64,000 nt of DNA from Lunularia cruciata (Eukaryota > Streptophyta > Marchantiopsida > Lunulariales > Lunulariaceae), in NCBI GenBank assembly GCA_948567375.1, contig OX419761.1, positions 16,344,243-16,408,242 on the forward strand, written 5' to 3'. Position 1 is the stretch's first letter. Every line of letters starts with the position of its first letter. The notes below the pieces were generated by a model. That model was given only the letters and a program-made list of their open reading frames with translations. It made no database searches and was not told where the DNA came from. Positions 1 to 64,000 of this stretch are shown one piece after another. A program made the translations under genes and the position numbers.

Positions 1-996
1 TCATCCTCAACAGAGCTTGTGCATGTGACAGTGGAGAAGGTAGTGTCCCTACTTGTCCTTAGTACCAACCCATATTCCAGTAAAGAGCTTGATGGGAACG
101 ATACCGGCGTATATGAGTGCTACTGCTCGAAGACGATTGAGAGCCGTTTATTATGTTTCTGTTAGAGAGAAGTTTGATAATATTCCCAGATTGACTGAAC
201 TGCTTGGTTTTACAGGCATTTGAATCACCAGACACTTTCCACAACTGCGTTTTCTCCTTACAGGAATACGCTGTGGAATCCAAGGCGAAGGCAGCTTGCC
301 TTGTTGTTCCTAAAAGAAGCATTGCTTTCCCCCAGGTAAACGTCCGGAATATGGTTAGACTCAAACATGTGTTACCCATATTTATCGAACTTTAGTCTAC
401 GTTTCTTTTGTTCGTTCTCTATTCTCTGAGATATTTTTAGGTCTCAAGTCATCATTTTGTTTTGGACAACACTCCATGACACCGACCGATCATGACTTGG
501 ATATTTAACATCAAGCCCACGATAGTCTCTTTTATCGGTAACTTTTCTTTGGTATCCTCGCATTATTGGACCGACGCCATGAACATAATCTATGCGGTTA
601 GAAATTAACTTCTGTGGAAATGCAGGTCTGGAAGGGTGAAGGCACAAGAACATGGAAAGGAACCCACTCGAATGGTATATTTGTTCAGTTTGAGTCTCCT
701 AATCTGAGAAGATTATGGTTCATCCCAAGCATCATTGAGAAAGGACAAAATGTCTGCAGGTAACGTCTGTTCTCTTTTGTTAATATTTCCTAATGTCATC
801 ACTTGTTTACCAGTCTGAGAAATTCACTTGTATATGAGAGTAGAAACGTAAATTACTCAGACTGGAAACCTGCTATTTCTCACTTAGCTAATTAGTGAGT
901 TATCTTCATTTCTAGAGCCATTGAAATTGCAGGTCACTGGTTTATAAGCCCTGGTTGTGGAAGCAAGATCTTAGAATGTCATTATTCGCAAGTTGA
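1..996 (+). CDS. 3' part of an unidentified multi-exon gene (last four exons)
   Basis: Four exons join in phase: 1-39, 216-335, 626-759 and 933-996, ending at TGA 994-996. Every junction has a plain GT donor and AG acceptor (GTAGTG at 40, TTTTACAG before 216, CCCAG/GTAAAC at 335/336, AATGCAG before 626, TGCAG/GTAACG at 759/760, ATTGCAG before 933). The first exon runs off the left edge. The visible 118 or so residues include VWKGEGTRTWKGTHSNGIF and FVQFESPNLRRLWFIPSII and end KPWLWKQDLRMSLFAS. I do not recognise the family, and no signal peptide, membrane span or catalytic motif is visible. The evidence for a real gene is the run of consistent splice sites with open frames between them. It is a soluble-looking C-terminus rich in Trp, Lys and Arg. 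Confidence 0.6.
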
Positions 997-3900
997 CAAC
1001 TTCATATGGACCATGTGCAGAGCGCCAGAGCTTTTGGACCTGGAACTTCATCAAGTGTTACCCCCCTTGTTTAGATAACATCAAATTTTGCCCTACATGA
1101 ATATTTATTTTTGTGTCAATTATTGTATTCTAGTCTGGCCCGTCTATTCGAATGCCGGAGCATGTTCTGTTGAGTTGTGGTAAATGCAAGCATCGGCACT
1201 GTCTGTGTCTCTAGGCAGTCTCGGTACAAATTGCCTTCGTGCATAACGGTTCTTGCGGGTCATCTGTTGCGATCTTCGGCGGAAAGTGGCACGTTCTTAA
1301 AGTTCCTCAGTAATGAATTGTACGCATTGCCAACCAATGAGTTTCAATGCAATCTGGGAATATTCTTAGTGATTATCTTCTGTTGTGCCGCCGCCGCCGC
1401 CGCTACCGTTTCCACTGAAAGCCGGGCGCTTTTGTTTGGCTTCCGATCCAGATATTCACACGAAGGATCAGGAGACAGAGATAAGTCTTACACTCTGATA
1501 GCACAAGTTTGAATGGAAATGAATCGATGTTTCACTTTATTCACCCTGTCGAAGACGTCGCACAAAACGATTGCTATTTTTCAGGTGTATGTTATGGTTG
1601 GACTTGCACTTACATGGAAATGGAAACGCTGTACGAGTGCGATCTTCTATGAGTGGGAGTGTGTGCATTTGTGGCCGTCTCCTCCTGTGCTTGAATCATC
1701 GCTAAGTGTGAACTACTAAAAGTTGAGGTTTAGAACACTACATGTGCTTTAACTTAATGCTGTTAACTTCTGGTGGATCTGATCCCAACTTCAGTTGCAT
1801 CAGGAATAAATTAGCGGGTGCACCGATCTGAAGGGCTATGTCATGGGTAACACTTCACGTCGCTATCACCTTGTATAGAAGTACGATTTTTCAGTCCATC
1901 CTGCTCCTTCAAGTTCTTTTTTTTCTGATCTTCCACGTTCTGCGATACATTATTGTAACTCACATTAGACCTGAAGGACAACTGACTTGGACATTGAGCG
2001 AGAGAATGACTACTGGAGGAATATCAGACTCCATAAACTAATCATGACCAAAATCTAAGAAGTAAATATATCATATTCCTCTTACACGTGTATTGACCAG
2101 TCAGTACACGTTTTCAGTATGAAGGACTTGAGGTTCCCTTTCGCTTCAGGTCGGATTCGGCTCAACTACAACTGATCTCTTCTCTTTTCGCTCTTTCATG
2201 AGTTACATCAGTAGTGCTTGATTTCTGAAGTCTGGTTTGGCACAACCATGATTGATCTCTTCTCCCCACGTATGAAAAATATGGCTTTCTCTGCACTTTC
2301 GATTTAACCTAATGTCTTCGGCAGATCAGATTTTGATGCGTCCGCCACTGTCTAGCCCACCTGGAGTAGTCTTTAAAGTCATCGACAGAAGACAATCACA
2401 AGCGATCTGTTCTTTTCACTTTCTTGAACGACCGAAAAGTCTTCGGAATTCTTACAATAGTAGATAAATATGTTCTGGAGTGGGCTTCGCGTGTAGTGGA
2501 ATTTTCTTCGCAGACTATCCATCCACTTTTGTTAGAATACTCCAATTTATTCTTCCACTTATTCAGAAATCCCTCTGGACAACTACTTCTAAGCCAACCA
2601 TTCATTAATTCTCTTGGAATTTCAAATATAAATGGATAAACAACTAATTAGGCTTACAAAACGGACGATAAATAAGCCTTTTCGGAAACGTGAAATAATG
2701 GTGGTTTTTCATCTGCACTCTTGTAGAATCACAGATGTGAATCTTCTGATGACATTGTGAGTCATCCAAATACATTTGATACCATTAAATTATTCTGGAT
2801 TTTCCATAGCAAACCGATTTGACCTGTTGCATGTTTTCTTGACTACAATACGAAACTTTCATGAAAGATGGCGAACCTAGCTCGGAACAATCACACAAAT
2901 AGGTAAATTCATGTGCTGGTTGATCTAGCCACAAGTCGCTAACAGTACGAGTTAAAGAATAAGGCAACAATCTGTTCCTTATTCGATATCATACACTTCC
3001 GTCCCACTACCTGACTTAATGATTACATGTCTTAATCCATTCATCTTGTAGAGAGGATAATGCCCTCTAATAGAAGGAATGTGCCTACTTAGCTTTGAAC
3101 GCTTAATTAAAAGTTTGTAGTAATTGGTAACTGTAAGTACAGACGAAAGCTGCTGCGCCATCTCATTCTGGTCAGAACTGATTATGATCTCAACTTACTT
3201 GATGGCTCTTATTAGTTCCCGGTATTAACTGGGTGCTGCAGGAAGGAAGACTACCGTGAAGATCTTGATTATCGTGCGTACCCAAAAGAACATAATCGTA
3301 GCATCAATAACCCCAACAAAGGTCCATGCACAGATTAGTTGCTCAATTCAGTTTCTTGTCTGAAGAAGAGTACTCGTTCTGGTAGCGATGAATTCAACTC
3401 ATCTGAGTTCTCCGTGAGGATCTTATCTGCCTCAGTTCTGACTCCTGAGGTAGAATAAACTAGACATCAGTAAGTGAACGGTTGTACCAGTATTAGAAGC
3501 GTAGAAATGTCCTCGATTGACCTCATCAATCTCATGAAATTTAAGCAGTCTCCTTCCATCAAGGGCCATCAATTCTCGTAATGAAGAAGATAATGGAAAG
3601 CCTCGCTGTAATCCGTTCGGTTCTGCGGAACAGTTCAAGCAACGATCACTTGCTCGTTATCATGAACAGCGGAGGGATACATCTCATGTAAATAATGATC
3701 TCCATCTTCATAAGCTGTAGAGGATGAGCAAATTGTTAGATCGGCATGGGGTCTTTCTACACAGGTATCTCTGTGGAATCATCCATCGATCTCATGCTAT
3801 CTGGTATTGTTCCAAACTTGACTCTTGTCTTGATATGAGCCTTGAAAATGAGACATAGAAGCATACTTTGGGGTTCAGTTCTCTATTTTCTTAGTCAGTT

Positions 3901-6490
3901 TTCATCGATGTAGATCAACACCCGTACAAGAATATGTAGTGCCTGCCATAGGTTTAACCATGCAGGTATTACACCTATTCAGGTATTAGTACTTGATGTG
4001 GATACTGTAAATTCCAATCAACTAGGTGTAATACTTGGGTATTTCTTGAACAGAAGTAATAATGCAAATACCAGAACTACAAAAGATATTAATAAACTTG
4101 TGTTCCAAATCAAGTTCTCAATCATGTAGTGTCTTTCTTTTTGGAGTTGCCAAAATAATATCTTTATAATGCTAGATAGCAGAAATAATGGCATAGAATT
4201 AAATTGTAGTCTAGATTTTAAATAATTCCTAATTTAGTTTCTAGAAGTTCAGACTGATCCCATAAATATTTTACTTCGTCTGGACACGTCTACACATCAT
4301 ATCTTAAATTAGTAATATGAATAAAATCATAAATGGTCAACTTTTTGGAACGAAAGATGGGTGTTACAAAGGAGATTTCATTATCTATTCATCATATAAA
4401 TTCTCTTAAATGTTAATAAGTTACTGTACATATAGACAAATGAAAGTCATCCTTTCGTTGCATTTAACTTACCCATTTTTCTCCATTTATAAAAACTCAG
4501 TTTTCCAGTAAATTATAAAATTCTCGCCTTACATGATCTATAACTATATATTTTTACAATGAAATGCACTTCAAGTTCTTTAAAACTAGGCAGGTCAAAG
4601 TATATCAAACTAAAATAAAAATACCGAAAATTCATATAAAATAAAAATATAATTAATTTACCTTCTAGAAATTACTCCGATATCAAAAAAAATCAAAATA
4701 CCTCAATATATGAAATAAAACATAGTAAATATGCCTTCTACAAAAATTACTCCAATATTTATTCGTGGTTGGTAAGACACCAATGCTTGACAAGGAAGAC
4801 CAATCAGTTAGTACAAAAATACAAGTAAAATAAAACGCCTGAATAAAATGGAATAATACCTCCAAAGTTTTTACAAATCGGGAGCTCTCTGGGGTTTTTT
4901 TAATTTTAAGTTTTGAGGTGCCAACAAGCAGCATGCACAATGGGTGGGACTTACTCTAGGGACTTATTTACTCTTATAAGCATGATCTTCTAACAGATTT
5001 TCTTTGAATCAATGTTGACAAAAACCCATTCATTAACACCGCAAGAGATTAGAGACAAAAGATATTCTAAACCTGGTGAATTGTAATAGAACGAAGGTTC
5101 ATAAATGTCCGTCACATGACTCTTCATAAGTAACATTCGATTCTCGAACTCGCCTTGTATATTTTATGTTTTGATGACGAAGATCCGATATGCAATTTAT
5201 AATATAAGACGGTAAATTTTTGAAGTCTTTTGTCATCGGAGGTGTTCAGGCATTCATCTTAAGTTCAGATCCTACAAAAGAAACTATTTGGATACCTTTT
5301 TAAAAGGTTTGGTGTTTAACAATCTGTAGTCTTTCAGTTTTAATGAAAGCGAACATTATATAAGAAGCTTAGCATATCATTCTCATGATATAAAACCAAT
5401 AGTACGTAGTTTTATCTCCAAAAGCAGGTAGAGAAGAATTCTAACTGCAATAGCAGAAAGGAAAAACAAAAAGTTCTAGAGACCAATATAAAGCAGCATA
5501 AATGATGTTTCCAGGTCTCTCTTTCTCTACTCAAAAAGAGATCAACTCATTTGGTACTTCACGAGAGATTCTCATCCAAAGGACATGAAACATGGCTCCA
5601 AAGGATTTCACTTTCTAAGGGACTTCACTCCAAAGGACTTCACTTTCATGGCTCCACAAGACTTCACTTTCTTTCATAACTGGAACCAAGACCTCAGGGT
5701 ACTCATCACCCTCACTGCTCGCTAGAGAGTGTACACGTATAGATCATGTAAAGTGGCACTCAGTGATTGTAAAGAATAATGCCAAAGAAACTGGTGATCG
5801 AGGATGACATAGATCTCAAGAATCATGCCAAAGATTTTGATCTCTTTGCTCCTTTTTATTATGGTTGGTTTTTATTGAATATGGATGTTTACAGTTTGCA
5901 GTTGTCGATTTATGTTGTTAAACTGAACTGGAAGGAAATTTGGACGGACTTTGCATTGCATCATGAGGCATGGAGTTGATATTGCAGACTCAACATTGTC
6001 AAGTAGGCATAAAATTTGTTTGAGACATAAATTCCATGTCGTTGGGACATGCGGCTAGGATCTTGTTATCTCATTTTGTCATTTTCTCAATTGATGGTTA
6101 AACATAAGTACATAAAGGCATGGAAAATAGAATCAAGTTTAAGTTTTAGACCTGGTGGATGATTATGTAATTGTATAAAAGAAAAAATCTCAATAAATTT
6201 TTAGTTAGGGTAGATTTTACTACCGCCTTGTATGATCTAGTAAAAATTAATATTTAAGTCACATAATTTTGAATGTGTTCTGTTTACTTAAAATCCAAAT
6301 ATATACAAAAATGTACCTTGACTAAGTGCAAAGAACATAGTTTTTTACTTTTGCATTTTGGAAGGATAATAGAACTATAATGAAAAGAGGTAAATGTATT
6401 CTTGGGTGAACAGTAGAACCATATTGGTACTGAAAAAGCAATACAATGTCTGATATTTCAATAGGTTAATTTCATACAACCTTCTAAGGA
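997..6490. other. AT-rich gene-poor stretch
   Basis: No ORF here shows coding character, a recognisable domain or consistent splice sites. The only local structures I see are a short GCC run at about 1386-1402; an imperfect inverted repeat with arms near 3964-3976 and 4025-4037 (AGGTATTACACCT and its near-complement); and a patch of short repeats of the motif GGACTTCACTTTC between about 5593 and 5672. The stretch includes the 3' flank of the gene ending at 996. Confidence 0.5.
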
Positions 6491-6646
6491 TTTAGTACTC
6501 TCCATCATGTTTCTTATAAGTATTTTACATATTCTGATAATGTTTAGTACTCTCAATCATGTTTCTTATAAGTATTTTACATATTCTGATAATGTTTAGT
6601 ACTCTCAATCATGTTTCTTATAAGTATTTTACATATTCTGATAATG
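6491..6646. repeat. Tandem repeat, three copies of 52 bp
   Basis: Copies start at 6491, 6543 and 6595, each beginning TTTAGTACTCTC. They are almost identical: the first differs from the others at one base in the part I compared. The unit has no ORF. The near-identity suggests a fairly recent local expansion. Confidence 0.9.
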
Positions 6647-7223
6647 TAGTGGATCACCTCCCCTAGTCACTAGTTATCTCAAATCTGCTCTATGCTTCTA
6701 TATGATTGTTATGACAAGAACAATTCCGTGAAAAAGATCAAATACTATGATGTTTGTGTTCGTGAACCTGTAGTTGTCATTGAAACTCCAAAGGTCATTA
6801 AGTGAAATAGCAAGAGTTTCTCTATAGAGGAATATCTGTTGACATAATAAAATATATTCTGTAATTAAAAATAAATTATAATTAAGCATCACAATCAATT
6901 TTCAAAATGTTAGGTTTTTTCAGGAATTTTAGTAGACAAAATATTAACGTCTTAATGCTAAACACCGAGTGTCCATATTTTAAAACTTCTAAATTCATCT
7001 CGTATGTAGTCGCCTTAAGCTTCAGTTTTCAGAATACCAATCAATCATCATCATTTTTTGATAAAAGGATTCAGGTCTACAAATTGGGCACATGGTTATT
7101 TCTAGAATCCTTGTCTTCCTGAACCTGGAGCATGACATGCACTTCGAACGTGATTGGAACTCAGCCGTCATTCAGCTCGATAGTGTCAAATTTCTTGTTT
7201 GGGTTTGCAATGGCACGGATATC

Positions 7224-7487
7224 ACGCGTGTTTAGACTCCCTCTTCTTTCCATCAAAAGCATCGATGCCTCCTTTGCTTATACTGTCAAAAACAGTGCAA
7301 ACTTGTAGTTTCTTGTTCACTGTACAATAAATCTGTGATCTTGAACCATAAAACTCATAAAGGGAGTTGTAGCTACGAGCATTACGGTACTTTTTGGAGA
7401 GCAAGGGAGTATCAGAAGAGCACATGAGGCCACGGAAGGTCTGTTCTTGCGGGTAGGTGACGATGTCGAGGATCAGGAAGTTTGCAA
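7224..7487 (-). pseudogene. Isolated exon-like ORF, product unknown
   Basis: On the minus strand an open frame of about 88 codons follows a good acceptor (TTGACAG, next to about 7487) and ends at a stop near 7222. It starts VANFLILDIVTYPQEQ and contains YNSLYEFYGSRSQIYCTVNK. Composition and acceptor look exon-like, but I find no partner exons nearby and cannot place the family. The next recognisable sequence to the right is a decayed ABC transporter piece on the other strand, so this is probably an orphan exon of a broken gene. Confidence 0.25.
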
Positions 7488-7872
7488 CCTGTCAAGCGAA
7501 TCAAATGCTAGGCAGAAAATCACGGGAGCTCGGGCAAGTTTGAGAACTGGTTGACTGTTTGTGAGTTTAGTATTTTGGTTAATCTCTTTTGTGCGAAATG
7601 GTTTGATGAAAAGCGTGCAGGCGACATCCACAAATGAAGTTGTCGTTTTGTGCTTTTGCTCTGTTTTTATGGCCGAACATTCTTCATCTACCGTGTGTTC
7701 AGGTGTAATGAATGAGCAGAATCTGCTCTCACCAGATCTGCTTTACCGAATTGGCGCCATGGTTTCGTGTTGTCTGGCTTGTCATTTAAAGCAAAGACTT
7801 GGTTGAATATGAAAATCCCTAATGATTTCAGGAGACGATTTCGTGAAACATATGTTGAAACAGCATCAGGTG

Positions 7873-8430
7873 TTTCAAGAATGTAGTGTTCCGAGATCAC
7901 TGGAGATTTTCATATTGTGTCCTGATGCTCTTGGACAGGTGTTGCAAGAGTAGTCTCAGAACTAGAAACAACTGAAAGCTATACTCGGAGCTCACTCACA
8001 ATCTTTGAGCTAACCTCCAAGGTGCCATTGGATCTGGCAAAACCTCAATTGGTGTCTTTGATTTATGATCGGAGATTTTACTATTCTTCTTGGGGTCGAG
8101 TAACGATAGACGGGAAGGAAATCAAGCACAGAGCTTTTTAAGGACGCCCAACAAGAGCTGGCACTTTTCAGCAGCCGTACTAACAAGCATATTCTGCAAA
8201 AGAAAGAAGTAAATGAGGGAAAAATCATTCAAGCTCCCAGAACAGCCAGTGACCATAACCTTGTCAATCCTCTCCCAGAGGGGTACAAGAGTGAATTTCA
8301 TGACAGAGGAGTTCAACCAAGTGCCAGAAGCAAAGAGGGTCTATTGCTAAAGCTGTGATAAAAAGCCTGGAGATTCTGCTCTTGGATGAGGCCCCTAGTG
8401 CTCCGGATGCTTAGTCCGAGAGGTAGATAC
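7873..8430 (+). pseudogene. Fossil nucleotide-binding domain of an ABCB-type (P-glycoprotein-like) ABC transporter
   Basis: The plus strand shows the landmarks of an ABCB ATP-binding domain in the right order and spacing: FKNVVFR near 7874 (the start of the domain in ABCBs), a Walker A-like GAIGSGKTS at 8021-8047, LPEGYKSEFHDRGVQ running into a damaged LSGGQ signature near 8300-8330, then KQRGSIAKAVIKSLEILLLDE (Walker B near 8371-8390) and a D-loop remnant SAPDA near 8395. Walker A to signature is about 98 codons and signature to Walker B about 19, as expected for ABCBs. The frame shifts within the signature. Stop codons follow the P-loop region and interrupt the D-loop (DA-stop-SER). The membrane domains are not recognisable upstream. 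This is a dead gene piece. Confidence 0.7.
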
Positions 8431-8449
8431 ACGATACAGGACCAGATAC

Positions 8450-10125
8450 ATTGTCACTGACCTGAGATTAGGTGAGCTTCAGCAATCAGTGTCCCTGATC
8501 TCTAAGACGAATTTCATCCACGGACACAAGATTGGAAAGAACTCATGTCACTGAAAACGCTCAGGTATTACATAGAGTGTTTCAGCTATTGTGAACTGCA
8601 CCAAGTACTAGAGTATCTTTCTGAGTGTGTTCAATGAGGTTCCCAAATGGACAGTGATTTCAGTGATCTTATAATGGGTCCACAATCTATAAAGCTTTTA
8701 AAGTGGAACCATTTTGGCTTAATCACATTCAATATATTTATGATCAAATATTTCACACTATAAGGCGATTCATAATAGATGCAATTAAACTAGCCTAGCT
8801 AGGTCCAGGAAACTGGAGCGTTCATGAATATAATATCAGAAGCTGAAGATCCTCTTTGATTTGTGTTAAACACGGTGCTTGTTACAAATAGTGAAGTGAC
8901 TTAGCCAGCAGCTAGAAACGCGTACGATTTATGGACACATTTTAGATACAATGGTTCCAGCGCTATGGACTTTTCTCGTTTTCCGCTCCCTACGGCCTTC
9001 ATTCGCTTTTCCCAGAAACTATATTGTAGCAAAGTTCGGAACGACCTTCAACACACCCAGCTGCCAAGCCGCGGGGGTCGTGCAGACACGATTATGGTTC
9101 CACTGTTTCATGTGTCAAGACTTCATGTAACGGTCAGTTATTATCAAGATTTATGAGCAAAGATGCAGCTGATATCCATCGTGTAGTCTGAGCATTGACC
9201 AATCTGCCTTCACATCAAGATCTTGGACAACGGGACGGATTACATGATAAATGAAGATCTCATCAAGATTTGCATCTTACTAACAAGATAATCTCCGAGT
9301 CTTAACCTATGCTTCAACCCGTAATTCTCTAGCAACCTGTTGCAAATGGATTAAATTGTGCTACGAAGCTATCTCCTTGGGATCATCCTTCCGTGTCTAC
9401 TTGATCGAACCTCCGTCTCTCCTTCTGAACATGATGACTTGATCCAAAGAAAGAGAGACCGGAGAACACAGTAACTGGCGGTGGGTGAAATGATCTGATC
9501 CAGAAAGATGGTGTTAAACTCTTTCACAACCATCTGCACCTATTCACGTTAAATGGATGCGACAACTCAAGACATGGCCCACAATGACAAATATCTGAAT
9601 TACAATGAGTTTCTCACAACATTTCTCCTGGGCGACTTTCTTCCTGTAAACCTTAGTACCTTACTACCTTCCTGCTCTGGAGGAGCCTTCCCCCAAGCTT
9701 TTGAGGGTGAGGTTTCTTAGTACGATGTCCTGCTCTGAAGAAATTATCCGTGAAGTTTAAGGACATGCGGAAGTTAAAGTTTTTGACTCTTACAGGTGTG
9801 TACGAGGTTGGAGAGCCTTGAGTCGTGCTTTAACCATCTGAGCTCTTCCTTGAGTACCATTAGTTCAAGCCTTGAAATAGTATGTACTTAGACAATCACA
9901 CATTCGAAAATTATATTCTCCTCTGACTTCCAAAAATACATGTCACTGCCCGAAAGTTTAGGTGAGCTCCAAGAACCAGTGCACTTCCTCTATAAGGTGA
10001 TTTCCACAAATATGAATCACGAAAAAGGCTCAATTTTCAAACTTCCACCACTGCATATATTCAGAATGTGTGATAAACTAAGAACTTTCCAACCGCGAGT
10101 CTCAAATAAAGATCTCAAATAACTG
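8450..10125 (+). pseudogene. Leucine-rich-repeat scraps of a decayed NLR-type gene (+ strand)
   Basis: Several short plus-strand stretches read as plant NLR-type LRRs. They include LGELQQSVSLISK near 8470, WKELMSLKTLRYYIECFSY near 8535-8595, FKDMRKLKFLTLTG near 9758-9800 and MSLPESLGELQEPVHF at 9940-9987. The 8470 and 9960 segments resemble each other at base level, so they look like copies of one repeat type. They are separated by stops and frame changes, and no NB-ARC domain is seen on this strand. The orientation faces the longer minus-strand NLR fossil to the right, so the two are tail to tail. It could instead be an inverted remnant of that same gene. Confidence 0.4.
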
Positions 10126-12724
10126 TAATCACTCTAAGATGTGGTGCACGTGCAGCTCAACTATCAGGATCTCAGACCAGTAGTATTCTTCCAGAAGTTG
10201 AGGAATTTCATTCTCTTAAGTACCCCCGTCCCTGGGTTATCGAATATAAACCAAACTTGCCATTTGTACTAATACCCTGTTCTGGTAAAGATTTGAAACA
10301 TTTTCTCTAGGTTTGGCTCTGCTGGACTAAGTTACGACCACACATAAATTGCACATGAAAGATCCATGAGCACATAACAGAGCCACACCATAAAAGAGAG
10401 CAGATTCTCCCGACATTCAAAAAATTCAATAACCGTGTCCCCCCTAAGATGAGTTCCCCACGAAATAAGGCTATCTTTTGGACTGTGTTTCTGACATTAG
10501 AACGTAGGCTGCAAATGCATTGTCATTTGAGTCATGTATAGTTCTTATGGAGCTACAAAATTTGCAGATCATTTGGAGTCTGCATAAAGAACGTTCGCCA
10601 GTTACGTGCAGATATTTAAAAACACTAATCTGTTGCTGAGACTCTGGTGAATCTATAGATTGGCACCGGGTTTCATCTTCATCATCATGGATTTCCAGAT
10701 ACTGCCGTGGCTGCTTCTTTCGAGCTAATTGAACTGATGATTCCAACCATTTGTACAGAAGGTCATCTCCTATATACAGCTCAGACAAAGTAATCAGAAT
10801 CCCGGAGCTGTAATGCCGATAACACCTCAGGTAGTTCTTTAACATAATCACACCTCAATAAACTCAGTGAACTCAGTAAGCCCTGGCAGCTGCGGAACTT
10901 AGAAAGACTCCGATAGATCCTCAAAGAATTCAAAAGTTATTTGTAATAACCGAAGAGATTACAAACCTCGTCCTATGGCCAGGAATTGGCCCGCCCGGTA
11001 TCAGTCAACATACAGTCACCGTAAACCTTTGAGGTGTCCTAGAGACCTGGGTATGGTGTTCAGAGAGAGACACCCTGCTATGAGTAATTCCTCTAAAGAT
11101 GCGGGGTTTCTTAGTTGCCCTAAAGAAGATCTCAAGGGCTTTGCAGGAAACTAGTTTGAGATTTTCCACCGCAGAGAGTCGCCCTAGAGATTCAGGTGAA
11201 GCTTTCAGATTGTCGCAGTGTAGTATCTTTAGGTCGGTAAGTGCCACCAAGTGGCCCTACGACTCCGGAAGATCTTCAAAACACCCACCTGACAACGACA
11301 ATTCTTTAAGTAGAGTCAATTGTCCTTTAGAGTTAGGTCTGCAACTGACGGCTATACACCCTTCAATGGTTAAAAAATTCTAGAGATAAGAGTTGTCCTA
11401 CCGAGCTAGGTCTGCGAGTGAGAGATGCATACTTATCTATTACAAAAACGCTGAAGACGTACGAGTTTGCAAGGTCAGGTAAGGCGGTGAGACATACGGT
11501 GCGTTTTTTATGCTCCATTCTTCTAAAGGCCCAAGTTGTCCCAGAGAGTCTGATATACGTGTACAATATTTTGTGGCTAAACGTTTAAGAAAAGGGAGCT
11601 GGAGAGGGTTAGTTCGAGCTTTGAGAGATAGACATCCTCTTATGACCGATTTTTCTAAGAGTGCGAGTTTTCCAAGAGAATTTGGTACGGTGACAATTAA
11701 CTTTTCTAGAGATGAGAGTTGCCCTGGTAACTCAGATGTGGAGGGATCATTGACGAGGGAGACACACCCGTGAACAGTTAAAATTATTAGAAACGTTAGT
11801 TGTCCAAGAGACTCAGTTATACTTGAGAGAAACTTCTTATCACCGATCTGGGGATTGATGCAAGTTCACCTAAAGACCGGGGTTAAGCCTTCAAGGCACT
11901 TGCAATCCTCTATGATGAGAGCGTGTAGTATACTGCACTGTCGTAAGGAGTCAGATAAAGGAGCGAAGATACTCACAATCTCCTACAGATATATAATCAA
12001 GTGCCTCTACTCACAATGTCCTGCAGATATATAATCGATTAGGTGCCTCTAGGTGTCCCAGCGACCCCGGAAGATCCACAAAAGGTTCCTCCACTCAAGG
12101 TTTAGTTCTCGCACATACCTGATGGGAGGATCCTCGAACTCCATACTTCTCCTCAATTAATACTGTTAAGGATTTGAGTAGTCCTATAGTGTCAGGAATG
12201 TATCTCAGATTTATACAATTAATGATTTCTAGGTGTTTCAAGCGTACTAGACGGCCAAGAGATTCCCGTAGTTCCACCACTGAGGTACAATTAAGAATGT
12301 TTAGAAACTACAAACTAGAGAGAAGTCGTAGGAACTCGAACGATGTATCACTCTCGACCATATCTTTGTAAGAGACAATCTGTTTGGCGTTGAGACTCGT
12401 CGGAATTCTCATATTTGTCTGATTTTGAGTCTCTGCACGTTTGTGCTCGTATAGTTTGTTCTCACGATTGTTGATGTCATCTTACATTCTAAGATTTTTC
12501 AGTCTTTTTGGAGTTGCTCTAACGTGCCAGGAAAATATTTAATTTGTTTACAATCGTTTAGAGATGTAAGATGACCTAAAGATGCAGGTCGAGCTTCGAA
12601 CATGGGACAGGACTCTAAATCTAATGCAAGGAGGTTTGTAAGCTTATTTGTAAACACGTCGGAGGTCCCTGGTCCTACAGGTTCAGGGTCCTCCCACAAG
12701 AATGCCAAAGAATAAAATTTTATA

Positions 12725-12729
12725 TACTT
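12725..12729. repeat. Target-site duplication, left copy (TACTT)
   Basis: TACTT lies immediately before the TG that starts the left LTR. The same five bases follow the CA that ends the right LTR, at 17907-17911. A perfect 5-base duplication is normal for Ty1/copia insertion and fixes both outer ends of the element. Confidence 0.9.
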
Positions 12730-13314
12730 TGTTAGTTTTGATAATCTCTAGTTTAGTGACTAGATACATGATTAAGGTGAAGTGAGGGCGCAACCCTAAT
12801 TAGGGCTCTACAAAGCAACCTTCTAGAGCTTGCTTGTGCATATATATGAGTGCTCTCTGCTCATGTTAAGGTAAGTTCTCATACAAGGATCATTCCAACC
12901 ACCTTGTACCTTGTTTTGGGTGTGTTCTATGCTGCTTACCAGTAGGGTACCTTTCATGCTAATTAGGGCTCTACAAAGCAACCTTCTAGAGCTTGCTTGT
13001 GCATATATATGAGTGCTCTCTGCTCATGTTAAGGTAAGTTCTCATACAAGGATCATTCCAACCACCTTGTACCTTGTTTTGGGTGTGTTCTATGTTGCTT
13101 ACCTGTAGGGTACCTTTCATGCTACGTGAGTGCTGCTGTGTACTATCTTTGAATGCTCTGAGAGAGAGTGAGTTGAATATTGTTGAGTGCAATCAGGAGT
13201 GTCTACTTTGGTGAGACTAGAAAAGTTGAGTGCTAGGATGTCTGATACATCAGAAGTCAGAATGACTGAGGATAGACCATCTACTTCAAAGACTAGGAAG
13301 AAAGGTTCACATCA
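12730..13314 (+). repeat. Left (5') LTR of the copia element
   Basis: 585 bp, starting TGTTAG and ending CACATCA. It is longer than the right LTR because a 163-bp segment (12798-12960) is repeated directly at 12961-13123. The outer end is confirmed by the target duplication and the inner end by the primer-binding site that follows at once. Confidence 0.9.
12798..13123. repeat. 163-bp tandem duplication inside the left LTR
   Basis: Two direct copies, 12798-12960 and 12961-13123, both starting AATTAGGGCTCTAC and ending CTTTCATGCT, with about two differences. The right LTR has only one copy, so the duplication probably arose after insertion or came by exchange with another copy. Confidence 0.9.
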
Positions 13315-13328
13315 GGTTATGGGCCCAC
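13315..13328 (+). other. Primer-binding site: half-tRNA (initiator Met) type
   Basis: GGTTATGGGCCCAC directly follows the left LTR. It is complementary to the anticodon stem and loop of plant initiator tRNA-Met (GTGGGCCCATAACC), not to the 3' CCA end used by most elements. Priming by an internal tRNA-iMet fragment is established for Drosophila copia and yeast Ty5. Confidence 0.75.
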
Positions 13329-16300
13329 AATCACCACTGGGGTTGAGAGGAGAACTCAGAGAGCTAGAGAAATTGGGAAACACTACAAAGCCTGGGCTTT
13401 GGATGTGAAGTGTATATTAGAAAGTTATGATTGTTTGGACTTGGAATTAGAAGCTCATGATATAGATGAGCTTGAGTCCAACAAGGAGGAGAGAATCAAG
13501 CATTCTACAACTAGAAGGTTTCTGCTAAGGGCTATGCAAGAGCCGGTCAGAGACCTAGTAGACACTTATGCTTGGAGTTGGGAGATCTGGCTCAAACTCA
13601 AGAATTTTTACTCTGTTGAGAGGTTGGAAAGTTCCAGTAGGATCTGGGATGGGATGTGGAACACTAAACTTGCAGATGGTGAAGACTTTACTTTGCACTT
13701 GTCAAAGTTACAGAAGGTCTTCAAGAGTGTCAAGGAGGATGGGTGTCCCCTTACAGAGAAATATGAGATCAACCATCTCTTGAAGACTCTCCCTCCAAGC
13801 TACCAGCCTTTCAAAGTGGCTCTAAAAGTTCTACCTGTTGAAGTTGTCACATGGGATTTTGTGATAAACAGATTGTGGGTGTTTAGCAAAGACAGAGAGG
13901 ACCTAGAGATGAAGTTTAATGATTTGGGAGATTCTGCTCTGTTCAGTGCTTCTTCTCAGTCAAGGAGAGTGCCAGATAGAAGAGTGAGCAAACCAGAGCA
14001 ATCCACAGTGAGTAAATCTGGTAAAGGGGTTAGTAGTGTTGCTAACATGATATGTTATTTCTGTCATGAGAAAGGTCATGTTGCACTTATATTTCCCAAG
14101 AGAGTAGAAAGGAGAGAAGGAGTGCTGAAGAAGGTAAGCAAGGGACCTCAACCAGTAAGAGGTCAAAAATTTGCAAGTTCAGCTTACAACACAAAGGAGT
14201 GCAATGAGATAATAAGCGATGAGGAGGGGTACTCAGCAAAAGAGCTAGATTGTGGAATGTTGGCAGAATTGCAGTTGTCTACAAACCGTTCTGGATGGTT
14301 CTTGGATTCTAGAGCCACCTCTCATATCTGTTACCAGAAGGAGTTGTTCTCAACTCTTCAACCTCTGAAGATTCCCAAGAGTGTTTGTTGTGGACATGGG
14401 ATTCTGAATCCAGTGTTAGGAACTGGTAAAGTTCCTATTGCCTTCATGGGAAGATCTAACACAAGTTCTTGTAAGAGCTATTTGGAAGATGTGCTCTATG
14501 TTCCAGATTACACCAAGAACTTGATATCAGTACATCGCCTCCTGGAGCATGGAGTGGATGTTCTGTTTGAAAGCAACAGAAATCAATGCACTTTGAAGAA
14601 AGGAGAGCTGGTCCTTGGATATGGCACTGCCAGAGGGAAGTTGTTCAAGTTGATGGAAGCTGATTGTTCTGATTCTGCATTGGTAGCAGAAAACAGAAAT
14701 GATATCCATCTGTGGCATTTGAGGTTAGGGGACTTGTCAGTGCAAAACCTATATGCTTTAGAGAAGCTAGTGGATGGGTTGAAACTGGATCCCAAAGGAA
14801 AACTCAAGTTCTGCATTGGGTGTGCAGAAGGTAAGGCACACAAGGCTCCTATCCCCAAGAAAACTTCATCTAGAGCTTCTTGTCTTCTAGATGTCATACA
14901 TTCTGATGTATGGGGATACATGACTGAGAAGTCATTGAGTGGAGCAGCCTACTATATTCCTTTGTGGATGATTACAGTAGAAAGAGCTTTATCTATCTCA
15001 TGAAAAGCAAGGATGAAGTGCTGCAAAGATTCCAGAAGTTTGTAGCCATGGCTGAGTTGAGAAAGATGGAGGTAGAGAGTACATGAATGAGGAATTCCTC
15101 TCTTTTCTGTCAGAGAAAGGAATCCTTCTTGATGGTACAGCCAGAGACAGTCTTGCACAGAATGGAGTTGCAGAAAGGTTGAATAGGACACTGGTGGACA
15201 AAGCATTGGCCATGCTCCAACATGCCAAGCTGGAGAGAAAGTTTTGGGGTGCTGCAATTAGCACTACAAATTACCTTAGAAATATCGGTGGTACCACAAT
15301 ATTGCAAGGAAGAACTCCTGAAGAATGCTGGAGTGGTAAAAAACCTAATATTTCATTTTTGAAGGTTTTTGGATGTCCTGCCTATGTTCATATTCCCAAG
15401 GAGCAAAGGAGGAAGTTCACAAAGAAAGCAGAGAGAATGCTCTATGTAGGATATGAAGAGGGACTGAAAGGATATCTTTTGTACAATCCTAAGTCTAGAC
15501 AGATCATCAGAAGTAGAGATGTACTCTTTGATGAATTGAGGACTTGGAGTGAGAACAGTGATGAGTTGCAGAAGCAAGCTGATCAGTATGATCAGCCTGA
15601 TCGACCTATCTTCCCAAGCTGCAGAGTCAGTTTTTCAGATAAATCATCAGAAGAGCAATCTCTACCTGAAGCTGATGGTTCACCAGAGGAAAATCTGAAG
15701 GTGTACACAAGAAGACCTAAACAGACGGTGGTATCTGATTTTGATACTACAGAAGAAGACTCCCAGAAGCAGACTGCAGATGCAGAATCTCTGAGTGAGA
15801 TTCCGGAGATGTCAAAAGATGACATGACACTTCTTGGCGCAGGGCCAAGAAGATCACAGAGAGATAGAAAAGCTATTGACAGACTTGGCTTTCTATCAGA
15901 AGAGATGTTAGATGAATCTTACATCTCTCATGAAGATTGTGATCCAGACACCTTACAGCAAGCTTTGCTCAGACCAGATTCTGAGTCAGTGGGAGTTGGC
16001 TATAGCAGAAGAGAAAAAGTCTCTTCAGACTAATGGTACATGGGTACTAGCTGATTTACCACCAGGTAGGGAAGCAATTGGTTGTAAATGGGTTTTCAGG
16101 TCAAACTTGGAGCTGAGAATGAGATCCTGAAGTACAAGACAAGACTTGTTGCAAAGGGCTTCAATCAGAAAGCATCAATAGATTATTCAGAAACTTTTGC
16201 ACCAATGGCCAGGTATGGATCTATTCGCATGCTTCTAGCTCTTGCTGCAGAGAGAGACTGGGAAGTTGAGCAGTTAGATGTGAAAACAACCTTTCTCAAT

Positions 16301-17465
16301 GGAGATTTGAGAGAGACTATCTACATGGATGTTCCAGATGGATATACTGAAGGCAAAGGAAAAGTATGCTTGCTTAAGAAGGCTTTATATGGCCTTAAGC
16401 AAGCTCCTAGAGCTTGGTATGAGAAACTAGACTCATACTTGAGAGAGCAGGATTTCAAACAAGCAGATTCTGACATGAGTGTGTATACTAGAGATGATGT
16501 ATACATAGCTGTATAATGTAGATGATCTACTACTATTGGGGAATAGTGAATCTATCAAAGGAGTGATAGATTTCTTGTGTTCTGTTTTTTAGATGACTAT
16601 TCTTGGTCTTGGAATCAAAGTGAGCAGAGACAGAGAAGCAAGATGGATCCAAATTACTCTACCACAGTATGTGAGATCCATACTGGCTAAGTATCAGATG
16701 ACAGAGGAGAATCCTGTCTCTATACCTCTTGATCCGGGGTGGAAGCACAGTAGAATCATAGATGGGGAGATGAATCTTTGTGACAAAGTGTTATATTAGA
16801 GTGCTCTTGGTTCTCTAATGTTTATCATGGTCTGTACAAGACCAGATATCTGCTATGCAGTGGGAGCACTAGCTAGATATACTAGCAACCCTGCACAAGT
16901 ACATTGGAAAGGTATAAAGAGAGTATTCATGTACTTAAAGGGTACTCAAGATGCATTCTTGGAGTACATAAAGCAAGGAAACATACTTGCTTCTACACTT
17001 GAAGCATATACAAATGCTAGTTGGAGAGATGACACAGATAACAGTAGATCAACTAGTGGATATGTCATCATGCTTAGTGGTGGAGCAATTACCTGGCGTA
17101 GTAAACAACAAACATTTGTTGCACTGTCTACTACTGAGGCAGAATTTATGGCTGCCTCAAATGCTACTCAAGAAGTCATCTGGAACATGAGACTTCTTAA
17201 GGAGTTGGGTTTTGAGCAGGAGAGTCCTACTACATTGTACTGTGACAATACAGGAAATATAGCACTCAGTAAAAATTCTGTACATCACCCAAGGACTAAG
17301 CATATTGAGATTAGAAGAAGATGTGTAGAGGAGAAAGAAAAGGAGAGTGTAGTGAAGTTAGTTTACTTTCCTACACATGAGATGACAACTGATGTGTTTA
17401 CAAAAGCATTACCTAAAGATGTGCTGTAGAAATGGGAATAGTCCTAAACTCTCATTAAGTGGGAA

Positions 17466-17906
17466 TGTTAGTTTTGATAATCTCTAGTTTAGTGACTAGA
17501 TACATGATTAGGCTAGATACATGATTAAGGTGAAGTGAGGGTGCAACCCTAATTAGGGCTCTACAAAGCAACCTTCTAGAGCTTGCTTGTGCATATATAT
17601 GAGTGCTCTCTGCTCATGTTAAAGGTAAGTTCTCATACAAGGATCATTACCAGCACCTTGTACCTTGTTTTGGGTGTGTTCTATGCTGCTTACCATTGGG
17701 GTACCTTTCATGCTGCTTGAGTGTTGATGTGTACTATCTTTAAAGGCTCTGAGAGAGAGTGAGTTGAATATTACTGAGCGCAATCAGGAGTGTCTACTTT
17801 GGTGAGACTAGAAAAGCTGAGTGCTAGAATGTATGATACATAAGGAGTCAGAATAACGGAGGATAGACCATCTACTTCAAAGACTTATGAAGAAAGGTTC
17901 ACATCA
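17466..17906 (+). repeat. Right (3') LTR of the copia element
   Basis: 441 bp, from TGTTAG to CACATCA, preceded by a short purine tract (AAGTGGGAA, ending at 17465) that fits the plus-strand primer. It has an extra direct repeat of about 17 bases near its start that the left LTR lacks, and is followed by TACTT. Confidence 0.9.
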
Positions 17907-19472
17907 TACTTATATAGCACAGCAACTCGAGCTCACCAAAAACTATTCGATAACTTCTTTAGGTTATCACAATTATGTAATCTAACATTGTGGAGTGACG
18001 TCAATTTCCCAATCGTGTGAGGCGGCCCTTGCAAAGCAGAAAGTCGCTCTAACCACAAGTCCTTGAAGGCACGCAAACGGTCGAATGACTCAGACAAGCT
18101 CCCCAACCTACTACACTCTTATTTCTGTTATTTCCAACCTCGGAGGTTGGATATCCAGCCCACTAATCTGAGATCAGATCTTGCTGCGATGAAAGCTCAA
18201 GAAAACAATTGCGGAAGCTCCTACTAGCTGTACACTTTCAAGGGACAAGCGCTCCAAGGATCCGAGATTACCAAATTCATCTGGTAATTTCGTCAAGTCC
18301 GTGGCATGAAACTTATGAATCTTCACATGATCCAAGTCATGGAAGTGTTTGGGAAGCTTACAAACTTGCAAAGAGAAGAACCCAATCTATGGAGAGTTGT
18401 CACATTCTCCTCCGGAATAGGCCAGCAATCGTCTGATAAGCACTGTTTTCTCAAGCAGTTGCTCATGTGGAGCAAAGTAAGAGACGAAGGAAATCCAGAT
18501 ATCCATGCTGCCAGTCGACCAGCTTGAGATCAGATATCCTCAACATCGGTAAATCTTCGAATCTCGACCCGTCGAAATTGCAACAATAGTTCCGAGAGAA
18601 ATATGATGTTACTTGGAAATTCACGGGCGCACACACGCACAGTGCTTGGAGTTTGCGGTTGGAAGTAGTCCCCTGCACAATCACCAGGATTGAATTGATC
18701 AGAGGTCTGCGTCTTAATTCATGTCTCAAATATATGCCCTATACACGAAAGACAAATATATGCAAATATCTCGATGCGAGGGGTAGTGGAACTCCAATCC
18801 CACAAACTTGACATTCTACAGATGAATCCAAGAAATCCTAGGACATGTTGCACTCGAGCAAACTTGTTATGAAAGCTTGGTTACTTATTGGTCTCAATCT
18901 GTTAGTAGACTCATGCTGAACAAACAGCATACGGATATATATCCGGGTCACCATTTACAGGGCCAGAGGATGTCTGTTCCTTTCTAGAAGTGAAGTGGTT
19001 TCCCTTGTTATCAGCAACGCCACTTTCACTCAAATCTCTGAGTCTCGATGTTGCACATTCCCCAACTAAACCTCGTCTGCAGATAAAATTTAATAACTGA
19101 ACAAACTCAAGACGAGGATTTCACAAATAACGACGTTACTCTTGATCGCACGAATCCTCGTCTACAAAACCACAGAAGAACTAACGGCTAGATCCAGAGG
19201 AGACTCTGCTCACTAGGTGCGAGTGACAGCTATGAGGGATTTGCTTCTCATACCTAGATCACATTGTCATGCATTGTCCACTTCTCTTTTTATGGTATGG
19301 GACCGTGTTCTATTCAAGAGCTTCTAATATTCCTCAATTTATGGTGTAATAGAATAATTCTACTCAGAGTTATTAGTATAGATCAATGGTGAGTTTAGCT
19401 ATTCATTATAGTAGATTACAAGCTAAAATTTAATCATATGTTGATGATTGTTAGATGGCCTAGTAGATACAT

Positions 19473-19770
19473 TCAAGAAATAGGTCCGAGTATTACCTCA
19501 TAGTTCGTCAGAAGATCCTGAACATCGAGCAGCTCCCAAACTTCCCTGCACGACTCCACAGTTTCCTCCGGAAGCCTCGATATATGTTTGCCCATATCCC
19601 TCAGCTGGCGGTGAAAGTAACCAACGTCGTGTGGACTTCCTAGCGCATGGATATTGTAGTTGTCTTTGTGATATTTTCCGGGTGCACGACGCATTTGTAT
19701 AAAAGATATCTCCACTAAATTCATCAAACTTATCTCCACAGACTTTCCCCATGGGCTCTGTACTCACGCT
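19473..19770 (-). pseudogene. Segment of the NLR fossil between NB-ARC and LRRs
   Basis: Minus-strand frame containing HRQLRDMGKHISRLPEETVE and CREVWELLDVQDLLTNYE. Its place, between the P-loop/RNBS-B stretch at 20.2-20.5 kb and the first LRRs at 18.7 kb, fits the ARC part of an NB-ARC domain. I see no clear MHD motif. The assignment rests on position more than on sequence. Confidence 0.3.
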
Positions 19771-22049
19771 GTCTTCTACACCTCTAGATCATATTGTGAA
19801 CTGACCATGTCAAACGAAGTCCAGAAATACGGATTTTCTTCATGTCCTAAATCATCAAAGCTCACTCTGAGATTCTACTAACCTGTCTTCTGCACTACCA
19901 TCTATACACCCGCCTCGAGCAACCTGTGAAGAGTACTCTTCCAGATGCTTGTGTCAGTCCTTCAACGCAAGGAGCTGCGAACCACATCCAGGGTAAGACG
20001 TAACCCCTCTCCCATCGTCACAGTTTCCTCCACCAACTCTTTGGGTATTGCTTCGAAGGTACAACCCAACACGACCTCTGAGCAGCTTCAACGCACTTTC
20101 ATGCTCCAAAAATGGAAGAGCATGCATGACAAAGCCGGTCCTTTCCTTCTGGATATGAGAAATTACTACCAAACGACTTCCTTCCCAGAAAGAGAGTCCA
20201 TTCAGATGCTTATTCAAACTCTCCACATCATCACAATCATCTACCCCCTCAACACGCTTGATCCTTCCCAATCATCCTTAGTCCGGATTTGCTGCCCGCT
20301 GCCTTTGTACAAGTTTGCCCGATAAGAGTGTAGAATTCTGTCCATGTGAAATCCTGATTAGGAATTTCAGAGAAACACACATAGTCAAAATCGTGGTTGA
20401 TCATCAACAGAACTTGTTTTGCTACTATGGGCTTGCCTAAGCCATCCATCTCGACCAATACAACTTTTTTTGGTTACGCTTTTTGGGAGTGTTACGATCA
20501 TTCTACTCATGCGCTCGTCCCACTCGAACATCGCATCGTCAAGTCCACGATGATTTTGTCCAAGATTTGGGTACTTTACGTATATCCTGGGCCATGAAAA
20601 CAGTGTACAACGATGTCGCACGTATGTATATCAATTTTATAAAAAATGGTACTATAGGAAAAACCGCATCTTGCAGACGAAATACCATCAATGGGAAATA
20701 AACAATACTGTAGCTATCCGAAAGAAGCCACAGTCACCAGCAAAGTGTGGCCAGCACAAAGCCATGGAAACATTGATTGCAACAGGATCTACTATGATTG
20801 ACGAATACAAGCTTAAACTAACCATTTCTAGTAAGTGAATATACTTGGTGTATCATATTTCGCCAGGACCAGCAAGATTAGAGAAGATGAGGTTTCAAGT
20901 AATATACAAAGTCTTGTTTTCTACATCATCTTTTGAAGTCATGTGAAAGAGTGGAGAAAACAACAATCCACGATTTTCCAGGTTAGCTTAAAGTTAGCTC
21001 CCTTTGCACGTCTTTAGCAACTATCCCTCTCAAAAAAGTGACTAATGTGTTGAAAACTGTCCGACGTCTGGTCTTCTGGCTTGCAGTTAGTAAAATTATA
21101 AGAAGCTGTCCATGCCAGGTCGAGCAGATGCTTCTTCAACCAATTGCAACCGTAAAGGATGCGAAGGAAATAGGCCATGGATGAAAGGCCAAACCTGCAA
21201 ACAATTGAGAACAATTGACCAGTTCAAGTTTTGGAAATTCACTTCCAAACCTCTTCATGATAGGCAACGCATGCTATAACGATTATGAAATACAATAGTG
21301 AGGGCCCGGATACTATATGAATTACCATTGAGGTGTTGGTCAGATACCAAATAATTATAGTACATACTCTGAGTATCGGGATACAGGACCCGCTACATTG
21401 TAAACAACCCAATCCTATATCCTCGCTCTAGATTTGACAGTGACATAGGGAAATCGAATCACAGTATGGTTCTTCGTTACTTTCAGTTACATAGCAGCAA
21501 CCAAATGCCTGCAGATAACTGCTAGTACCATATGCATGGTAACCTTGATGTATATCTAAGCTTACAATAGTTTAATTAAAATAAACCTGTGGGCAAGGGT
21601 TAGTTTGAGCAGAACTGCATACCAGTGGAGAACATGTACATCTAGATGCTCAAGGAACGAGCGTATGAGGATTGGAATCAGCAAGAGCCCATCAATTCTA
21701 AGCACACAGAAAGGAAGTAACAGGATTCTTTGTTGGAAGTCTGCACGATGTATAGCACCAACGTCTTCATTGGTGCCCACGCCGTGCCGAGATAGCTTGA
21801 TGCACTTAGTAGTATCTCTCGTCTCGAGTTTCTGCATTGATTGTGAGTGCCAAGGCAACCTAGGGTCGTCTGCAAGTATTGCTCACGGACAAAGGGGAAG
21901 GAATAGGGAGATCACGGTTATATATATTAGCTACAGCCAGCCTATGACAAATCGAAGCTAAAAACACACCGAGACATGCAGATGTAGGGTAGGGTATGGT
22001 ACCTAACTGAATGGTGGCAAAGAGAAGCTGCACAGAACATTAGTCATAC

Positions 22050-22347
22050 GGGTTGAGAATAAACAGCTAGCTGACCTGAATATCACCACATTTAATAATT
22101 ATATAATAATTATATTTACCCAATAATGAGAAGTAGTGAGCCCATTCTTGTATGTTATATATCTGCTAAGTGAAGATTATGCTTGCAAACAGAAGAAAGG
22201 GTTGAGAATAAACAGCTAGCTGACCTGAATATCACCACATTTAATAATTATATAATAATTATATTTACCCAATAATGAGAAGTAGTGAGCCCATTCTTGT
22301 ATGTTATATATCTGCTAAGTGAAGATTATGCTTGCAAACAGAAGAAA
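22050..22347. repeat. Exact tandem duplication of 149 bp
   Basis: Copies at 22050-22198 and 22199-22347, both starting GGGTTGAGAATAAACAGC. I find no difference between them by eye, so the duplication is recent or homogenised. The unit contains an AT-rich inverted stretch (AATAATTATATAATAATTAT). No coding frame. Confidence 0.9.
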
Positions 22348-22399
22348 ATCACTAAGCATGCATGCACACTTACAGAAAATCTGAGAGCTACTCTAGCAG

Positions 22400-23870
22400 A
22401 AGAATAAGAGCGAAATTTATAAAGCATGCATATATCGCAGAGATACGAACGTGAACCATCTAGCAATGGATGTTATTGACAATAGAAAGCATTCCTTAAG
22501 TGGTGAATTGCACTGATCGAGCACTGTTAGTGGCGAATGAGTAGTGTCTGATCAATACTCATGCCGTTCAGAGTACAGATCACGTGGATAAGCAGTACGT
22601 AAATTGTCTGAAATGATTTATTCAAGTGATATGCAAACACAACCTGCTATGGTAAATATACTATTCTTGTCATAAGTGGTTATGTTTTCCTACTAGGTGA
22701 TTCAACAGTTACCTTGCTTACTAACCCCACTCCAGTTGGCATATGAAACTCATGGCTTTTAAGAACACCATATGTTTTCCACCGTATTGCGTCCGCAACT
22801 CCGTAAATTCTGCATTGACTCTAGCAGCCTGTGCACTTAAGAGCTGCATATACTCGAGTAAAGGACTTGACTGCCGCTTTGCGGAGGATGCCAAGCTCAA
22901 TCTTGAACCTGATTGAGATGTGAGATATTCACCGTCACCAGACTTTCTGCTTGCTCTCAAGCACGTCTCCTTGATACGAGCCCACCCACACAGTGACTGA
23001 AGCAGATGGACAGTTTTGCCAATCTTTTAGCGTTTGATCAAAGATTGAACAAGCATGATATTCTCCTGTAAGATACGTATCCGTCCTCAATCTGTGGCAG
23101 AATTTCAGATGGTGGAATCATAAGAAACCGATTGGATACGAGCTTGAGGGAAAAGGCTCTAGAAGCCATGTGTTGAGCCAGCATGCTCAGTTGTCTCTCT
23201 GCATCTTCGCTAGTTCCTCATAACAGACCGTGAAATATTCTAGCTCCAGGGCAATCGGTCCGCATGCTGGTGTGTTCAATTCATAACCGCATTACTTATC
23301 TGCGAAAACAGACACCAACATCTGTCTTTATATTTTGCAAAGAAGTAGAAATTTGAGCACCTGTTGTCAAGAGATGCATAGGCAATGAAGTCTTTGGGAG
23401 TGGGGTGTGGGCAACTAACCCGTTTGCAACCAGCACTTGGATCTGTCACCAACTCAGAATGTCATGGATCCGTTGGGAGCAAGAGTTCCTTTCACACTGA
23501 CGCCGGACAGTCCTTGGATAGAACGTTCATGAACTTTGGAGTCTGAAATCCAATGAAATTCTCGCGAAAATTAGCCATGTTCAATGCGCTTTAGATACGT
23601 AAACATCATCGAGGACACAAGATTTCATCGAGTTGCCAGAACATGAGCCTATTTTACCTGACTGTAAAAGAAACTAACTGAACAATGTTGTCAGTTCTGC
23701 AATGACATATATGAATGGGTTGGACGAGTAGCAAATATTATGCGAGTAAATTTCACAGAATTCACAAGCAAAACACAAGAGATGAAAGTAAAGGTGCGGA
23801 ACCAACTGACACTGAGCAGCAAACAATCACGCACCCGAATGTTGCAAATACATGGTTTTATCTCGTGATA
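22400..23870. other. Unresolved stretch beside the NLR fossil
   Basis: Minus-strand pieces such as DAERQLSMLAQHMASRAFSL (near 23100-23200) and LLEYMQLLSAQAARVNAEF (near 22800) look like old coding sequence. They could be the N-terminal part of the NLR fossil or a different gene. They are broken by stops and I cannot name a domain. Confidence 0.2.
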
Positions 23871-23877
23871 AGAAGAC

Positions 23878-24172
23878 TGTTAGGAAAACACAGTCCCTAG
23901 GACCTCTCACAATAGCACTTCACAAACCATATTAAACAAAAATCAGAGGACAACAGAAGATAACGTGGTTCACTTCCTATGTCCCATTGCTGAAACGGGC
24001 TCTCACAAGCCTTCAAAGACTTTATTTCTCATTGCACATATATATACACACATATAAACAGGTCCATCACTGTCATCCACTTGAACTTCTAGACAAGTGA
24101 CAAGCAACCGCCATCAGTTACGTTTGCTTTTGCCCTTGACGTGTCATCATTGATAACAAGCAAAACATAACA
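23878..24172 (-). repeat. LTR (3' LTR in element orientation) of the shortened copia fossil
   Basis: 295 bp, aligning along its whole length with 25633-25923. Its inner edge abuts a purine tract when read on the minus strand (GGTGGAGAT), the expected plus-strand primer. Confidence 0.85.
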
Positions 24173-24405
24173 ATCTCCACCATTTGCTTGTATCCACCAT
24201 ATCATCCCAAAGAGCAACATTGAACATTGAGCAAGTTCAAGCCATACATAACAATCTCCACCTTTTGCTTGTATCCACCATATTATCCCAAAGAGCAACA
24301 TTGAACGTTGAGCAAGTTCAAGCCAGACATAACAATCTACACCTTTTGCTTGTATCCACCATATCATCCCAACGAGCAACATTGAACATTGAGCAAGTTC
24401 ATGCT
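24173..24405. repeat. 81-bp tandem repeat, about three copies, next to the LTR
   Basis: TTGCTTGTATCCACCATAT begins copies at about 24184, 24265 and 24346, exactly 81 bases apart. On the minus strand the first two copies are each headed by a purine tract plus TGTTATG, resembling the PPT/LTR junction. Long open frames on both strands here are products of the repeat and not genes. Confidence 0.85.
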
Positions 24406-25618
24406 TAGTCAACGTTTAAACTGCATTTACCTGTTTACCTCCGTGTCAATCTTTTGCAAATTGATCTCACCATTTATCCTTGTGTCAATCTTTTGCAAAT
24501 TGATCTCACCATCTATCACAGCTTCCTTGATAAAATGATGTCTCACATCAATATGCTTTGTCCTTGAATGATATACTTTATTTTGGCCAAGTGAATAGCG
24601 CTTTGGCTATCACAAAAAAGTCTGGACTTCATGTTAGGGAGTCCAACATTCTTGGCTAATCTTTGTAGCCATATTGCCTCTTTGGTAGCCTAGTTGTTGC
24701 CATATATTCCGCCTCTGTAGTAGAAAGAACAACAGTAGATTGGAGTGTAGACTTCCAACTTACTGCACCACCAAGAAGTGTAGAAAAAAATCTTGTTGTA
24801 GACCTTCTCTTATCCAAGTCTAAGGAAAAGTCAGAATCTACATACACTGTAATTCCTCCTTCTTGATCATTCTCCACATCAAAGGTAATGTCAATATTTA
24901 TAGTCCCTTTCAAGTAACGAAGTATCCACTTCAAAACTTTCCAATGTTGTTTCCTTGGCTTTTCCATGTATCTACTCACCATACTCACAACCTATGAGAT
25001 CTCTGGTCTAGTGCAGACCATAGCATACATTAAACTCCCAACAGCACTAGCATAAGGAATATTTGACATTACTTTTCTCTCCTCTTCATTTGATGGACAT
25101 TGCTCCAATGATATCTTGAAATGACTTGTCATTGGAGTGCTCACTGGTTTTGCATTCTCCATGCCAAACCGAGCAAGTAATTTTCCAAATATCTCCTTTG
25201 AGATATCATAGTTTTCCCTTGCTCTTGTCTTGAGTGGATTTCAATCCCAAGCACACTCTTTGAAGTACCAAAATGCCTAGTGATATCAAATTATTCCTTA
25301 ACTCAAGAACATGCCTCACATCAGCAAGAGTCCTCACAATACCATTAAACATCTTAACTCGTATTGTACCAATGCCAATAGCTTTGCAAGCCATGATGTT
25401 CCCCATTATTACAGATCCTCCATGAAACCACTCCTTATTTGGACACATTTGGTAAGAGCAACCTGAGTCCAATATCCAAGACTCCTCAAATTTATCTTTG
25501 TCTTGGGTAGCACATAGAACATCATCCACAATACCAGATGACTCAGCAATACTTGCTTGATCTGAAAGTTGACCCTTATCCTTATTGGACTCAATCCTCT
25601 TGTTGTTATAAATCTTAA

Positions 25619-25630
25619 GCTTTGATACCA
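25619..25630 (-). other. Primer-binding site of the shortened copia fossil
   Basis: Minus strand TGGTATCAAAGC, two bases inside the right LTR. It matches the common plant site TGGTATCAGAGC, complementary to the 3' end of initiator tRNA-Met, at 11 of 12 bases. Confidence 0.8.
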
Positions 25631-25632
25631 AT

Positions 25633-25923
25633 TGTTAGAAAACACCGTCCCTAAGACCTCTCACAATAGCACTTCACAAACTACATTAAATAGAAATCAG
25701 AGGACAATAGGAGATAATATGGTTCACTTCCTATCCCCGAAGCTACCTTCACTGCTGAAAAGGCTCTCACCAACTTTCAAGAACTTTAATTCTCATTATA
25801 TATATATATATATATAAAGGTCCATCACTGTCATCCACTTGAAACTTCTAGACAAGTGACAAGCAACTGCCTGTTTGCTTTTGCCCTTGACCAGTCATCA
25901 CTAATAACAAGCCAAACATAACA
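25633..25923 (-). repeat. LTR (5' LTR in element orientation) of the shortened copia fossil
   Basis: 291 bp, with a short AT dinucleotide run inside near 25797-25815. It is the mate of 23878-24172. Confidence 0.85.
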
Positions 25924-26079
25924 AAAACAAGATAAAGGATTCAAGCTGTCTTTTGTGAAGCCCGTCATGAGTGAATTAATTTCTATCTCCTCGTTTATCC
26001 AACACAGTATACTTAACTTCTGATTTACAAGTTCCACAGGATATTATCTCAAGCCTGTGGGTACCTCTAGGACTTCCCA

Positions 26080-26129
26080 CCGTGTTCACACCGTAAATAT
26101 GGCTCTTTTAATTCACGGTGTGAACACGG
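26080..26129. repeat. Perfect 15-bp inverted repeat with 20-base loop
   Basis: CCGTGTTCACACCGT at 26080-26094 and its exact complement ACGGTGTGAACACGG at 26115-26129. It would form a strong hairpin in DNA or RNA. No gene is recognised on either side. It lies about 150 bp outside the shortened copia fossil. Confidence 0.9.
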
Positions 26130-29100
26130 AGGAAGGGATTGGGATTGCTGCAAAGAAAAGCACTCCCCTGCTTGTCAAATATTTCCAAGAGTGGATATAT
26201 ACGGGAGATGGAAATAACCAATAAAGTCTTTGGAGTCCAATCGATTCTTGGTCTCTCACGTTCTCTAGCACTCAGATACAGTACGGCATAAACGCGCATG
26301 ATGCATCTTCAATTCAAAAACTGTTCCCTCGGTGTTGTTATCGTGAAGAATCGTAAAATAATGATACTCAATATGTACTCTGTGCAATCATTATGAAAAA
26401 CCATATAATTAAAATACTCAATTGAAAAGGGTTCTTTGGTTTTTTCGTTAAGAGAGGGATTCTACCTATATTTGTATATCTTTGCAGTTATTTGCCTATG
26501 TTAGACCTTCTTTCTCTATGATATTGGGATTAAGTGTCCTTTTCTAGAGTGGTAGGGTCATGAGTAGATCAGCAACTTTATAATTAAGATTCTGTTCTCC
26601 TTCAAGGAAGACGCGTTTTCATGTGATTCATGTTCTCTTATTTAAGTCCATATATAAGTACGCTAAGGGAACAAAATGGGAGAGAGATGCACGTGGTCAG
26701 TGCTCGCGTACTAGAACATGACCACTCTTGATATATAGTATTAAAATTTTACGTTAAATTCTGTTCAACTTCCGTTTGCAAGAAAGAGTAGTACAAGATA
26801 TAGAAAGTGTCATTCTAGTAGAACCTCTTAACTTGATATAAAAAACAATATTAATAACATGATAATCTTGTCTCCTGATGAGCGTAAAAGTCGAGAAGAA
26901 GCGACTCAGATGGAGTAAGTTAATACCGGTTTAGTGAAGATCGTCTCAAATCGCACTGTATTGCCTGCTAAACCATCTCAAACAGCTATCTTTAAGTGAA
27001 TAGATTCACAGTTGTTTACGTATGTCCACTAATCTTAACTACCATGCTTTCTCCTACCTAGGCTCCATCTTCTGTCGATAGTAGAAGTGAAGACATTTTT
27101 CCCTAAACTGGAATGATGTGCGTGCCCCTGTTCCACATGATTCATCGAAAATGAAAACAACTTCAACCAGTGTATAATGCGTAGAGAAATTAACAGACCC
27201 AATCTACAATAGCTATGGGTTACACTTCATATGGATCCCTATGACTCTCTGGGCATGTTAAATAACTAGTCACCCGGCCGGCTCTATGGATTCTGTTCAT
27301 CTTGTCTCTCGAATCGAAGGGTCTCCGCGTGATTCGTCCAGCCTGGGGTTCCCTGTTTGGAGACGCAAAGGATCCCAACATGCTTGGTGCATGTCCAACA
27401 CTCTTATTACCCGGCTTGAGAACTATCTTCATCCCCTCTTGGAAACAAAGTGGGACACAACTTAGTGGGTGATTATAGTTTTGTGGTACTTCCATCGACC
27501 GTCCCGTTCACAGCCTCTCAAATTGCCTTCTCAAATTGCCTTCTGACCAAGTCTCTCCTTCATTCGAATACATTGTCATTCTCTGTGACCAATATGTCAT
27601 CTCTTCGATGACATATTGGACTCTCGCCGGGGTTTCTCTCGGACTTCATACAAAGGACCAGCGAGCTAGCTAAGCCCTTCTTCTTGATTGGAATATGTTG
27701 TATTGTGTTACTATGAAGATAACACGAGAAAAGTAACGGTGAAAGGGAAGGGAGCTCGTCGAAGGAGTCCAAGAACAGAAGGGACACATACACAGATACA
27801 AACCCGTCCTCAGGTGACTTCCCGTCTAGCTTCGGGCCGGCGGCGGGCGAGACTTTCACGGTAAGAGCGCCGATGTTGCCGTGATCGCTGCCCAGGCGGG
27901 GGTTTCGTGCGGCCGGGACCGGGATGAAGCATCTATAGTGATTATGAGCTTCTCATTAGCAAGAAGTGATTTGCAAGTAAGGTAAATTTTGATTTGTGAA
28001 CCGAATTCGGAACTGGAAATGCAATTGTTTATTGATAAATTTTCTCTAACGAACGGTTATGAATTCCCATTCCACCAAATCGGCGAGACACGGTTTTCGA
28101 CTCCGCACAGATCACGGCTCTGTTGGCCTAGACGCATCGCCCCCAGGTCGGACCGCACAACACTGATAAATCTATCGGCGGCGAGCCAAATCTTAGCATC
28201 CGAGGACTCACCTGAATTTCACCATTGCGATTTTTTTCAAGCCCGGGAAGGTGTACAACGGGCTACGTTTATGGGTTATAGGCATGTAAGCTCAAATACG
28301 ATTATAAATGTAAACCATAAGTAATTTGTAATATTAATGCAATTATGTTGAAATAAATAACTAATTATCAGATAAATTATATTTTATTCAAATATTGTTA
28401 AATTCTATATTATCTTTCTAATTCGTTTGCTTTCTCTACTCTTTCTTTTACTAATAGAGAAAGGAGGTTCTTGAATTCATTTCACCCACTCAAACCTCGC
28501 CGACTCACCCGTTTACCCAACTTAAGTCGTTTTCAGGTTTTCCCATGCACAAAATGTCAACTTTAATCTGCTAAGCTCGTGGTGTTACTCCTCGATCCTA
28601 TTTCGTACAAGCGGGAGCCCAAGTAGACTGGATTGGCTGGCACGATACCTCCATAACTGGGATAGACCGAGAGATCCGTGCGGGTTTCCTCAGTCTGGGA
28701 ATACCACAAGCAGCGTTGGCGATGTTTCTACTCCTGTGCTCCCTGCTGTTGGAATCGATACGATGCAATCTGTCAGGTTTCCATTAATGTACTGGTAGGT
28801 TAAGATTTTGACTCTGTGTCTGTGACACTGTCTTCCTAGAGATATGCAAAATCAACCTTCCCGAGAATTTCGACCTGCATCATAGGTTGTGTTAAGTTAG
28901 TTGATCATCACAATGTCATTCTGACTGATCATCGGCAGTGATCGACAACACTCCGTTCTTTTGGGCTTGCTTAAAATTATTCACTGTACTAGGTCCATTG
29001 AGGTCTGTTGTTCATACATAGTCTTGATGTTGTCAAGATACTTGGACATGTTAATCAGATTGAAACCTGCGCGTGGTATACGCTCAACTGTGAAACTTAA

Positions 29101-32100
29101 GCATCTAGCTTGTTGACTATTCTTAGCTGAATACTGAGGGGTGTGGATGAGTAACTACGATCTAGATCTCAAACCCTCAACATACACTTCTGGTTGTTGA
29201 GTGTATGGAGATTTGAGCACCAATGCAAGCTACCCAAATACAGAGCAAGTCCGTGTATATATATTTAGATTTCCATGTCGACTTTTACCAATTATGTGTG
29301 CACACCCGCATGAAGAAAGGGAATAAGACCTGGTTGTTCCCGATCGTGTATCCTTCCATTCTCCAACATTCCTTACCAAACGCTTTATCTACCGGTTTCG
29401 TGTTTGTGCAAAGATGTGAAATAGTATCGTCCATATGAAATCTTGATGAGATGGATGGGATCTCAGAAAGGCAGGAAAGGTAGACAGACTCGGACCTTGG
29501 GGCACTCGAAAGCTCAAGATCAGTCAGTCAGTAAAAATACTCGCAACATGCAACATGCAACATCCCCGAATTGAGATCTATTCAATCCGTTGTCTTAACA
29601 TCCCAATCCTGATCTTGTGCATCAAAGTTTACACAAGTTTGAGAGTCACATTGTTGGACGTTCATGGGAGTTGTCTGTTATGAGTGGAGGGCATCCTTGA
29701 CATGCCATCGGATTTGAGATTTTTGCGATCTTGGTTGGAGTAGTGTTACGGGAAGGTACGAAAGGTTTGCATCCAACCAGACTCGACGTAACGTTATTTT
29801 TATTTCACTGATGAGCAGAGGAGTTTAACGGCAGATAACTGCCGGTATATCAATCGAGGACGATCAAACTCACTTGACGCTTCCATGGTACAGCCAAGGG
29901 GGTTTGATTTTGAAATGTCAAAATGCTTCATTTCAGTTCAGTTTGAGCTCCCGGTAACCGATGCAATTCCGTCCATCATCGCAGTGTTGGGTGTATATAG
30001 GTGACCGTTTGACCTCAATTTCCCGGTAAAAACGTATTGATTATTTCGCCCATGAATCTTTGTTTAAATTTAACTGAAGGAGGAAGCAGCTTATCTGTAC
30101 GTTTTCTACTTAGCTTATCAGACAGATTTCATTCGTATACCTGCTTGAAGATTGCAGCAAGCTTGAAAGTCGAACAGTGAGCCGCCCAACCGTGAACTGC
30201 GACAAAGTTCAATTCGAGTGAACTCGTGAAAAGGAAACGACTTAGGCGACCATTGATCAGTTCTGTGATCATGACTGAACCTTTAATTACAAACATACTC
30301 AATGCCATTCAGCACGCAAGGGTTACGATGCCATCTTCTTTTGGTGTTCAATGGCCGATGACAGTTTCGATGATGTACATTTGCATATTGATATGAGTTC
30401 TATCAGTGTAATTTCAGCGAAGTAGCAAAGTTAGTGGAGTCTTGCGGAGACGTCCTCGGCTTGGCGTTGAGGTTCTTCCACAAATCTGGAATCAGCATAT
30501 GAACGTGAGTAAGTTTTAGTTATTGAGTGCTCTTATCAAAGCACTGATTGAGTGCTTTTACCAAAGCATCAACTTCGTGTACTTGTTGAATAGTGTAAGG
30601 TTGCAACATACAATTTCTGCTATTTTGCTATGCCAGAAATGTGTCACATCGCAAAGTGGCAAAAACTGTATATTGCAACCTACACCTTTCAAGTACACAG
30701 AATTGGCGGCCACAGAGCATTCACTATACTCGCGTACTGGCAGCACCAAAATCTTTCCATAAGCGCACTTGATCAATGGTTAGAAAGACATACGGCATGG
30801 AAGAGAGGGGAGATGGAATCATGCTCAAATCAGCAAAGCAAGACTAACGGCAACTAGAATTGTGATCGGCACAGCTGTTTGTCCGGGATCCAAGCAAGAA
30901 TATGTGGCATGGAGACGATCGCTGCAGATTGGGAGCGTTCAAACCAGTCAGGTTTTGCAGCTGGAGGCAGCGCCAAGATGAGCACTTCAGCCCGCGCCCA
31001 AATGACCCCGTTGCCAACGGCAAAAGCTTTCTCAGCTTGCCAAGACCAGTTCCTGCCCATCTTTTCAAAGCATCTGCCCTAGAGCCCCTGCCCGGTCCGC
31101 GCTGCCACCTCGATCCGGCTTACTCTACCTCTCCTCTCGAATGATTCTACAACACGGTCATCTCATCCCGGAAGTTGCCGCAGACGTTCAAATTTGGCAC
31201 AGCAGCAGGAATACCGGCAAACGTCGTAATCGTCGGTGGCGTCCTTGCAAATATCGTGAATGGCTCCGGCAGATCTTGAAAACCTCCCGTGCTAATCCAC
31301 CACCACAATCCCGTGCCATCCCGTGGGGAAATATTTACAAATGAAGGGCTATGTTTGGAAACGGGAGATTACCAGGTAAGCCGGTAACTGGATAGGTTAC
31401 CAAGGTTCTTAAAAACGTTTCGCGAGACGTGAGCAGGTTCTTCCATCGACGATTGGTGTTGAGTTCTTTTTAATACCAGGGAGGTGGTCGCTGCATCCGT
31501 TATTGAGTGTAGTTGTTACTTGTTCTTCCCCCTTCATGGGGGTTCGATACAAAGAAGGAGCGGCGCGAAACGTCTAACGAATCCACGGGAGAACATACTC
31601 CAGGTGAGAATGCCGGCCGCCGTCACACCGGCATCAGCTTTCCTGGCAGTGGTATCGCCGGTTGCTGCACAGAAGCGCGCCGTCAACCTGTGGCACGCGG
31701 CCGTGGATGGCCAGTGGCTGCCCGGGAGATTACGGTCTCTCTTGCCTCACTGCATTTCTCTACAATGGCTCCTCTCTCATATCATGATGCCAGAAGCTCA
31801 CCTCGAAAGGACTGCGACGATAGATTTCCGCGCAGCCATTGTTTGAATTTTCGTGACTGCAGTATATAGATCGACGAGGCGATTCAATGTGAAGGGGATC
31901 ATATCGTAGTGAGTTTATTTATTCCTTCATAGCAGATCCGGTTGGTCGCTTTCACAGCTTCAGACCTTGGGGGTATGCTTATTCTTCATTCGGATTCTTT
32001 TGCACCGTCCAGCTCTGATACTCATCGCTTGAATCCGTGTGAATAAGATGAGCAGCTTGAGTGGTGATATTGTCGATAGTGGTTTAGCAGAGCTCGGTAC

Positions 32101-32300
32101 AGTTTTTATATGAATATGTACTCCTACATCTGCTGGACTGTGGTCGGGAGACCGATTGAGTTCGTTCCGATTTATCTAATCTGAGAGGTAAATTACTACG
32201 GTAACACTTCTATTGTCGCATAAGTAGTAATTCTTTTAGCTTCATACCCCAAATTAAATAGGGCGATGGAAAAGTGCACAGTCTTGGTGCGGTCTGGAAT
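26130..32300. other. No supported gene
   Basis: Several ORFs of 70-120 codons lie here, notably in GC-richer patches at 27.2-27.9 kb and 30.9-31.9 kb. None has a recognisable domain or partner exons. The stretch next to 32.3 kb is probably upstream sequence of the E2F-like gene. An imperfect inverted repeat lies at about 30598-30681. Confidence 0.4.
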
Positions 32301-32301
32301 G

Positions 32302-32310
32302 TATATATAG
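32302..32310 (+). promoter_or_regulatory. Possible TATA box of the E2F-like gene
   Basis: TATATATAG (within AATGTATATATAGGAA) lies about 100 bases before the first ATG of the proposed first exon (32409), a normal spacing for a plant core promoter with a short leader. No other promoter element was recognised. Confidence 0.35.
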
Positions 32311-32408
32311 GAATACCAAGAATCCTTAGTCTAGTTGCTGTGCATTTGCAATCAGATTCTGTCTAATTGTTGACACAAATCTATCCTCCACTGTGAAGCC
32401 GTCCATAC

Positions 32409-35400
32409 ATGGACCTGCTCAGTAGCATTGAAACAGGATCAGAACTGAATCTCAACGAGTTCGACAGGCTGAATACGGGCAAGGAGAACATGATTGGGAA
32501 AGCAGTATTGAAGGGGTCGGAGATGCTATGCCCGGTGTCTACAAGCAGTGCGCTAGCTATTGCCGAGCAACCAGAGCTGAGGTAACCATCTCGACACGAT
32601 ATTATCACATGCTATAACAGTGAGTCTCGGAACAACCTCTTTCAGACATTTGAAAACAGAAGTTCAAAGTTTAGAGGTACACATTACTTCCAACAGTGTA
32701 CAGTTCCGGAAACATAATTTCCCGGATCTCTCCTCGTCAAATCTAGATTCTCGTACAGCATCTTGCAGGGTTCAATGTTTTTCATTTTTCAGAATATAAT
32801 CAGATATTTTTATTTTCAGAATCTGATGTGACGTAAGCATTAGTGCAATTATGGAAGATATTGGACACTCAAATACAGACTCTCAAGAGAAAACTGCAAT
32901 GCAAACAACTGTTCTGTTCGTTGCGACTCCCTGATCCTGATGAACGTCACGAGATGGGTCCCTGTGACACTGTATCCGTGTAATAGTATTAGACAGTATG
33001 ACTAGTATGGATTATATCTTCCATATTTTACAATTGAAATGTTGATTTCCTATTTCTGAGAGAGGTTGTCTTGAGGTTCAAGTCCGAGAAACCGTGAATG
33101 CAGCGTAGACACCAACATAGTCCAAGTGGTCTTAATTTATGACTCAGTGTAACCGATTCCTTGTCAAATTCTGTAGGGCGTATAAACTTGGCAAACAGAA
33201 ATGCTCTTACAATCAAGTGGAGCTGGTAATCAAGGATGTTGGAGCTGGTAAGATTACCGAGTTGAAGGTCTCTGAAGCAATAGAGACATGTGTGGGATCT
33301 GAAGTAGACGAGCAACTCCGTGAAAGTTGCTTGAAATTCAACGTGCGGTTCGTTAACAACAATCGCATGCACTTGTATATTTATGTGGTATATGCTACAC
33401 CTTATGCAACCAGCAGGTCGGACAAACACTCTTTAATGTATCATTGGATTCCTGTGACGCGAGCAAAGTGTCGTAAAGCTTGTAAGGGTCCTGTGATCCG
33501 GGGCCTTCAGAGGTTTGGAAGGATGCCGAGACGAAGTGCTGCAAGCTTGGACGGTGAAGATTCATGGAAAGAGCCACGGCACCTTTACATAGCAATTGAC
33601 GAAGCCAGCACGCATGTTTGCCCTCGTCACGAGACGTCAAAGTTTCGGCTCCTGGTCGCAGCTTATGACGATAAGAATCAACTTCTAGGGACTACAGTTT
33701 CCAGTAGCATTCGCGTCTTAGCCAACAATGACGCTCCGCTTGGGGCAGCCTCCTTCAAACTTCATTGTCATATTAAAGGTTGTAATCTGTATTCTGAGAT
33801 CAATTTGTGGTAGCGATGAATATTGCATTAGCTTCTTTAACTACAACTAATCAATATCGTGTATCCAGCATCTAATATCAATGTACCTGTGCACACAAAA
33901 CAGCTGTCTGTATACGTGCTCTTATCAAATTCTTATTCGCGTAAGCTTTTACAATACTACAGGTGGTTGGACTGCGGGAAATGCAGAATCCACCATCCGC
34001 AGCGCCAACCATAGAATTCATGAGAAGTCGATCATCAGCCGAGCGCCCCTGCAAGGTAAACGCAAGTCCGAATACCTTGAGTAATAGTTACTTACTAGTA
34101 CCCACTCTCTCGGCGATTAGTCGCAGCGTCTTAAAGTTTGCAATTGTCTTAAAGTTTTCAATTCGTTATTGATACTTACGTAAAGTAAGTGATTGTTGAT
34201 TTGATATTTATCCAAGATAATACAACTGCTCTCTCACAATTCTTATGAATCCATCTAGAACTTTTGTGTTAAAGTAGCTAATGAAAATGATTAAACACGT
34301 CCCCTTGAAAACCAGATATCGCTCAAAATTCAAGCCCTCCGAAAAGCTACAAATCAACGACCACAGATGATACAGCCAAGCAAGGCGATGCAGAATCAAC
34401 TCCAGGTTCTCTCCTCGACATGGCACTAAGCCAGAGAAATTGTGAACAGGTTACCATCGATCCTCACCTTAAGAGATAAAATTGCTCAATCACAGAGTCA
34501 CTTTGTTTATGCATCAAAAGTCAGTTGGCAGCAGATCTCACATGCACTCTGGATGGTCCAGGCAGTCGATGAGACTTATGTGATCACGAGTGGATCCAAG
34601 CCTACACGTCCTACGTCCGATAAAAATGTCGCATGCTCGAGTCCCAAAGTTGAAAAAGAGCACTCTTTGACGGATCTCTGTGAAAGGTGTGATGATCTGA
34701 ACTCTTACTCGACGACTCTTTGGCAAGAAGTTTTTAACACTTTATTCAATTCCGTCTTTATCGCATCAATGTGACAAAGATTTCGACCGGAGGAAAATCG
34801 CGTTCTACATCTTGGGTTGCCTCCGGGATAAAAACTGAGTTGGCTTGAGTGTTTGATGGGCTTGTCCTAGGTTGCTCAAAGCCTGCGTCGCTAAGCACGA
34901 GCATGGACAAGCATCTGTTACGCTGAGAGGTCTAGCAAATACACTAGGTAACTTCTCTGAAGAATATGACATTATATATTTATGAAGCCTCGTGCATCTG
35001 TTCCATGTACGAGAACTGGGATTATTATCTCTTCAGCTGTCTAGTCGTTAGGAGAAGTATCAATTGCAGCAAAAAAGTGACAACTAATGCACAACAGTTA
35101 CTGTGCAATGTCAATCAAGTAAATTTGCCTCTTGTACTGACGGACAGGGGCAAGAAGACGAAGAATTCTTGAAATACTCAATGTTCTGGAGAGTATCAAT
35201 GTCGTTCAGCACCAAGGAAAGGAAAGGTACAACTGGATCGGCAGCAGTCAGATTGCTCGTGTTCTGGTGAGACTAAAGGTATGCTAGTTCGAGCGAGAAA
35301 ATCCTCTTTCTCTGTATATCTCAACTAGTTTTGAATTGATTTGATTAAAGTTTATTGTAACCTATATAATTATGTTAAAAAATGAAATTTAATGTTATGA

Positions 35401-38400
35401 CTCACTTTCCGCGACAACATTGCTATGCTACTTAGAAGCTCTTTAATTACTTGAAATTAGACCTCTACAAACTCTGTGGTGTTTGACCACCTTCCCTGAG
35501 AGCCTAGGTTAAAATGATATACACATCGAATGCAATACTCACACAGTACGACCCCGGAACCGTAGTCACCTACTCAGCCATATTTCGCGTCCATTTTGTC
35601 CAAGTACACGTATACGACAATTATTATTATATCTAAGGATTTGTATTCCGAGATTTTGACAGGGTAGTATCAGGGACGGCCGAGATTCTACAGATTCCTG
35701 TCGGAACTACATTAGTCCCGGGCGAAGGACAAAATCGAGAACTTCTCTTCCACGCCAGATCGAGGAAATCAGTAGGCTACACAAATTTGTCCCTCTCTCG
35801 ACACCCATTTCTTAAGTGCATTCCTGTACGCTGCTTCTTTGGGTTGAGTTGATGTCACTTGTAGCTCATTCAACTCAGAAACGAAACGCGAGACGTATTA
35901 ATCATGAGGAGGTCGCACGTGATTGCACCGATACAGTTTTCTAAACAGGTTGACGTTAACTTTGTTGCAGAAACGGATATCACCAACCCAATGCGCGTTC
36001 TCAGCAGACGATTTATTCAGCTTTTCTTGATTCACGAGGTATTGCAGCTGGAAGTTGAGTGTCCCCGAGTAAACTTTTATTGAACAATTCTGTTTGAGCT
36101 TAAAAACCTTAAATGCGTAAAACCTTTCCCGTGCAGAAGGCCTCATTCGTACCATGGGAGCACATATTGGAATATATCGTGGATGGACAGGGCCATGACC
36201 CTGAAACAATGCGAGGTCTAACCTTCTCGCTATAGCTCCTTCCCCTGTATCGCCATGCATGTATCTCATTCAGTTCACCATATTTAGGAATCAATATGTG
36301 GGTGATTCTTACAGTCAAGGCAATTGACTGGTATGTTGTTCTTCTTACTTCTGGAGTTCTAGATAGCCCTGTGCTGATGACTGAAATCCCGACGGTTCGG
36401 GATCTTGAATTTGTTCCTGTGTAACAAATATCGAACTCCAGGATAGCTTAAGACCCTTCGTACCTTCTCTTAGATGTTTGATATAAATACTAATCTACCC
36501 ATAAAAATTTCTTACTAACATTGTTCTTGTCTACAGCTAAGACCAGGCGCCTGGGAGAAATCGCGAGAATATTTACGGCGCTTAATTTGATCAAGAAAGT
36601 GGCCAATCAAAAGCCTCAATCATCTCTGGTGTTTGAATGGTTGGGAAGTCAAGGAGTTGCAGAGCACCTTGTCTCGCTTGCTGGTAGGACATCACAAAGT
36701 AACACTGGATTACACTCCAGACCCGATATCTGCAAACAATTATGGTTCTTCTTTGATTTCATGTACAGGATTCAATACTTGTTCAGTCTCTAACATGCAA
36801 ATTTACCACTGGTGAAAAGAGTTGTTAGAAACTTGTTTGTGCATGAGAGGTTACATATGGTTGTCAACCCTTGACTAGCATCATAGAGGTAAACGACGCC
36901 TTCAACTTTATGTACCTCGTTATGAGCAATAGCAGCACGTTTTGAAGTCATATAGTCACTGAGACTACTAATTGATCTTGCAGCATCGATGAGTAAAAAG
37001 CTTGATGGGAGACGTACCAGGATACAGCAAGCCAGAAGCAAGTCGAGATCTCCAAGGAAGCAGGAGAGGAGAGGTTATGGACCAGGACAAACTTCCCCCG
37101 AAGATAATCTCAGACTTGAAAACCAAGTGCAACTGCAGCGTTCGCAGTCATTCCCGGAGACATCACTGCCCTCGCATATGGGCAACTCCGGATTAAGCAT
37201 TCAATCTAAAGGCGAGACATCTGCTCAAGATCGTAGGCTGAAAAGAAAGTATGCAGACGCAGATGAAAATGCACCTGTTTCTGGAAACCATTTTTTGCCA
37301 CGCCAAAGGAAATGTCAGAAGCCGTTCGAGATTATTTCGGTTAATGAAGCTGCTGCGCCAAAATCTGTATCAGTAACAAACCCTTTCCTGACATCTTGTG
37401 CTGGTCTCACACTCAGCACTGCATTCAGTTTGTGCCAGCCGTCTTTGTCTGGCCATATCAGAGGTGAAATCTCATCGCAGTTGGACATCTCACTCTCTCA
37501 CCAGTTGTCCCAACAACCAAATTGGAAGCTGCAAGCTGACTTGTTATCAAGCAGAAAGTCATCCATGAATGCACTTGCCCAGAGTTCGTCGTTTGTGCAT
37601 GGAAAGCTTCAGAGTTCCCCAGAAAGCGTTGAATTTGACGAGATCTCGCTCGAAGCGGAGAAGGATTCATGTGAGGTGGAAATTCCTGAATTTTCTGCCT
37701 CATCAGAAGGTGAAATGTCGCCAGAGAAGATAGATGCGGGCTCCCCTACTACAGAAGGATACAAAGAAGATAAAAAATCTCATGGAGAAGGTGATCCGAG
37801 AGACGTGCATGTCAGGCTGTCACCTAATACGGAGGGATACAGTAAGTGGCAAGAGTTACCCGGCTTGGCTGCTGGGGAGCAGTGCATCTCCAAAACTGAA
37901 AAAAATATCAGATCGAATGAGGTGCGACCTCAAGCAGGAAGTCTGATTTCGACTGATTGCACAAACGTATCCTACCCCGTGCAAGCAGCTCATCAAGTCC
38001 CGTTTAAGAAGCGAAAGTTCAATGTATCATCATTTGAAAGCCATAACAAGTCAAAGGAGGGTGACAGTCCCTATAGCGAATCTCATGGATCGCCTTCCCG
38101 CGATCATGGTCCCGAGATTGCGCACGGTAATGGAGAATCTCAATCATTAACTTTTGAGCCTCTCTCTCATCTCCTATTTTCCAGCAGTCCACAGTCAGTG
38201 TTCGAACTTCAATCACAAAATCCAGGTGAGTTTTCAATATCTGTTCCGTAAATTCCATGATAGGAGCTTACACCCAAAGGTCAATGCTTACTGGACAGAT
38301 TTCTCGGATTCCCATGTGGGCTTCAAATAACTTGCTCGTACAACAAAGTGAATCTTTCATATTATTAGCTAAATTCATGTGGATACATTTTGATTGCTAA

Positions 38401-38742
38401 TATGGCAATAAAATATCTACCTGCCAACGGTATATGACCATTTCTCCACCATAAAATGATCATAGATTTCTCTTATAAAGCGGAAGTGGACAAAAGACTG
38501 CTTTGTTTCTGGCTAAATGTTGCTAGCGATATCGATGTCCTATTTTGAAAGATGGTTGATCGGAACAATAAGTTGCTCGTTTGCGTTGAATGACAGTTAT
38601 CGTCCTCTTACATCTTGCAGCATTCTTATTCAATTACGTGAGGGAAGCTCGCGCTTTGTACCACGAGCGGTGTGCCAAAGTATCAGTACCGAATGTACTA
38701 CGCCCTGTGGCCCGGTTTGGGTGCGTCCCGTTTCCATTGTGA
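32409..38742 (+). CDS. Atypical E2F-like protein with two winged-helix domains (E2F7/E2F8/DEL type)
   Basis: The firm part is eight exons joined in phase: 34871-34947, 35148-35278, 35663-35771, 35971-36038, 36137-36215, 36537-36683, 36984-38225 and 38621-38742 (stop TGA). The first winged helix, LANTLG-ARRRRILEILNVLES then NVVQHQGKERYNWIG, starts on the exon ending 34686. The second is MRVLSRRFIQLFLIHE, the 36137-36215 exon, then AKTRRLGEIARIFTALNLIKK. Two E2F domains and no dimerisation or marked box is the plan of the atypical repressor E2Fs, which act in the nucleus as monomers or homodimers on endocycle and cell-cycle genes. The RRxYD contact motif is altered in both (RRILE, RRLGE). The 1242-bp exon encodes a long disordered Ser/Pro/Glu-rich tail with basic clusters (RLKRKYADADE, FKKRKFN) that fit nuclear localisation. 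The 5' part (32409-32581, 32646-32676, about 33177-33778, 33963-34055, about 34566-34686) is less certain. Confidence 0.75.
33177..33778 (+). other. Unidentified domain, probably upstream part of the E2F-like gene
   Basis: An open frame of about 200 codons, longest before the E2F exons. It contains VELVIKDVGAGKITELKVSE, LRESCLKFNVRFVNN, SKFRLLVAAYDDKNQLLG and TTVSSSIRVLANNDAPLGAA. Alternating hydrophobic residues suggest a beta-rich fold. A donor at 33779 (AAAG/GTTGTA), the exon 33963-34055 and an acceptor before 34566 keep one frame into the first winged helix, so it may be the N-terminal domain of the same protein. An ATG exon at 32409-32581 (starts MDLLSSIETGSEL, ends AEQPELR) followed by a coiled-coil-like mini-exon (HLKTEVQSLE) may lead into it, but the join was not resolved. 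A separate upstream gene is the alternative. Confidence 0.4.
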
Positions 38743-41700
38743 CAGTTGTATTACAGGTTGGCTTCTTTATTATTATTCTGCGGACATCAGCACATTGCAA
38801 CTTGAAAAGACCAGTTTATAGATCGTACTAATATGAAGACAGCAGTCTTTAGCAAGTAAGGAGGATATTCTCGCGGTTCCGGGCTTCGAACCTTCTAGTC
38901 AACCTACGTTATGGAACATTGTGAGTTTTGACCCTATGAATTTCGAAACTGGCCCAATGTTCAAGTAGTGCAAGTATCAAGCTTAACTGTGGCAACGAGG
39001 TACCCGGCAAGGAGGACACGGTGACTACCACATTAAGCAGAGGTTCCATGTACACTAATTAAATGACAGCGCGATGATGAGGTGAGGGAATGCAAACATC
39101 GACGGACAAGGAGCGAACCCTGTACGAGAAGTGTGATTCCTCAAAGTTTCTCCAAGTGCCCAGCTTGGAACATGGCGAACTTGAGCAGTCGGACGTCATT
39201 TACTGGTATGGCAACTTTAATGGTTAGCTGAAGGTCTTGAAGTGTTCAGGTTATTGGCCTTCTGTACACGAACATCTCTGGGGAGTTATGTATCGTCTCG
39301 TAAACACATGGTTGAATTTGCTGTGCCTCGTATGGATGGATTTCCAGTATGCTACGAAACTTGGATACGGAGTGCCCAAACTGTATTTGGAGCTGTACTC
39401 AATCGTGTAATTTTGTTAAAGCTCATTCTTAAAGAGCTCCCAAGCTACGGAAAAGGGGTAGTGGATACCTCCACCGGTGGGTGGAGTCCTGAATCTAGTA
39501 CATATATTAAACGGAAACAGTAGCAAACTGTGAGTTGAAGACTGCTCTAATTAGGTTTGTTTCATTCAAGTGTGTCTTTTTGTTAATATATTCATGATCA
39601 AGGGTATCAATAAATCTCAGAAGCATGGTGCATGTTGGTGATATAGAACCAACATCTTTTCTCTGTCCATCTATTGAGCTTGCTATCTGCAGTTTCTGCA
39701 AAAATGTACGATTGGCTTGCGTTATATTAATGGTAATGGACCACTGATTTGAATCCACCATATAAATGTACGAAGAGGTAAATGTACGAAGTCGATTGGT
39801 TCAACCTCCCATGTTTCTAGGGCCTAGAGAACTTAGTCTAGGACGTACATATCATGAATTAGTGCTTTATGCATCGTGTGTAACCTTACGCTTGAAGACA
39901 GACAACACTAGCTTAGTGGTTTTGCAGATGTATGTCGGACCAGAGAAATCAAGTTCTCTTCCATGGAGATCTTATCCTTTTGAGTTCTTTGTGTACAATA
40001 TACAGTCGGGTGACTTGTCACCTTATCCGAGGATCTAGAGCTCTCAGCTGACGCATTTGAACGATGATACACTGGTCATGATCATTGCCTTGGTGGTGGT
40101 TGTTGACGAAAGGTTCTAAGTATTTGGACATATGGAAACTTTCTCTATGTACCAGGCCTTCCATGACGCCTCTTAGGGCCCTGGAAACACACTCAGTGAC
40201 AATAGGACACTACACTTTCGTCCATGTGGTATGGCACTGAAGCACTTGACAATGTACGTACATCCTGATTTACATCCAATCTATCATACTCAAGATTCCA
40301 AATACATGAGCAAGTATATTCAGTTGACGGTGTTTTCTCTTGGTTGACCCTAGTTTCGCCAGTCTTTTATATGCATGTATACAAGCGTATCCCTATTGTG
40401 TCTCGGCTTAGCTCTTACATCGTCAGTGCGTTGGCAATGTGCCCGAGGTCTTCTCCTTTTTGGGCTTTGAGATACTGTACCCTCGAACTATTCAGTAACT
40501 GTATTTGATGGCCCAAAGAACTCGGCCATCGCCCGTTTAGTTCTCGCCCTGTCGTCAGAGGAGTCATAAACGGCCTGTCTGTTTCTTGACAGTGACTGTC
40601 GCCGCAACTGCAACTGCAACTATTCCGCAACTGCAATAGTATCGACGAGATACAATTATGTGGAAGTGATTATGACTGCTAAGAAGGTTTAACTTCGATT
40701 TTGATTAGTGCTCGCTGGAAATTCAGACCTGGTTGCTGTGAAGCATGCTCCTTGAAACAGACAGTTGCTTGATCAGTTCCAGGAGAAAATACTGCATCTA
40801 GTTAACCTCAAATAACAAGTCAAAGCTGGTCATTGATATACAAGCAGGGATTCTTGTGTAGCATATCTCTTTCTCTTCGAATCCTTTTTGTCTCTCGTGG
40901 GGCCATCGCCTCCCTGGCTCGTGCTGTGCGCCAGCCCGGTGCTCGAGCTCAGCAGAGTGATTGGTTCCATTTGAACTGAATATAGAGTTGATGCTGACGT
41001 TCTCGATCTCATGCCCCATCTTGCATCACCTTGGACATGTAGGAGAGGTTCGAACTATATATGGGTTTGCTGTCCCCGCCACTTCGAATCCACGGAAGTA
41101 CGAAGGCTGAGCTATAAAGTCTTGTTTACTCCTACTAATTCCACCTTCAAAAGAAGAACATGAAGTGATGACATTAAGACGGCAGCAATTGCAAATAATT
41201 CTTTGGATACACGGGATCATACAGGGATGGTCGTATCACTAGGCAGATAATGCACCTGAAAGCGTTGGTAAGTCAATGGTCCTTGCAGGTCGATGTGTGG
41301 CTGATTGTGTAATGATGATGAGAGCAGATTCCTCATCTTTGTTTTCGTGTAGGAAAGCCATAGTGGGGCCGAGCCGTCTGCAGATTTCTCACGGTGGCAC
41401 GAAATGCGTGCATTGTTGAGTTCTGTGTTAGCGTGAGAAATAGTACACCTTGCTGCATGGGAAGTTACCGTAATTGAGTTCCCGCTTCTGCCCTTGAAGC
41501 CTTGCACTTCTCGCCTTAGCTTGAATCTTTTCTGGCTCATCCAAAATGCATGTGCTCCGATGGGAGGAACCGCGCCATAAGAACTGGATCAGGTAGCTAC
41601 TTGTACTGTAGCCTTGGCTATGTGTACAAAAGAGATGAAACAGCTAGTAACAGTAGTTCAGCCGAGCATAGCATCCAGCTGCCAGGTATAACTTGTGGTG

Positions 41701-44700
41701 TATACCATGGATTGATTATTCACAAAATGTCAAATGTCAAAGAAATTTTGCCCCGGTTCATACTCATGTGATGTTTGAAACGTCTGACGGCATGAACACC
41801 CACACAGGATCTAGATCTGACACCGGAAAAGTCACTAGAGGCTGACGAAATACCTAAGATTTTTCATTTTGCTGAACACAAATTCGACTGCATCTCTAGG
41901 AATGATTGTCCATAGACCCGGAGTCAATGCTGAAGGAGGGGGTAAACGAAGTCCACATGCGTCTGAAAGGGGTTGACTATTCTATTACTAAATAAATACT
42001 CGGTACTGCAACCAAAGAATCTCAGGAGACAATTAAACATAAGAGTCGCTTGACTGAAGTGACGATGTTTCTGACTCAAGCATACACACAATTATGCAGA
42101 ACTTGGTTGAACGAGTGAGCTCGTGGTCCCCACTGATGACAAAAGCTGTATGGTATGACTAGAGTATAGGGATTTCACCACAGCATTTGCATTCATCAAC
42201 AGTTTCGTACTTCTACATCACTATTACCGTCCTTCAAGTACGGTACCTCCCTTTCCGGTTCCATTCAGGAGTGGGTTCCCATGAAATGCTAAACTCGAGA
42301 GTTTGACATTATCATGCAGGGAGGAACCCATCCTCTCCGCATGAGTAAGTCCATCGTCCAACACAAACAACTAACTGATGCCCTAAACCATGAAAGACAT
42401 CCCTCCTTCATAAACTAGCTTCCCGTAAGCCTTAGAGATCAACCTTGTAATTTAATCATGAAATGGACGGGAGGTACTGATTTTGGTGTTCTTCTCGAGC
42501 TCGATGAACGTTGCTCTCGTCCGTTACTTGGAACCCATAGAAATCCACCTTTCCTCCAATATGCTACACATGACAGATATTCTACTTATTCTCCTCATCG
42601 TCTGCAGGTGCTTCAGACACCGCTATACCTTAAATCTCCAGGTGACAAGCCACTGAACAGAAGCAACCTAGTCCGTGCAATGCCACTTAGTGGTTCTATA
42701 GAGTGCTGGCACTTTGTTCTGCAAGCATCTGTGAGTTCATCGTCACTCAACCTGCACACGCGCGTAAAACCTTGCGGAACGCAGGGATATCCATGAGGAT
42801 ATGCTGTTGCAATCTTCATCTTTTAGCAACCCCAAAGCAAGCAGCAAAAGTCATTTAGCCGCAGAGTTCACTTTCCCTGCACTATCCTCTGTTGTTGTAC
42901 TGGATTTTGATCTAAAATCCTCTCCGTCACGTGGCCGCCCATAACCAAAAGGTATGTTTCATCATGATTCTCACGACAGAAACCTCACATCCTGATGTCA
43001 ATGATAATCTCATACACTTTGCTCGTCAACCCACAAGAAGTTTGTAGATACGCCATTTTATAAACTGCATCGATTAACTTTTCCATCAAGTGTTTCGAGC
43101 TTAAAGGAAAGCTGTTGCCACCTCCTCGAAAGTGCATAAAGTTATGCTTTTCTTTGAAGTGCACTTGGCTGGTCTGAGATTCTAACAAAAGAAATACTAT
43201 TATATGCCATGGACGATTTCATCTATTCCCCGATATGTTTCGTACTTTACTTATCTCCCTAATTTCGAGAATCTTCTTGCCTGTATGTGACTTTGGTTTG
43301 AGATGAGATTTTATTGCATAGTCCTCGGAATTTCGTGAAGGCCGTTCAAGATTCATGTTGTGGTTTTCATTTTAATGTTAGCAATAATTTGATCGTGTGG
43401 TTATTTAATCATGATTTTCCGTTCCCAATGCTAACGGAAATTCTGGAAATGATGAGGCACACCTTATGAATGAAATTGTTTTGGTATGAAGTTGTAGGTA
43501 CTAGTAGTCTATGTTTTATTTATGAAAATGATCTATTTGTCCGAGAGATATCCCATATAGTAAAATGGTTCAACTTGTTAATTAATAAGAGATGATGTCC
43601 TATTGAAAGAAGATCTCTACATAGATACCTATAGAGACTCAGAGAGAAGAGTTAAGAGATCCTCTACTTCAGCTCCTTATCAAGCTACTTATCAAAACTT
43701 TGAGGTTAAGAAAAGGTTTTGAACTCTACATAATGGCAATCCAGTAGTTTTAATCAATAATCAAAATACAAAAGCACTCTGAGTATTGACTTATAACGTT
43801 CTTTTGTCTAGCTTCGTTGATTTATCATGTAAAGTATACACCTCTGGATGCTATAGAAATGGTTCAAGAATCTTAATGTAAACTGGGTTCATCTCGGATC
43901 AAGTCATATCTAAGTTAGATGTATTCTTATTTCGAATCACATAGGTCGAAATTTCTACCATGATGCATGTTTAGGCTGGGTAGGACGAGGGTAGGTCTCG
44001 ACTTCTTTTCTATGGAGTCTTTTAGTGGTTTTTGCAGGAGCCTATTGCTTCTTCTTTGGAGGGAGTAACGCTTGGCTCTGAAGCACTCGTGAGCACCGTG
44101 TGACGTTCCTACTTATCGAAAGGTTTGGGTGTATTCCATGCATTTGACAGCTTCAGGAGCTTCATTCTTAACTCACTCAAAAGTTTCATGATTTGAGTAA
44201 CTGAAGCCTAAAATAGCCTTAGTTCATTTGTATGGGAGATTCTGAACTTCCCAAGCTTAGTCCATCCAAAAATAAGTAAAAGTTAAACGATGTTTTAAGG
44301 CTTATTTGTGCCAAGTTCATGGCTTGTTATCCGTAGATTCCAAGGGAATAATTAATGAAAACATAATGGCTCTTATGTATGTTCAAACAAAACGTTTTAT
44401 GATGTGTCCGTGCAAAACAGCTCCACGTGTAACGCATGGAAACATGTAAAAGAACTTATGTAATCCTTTGGCATGCTAGTGAGGACTGACAGTGAATTTG
44501 TATACTATAAGTTATTTTTGTAGTTTTCCTGGGTCTTATAACGTTAGTCATCCGATCCTGATTTTCATATTTAATCGGTTGTGCTTGTTTTTAGAAAAAA
44601 TGCTTTATCTTATAGTTTTGGATTATTTTATGCGGTGATATTCGGATTCTTGAAAGTATTTTCTTACTATTTGAGACATTTTTGTTTCTTTTTTTGCATT

Positions 44701-46150
44701 TTACTATTTATAAAATTATTATTATTATCATTTTGGAAATTTAAATTTAAATTTAAGGTTCAAGTATATTAAATAGATACCAAATCACTAAAATCTCTTC
44801 CAGGAATTAATTTGGAATGACTTGCATCCACATGCAAACAAATGTCAACTTGGCCATGTTTAAAATTTAACAGTATAAATCTTTATATATGATACTCTAA
44901 CTTGTTGGAATAACTTCCAAATAATCACCTACAAACTACACAAGTGAATATTAAAATCATCATGAAAATATTTGTAAAATTCTCGGTTCTTACATAACAT
45001 CTTCTAATAATAAAATCATCATGAAAATATTTGTCAAACTCTCAGTGCTTACAAACCATTTGATGGATCATTTCCGTCGAATATAACCCTCTTTTTTGAA
45101 TAATAAAATAACCTATAATATGGAAATAATCTGGGCCAATCTGGGCATATCAAGCTCGAATCATGGGTGTTGGAACCTGGACGGAGTATCTAACTCCATT
45201 CAGTTCCGTACACTTTCCGTCCAGTGTAACCAGAATGGTGGATTACGTCTAGATAGTGGCTAGTGGCAGTGGGCTTTTTCTCCGTAGTCAACGTCTTGAA
45301 AAGCACACGCGACGCAAAAGTAGTATCAGGACGAATACTGGGTCTCAACGTTACATCACATGACAACTGTATCTTTCAAGTACCATCAATGACTCAGATT
45401 CTCTCCTAGTCAGTTAGACTGTATGGCTTACAGATCTGAACTACTCAGGTGCCTTATGGGAATGCTTCCAATCCTGGCACCTTATCCCATTTTGACAAAC
45501 CCATGCTTTCCCGGAAAGCAGGATCGCCGCTTATCGAGCATCTGACCAGCCGTCTGTTCGCCACGTCAAGGTAGAGTATTTACCGACTTTCAGTAAAGAC
45601 AAATCACTGTAGTCATTCTTCTCCCTCACTACAGACAAACCTGCTCCACTTCGCTGGTGCACCGTACAGTCCATTTCGCGGATTACCAGAGAGATCTCTC
45701 GACCCAGTACAGACATCAGATGAGTGTACTTCTGCTCCGTTAGATTTGGATCCAACGGTGTTTCAATGTTATAGTGCTGACGAGGAAATATCGACAATGT
45801 GCACAAAGCGGTGCAATAACAGGTGCACGAATCAATCGGACGGTATCGGACGCTTTCCGCAATAGCGGACCTATAAAGCGCTCGATTTCGGGGATCTTTT
45901 CGATGGTAGAAGTTAAATATGAAGTAAATAATATTCTTCATTGTGCGATATCGACATGGTTAGAAGTTAAAAGATGATGTAAATATAGTTACAGCCGTCC
46001 GATATGGAAGCGGACGGTGAGTATCAGATGGCAGATACTATTCTCTGTGGAGTGAAACAGTCAAATGGACGACAAGTGGGAACATATGCGAAAGGTTCTA
46101 TGGAATCAGAAATTGATGAATCTGTCGTTGCCTGCCATAAAGCAAAGGAA
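38743..46150. other. No supported gene
   Basis: ORFs of 70-136 codons (for example 39242-39523 +, 41217-41540 -, 42458-42796 +, 45531-45941 -) lack recognisable domains and convincing splice partners. 43.2-45.1 kb is strongly AT-rich, with an imperfect direct repeat around 44950-45058 (AAAATCATCATGAAAATATTTGT twice, about 61 bases apart). A small hairpin, CCGTCCG/CGGACGG, lies at 45995-46017. Confidence 0.4.
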
Positions 46151-46558
46151 ATAGACCGCAATCCCGTGTAGGGAGAGGTTGAAGATTTCTGAGTCGAATA
46201 AATCGAAGGTCGTATAATCAGGTGGAGAAATTGAGGGGGAGGATGCGCGCTGCGCCAGCAGCGCGCCGGAAAGGAGAGGAGAGGATATGGCAGTCGGTTG
46301 AGGGACTGAGAAGGTACAAAAGAGAGGCCAACAGCAAATCTTTAGGCTGATAAGTCGGGAATTCGTGGCGATGGAGAAGCAGGAGATGGATTAGCACGCA
46401 ATGATTTGGAGTAATGGAAGTGAATTGGTGGACGGATGATGGCGGAAGGAGGGAAGGCATAAAAGTTGATGGCGGAGGTAGAAATGATGGTGGCATGTCA
46501 ACGGGACAGAATGTGGAAGAGAGTGATGCTGCGGCCGGAGGTGCAACCTTAGGGGTAT

Positions 46559-46623
46559 TGGAAAGGAAGGAAGGGAAGGGAGGGGAAGGGGAGAGTCTTC
46601 AAGAGAGAGAGAGAGGGGGGGAG
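46559..46623. repeat. Purine-rich simple repeat (GGAAG/GA runs)
   Basis: An almost unbroken purine run of GGAAGG-type repeats, then CTTCA, then GAGAGAGAGAG and a G run. It lies about 1.1 kb upstream of the ATG of the transporter-phosphatase gene. GA/CT tracts are common in plant promoters and leaders, so it may belong to that gene's 5' region. Confidence 0.6.
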
Positions 46624-47759
46624 GAGGACGTCAAGTGCGTCATGGTGTACGGTACTCGTGGTGTCTTTAGGTGTGAACAGAGGAGCTGACGAGGTGAATG
46701 GAATGAACGCGCAGGTATCACAGCAGGGAGGTTATGTCTTTGTTCGGCCTGGGGAAGGGCTGATGCAGACGGAAAAGGAGGCAACATGGCAGCCAATGAC
46801 ACAATGGCGCGAGTACGTTTCTGCACTGTTGGCTTGCAAGTAGAGAGGAGAGATGCAGAGGTCTGCCAGGACAGGAGATGTGTGAGAGGAGTTTGAGGCA
46901 GTTTATGTGCAGCAAAGCTCGTATTCTGGGATTCTCGCTCTTCTTTTCTGAGTGACCTTGCCTACTTCCTATCAGAAGTCGAGATTGTGCAAGTTTGGTT
47001 GGATCTTCCCCGTGAATCGAGTCTAGCTATACTTTCCTCCGAATGGTTGATTCCACTCATGATGCTGTCGTTCGCTTTTCTCTCGCCTGTCGGAGTGAAT
47101 TTTCTCTCTCTCGGTGGAGATGTATGACTATGTTAATGTGCAAATTAGGGAGGTGTGGCTGGCTTCTACCTTCGAGATTTCGAGGACGTGTACTGCCTGT
47201 TGAAAGCAAACAAAAAAGTTCGTTGATTCGTTAATATACTTAACTGTCTCTGTTACACTCTTTCGGACCAGGAAGTACAGTATGCCGCTGGAAGCAGGTG
47301 ATCATTGGTGGAAAGCCTTGAATCCTGATAGTCGGACTTCTCCTCGTGTAGCATTCACGACAACGACAAGTAAGACGCAGCAGGGATATTGCAACGCGAA
47401 TCCAGTTCCAATTTGTGAGTGGGAGCACAGCTTGACGGTGTGAAGAAAAGCAGTGTTGGTTACAGTTTGTAGACAGAATTCAGAGCCTTAACTGGCTTGG
47501 CTCCTCGCCATCGTCAATGACTGCATTGATATGTTTGCCACTCGAAGATGGAGAGAAGCATACACCTTTGAGAGGAGGAGCGGCTATCTTAGTCTAAGCT
47601 GGCAATTATCTTCTAAGGAAATCGCATGTCTGGGTCTCTGGGATGAGCAGAGATATATGGAGAGGTACTCTAGTAAGAACGTTGTGAGTTGCGACTACAG
47701 TTCAGTGCACTGCAGTAGCTCGCATTCACCCTGATGGGCAAGGCTGAAGGTTTGTCAAG

Positions 47760-50700
47760 ATGGAGATTCAGGAGCTGCAGGAGAAATTCAGTCAGCTTAA
47801 CGCGACCGTTTACCAACTCGAGCATAGGCTTGGCCAAAATCACTTGATGACCTACAACCTATGGAAGATACAGGCTTCAATATTCGTTTTCTTCATGCAG
47901 GTGAGTTGTGTCCACCCGACTTGAGAAGGTGCCATCCTGACTCAAACGAGATGGGAGCCTTGGTAAACCAACTCTGAAAAATATGGTCTCAGTCTCGGGC
48001 GAGATGGAAATGGTCCCGTTCGTTGAAAGACGTTACGATTATAAATGTAGAGAGGATCTGGTCTTCCGTTTATTCGTGGATCCTCCTATCATGTTCCCTG
48101 CCTCGATTTCAGGCGATCGTATATTTTGGTGCCTAATTTGGGTCTAGCTTGCTGGACAGACAAGAATTTCCACTCGCACCTGGCATTTTTCCAAGCTTAG
48201 AGCCTTATGATGCAAATGTCTCTATCATTTACCTCTCTCAACTTGTTAGAAAATGGTCAATATACACTGTTCTGAGGTTCTAAGACTTGGTTCGCTAGTT
48301 TGATCTTTCACACAGAATTGAGCAATGTCATAACGACTGCAGTGCTCCTTGGTTATTGTCCTGAATCTCTTTGCTTGCGTCAATGTAAAGTTCGACCTCC
48401 TCTCCCTCATCAACATTTGTCTTAACACCATCAGTTGATTGCAAGTCGAATCAAATTAAACTTGGAGTCACACTGGTTCCATGCATCCCGAAAACATACT
48501 GAGAGATTTATGTCTGTCAATATGATAAGAACTATGCTCAAGTGTCTGTATGCATGTTTTTCTTGATGTTTTTCTTCTTTGCGTAATTTATCTGGTGTTA
48601 ATTTGTACAGCTTCTTATTGATAAGCGAGAATACTCCGCGACTCATAAAAGCAGCAGAGCAGTCTTTTTATCAGTGCGCAGAGATGTTGGTGTATCTTTG
48701 ATTAACGATACTAAATTCTCCAGGAACTTGGTGATCTTGTTCTAATTCTGATAAGTAATGCCAGTATGCACGTAAGTTGATTGTGAAGAAGTTCACGAGG
48801 TTGGGACCTGCAAAAGTTAATGATTCTTCTCTATATCATCACAGGTGGGCTTTTCTCTGGTGGAAGCAGGAACGGTTCGACTGAAGAATACTCGCAGCAT
48901 CATGGTGAAAAACGTTTTGGATACGTGTGTCTGTGTGATAGCATTTTGGATCTTCGGTTATGCCTTTGGTTTCGGTTATGGCTCAAAGTATATCGGCTGG
49001 AAATTTGAAAGTGGCAAGGAAGCCTTCTTCGGCTCGCGAGGACAAATTGATTTTTTTTTCCAGTTCTCTTTCGCAGCAACGTCAGCCACGATCATTGCAG
49101 GAGCTGTTGCTGAGCGCACTCAGCTACTCGCGTACTTGGTGTATAGGTACTGGAGCAGTCATGTGTTACATCTGGGTTCAGAACTAGGTTCATCATGCAC
49201 TCACTGAATGAAGATGAGATGTGCTTCATTTCTCTCGTTTTTAAGCTATCGACAAAAGATGCACTGACAATTTTCTCATATAGTGATAACCTTCCACTTG
49301 GTATTCTGTTTCTTGCAGTTTCTGTTTAAGTTCTTTCATCTATCCCGTCATAGCCCACCTGATATGGTCAAAAACAGGTCTGCTAAGTGCAAGCTCCGTG
49401 CATACCGTCCTTGGAACTCATGGAGTTTTAGACAATGCTGGATCCATGGTGGTTCATGTGACGGGTGGCGTGACAGCGCTAGTTGGTTCTTGGATGGTCG
49501 GCCCCCGGATTGGACGGTTTGATATTGATGGAAAGCCAATACCAATGAAAAGTCATTCCATGGTAAGTTTCAACATCACAATGGAGATCTGTATTAACCG
49601 TAAAGAGGACATGCTAACTCTTGATTAGAGTAGCCAATGTGGAACATGAATAAATGATTCATGACCTGCGTACTATCTGTTTACTTTGACCTTCAAGTTT
49701 ATGAATTGAATGGCGTGTAGCGTGAATGTTACATACCTGCAGACGAGCCATTCAATTTGGTACGGTACTCTCCGACGAACGAAGCTCTCAGAGCATTGTA
49801 CAGGTTTAGACGTTGATACACGTGCTTACTTTACCGCGGCTACCCCGCCCGAAGAACACTTCTTTGCCTTTACAGGCACTACGTGCTTCTTTGGCCGGAA
49901 ATGGCCTTCGTCAGGCATAGAAAGAGCCCACTTGGAATCTCATTTATCTCCTTGGCCAGACTTTTAGAGAATTATAGACTTTATATCCAACTAAACACTG
50001 GTTTCAAAAGTGGCATCTGTAAATGGCATCTTTTAAAAGAAATCAAAATCGCGAGCTATTCTTAATAGCACATGTCCAAGCCGATCACTCAATGCCACCG
50101 ATAGACTTGGTCGTTAATATGTACTTCGTGCACTATTAAGTAGCTAATCTGCAAGACGTTGTTAGGCACCTGTTTTGAGTTGCAAATATTTGGTAAAGCA
50201 CACTCAACTTTGAACGGATGACTGATCTTTGCAGGTATTTACGGCAGCTGGCACACTTATTCTTTGGGTGGGATTTTTTGGATTCAACACGGGTCCTGTT
50301 GACTATAATAAGGACGATGGGCTTGCATGGACTGCTGAGATTGCGAGGGTAGCATGCAATACGGCATTATCAGCAGCATTCTCTGGCGGTGTTGTGTTCT
50401 CTACGCAGCAACTAATTAGAAAAAGGTCCAAACCGGAAGACGTTTTCAACTCAGTGTTGGGAGGTCTGGTTGCTGCCTGTGCTACAAGTGGTGTTGTACG
50501 CCCTTATGCTGCGGCAATCATTGGTAACTTCATGGTAACCCTTGAGCCTTTCATATAAATCGCCACCTGCGACGAGATGTGTAGGTGCACACGTTGAGCT
50601 GCAAGGAGTCAATGTTGTAGACAAATCCCTTCTCAGGTTGATGGAATGATATGCTAAAGTTTGAAATTTTTTAGTAATCATGGCACGTCATCTTGGTTCT

Positions 50701-51653
50701 TTCTGAATATGTAGGATTCGTCTCTGGATTTGTGTATCTCTCCGGCGTATGGGTTCTTCTAAAGTTGCAAATCGATGATGTGGTGATGGCTGCACCAGTC
50801 CACCTCTTTTGTGGTACTTGGGGTGGACTTGCCGTGGGCTTCTTTGCTGCCCCGTATGAGATTCGTCGTACATTTGGTATCGACAACCCTAAAGCATGGG
50901 GGCTCTTCCATGGTGGTGGATTAGCACAGCTCGGTACTCAGGTGAGTCTGTTGAGTGTTGACCTAAAAGTTGAACTTTTCTCGTTCCTAGATTGGGTTCA
51001 ATCGCAGGGTAATCTGTTGGCTTTTTAGAGAGCTTGAAACGAATTGCGATAGATCCGTTCAATGCTTTGGGTCATGAGGATTTCGACCGTCTTTTATCTT
51101 GTTTCGTGGCAAGGCTCCAAATTCTTAGCACGCCTTGTTCGTCGTTGATGCACATCTTTCGCCCACAAGCATTCTCCTGTGAATGGGATGTTCATGTTCA
51201 TGCCCTTTTCTGTGCTTTGATATTGTCGCCTGTCTTTTCGGTTTTGCCTTACTAAAGTAAGAATAAATAAATACTGGTTCCCTACAGGTTGTAGGGTTGC
51301 TGGTTGTTTATGTATGGGTCGGAGTGACAACTTTCATCGTGTTTTACGCGTTGGCTTATTTCAACGCACTAAGGGTGGACCGACAACTAGAGGAGGTGAG
51401 TTTCTCGATCCTAAACATGCAAACCCTGGCATTTTTCTTTGCTGGAGAACTGCGCTGTTGATCGACATTCGTTTTGCCACCCTTCACATCCGAGAAGGTG
51501 AAAAATTGTGAAATAGGGGAGCGACTAGCGTTGATGGGACGTCTCTACATTAGACAGTCGTTTGGTTTTACCGGGGGCCGCGGAAATGCATTGAACCGAT
51601 TCTATCTCTTTTGTGGTCGCTACAGGGAGGATTAGATTTGGCTTTCCATGGAG
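47760..51653 (+). other. Ammonium transporter (AMT) module of the fusion
   Basis: About 447 residues, matching a full [23 protein letters not shown] and [19 protein letters not shown] give the first span and the conserved K-N block. [20 protein letters not shown] and ERTQLLAY follow, then [14 protein letters not shown] with Asp186 and His194, which align with Asp160 and His168 of E. coli Amt[13 protein letters not shown] carries His355, the counterpart of AmtB His318 and likewise eight residues after a conserved Asp (347). Both pore histidines are therefore kept, as expected for a working ammonium conductor. The [10 protein letters not shown] form is closer to the AMT types of algae, protists and animals than to the AMT1s of seed plants, as far as I recall. 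After the last span the tail reads [18 protein letters not shown], the conserved trans-activating C-terminus. Confidence 0.92.
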
Positions 51654-54083
51654 GTTCCGATAGGGAAGCAGATGTGTGGAATGGTGGACATCGGCGACCT
51701 TTCAACGTTATTAAGGACCGAAAGGTGTTCTCAGTCAGTCGTCTTCGTTCTAGGTGTTCCATGGTATCACTAGTAGCAACTCAGAGGAGAGGGGAGAGGT
51801 CCCTTCGAAGTTCCATGTGGTACAAGCCACTCAAGAGCACCGTTTTTGGGGAGTTCTCATTTGCAATGTACGAAGCGAACTATTTCATGGAGGATGCTGG
51901 CGAGGTAAGACTCTGAAGTGCTTTTGAACGTTTTTCGGTCCTGGAATTCCTCCTGTGCACTGATTATGAGCTTTCACACCGTGAGTAAGCATCTTGATCC
52001 TAATGAGAACAGACCAGTACCGAGGTGTGTACACACAAGCCATTAACATTTGAGAAAAGCATGCTGAGATTTTGCTCTTTTCTCTGAGGTTTACGGCGGG
52101 ACAACTTTCGCGATATTATTTTGCAAAAGCTGAATTCTATGTCAAGTGCCCATCTGTTTGTTTTCGATACTGCATTTATTTGACTGGAAGCTAAATGTCT
52201 AATAACTTTTGAACTACCCCATCAAAAGTAATGAAGTGGTCGTTGGTTGAAGAGTTTAGCAGAAAGGTATATCCTTTTCTAACCACGCACACTGCTCTTG
52301 TCGTCACGACTAGGGGTTGTATTAGTTTACCTATATGCGTTTGTATATTGGATGTTTTTAAACTAATGAATTTTTATGTAAAAAGTACTCATGACTATGG
52401 ATCATAATCTGTGCACTGACAATGTCTTTGGTGATGCAAAACATGAAGGTGGAAGCAAGTAATAGCGGCGTGTACATTGGAATTCATGATGGCCATGGTG
52501 GTGCAGAGGCTGCATCTTTTTTGAAGGAGCATCTCTATCAAACTATGAAAGGTGCCCTCTCACATGCTACGTAGACCATGCTTGGCGATGCACTGTAGGC
52601 ATGCAGCCGTTATATGAGGTCCTTAGTAAAAAATTTCAAATTCCTGGTTATAGATCTGCAACGTACTGGTTACAAAACCCTTGAGTTTGCTGTGTTTTTA
52701 ACCAAGCGCTCATTATTCAACTTGGTTGCAGATCGTTTTTTGAAACAAAACGGGGTGGTTACAGTGGACGCCATCAGAGATGCCTTTGTAGACACCGAAG
52801 ATGCATTTGTGAATATTGTTAGAGATGCTTTCCCGAAATCTCCACATCTTGCTACTGTGGGCTCTTGTTCGTTGGTGGCTATAGTGAATGGAGATAATTT
52901 GTACGTGGCCAACATCGGGGACGCTAGAGCAGTCTTGGGCTGCACTCGCGGAATCGAAGTGACAGCCGTTCAGTTATCAGTCGACCACAACATTAATAAC
53001 AGAGAGTGCAGAGAGGCATATGTGAAAGAGCATGAAGTTTGCTGTGGAGTTGACAACCTTGTTTCGGAGAAGAACGGGAAGTGGAGGGTGAAAGGGAAAC
53101 TTCAGGTTTTTCTCGTCCTCTTATGCTCTCCTGTAATGTACAGCTGTTTAATCCATGATATCGTAAAGGTCCTGTTGTAAGCGTACCAAGTTCGGTTGTC
53201 TTGTTTCTGATGATGGTCACAGTGGCTACTCCTTGAATTATAGATAGGTTATTCATTTGTTTTCGCTTTATTTAGTTGTCTCCTTACCTTCGTGTTCAAC
53301 ATGAATAACAGCCGAATTGGGGTTCATGTAGGTAACGAAGTCTTTTGGAGACTTGTACATGAAGTATGCAGAGTTTAACCGAGAGCCACTTTTCTCTCGG
53401 TTCCGCATTCCAGAACCCTTCACACCTCCGATTATATCTGTAGAGCCTACGGTGAATGTACATCCATTAACAACCAACGACGAGTTCCTCATATTAGCTT
53501 CTGATGGCCTGTGGGAGTACCTAACGAATGAAGAGGCCGTCGACATCGTTAATACCTCTCCCCATAAGGTGAAAGTCGGGTTTATGCTCGAAATCAGTTC
53601 ATTACGGATGGAGGTTTTGTGTAATTCACATTACCTGGAACGTAATGTGTCGGAACTTTGTATTGTCAAGGTAGCCGGGGGCTGACCCCTACCTTCCTCT
53701 GTCCTTGTCCACACCTCTGAGCTGGTTTCTCTTATTGTTCTATGCAGGATATTGCCAGGGTGCTCATTAAAAGTGCTCTACAGATAGCAGCCAGGACACG
53801 TGAAGTACCTTACCATGACCTTGTCCATATGCCGAGTGGGCAGCGTAGGACATTTCATGATGACATGACCGTGATTGTGTTTTTCTTCAAGCATGGGTCC
53901 AGGAGAAAAGACTCAGCCGGAGAAAATGGCTGGAAACATTCCATGTCTGTAAAAGGAGGACAAGCCGCCCAGATTGCTTTAAATGCTATTTCTGCTCATA
54001 TGCACAAGGCATCTAGTCACCATGGACCCAGCAAGGCTCACCATCGCTCCTCCCCTGTTCATGAAGCTGTCATTGACATGTAA
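47760..54083 (+). CDS. Ammonium transporter-PP2C phosphatase fusion, eleven exons
   Basis: Exons: 47760-47900, 48845-49146, 49319-49562, 50235-50523, 50715-50941, 51288-51395, 51626-51904, 52449-52551, 52732-53105, 53332-53568 and 53748-54083 (TAA). Every intron has GT-AG ends and the phases match at all ten joins, giving one frame of 2640 nt, about 879 residues, with no internal stop. Residues 1-30 form a putative coiled coil, about 31-447 an AMT/Mep-type ammonium channel, about 448-500 a basic linker and about 500-830 a plant clade-D-like PP2C Ser/Thr phosphatase, followed by a His/Ser-rich tail. The start is the ATG at 47760, directly before the first membrane span. Exon 7 alone carries the AMT C-terminal motif (GLDLAFHGG) and the PP2C opening ([23 protein letters not shown]), so the fusion does not rest on an assumed join between two genes. 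Expected at a membrane with the phosphatase in the cytosol. A possible poly(A) signal, AATAAA, lies at 54563. Confidence 0.88.
51806..54083 (+). other. PP2C phosphatase module of the fusion (plant clade D type)
   Basis: The domain opens with MWYKPLK and [16 protein letters not shown] (residues 501-527), the same start as plant clade D PP2Cs (WYKD...G-FSMAVVQAN...EDQ). Motifs follow in order: IGIHDGHGG with Asp544; [20 protein letters not shown] then [22 protein letters not shown] with Asp696; [20 protein letters not shown] with Asp747; and [11 protein letters not shown] with Asp807. The metal-binding aspartates needed for Mn/Mg-dependent catalysis are all present, so activity is likely. The exon series 52449-52551, 52732-53105, 53332-53568 and 53748-54083 covers the domain without gaps. 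The tail after about residue 830 is rich in His, Ser and Lys ([19 protein letters not shown]) and has no known domain. Confidence 0.92.
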
Positions 54084-57000
54084 AGCTACCTTATCAAACT
54101 CCTTGTAAATATGTTTGTAAAAGTCTGTAAGGGACTTCTACACTCTGCCAGCCCTCAAGAAAAAGGTTGACGTGGCGAGAACGAGAGAGCGCCCCCCATC
54201 CCAACTCCCCTCCCTGAAAATTTTGTTCTATCCTATGCACGTAGAGTAAAGGTATCAACAGCCACTTCAGTTTTAGTTGGGGTTGGAAAACTAACCCCTC
54301 TTAGCAATAGGAGTAAATTATATTTCTCCCTGTAGTAGCATATAATTGAATGCTACTACAAGTACTCATGGTGACTTCCTTCTCTTCTAGATAGAGAAGA
54401 AAAGAAGTTTCTTTGCTCGAGAACCTAATCATAGCCAGCAACTGAATGTAAACCATGGCTTGGTCATCTTCAATTCGTGTAAGTACTCAGATCTGTTTTT
54501 CGAGTCTAAAGCAAATGGTATGGAATTCTAGTTATACCTGAGTATCCTGATTCCAGACAGGCAATAAAGATTGGCTCGAAGTGTAGAGCCTTTATTTGTC
54601 AAAGCGACCAGGTGATAGCATTTGCGCTCCATAAGGTGCTCCATTGTTGAGGTCAGGGACGAAATTCTGAGAAGTGAAGGGTATTATAATGCAATCCTGC
54701 ATATGTGTCTTTAGCAAGCGCCTACCCTGCTCGTTTAAGAAGTAAGGATCGCAGATAATGTGCTGCTCTGGTCGAGCAGTTGATGTCACATGTGTGTAAG
54801 GAAATCTATAACTTTTCTTCTTTGCACTAATCCTCGCCCGCAGTTCCAGAAAACTTTGCTCATCACTATATTTCAACGACAGTTACGAGCAATTTAAGCC
54901 TAGTTTACTACGCCATGTCTTGTCCAATCTTTCGGGGTTGTTTGAACTGACGGGTTCCACAGCTCGAAAGAAGAATTTGATGTGCTCTTGCCTACAAGCG
55001 CATGACAATATAGCTCACCATGGAATTTCAATGTGCCTCAAAGTCAAATGTTCTCTCGCAGGTACTGACCATTGCAATGCCTGAGTGCCGGCTCTATTCT
55101 CATTTCCATCTTTTCGTCGAAGTTTCTACGCATCTCTACCATAGTGTTGCACGGGAATGGAGATCATCTCTGCCCACGCTGCATGTTGCAGTCAGTTTCA
55201 TTTTATTGTGATATCTTTACTCATGCTGCCACATGTTCCCGGAGTAGGGTTTACAAATAAAACCTGCTTTGTCTCAACTGCATCTCACATTATTGCCAAT
55301 CTCTAGATTAAACTAACGTATTTTGCTTAGCGGAACTAAAATGGTATGAGAGCAGTAGTAATGCTCACATGTAGGTGTGTAGTTAACTAAACTATGCTGG
55401 TAATCAGCAATTTAAAACCAAATCTCGAGTTGCATGCAGTACTTATGGCGAAAACAACTATTCTGCACGCTCGTAATAGCCACAGTGAGAATTGAATTGG
55501 TACCATATTCTCTTAATTGTATTCTGAAAAGTAGGACAGAACAATCATGCAGACTAGGTCACACTTTAATAATAACACTTCAATTAAAATTCACTTCCCT
55601 CTCTTCCTCTTATCAAGTCACAAACAAAACAATGTCGAAAGTTACAATGAATTTCGTTGATCTTGTGTCATAAATTCTTGGAAATTATAGACAAGCAATT
55701 ACGTATAGTTGTGAATAATATACGTAGAATTAGAAGGTGAATGCATTGTTGTAGCAAGAAAGAGTGTTAAACTGAAGGACTCAAATGTGGACTCAAATAC
55801 TGGGAATTTTCATCTATCATAGTCATTCAACTGGGATACCAGTCTGTGTACAAACTATGTAGACAATAGAGGGAGGGAAGCTGGAGATGAAAAGGCATAA
55901 TCGTGACTAGAGGATATAATGGAAACCTCATTATCCTACCATCAAAATGCGTAAAATAATGGGAATTTGGACACAAACAAGTATAGGAATACACAATATC
56001 ACTTATGATCAAGTTCATTTAAGTACGTGCTGAAGCTTAAGATAAACAAAACTATGTTATCTGATTGATCTAAAGAAGAATCACACTTAATGAAACAAAT
56101 AAACTACCTTCCTTTTGGTTATAACTAGTACTTCTTGAACTGATATCACGATCTTGACCGATGTGTCATATTCTAATGAAAATAGAATGAAATGCAATCT
56201 GCTGATATCTCACTTGTATGACCTAAAAATATCGGGAAGATTCCATGTTAGAACCACAAGGGAATATTGATTACTCCACATTGAGATTTCAAATTAAGAC
56301 GATAAACAAATGTGAAGTTTAAATAGTTCTCCTTCCTTAATATTACCATGAAAGTTACTTTTTAAACTCATGATCTTTCTCCAGGAGAAAATTAATTCTC
56401 CTGCTTTGGTGCTTATCATGTTTGAGTAGGAACTTCTATTGTATTGTCTAAAATCTGAAGAGACAGTTTCTGTCTTCGTGTAGTCCAGAGCCTATCTGAA
56501 TCTGGAAATAGCTGTCTCCCCCTTAACAAATCCAACATTGTCAAAATTAGTTTCGTGTAATCATCTGTTATGAAAGTTTAGATAAGCAGAGTTGATAACT
56601 TGGAGTTAAATAGTGGAATTACCACGGTAGAAGACTCGAAACTCCCCTGGTAAATTAAGGCGACGGGCGAATGTCGGTGCCAATCCTACCCCCAATTTTA
56701 GTAGTTTCTTCTCCGAATGCCACTTTTTCCAGTTCCCTTCCTCGCGCCGCTTAACTTAGAAGTGAACAACAGCAAAAGGAACTACAGTAGTTAAGTACTG
56801 TACATTCCTTTTGGAGATAGAGTAACAATCAACCACGTCGGGCGTTCTCCTACTACCAGACCCAGCAATGATTTGAACGAGGTTGAAGTTACTAACGTAA
56901 CTGCAGTTACGCTATTAGCTCTGGTTCCGCACTAAATATACTTTACGAATCGGACACCTTGTGCTTCTGAGCTGTCAGCTTTGCATTCGTAACTATTTAA

Positions 57001-57950
57001 ATTTTGAATTCTATTTCAAATTCAGCATGATTACAGAGCCGTTAGGTATCCCCTGTTGATTCCCTCGCCTCTGTAACGGGCCAGTGCGAGTTGCTACAGC
57101 CCGTGATGAATCCCGGGGCCCGCGATCTAGGCGTTTACCCGTCATAGTTTATCTGCAGCTGACGTCGGTCATCTTCTGTGGAACTTTTTGGTGTCTACCA
57201 TTTCGACCAAAATATTGTAATGTTTTAGAAAGAGTTCTTGGTGATGGGCTAAACTGATGATTTAGATGAACTTGGTTTTCATGTGAGGATTATAAGAAAG
57301 TGTCTTATAATTTTATAATCAAAAAATTCCATTAACTCAAGGTGCAGCTGCTAATGAGATTTTTGGATTGGTCTCCCGTGGAAATATCTCGAAGGGGATT
57401 GTTGGAAAATATATTAGAAAGTGGAAAATTATCTTCACTGACCTTTTGATCTTATGAATGTTACCAGTGCTTACTTCACTTACCAGTAACTTTCATGAGA
57501 TTTTTGTAATCATGTTCAACTAAAATATTGCTGAATCTCGGCCTTGTGTGATAAGCATTCAGTAAATATATGTCATGCAAATGATATAGACTTACTTGGT
57601 TGTCATCAAGCATTGATTGGATCTAGTAAAGAAACTTGTATGGACAAAGTTGTACTCTAATACTGAAGAATCAGGCCTTTACAGTACACTTTTATTGAAG
57701 CGTATTCAGATAAAAAATTTAGATACTCAGAAATCTTTATGTTTTAATTAATCTTACTCTTATAATTAAAACATGTATTCTTACGTTGTCCTTCTATTTT
57801 GCGTCTCTTGTTGACTTCTCTCTGTATCCATGATGTAATAAAAGCAGACACATAAACACTAATTTAGAAGACAATATTAAAATACGCATAGAAAACTGAA
57901 ATATAATCATGATAGTCTATTGTTGCATGGTGGTTTATTGACTAATCTGA
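54084..57950. other. 3' flank and AT-rich stretch without a supported gene
   Basis: Downstream of the fusion gene I find only short ORFs. The longest, 94 codons on the minus strand at 54592-54876, has no recognisable domain. From about 55.3 kb the sequence is AT-rich. Confidence 0.4.
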
Positions 57951-57951
57951 T

Positions 57952-57955
<4 letters not shown>

Positions 57956-58008
<53 letters not shown>
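57956..58008. repeat. (TA)n microsatellite, about 26 units
   Basis: Uninterrupted alternating TA. Likely polymorphic in length. ORFs running through it are artefacts. Confidence 0.95.
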
Positions 58009-58011
<3 letters not shown>

Positions 58012-58165
58012 CGCTCTTCCCAACGTACTGAAATGTGCTGCTCAAACTCAGAAGGATCAGAGTATCGAGCCCAACAAAAGCATTCTGAAATCTACCACTG
58101 GTGACAGTGAACGGAAACGGAGGCGATTGAGGTGGATGACAGATCCTGCAGCACCAGCACAGTGA
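58009..58165 (+). other. Exon-like ORF tail, product unknown
   Basis: After the TA repeat an open frame of about 50 codons contains EPNKSILKSTTGDSERKRRR and ends RWMTDPAAPAQ-stop. The basic SILK...RKRRRLRW pattern resembles tails of nuclear proteins. No upstream exon is visible, because the microsatellite borders it. It could be a true last exon or chance. Confidence 0.2.
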
Positions 58166-58169
58166 AATG

Positions 58170-61090
58170 AATGAGATTGTTCGGTGACTGTCACTGTTCC
58201 TTGTGGGTTTCATCTCCCTGAAGCGACCGGATGGCGACGACATGTTCAGGGGAAGTGGCAAAAGCAGTAGAAGAATCGCTTATGGAAACTCCTTAGAATA
58301 GACCCAGGTCTGGAACTGTTCTTCACTCCTGTCTGTACGATGCCAATCGCCAGCTCAAGCAGCAGGAGTTTTCTGTAATCCGTGCGTCAGTGATCTGTCA
58401 GGGAACTTGATTTGTCCCACCATCGCAGTTGCTGCTGGCCAGAAGCACATTGACTTGACTCACTGACTCCTGTGGTGCAGATCAGACTCGAAACATACCA
58501 ATTCGTCTTGCAGTTTTGTGGACTTATTCGACTGCACGGGTGGACCATGTTCATGTAGAACACTGGCGCTTTGCCCACCAGTTTTGGACGAGTCCGAAGT
58601 TCCATTGTCCCAGTGAGTGACCGATGAAGGGAAGCCACGAGGTGGTGGTCAACACCGCCAAGGTTAGAGATAGTTTTCAATGTACTCCTGCCGGTGAAAA
58701 GTGGTCCACAATTCCTCTCCGACCTCAGTCACGAGGGCATGCTTCTTTGAGCTTTCCACTTCCCGTACTAGACGGTTGAGCACACAGTTGAGTGGTTTAG
58801 CAGCCAATTGCCTCTCCGATTAGTATATCCTCTTTAAACAGGAGGAATTCAACTCGGGTTTGTTTGTGATGGAACAATAAAAAGGGGTGAATCGGTAAGA
58901 AGTGAAATCTATGCCCGTCAACTTATCTAAATATTATTTTTAAGACTGAACTTCCAACATCATTTTGCGGCGGAAATAGCACCTTGAAAGAAATGGATCC
59001 GAGCTCCAATCGTCTCGAGATGGTACTGAATCTGGAGAAACAAACTAAAGACCAATATCATATGCTTCTTCGCAACTAAAGCTGATGCTCCTTTAAACAC
59101 ATCGTATGGTGCAGAGCTTGCACTTGAGATGCTTCAGGATACTATACCATGGGGAGCTCCATGTTCATAACACAACTCAAATTATAAGGATGAGGTTTGC
59201 AACTGAGGGAGAAGTTAAAATTATTGTACTCTTTTAACGGATGTACTTCGCGTGATCCAAGGCTTTATTGCCTGACGTCAATCCCATCTAACATGATGTC
59301 AAATGAAGGCACAAGAAATCTGCCTCTTATCAGAAATTCCTGAAGCGATACGTATTTCCACAGACGTACTTCCGAGGAAGCTTGGCGCAGGACCGAAAGA
59401 TGCTCAATAGTCGGACCTCGGATTCTCATTCTGGCGGATGTGATGCAATGACCGTGGTCACGAACTTGTGAGATAGGAGTGGATGGGAGAGGCCTATGGA
59501 TGCGATGATGGAATTTTCCACCACCTGCACTTTTCTTTTTGAGCAAAATATCGTTGATCGGAATGGAATGGACAAGAAAAGACACATTACTTGGTGGTTT
59601 CTGTGGACCCACTGGTTTCTCCGAATTCCCTCTTCCGTGACTGGACCTCGAGTTCGTGCGACAAGTCCTAACGACTGGGGCCAGGTAGAATGACAAGGCT
59701 GCACAAATTGGGCCCACATTTATTTCGACGCCCCAAAGGATGGAGTATTTTATGGAGGCATCTCACCACATTGGGATCCCCTCCCACCACTTTCCTCGTG
59801 CAGCGATCCATTAACAATCTCTTCTAACAGAATTATTCTCAATTCTCATCAATCCGCAAATCGATTGGAAATTAAACTGAGGGTGGTTCAAGACTGCTCG
59901 ACACTACTGTTGAGTAGTCGGTTACAGCAGGAAGACTCAACGGCATCGAAGCTAAATCATGACTTCAAAAAGCTTGAGATCGGTTTGATTTGAAGTACAC
60001 AATGGTCCCAACTGTAGCCAACCTGCCTTATAACTTGGCCCATTTCGCCAGAAGTTAGTGAGGAGATGCCGCACATATGGAGGTAAGATCTCAGTTCTAC
60101 TTTTGCCCCGACTGAGATGGAGAAATCTCCAAACCACAAACTTCATATTCCTCGTGGCCATATCCACAATCTTCACTAGATAAATTTCACTGCCATCCTC
60201 ATCGAGTATGCAATCTATTTATAACCTCCACGACTCAACAATTCTATGTACTTATTGAGGAGTGTTGGGAGGGCATCTGTTGCTGCTTTTACCCCGAGCT
60301 GCCAAGCCTATCCGCACACACCGCTAGTTGCTCTCGTGACATTAGGCATTGCATACACTAAACATTAGATACTGTGGGACATATCATATGCTATGATCAA
60401 TATATTTCCATTTTCCAACACGAAATTCGGTAGGTATAAAATAATGTGATGATACTTAGTTAGATTTTTCTTGATGGTTATCATGTCTCGATACTCTCTT
60501 TCTTCCATCTGTTTAAAAGAGCCAACATCTGCTACATAACAATGCGTAGGTAACATGTTTTCGGGTCTTATGCAGTATCATAGCAACTGCAGTTTAAGAT
60601 GGTAATCTCCATAAAGCGCTAGGGGCTTCTTGAGCAGTAATTAAACATATCATATTTGACAACAGAAGAGTTGTTATGTAGTTAAATTATGATTAGCTGT
60701 ATTAGAATTACAAGATCAGCAAATATTTTCATCATGTGTTAATATTACTTATTGTCCCAACATGACGATTAGGTGTATACGAAATGTTAACACATCAGCA
60801 TTAGAAAATAAAACACGCATAATCGTTAAAAGGACTAAGTACATCGACCCTCTAATTATATATAAAAAGTTTAGATTACAATAAGAGAAAGTACTAAGAG
60901 AAAATAAACTGGACTGGTTTCAAGCTTAGAAAATATTTAAACTTAACCTCGTAACCCACTGCAAATTATTTTGTAGCGTGATCAGCTTCTAGCTTCAACC
61001 CAATCTCCATATGATACGGAAACCAAATTAAAGGAAAGGGTGACCGCGTAGATAACGCGAAGGCTGGGAAGACCTCATTGAGAGCCATAC
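58170..61090. other. No supported gene
   Basis: Minus-strand ORFs at 58387-58680 (97 codons) and 59265-59717 (150 codons) are open but overlap others in different frames and show no domain I recognise. From 60.2 kb the sequence is AT-rich. Confidence 0.35.
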
Positions 61091-61896
61091 AAGGGTGAGA
61101 CAAAATAGGTAAGTGGGGCTAAGCCCCAATAGTGTAGATACAAGAAATCTGCCCTACTGCACCTAAGATATCCAAGCTATGCAAGTCGTATGGTCTACAA
61201 ACAACAGGAGCATCCAAAGAAGCATCACCTAGTGTGATTGCTCTCCTATGGATTGCACCAACCACTGCACTCTATAGAGCAATGAACAAACGCTTCTAAG
61301 ATATGCTACAAAGTATGAGAGTGAGATTGGTACCCCTGGCGCCGAACACCATAAGCTCTTGCGCACTCCCTAACAAATGTGTCGAATGCCTTGTCCATGA
61401 CTCCATACAACTCCAAGGCTAGAAGAACAAAGAGTTGACCTCGCTACATACCCCTATATTGGAGACATTGCAAGCTGTTGCTGCACTCACTACACATCCA
61501 AGGGATGGGTAATCACTCACTCTAAAATTGTATCACAAGTAGTGTCTGTAACCATGACATCCGCTACTACCACCTGATCATTGCAGACCAAGTATAAGTC
61601 TGACCTAACATGTGTTGTATCCAAAGCATACGATTGCTCCTTCCAAGCCAAGTATCCACTCTCTCGAGCCATAGCAAACATTATTTCCTTAACAACATCA
61701 TGAGTAGTTATCATCTATCCTCCAAAAGGACACCGTGTCATATGGACCGCTATTGCATCTAGTGTAGAACCACACTCACGAGTGAGTAATGAAGATGCAG
61801 ATGGGTGGACCAAACCTAAGCAAAACCTCATTGTTGTAGAGAAAGTAGCGGGTGCAAGTCAAAGTGCACTAATGCACGGTCGAGCAAAGATACCAA

Positions 61897-62200
61897 GAGC
61901 TAGACATATGATCTAGAGATAAAATTTGGTTTGGTAACATTTGGGAGGATGTTATACATGATGGACTAAGTAGATCAGACAAAGGTATCACCAAAAGAGT
62001 ACTTTACTAATAGGCAGAAACCAAAATATGCTTGAAGACTTTAGAATCCATAGCCAGACATATGATCCAAAGGTAGAATTTGGATTCGTGATATCTAAAA
62101 AGATGGTACACATAATGTACAAAGTAGATCAGGTAGAGTTATTACCAAAAGAGCACTACTACTAATAAGGCAGAACCAAAATAGGCCTGAAAACTTCATA
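61897..62200. repeat. Imperfect tandem duplication, about 154 bp unit
   Basis: AGACATATGATC...GGTAGATC...ACCAAAAGAG recurs, with copies starting near 61897 and 62051 and a spacing of 154 bases between the AGACATATG words. The copies have diverged clearly. The repeat lies within the fossil RT-type ORF. Confidence 0.7.
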
Positions 62201-62249
62201 GGCAATTTCAAAGGTCTAAACGGATGAATTAGACCTCAAAAATATGCGA

Positions 62250-62265
62250 CCCCCCCCCCCCCCCC
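62250..62265. repeat. Poly-C run (16 bases)
   Basis: A homopolymer of C in an otherwise AT-rich context, followed by CTTCTTCTG. Its length may be unreliable in the assembly. Confidence 0.9.
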
Positions 62266-62929
62266 TTCTTCTGTTGATGCCTCCTCTCCACCTCCCCCTT
62301 CCCTTTGGTTTGTCTCACCGAGAGCTTTCCAACATTACCTCACCCATGTGATTCTGAGATTCATATAAGAAGATTCCCTAAAAGATTCCCTCTAGTCAAA
62401 GCTTGTTTGACCAACCAGAGGGGACCAAGATAAACATGGCACCCATCCAAGAAAGTAATCTAAGGGTGGAGCTCTCTGACAGGTCACCTATCCATGTACA
62501 TGATCCTATGGTGGAGTTTCCTTGGAGTAGATCCTCTTTGGCTATATAATAAAGAGAAGGTGCTCCCTTGGGGCACCAAAGTTTTGAGTGTGAAACCTAT
62601 GTTTTCTCTTCTATGTTTCTTTGCTATCCTTGGAACATTACAAGCTTGCACCCTTGTCAGAGCAAGAGCAAAGATATGCTCTAGTAGCTTGGGGAACGGA
62701 TGAGTCAACTAAGAGAGAAGATAGCATATGCTGACATTGTTTCTCCATCAAGGAAGATTTTAAACCTCTAGTCCAATCTGACAATAATGAATCAAAAGAT
62801 GGAAGGTCCTTGTATGCACATGAGGATAAACTATCTCTTGTTAGCCGCAATAACATTTGGAGAGAAAAGGATCCTTCCTCCACCTTTATCACATAAGTTT
62901 CCAAAACCAACCTATCAACAACCACAAAA

Positions 62930-64000
62930 TGAGAGGAAAGTAGGGATTACAAGAGAGCACAACTACCCAAAAATGCTATAGGTGATATCTCCTCCATAGA
63001 TAGCAAGCCAACCCCTCCACACCTGGTTGGTAGAGATGTTTGTCTACGTGTCAAATCCCTTGTCACACACTCAAATCTCCCTAGTCCAATAATATCACAA
63101 AAGATTCCATAATCCTCTTATCAAAGGCTCTTAGACATGATAGGAAGGATTAGTAATATAAAAGATGATCTCACAATTTCAGAAATTAATCTACTCCAAT
63201 TCTATACCAAATATTGAGTGAATATTTAATAGAGGAATACTCGTTTGGAAAAGCATTCACAACAATAGTAATAAGATGAGAATATTTATTTAGTTTTATA
63301 AATATAAATAATCTCTCAATTACATATTTTGACATGTGATTGAGAGAAAATGATTTATTACTTAGGTGCTTGATATTTGAACTAAGTTGAATCATTTAGC
63401 AGACTATACTAAATAATATAGTAGTCGGATATGTAATGCATTGACTTCTACTTTATACTTGAAGAATTATTCAATGTATATGTTGTAATCTGGGGAAATT
63501 GAGAAATTGAGAATTCAAATAGATGAGATCACTTAATAATAAGATATTCAATATTGAAAAAATTATATCATAATAATAATAGTTAAATGATCTTGTGAGT
63601 TATCTGAGTGTTCATAATGCTTATCATCATTTGAAGTGTATATAATTTGTATTTTGGATCATTTACCTATTTAATTATTTAATTCTCAGCAATATTTCAC
63701 TAGAGAAACTGTAGAAACTAAGTTTCTAGTAGATAAAAAAAATAATTCTCTAAATAATAAACTCAATTTATTTATTAATGGAAAATACATTTATCTTTCT
63801 ATCATGTTTATTTATGAGAATTATAAAAATGTCAAATATTACATTTAAGTGATACAAGTAAAATCATAGCATTTCCATTTATATATTCTTGGGAATATAA
63901 TATAATAAATTTCTGTAATGGTATGATATAAAGTAAAACATTAAACTGCAAATTATAGTTTGAAAACCACCCCTGTTATATAATGTAGAAAGTAAAACTA
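62930..64000. other. AT-rich end of window, nothing recognised
   Basis: Very AT-rich, with only short chance ORFs. No repeat or gene signature was found. Confidence 0.5.

Follow-up and report, generated by a model that had tools for sequence, protein, structure and literature searches.

A predicted ammonium transporter-PP2C fusion

The window analyzed here, a 64-kb stretch of Lunularia cruciata DNA, contains a gene whose predicted product joins a complete ammonium transporter (AMT) domain to a PP2C phosphatase within one reading frame, a fused architecture that is strongly supported. We infer the function of the protein from its sequence, and the best reading, to which we assign a probability of about 0.4, is an ammonium-responsive, AMT-anchored membrane phosphatase that would act on neighboring proteins.

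Predicted splicing of 11 exons in the genomic sequence (47760-54083, forward strand) gives a single frame of 879 codons that closes with a TAA stop, and no other stop or frameshift occurs across these codons. All ten introns are GT-AG, with phases compatible across the joins. The predicted combination is not unique: 2880 splice combinations near the same sites also keep the frame open, and the top donor score is common to the predicted combination and at least three variants of 872 to 876 aa. Around the start ATG, position -3 is A and position +4 is G. Pfam places an ammonium transporter (PF00909) at aa 35 to 448 and, after it, a PP2C (PF00481) at aa 520 to 783. These results bear out the first-pass annotation, which had described eleven GT-AG exons with matching phases, one frame of about 879 residues, and a complete AMT followed by a PP2C. 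Searching the 64-kb window with the predicted protein (tblastn, E up to 1) returned no second AMT or PP2C copy, the sole extra match (62500-62673, E 0.24) being at chance level.

The exon joining the two domains

Exon 7 (51626-51904, forward strand; aa 438-530 of the spliced frame) is entered by both Pfam matches, the AMT at its end and the PP2C at its start, and the earlier claim that this exon encodes both the AMT C-terminal motif and the PP2C opening is thus confirmed by two profiles. The first part (51626-51679) holds the AMT C-terminal motif according to Pfam and the alignments; the alignment to AmtB runs on into its first residues (GLDlafHG on AmtB GLDvnsHG), and Ala443 stands at the position of the regulatory Thr of plant AMT1s. 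The last part (51815-51904) opens the PP2C (MWYKPLK...FMEDAGE), as indicated by the Pfam profile from aa 520 and by a relative. Between them, composition and frame define a basic linker of 45 aa (51680-51814, aa 456-500) with 12 K/R, 2 D/E, and 9 S/T, and with one RxxS/T motif only, RLRS479.

Homology that flanks the linker on both sides inside a single exon is strong evidence for the predicted fusion. Exon 7 is open in its own frame and contains three stops in each of the two other forward frames. The probability that 45 linker codons stay open by chance is 0.17 when the linker is modeled as a Markov chain and 0.07 judged by intron segments, and openness taken alone is weak evidence for coding. 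The linker codon score of -0.01 is near zero and is matched by 1.9% of intron segments; it partly duplicates the openness measure, because the score penalizes stops. An AMT gene and a PP2C gene were probably joined at the DNA level inside what is now exon 7.

The AMT half

PF00909 is matched over profile positions 2 to 397 of 399 with 336 bits against a cut-off of 23.2 (E 2.8e-100). The best NCBIfam match, with aa 1 to 530 as query, is the general amt model TIGR00836, whose cut-off is barely exceeded (343.5 against 343.3). Identity to AtAMT1;1 is 38%. The predicted AMT half is a diverged AMT-clade domain. It shows 11 hydrophobic peaks before aa 450, and knowledge of the family suggests 11 helices, a cytosolic C-terminus, and a trimer, which would place three phosphatases on each complex.

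All AMT exons lie on the forward strand. Exon 1 (47760-47900) supplies the ATG, an N-terminal extension, and the start of TM1, as read from the spliced frame and the ATG context. Alignments assign to exon 2 (48845-49146) the Phe-gate residue F123 (F107 in AmtB) and most of the residues that align with the Ks-Amt5 site. Alignment to AmtB likewise locates W164 (W148), D186 (D160), N187 (F161), and H194 (H168) in exon 3 (49319-49562), F243 (W212), F246 (F215), and P250 (S219) in exon 4 (50235-50523), and H355 (H318) in exon 5 (50715-50941), and frame and hydrophobicity put the last hydrophobic peak (aa 411) in exon 6 (51288-51395). The pore residues F107, W148, D160, H168, F215, and H318 (AmtB numbering) are therefore kept, comprising the twin His pair H194/H355, the Phe gate F123/F246, the S1-site Trp W164, and the pore Asp D186. 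Three pore sites are changed, namely Ser219 to Pro250, Trp212 to Phe243, and Phe161 to Asn187. In 35 aligned bacterial Amt rows, some of them near-duplicates or partial frames that share a genome, these sites are conserved in 33 (S219), 34 (W212), and 31 (F161) rows, and the predicted protein departs at 4 of the 53 columns that are at least 95% invariant (A132, V184, F243, and S302). The S1-site Ser replaced by Pro250 is also present in AtAMT1;1. Because the three exchanges change the outer part of the substrate path, the binding or entry of ammonium may itself be impaired; S219A in AmtB, on the other hand, is reported to raise transport.

The PP2C half

The PF00481 match (aa 520-783) scores 147 bits (E 1e-42) and, like the AMT match, exceeds its Pfam cut-off. 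Following the opening in exon 7, frame and alignment assign the DGHGG motif (aa 544) to exon 8 (52449-52551), the PP2C core to exon 9 (52732-53105), and VTKSFGD (aa 690) and ASDGLWE (aa 745) to exon 10 (53332-53568); exon 11 (53748-54083), read from the frame and a clade D sequence, carries HDDMTV (aa 805), the C-terminal tail, and the stop, all on the forward strand. The PP2C motifs ED (526-527), DGH (544), SDG (746), and DD (806), which we take to be the metal-binding residues of the family, are all in place, DGH and SDG being matched by alignment to ABI1, and ED and DD by alignment to a clade D sequence. Relative to ABI1, SRSIGD is replaced by TKSFGD and GDSR by GDAR.

The first-pass annotation had called this domain clade-D-like, and the likeness fits tentatively, on the basis of a single PP2C.D6 sequence (286 BLASTP bits, with 43% of residues identical across 325 aa); the best solved plant PP2C reached 73 phmmer bits, a figure not strictly comparable with BLASTP bits. 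The predicted PP2C half is complete, clade-D-like, and has its metal-binding residues. It differs from PP2C.D6 in a shorter insert after the ED motif and in the TKSFGD and GDAR variants. The PP2C half can also be aligned to a PDP1-type middle region, and exon 11 aligned weakly to PDP1.

Comparison with bacterial sensor Amts

Ks-Amt5 is an ammonium sensor histidine kinase in which an Amt domain is combined with a signaling domain (PMC5764959). Among the 20 best bacterial matches from 398 genomes, 13 have frames of at least 600 aa, and all 16 such frames whose locus was examined encode one or more of PAS, GGDEF, EAL, HisKA, and MCP. The fusion of bacterial Amts to GGDEF, histidine-kinase, or chemotaxis domains is an already known design. 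The predicted protein resembles Ks-Amt5 and the Amt-GGDEF/EAL/HisKA/MCP proteins in having an N-terminal Amt followed by a signaling domain (PMC5764959), but its output domain is a eukaryotic-type PP2C instead of a kinase, cyclase, or chemotaxis domain, and, unlike theirs, its gene is intron-rich. The earlier proposal of a sensor or transceptor is reasonable, and the bacterial fusions support this type of design; the parallel it draws with kinase control of AMT1 tails requires correction (see below).

The predicted protein has 6 of the 7 residues that act as ligands in the ammonium site of Ks-Amt5. In a count over 16 fused and 16 unfused bacterial rows, with three partial short rows set aside, 5 of the 16 unfused rows score as high (5/7) as 15 of the 16 fused ones. 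We therefore rejected a Ks-Amt5-like site as proof of a sensor: unfused bacterial Amts can hold 5/7 ligands, so that 6/7 here is only suggestive of sensing. Further, the selectivity-filter Ser (S227 in Ks-Amt5) is Pro250 here, and the bulky Y30 and F34 of Ks-Amt5 are V53 and T57, whereas F27 is matched by F50.

In a first tree of 37 rows, the AMT half fell beside three long-branched unfused rows with weak support (65/63); when these rows were removed, it joined AtAMT1;1 (97/89), outside the bacterial fused clade. Since long branches take part in each of these groupings, neither placement should be trusted without caution. An AU test of the topology uniting the AMT half with the bacterial fused clade gave p 0.237, which does not reject that union. 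The trees do not support an origin of the AMT half among the bacterial sensor Amts.

Comparison with plant and fungal systems

Plant AMT1s are shut by phosphorylation of a Thr in the tail motif GMDMT(p)RHGGFA, and a separate PP2C, ABI1, lowers phosphorylation of AMT1;1 and AMT1;2 and activates AMT1s (PMC9516733). The present protein shares with AMT1 and its regulators CIPK23 and ABI1 the pairing of an AMT-clade channel with a PP2C in one pathway, and with AMT1 the tail motif G.D...HGG (PMC9516733). The differences are that both activities lie here in one predicted polypeptide, that the PP2C is clade-D-like and not of clade A, and that the regulatory Thr is Ala443 (GLDLAFHGG), which sets the protein apart from plant AMT1s with a phospho-regulated tail. 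Because of this Ala, the PP2C cannot reset its own transporter there by reversing a CIPK23-type phosphorylation. Of the parallels drawn previously, control of a transporter by a separate PP2C is known, with ABI1 and AMT1 (PMC9516733) a closer case than the nitrate transporter that had been cited.

The plasma membrane is where clade D PP2Cs work (PMC9522268, PMC10879185), and its H+-ATPase is one of their known substrates (PMC10879185). The likeness to this Arabidopsis group lies in the 43% identity over 325 aa to PP2C.D6; the difference is that here a complete AMT precedes the phosphatase in frame.

Fungal Mep2 is not known to carry a fused enzyme domain, which sets it apart from the present protein with its attached PP2C. 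The likeness is that Mep2-type Amt/Mep proteins have been proposed as ammonium signalers (PMC10433425).

Proposed mechanism and alternative explanations

In the ammonium-responsive phosphatase that we favor, the AMT-clade domain would sit in the membrane and hold the PP2C on the cytosolic side through the basic linker. As has been proposed for Ks-Amt5, entry of ammonium into the AMT core would shift loop 5 together with the C-terminal region. The shift would change the activity or the reach of the attached PP2C, which would then dephosphorylate nearby membrane proteins. The most plausible targets would be the tails of other AMT1s or the plasma-membrane H+-ATPase; the protein's own tail would not be a target at the Ala443 site. 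A more specific version, in which the pore has been re-tuned to favor sensing over transport and gates three tethered PP2Cs that set the phosphorylation of nearby transporters and proton pumps, would make this a eukaryotic ammonium receptor-phosphatase with an evolutionary origin separate from that of the Amt sensor kinases and cyclases of bacteria; we consider it somewhat doubtful.

The AMT might instead still transport or be a mere anchor, so that the fusion only tethers PP2Cs to the membrane three at a time and ammonium does not gate them. The presence of the fusion, the intact PP2C motifs, and the plasma-membrane site of clade D PP2Cs (PMC9522268, PMC10879185) would all suit such an arrangement, but a bare anchor would not need the kept pore His residues, gate, and Ks-Amt5-like residues, and we regard it as rather unlikely. 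That the gene is a recent lineage-specific fusion with no selected function, or is decaying, appears improbable: the changes at the conserved S219, W212, and F161 sites and the long branch in the trees point that way, against which stand the uninterrupted 879 codons, the wholly canonical splice sites, and the intact catalytic and twin-His residues.

Quite improbable is a transporter that regulates itself, with the PP2C clearing the AMT or linker to which it is attached of inhibitory phosphates so that transport stays on; the activation of AMT1 by a separate ABI1 (PMC9516733) and the 9 Ser/Thr of the basic linker speak for it, and the Ala at the regulatory position and the lone RxxS/T motif of the linker speak against it. 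Finally, two overlapping units could share exon 7, with AMT transcripts ending in or after it and the PP2C starting in intron 6 or exon 7. Exon 7 has four in-frame ATGs, and two of them (M483 and M501) lie at or ahead of the start of PP2C homology, which speaks for such an arrangement, but both have T at -3, as does M525; M518 has G at -3, but lies, like M525, within the PP2C homology. With homology to both domains inside exon 7 and a continuous frame free of stops between them, we hold two genes to be very improbable.

Implications

How plant cells perceive ammonium directly, and not through the compounds made from it, is an open question. The predicted protein would make ammonium sensing testable in one molecule, by asking whether NH4+ at the AMT changes PP2C activity. 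If the favored reading is true, an ammonium signal at the membrane would pass directly to protein dephosphorylation inside the cell, the joining of Amt to signaling domains seen with kinases, cyclases, and chemotaxis domains in bacteria would extend to a eukaryote with a phosphatase, and nature would have provided a design that couples transport to dephosphorylation.

Wider searches and sequence context

No description of an AMT-PP2C fusion was found among the open-access literature matches listed for transporter and phosphatase. With the AMT half as query, a viral sequence collection gave nine pattern matches and no relative. Prokaryote contigs gave 37 pattern matches, of which one, Magnetovibrio, is a relative. 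Among plasmids (tblastn), the best place was below 60% identity in 138 of 138 records. Rfam and tRNA scans of the 64-kb window gave no match, and no repeats of at least 25 bases were found in 45000-57000. In a Pfam scan of the other frames of the window, 4 of 20 contained domains, all of them copia domains.

Structure of the predicted AMT-PP2C gene

The first-pass annotation had placed an ammonium transporter (AMT) fused in frame to a PP2C phosphatase at 47760-54083, and the gene is present there: eleven exons, comprising 879 codons, run from an ATG at 47760 to a TAA at 54081-54083 and are separated by introns of 172-944 bases, all ten with GT-AG borders. Because 2880 neighbouring splice combinations likewise stay open, the open frame alone is no proof; the proof of the predicted gene is homology, with PF00909 matching residues 35-448 and then PF00481 matching residues 520-783 in a Pfam profile search. 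The exon proposed to be shared by both domains, exon 7 (51626-51904, residues 438-530), does hold the end of the former match and the start of the latter. An alignment with AmtB, the E. coli ammonium channel, runs across the exon 6/7 border into GLDlafHG, and the PP2C opening MWYKPLK...FMEDAGE aligns, from its first residue on, with a clade D sequence (PP2C.D6). The 45-residue linker between the domains (residues 456-500) is basic (12 K/R, 2 D/E), and chance alone could have kept it open (probability 0.07-0.17). Since exon 7 has homology to both domains, it is unlikely that two adjacent genes were misread as one. The domains lie in one frame and both are intact at most key sites. An upstream ATG at 47734, 26 bases 5' of the main start, is in another frame with C at -3 and could lower translation.

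The AMT and phosphatase domains

Eleven hydrophobic peaks lie before residue 450 and only one (1.06) after it, as expected of an 11-helix Amt with its C-terminus inside, the topology described for AmtB (PMC10433425). The Phe-gate (F123/F246), W164, D186, H194 and H355 are kept. Three AmtB positions are replaced: F161 by N187 (31 of the 35 aligned bacterial rows have F), W212 by F243 (W in 34/35) and S219 by P250 (S in 33/35). The bacterial rows show at least 95% invariance in 53 columns, and at four of these the protein deviates (A132, V184, F243, S302). S219 belongs to the outer binding site and S219A raises transport in AmtB (PMC10433425, PMC7256485), so proline here may hinder or favour transport.

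The best solved relatives of the PP2C half are pyruvate dehydrogenase phosphatase 1 (PDP1) and PP2C 56 (ABI1). DGH and SDG align with ABI1, ED and DD with the clade D sequence, and DD weakly with PDP1 too; TKSFGD and GDAR are changed motifs. Its description as clade-D-like agrees with 43% identity to that sequence over 325 residues. The PP2C half is likely active as a phosphatase.

Comparison with sensor Amts

By sequence, the solved structures nearest to the AMT half are 8qj3, 8qj4, 8qpf and the sensor histidine kinase Ks-Amt5 (6eu6), all ahead of AmtB; chains of the first three (644-661 residues) exceed a plain Amt. Matches occur in 370 of 398 genomes of one bacterial phylum, and 13 of the best 20 matches are frames of at least 600 residues. 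Amt fused to a signalling domain is an already known kind in bacteria, and all 16 frames of that length whose locus was retrieved show such domains (GGDEF in 11, MCP in two, HisKA/HATPase in one, PAS only in two; E thresholds of 0.001 in one set and 0.00001 in the other). None of the 16 shows a PP2C domain in the part covered, 11 of them being truncated at the locus edge. Two, L008 and L026, join Amt to a methyl-accepting chemotaxis signalling domain and are possible ammonium chemoreceptors.

Two ammonium ions are bound in Ks-Amt5 by Q24, E31, N47, D50, T51, T109 and T112 (PMC5764959). The window protein has Q47, E54, N70, D73, T74, T129 and A132 at these positions, matching six of seven; T74 (Ks-Amt5 T51) is found in none of 32 bacterial rows scored, three partial rows being omitted. 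Among these, fused rows score 5 in 15 of 16 cases and 3 in the remaining one; of the 16 unfused rows, 11 score 2 and the other five score 5, and AtAMT1;1 scores 3. As five unfused rows also reach 5, the ligand set is a marker for one region of the Amt tree rather than for sensing as such.

Origin of the fusion

AtAMT1;1 gives the AMT half its highest score (255 bits vs 208 for bacterial rows), at 38% identity, which is not above the best bacterial rows. In a 34-row tree built after three long rows were removed, the AMT half groups with AtAMT1;1 (97/89), and the bacterial fused clade (99/98) excludes it. An AU test does not reject its union with the bacterial fused clade (p 0.237), and long branches are involved; when the three long rows are retained, it groups weakly with them (65/63). 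A survey of 20 land-plant genomes placed their AMT1s in one clan (PMC3922906). The simplest history we infer is that two neighbouring genes were joined at the DNA level inside the present exon 7; retroposition is disfavoured because both halves carry introns. Among the papers listed, literature searches pairing the ammonium transporter with PP2C or phosphatase gave no eukaryotic Amt with a fused PP2C; such a fusion may be present unremarked among predicted plant proteins.

Proposed mechanism

The predicted plasma-membrane trimer would carry three cytosolic PP2Cs. For Ks-Amt5, the output domain has been proposed to sit beneath the neighbouring subunit, where loop 5 movement may reach the linker (PMC5764959); by analogy, ammonium occupancy might move or gate the PP2C. 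Ala443 sits where plant AMT1 tails have their regulatory threonine (antibody peptide GMDMT(p)RHGGFA; PMC9516733). The protein's own tail thus lacks this threonine. The PP2C probably targets other proteins: candidates for dephosphorylation are the tails of other AMT1s, which are affected by the separate PP2C ABI1 (PMC9516733), and the H+-ATPase, a substrate of clade D PP2Cs (PMC10879185).

Genomic setting

The window has the appearance of plant nuclear DNA, with an intron-rich gene, a G+C content of 32-49% in 2-kb steps and a copia element; its 64 kb hold no further copy of the AMT or the PP2C. The copia-type LTR retrotransposon (approximately 12730-17906) has gag, Pol_BBD, SH3 and RVT_2 domains, with matches in the integrase region and a coding region spread over several frames. 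The repeats that flank it are about 90-93% identical, and one end is partly duplicated in tandem (12796-13124). The minus strand probably carries a second copia relic (23878-25924; Pol_BBD in the open frame at 25209-25634), with an 81-base tandem array at 24157-24401. A perfect tandem duplication of 149 bases at 22050-22347 is very recent or an assembly effect, since its copies are 100% identical. On the plus strand, a 431-residue open frame (36956-38248), Ser-rich by eye and without a Pfam match, is possibly an exon of some protein, and a minus-strand open frame (11443-11865) has a leucine-rich-repeat-like periodicity by eye (SLGQL, LEKL).
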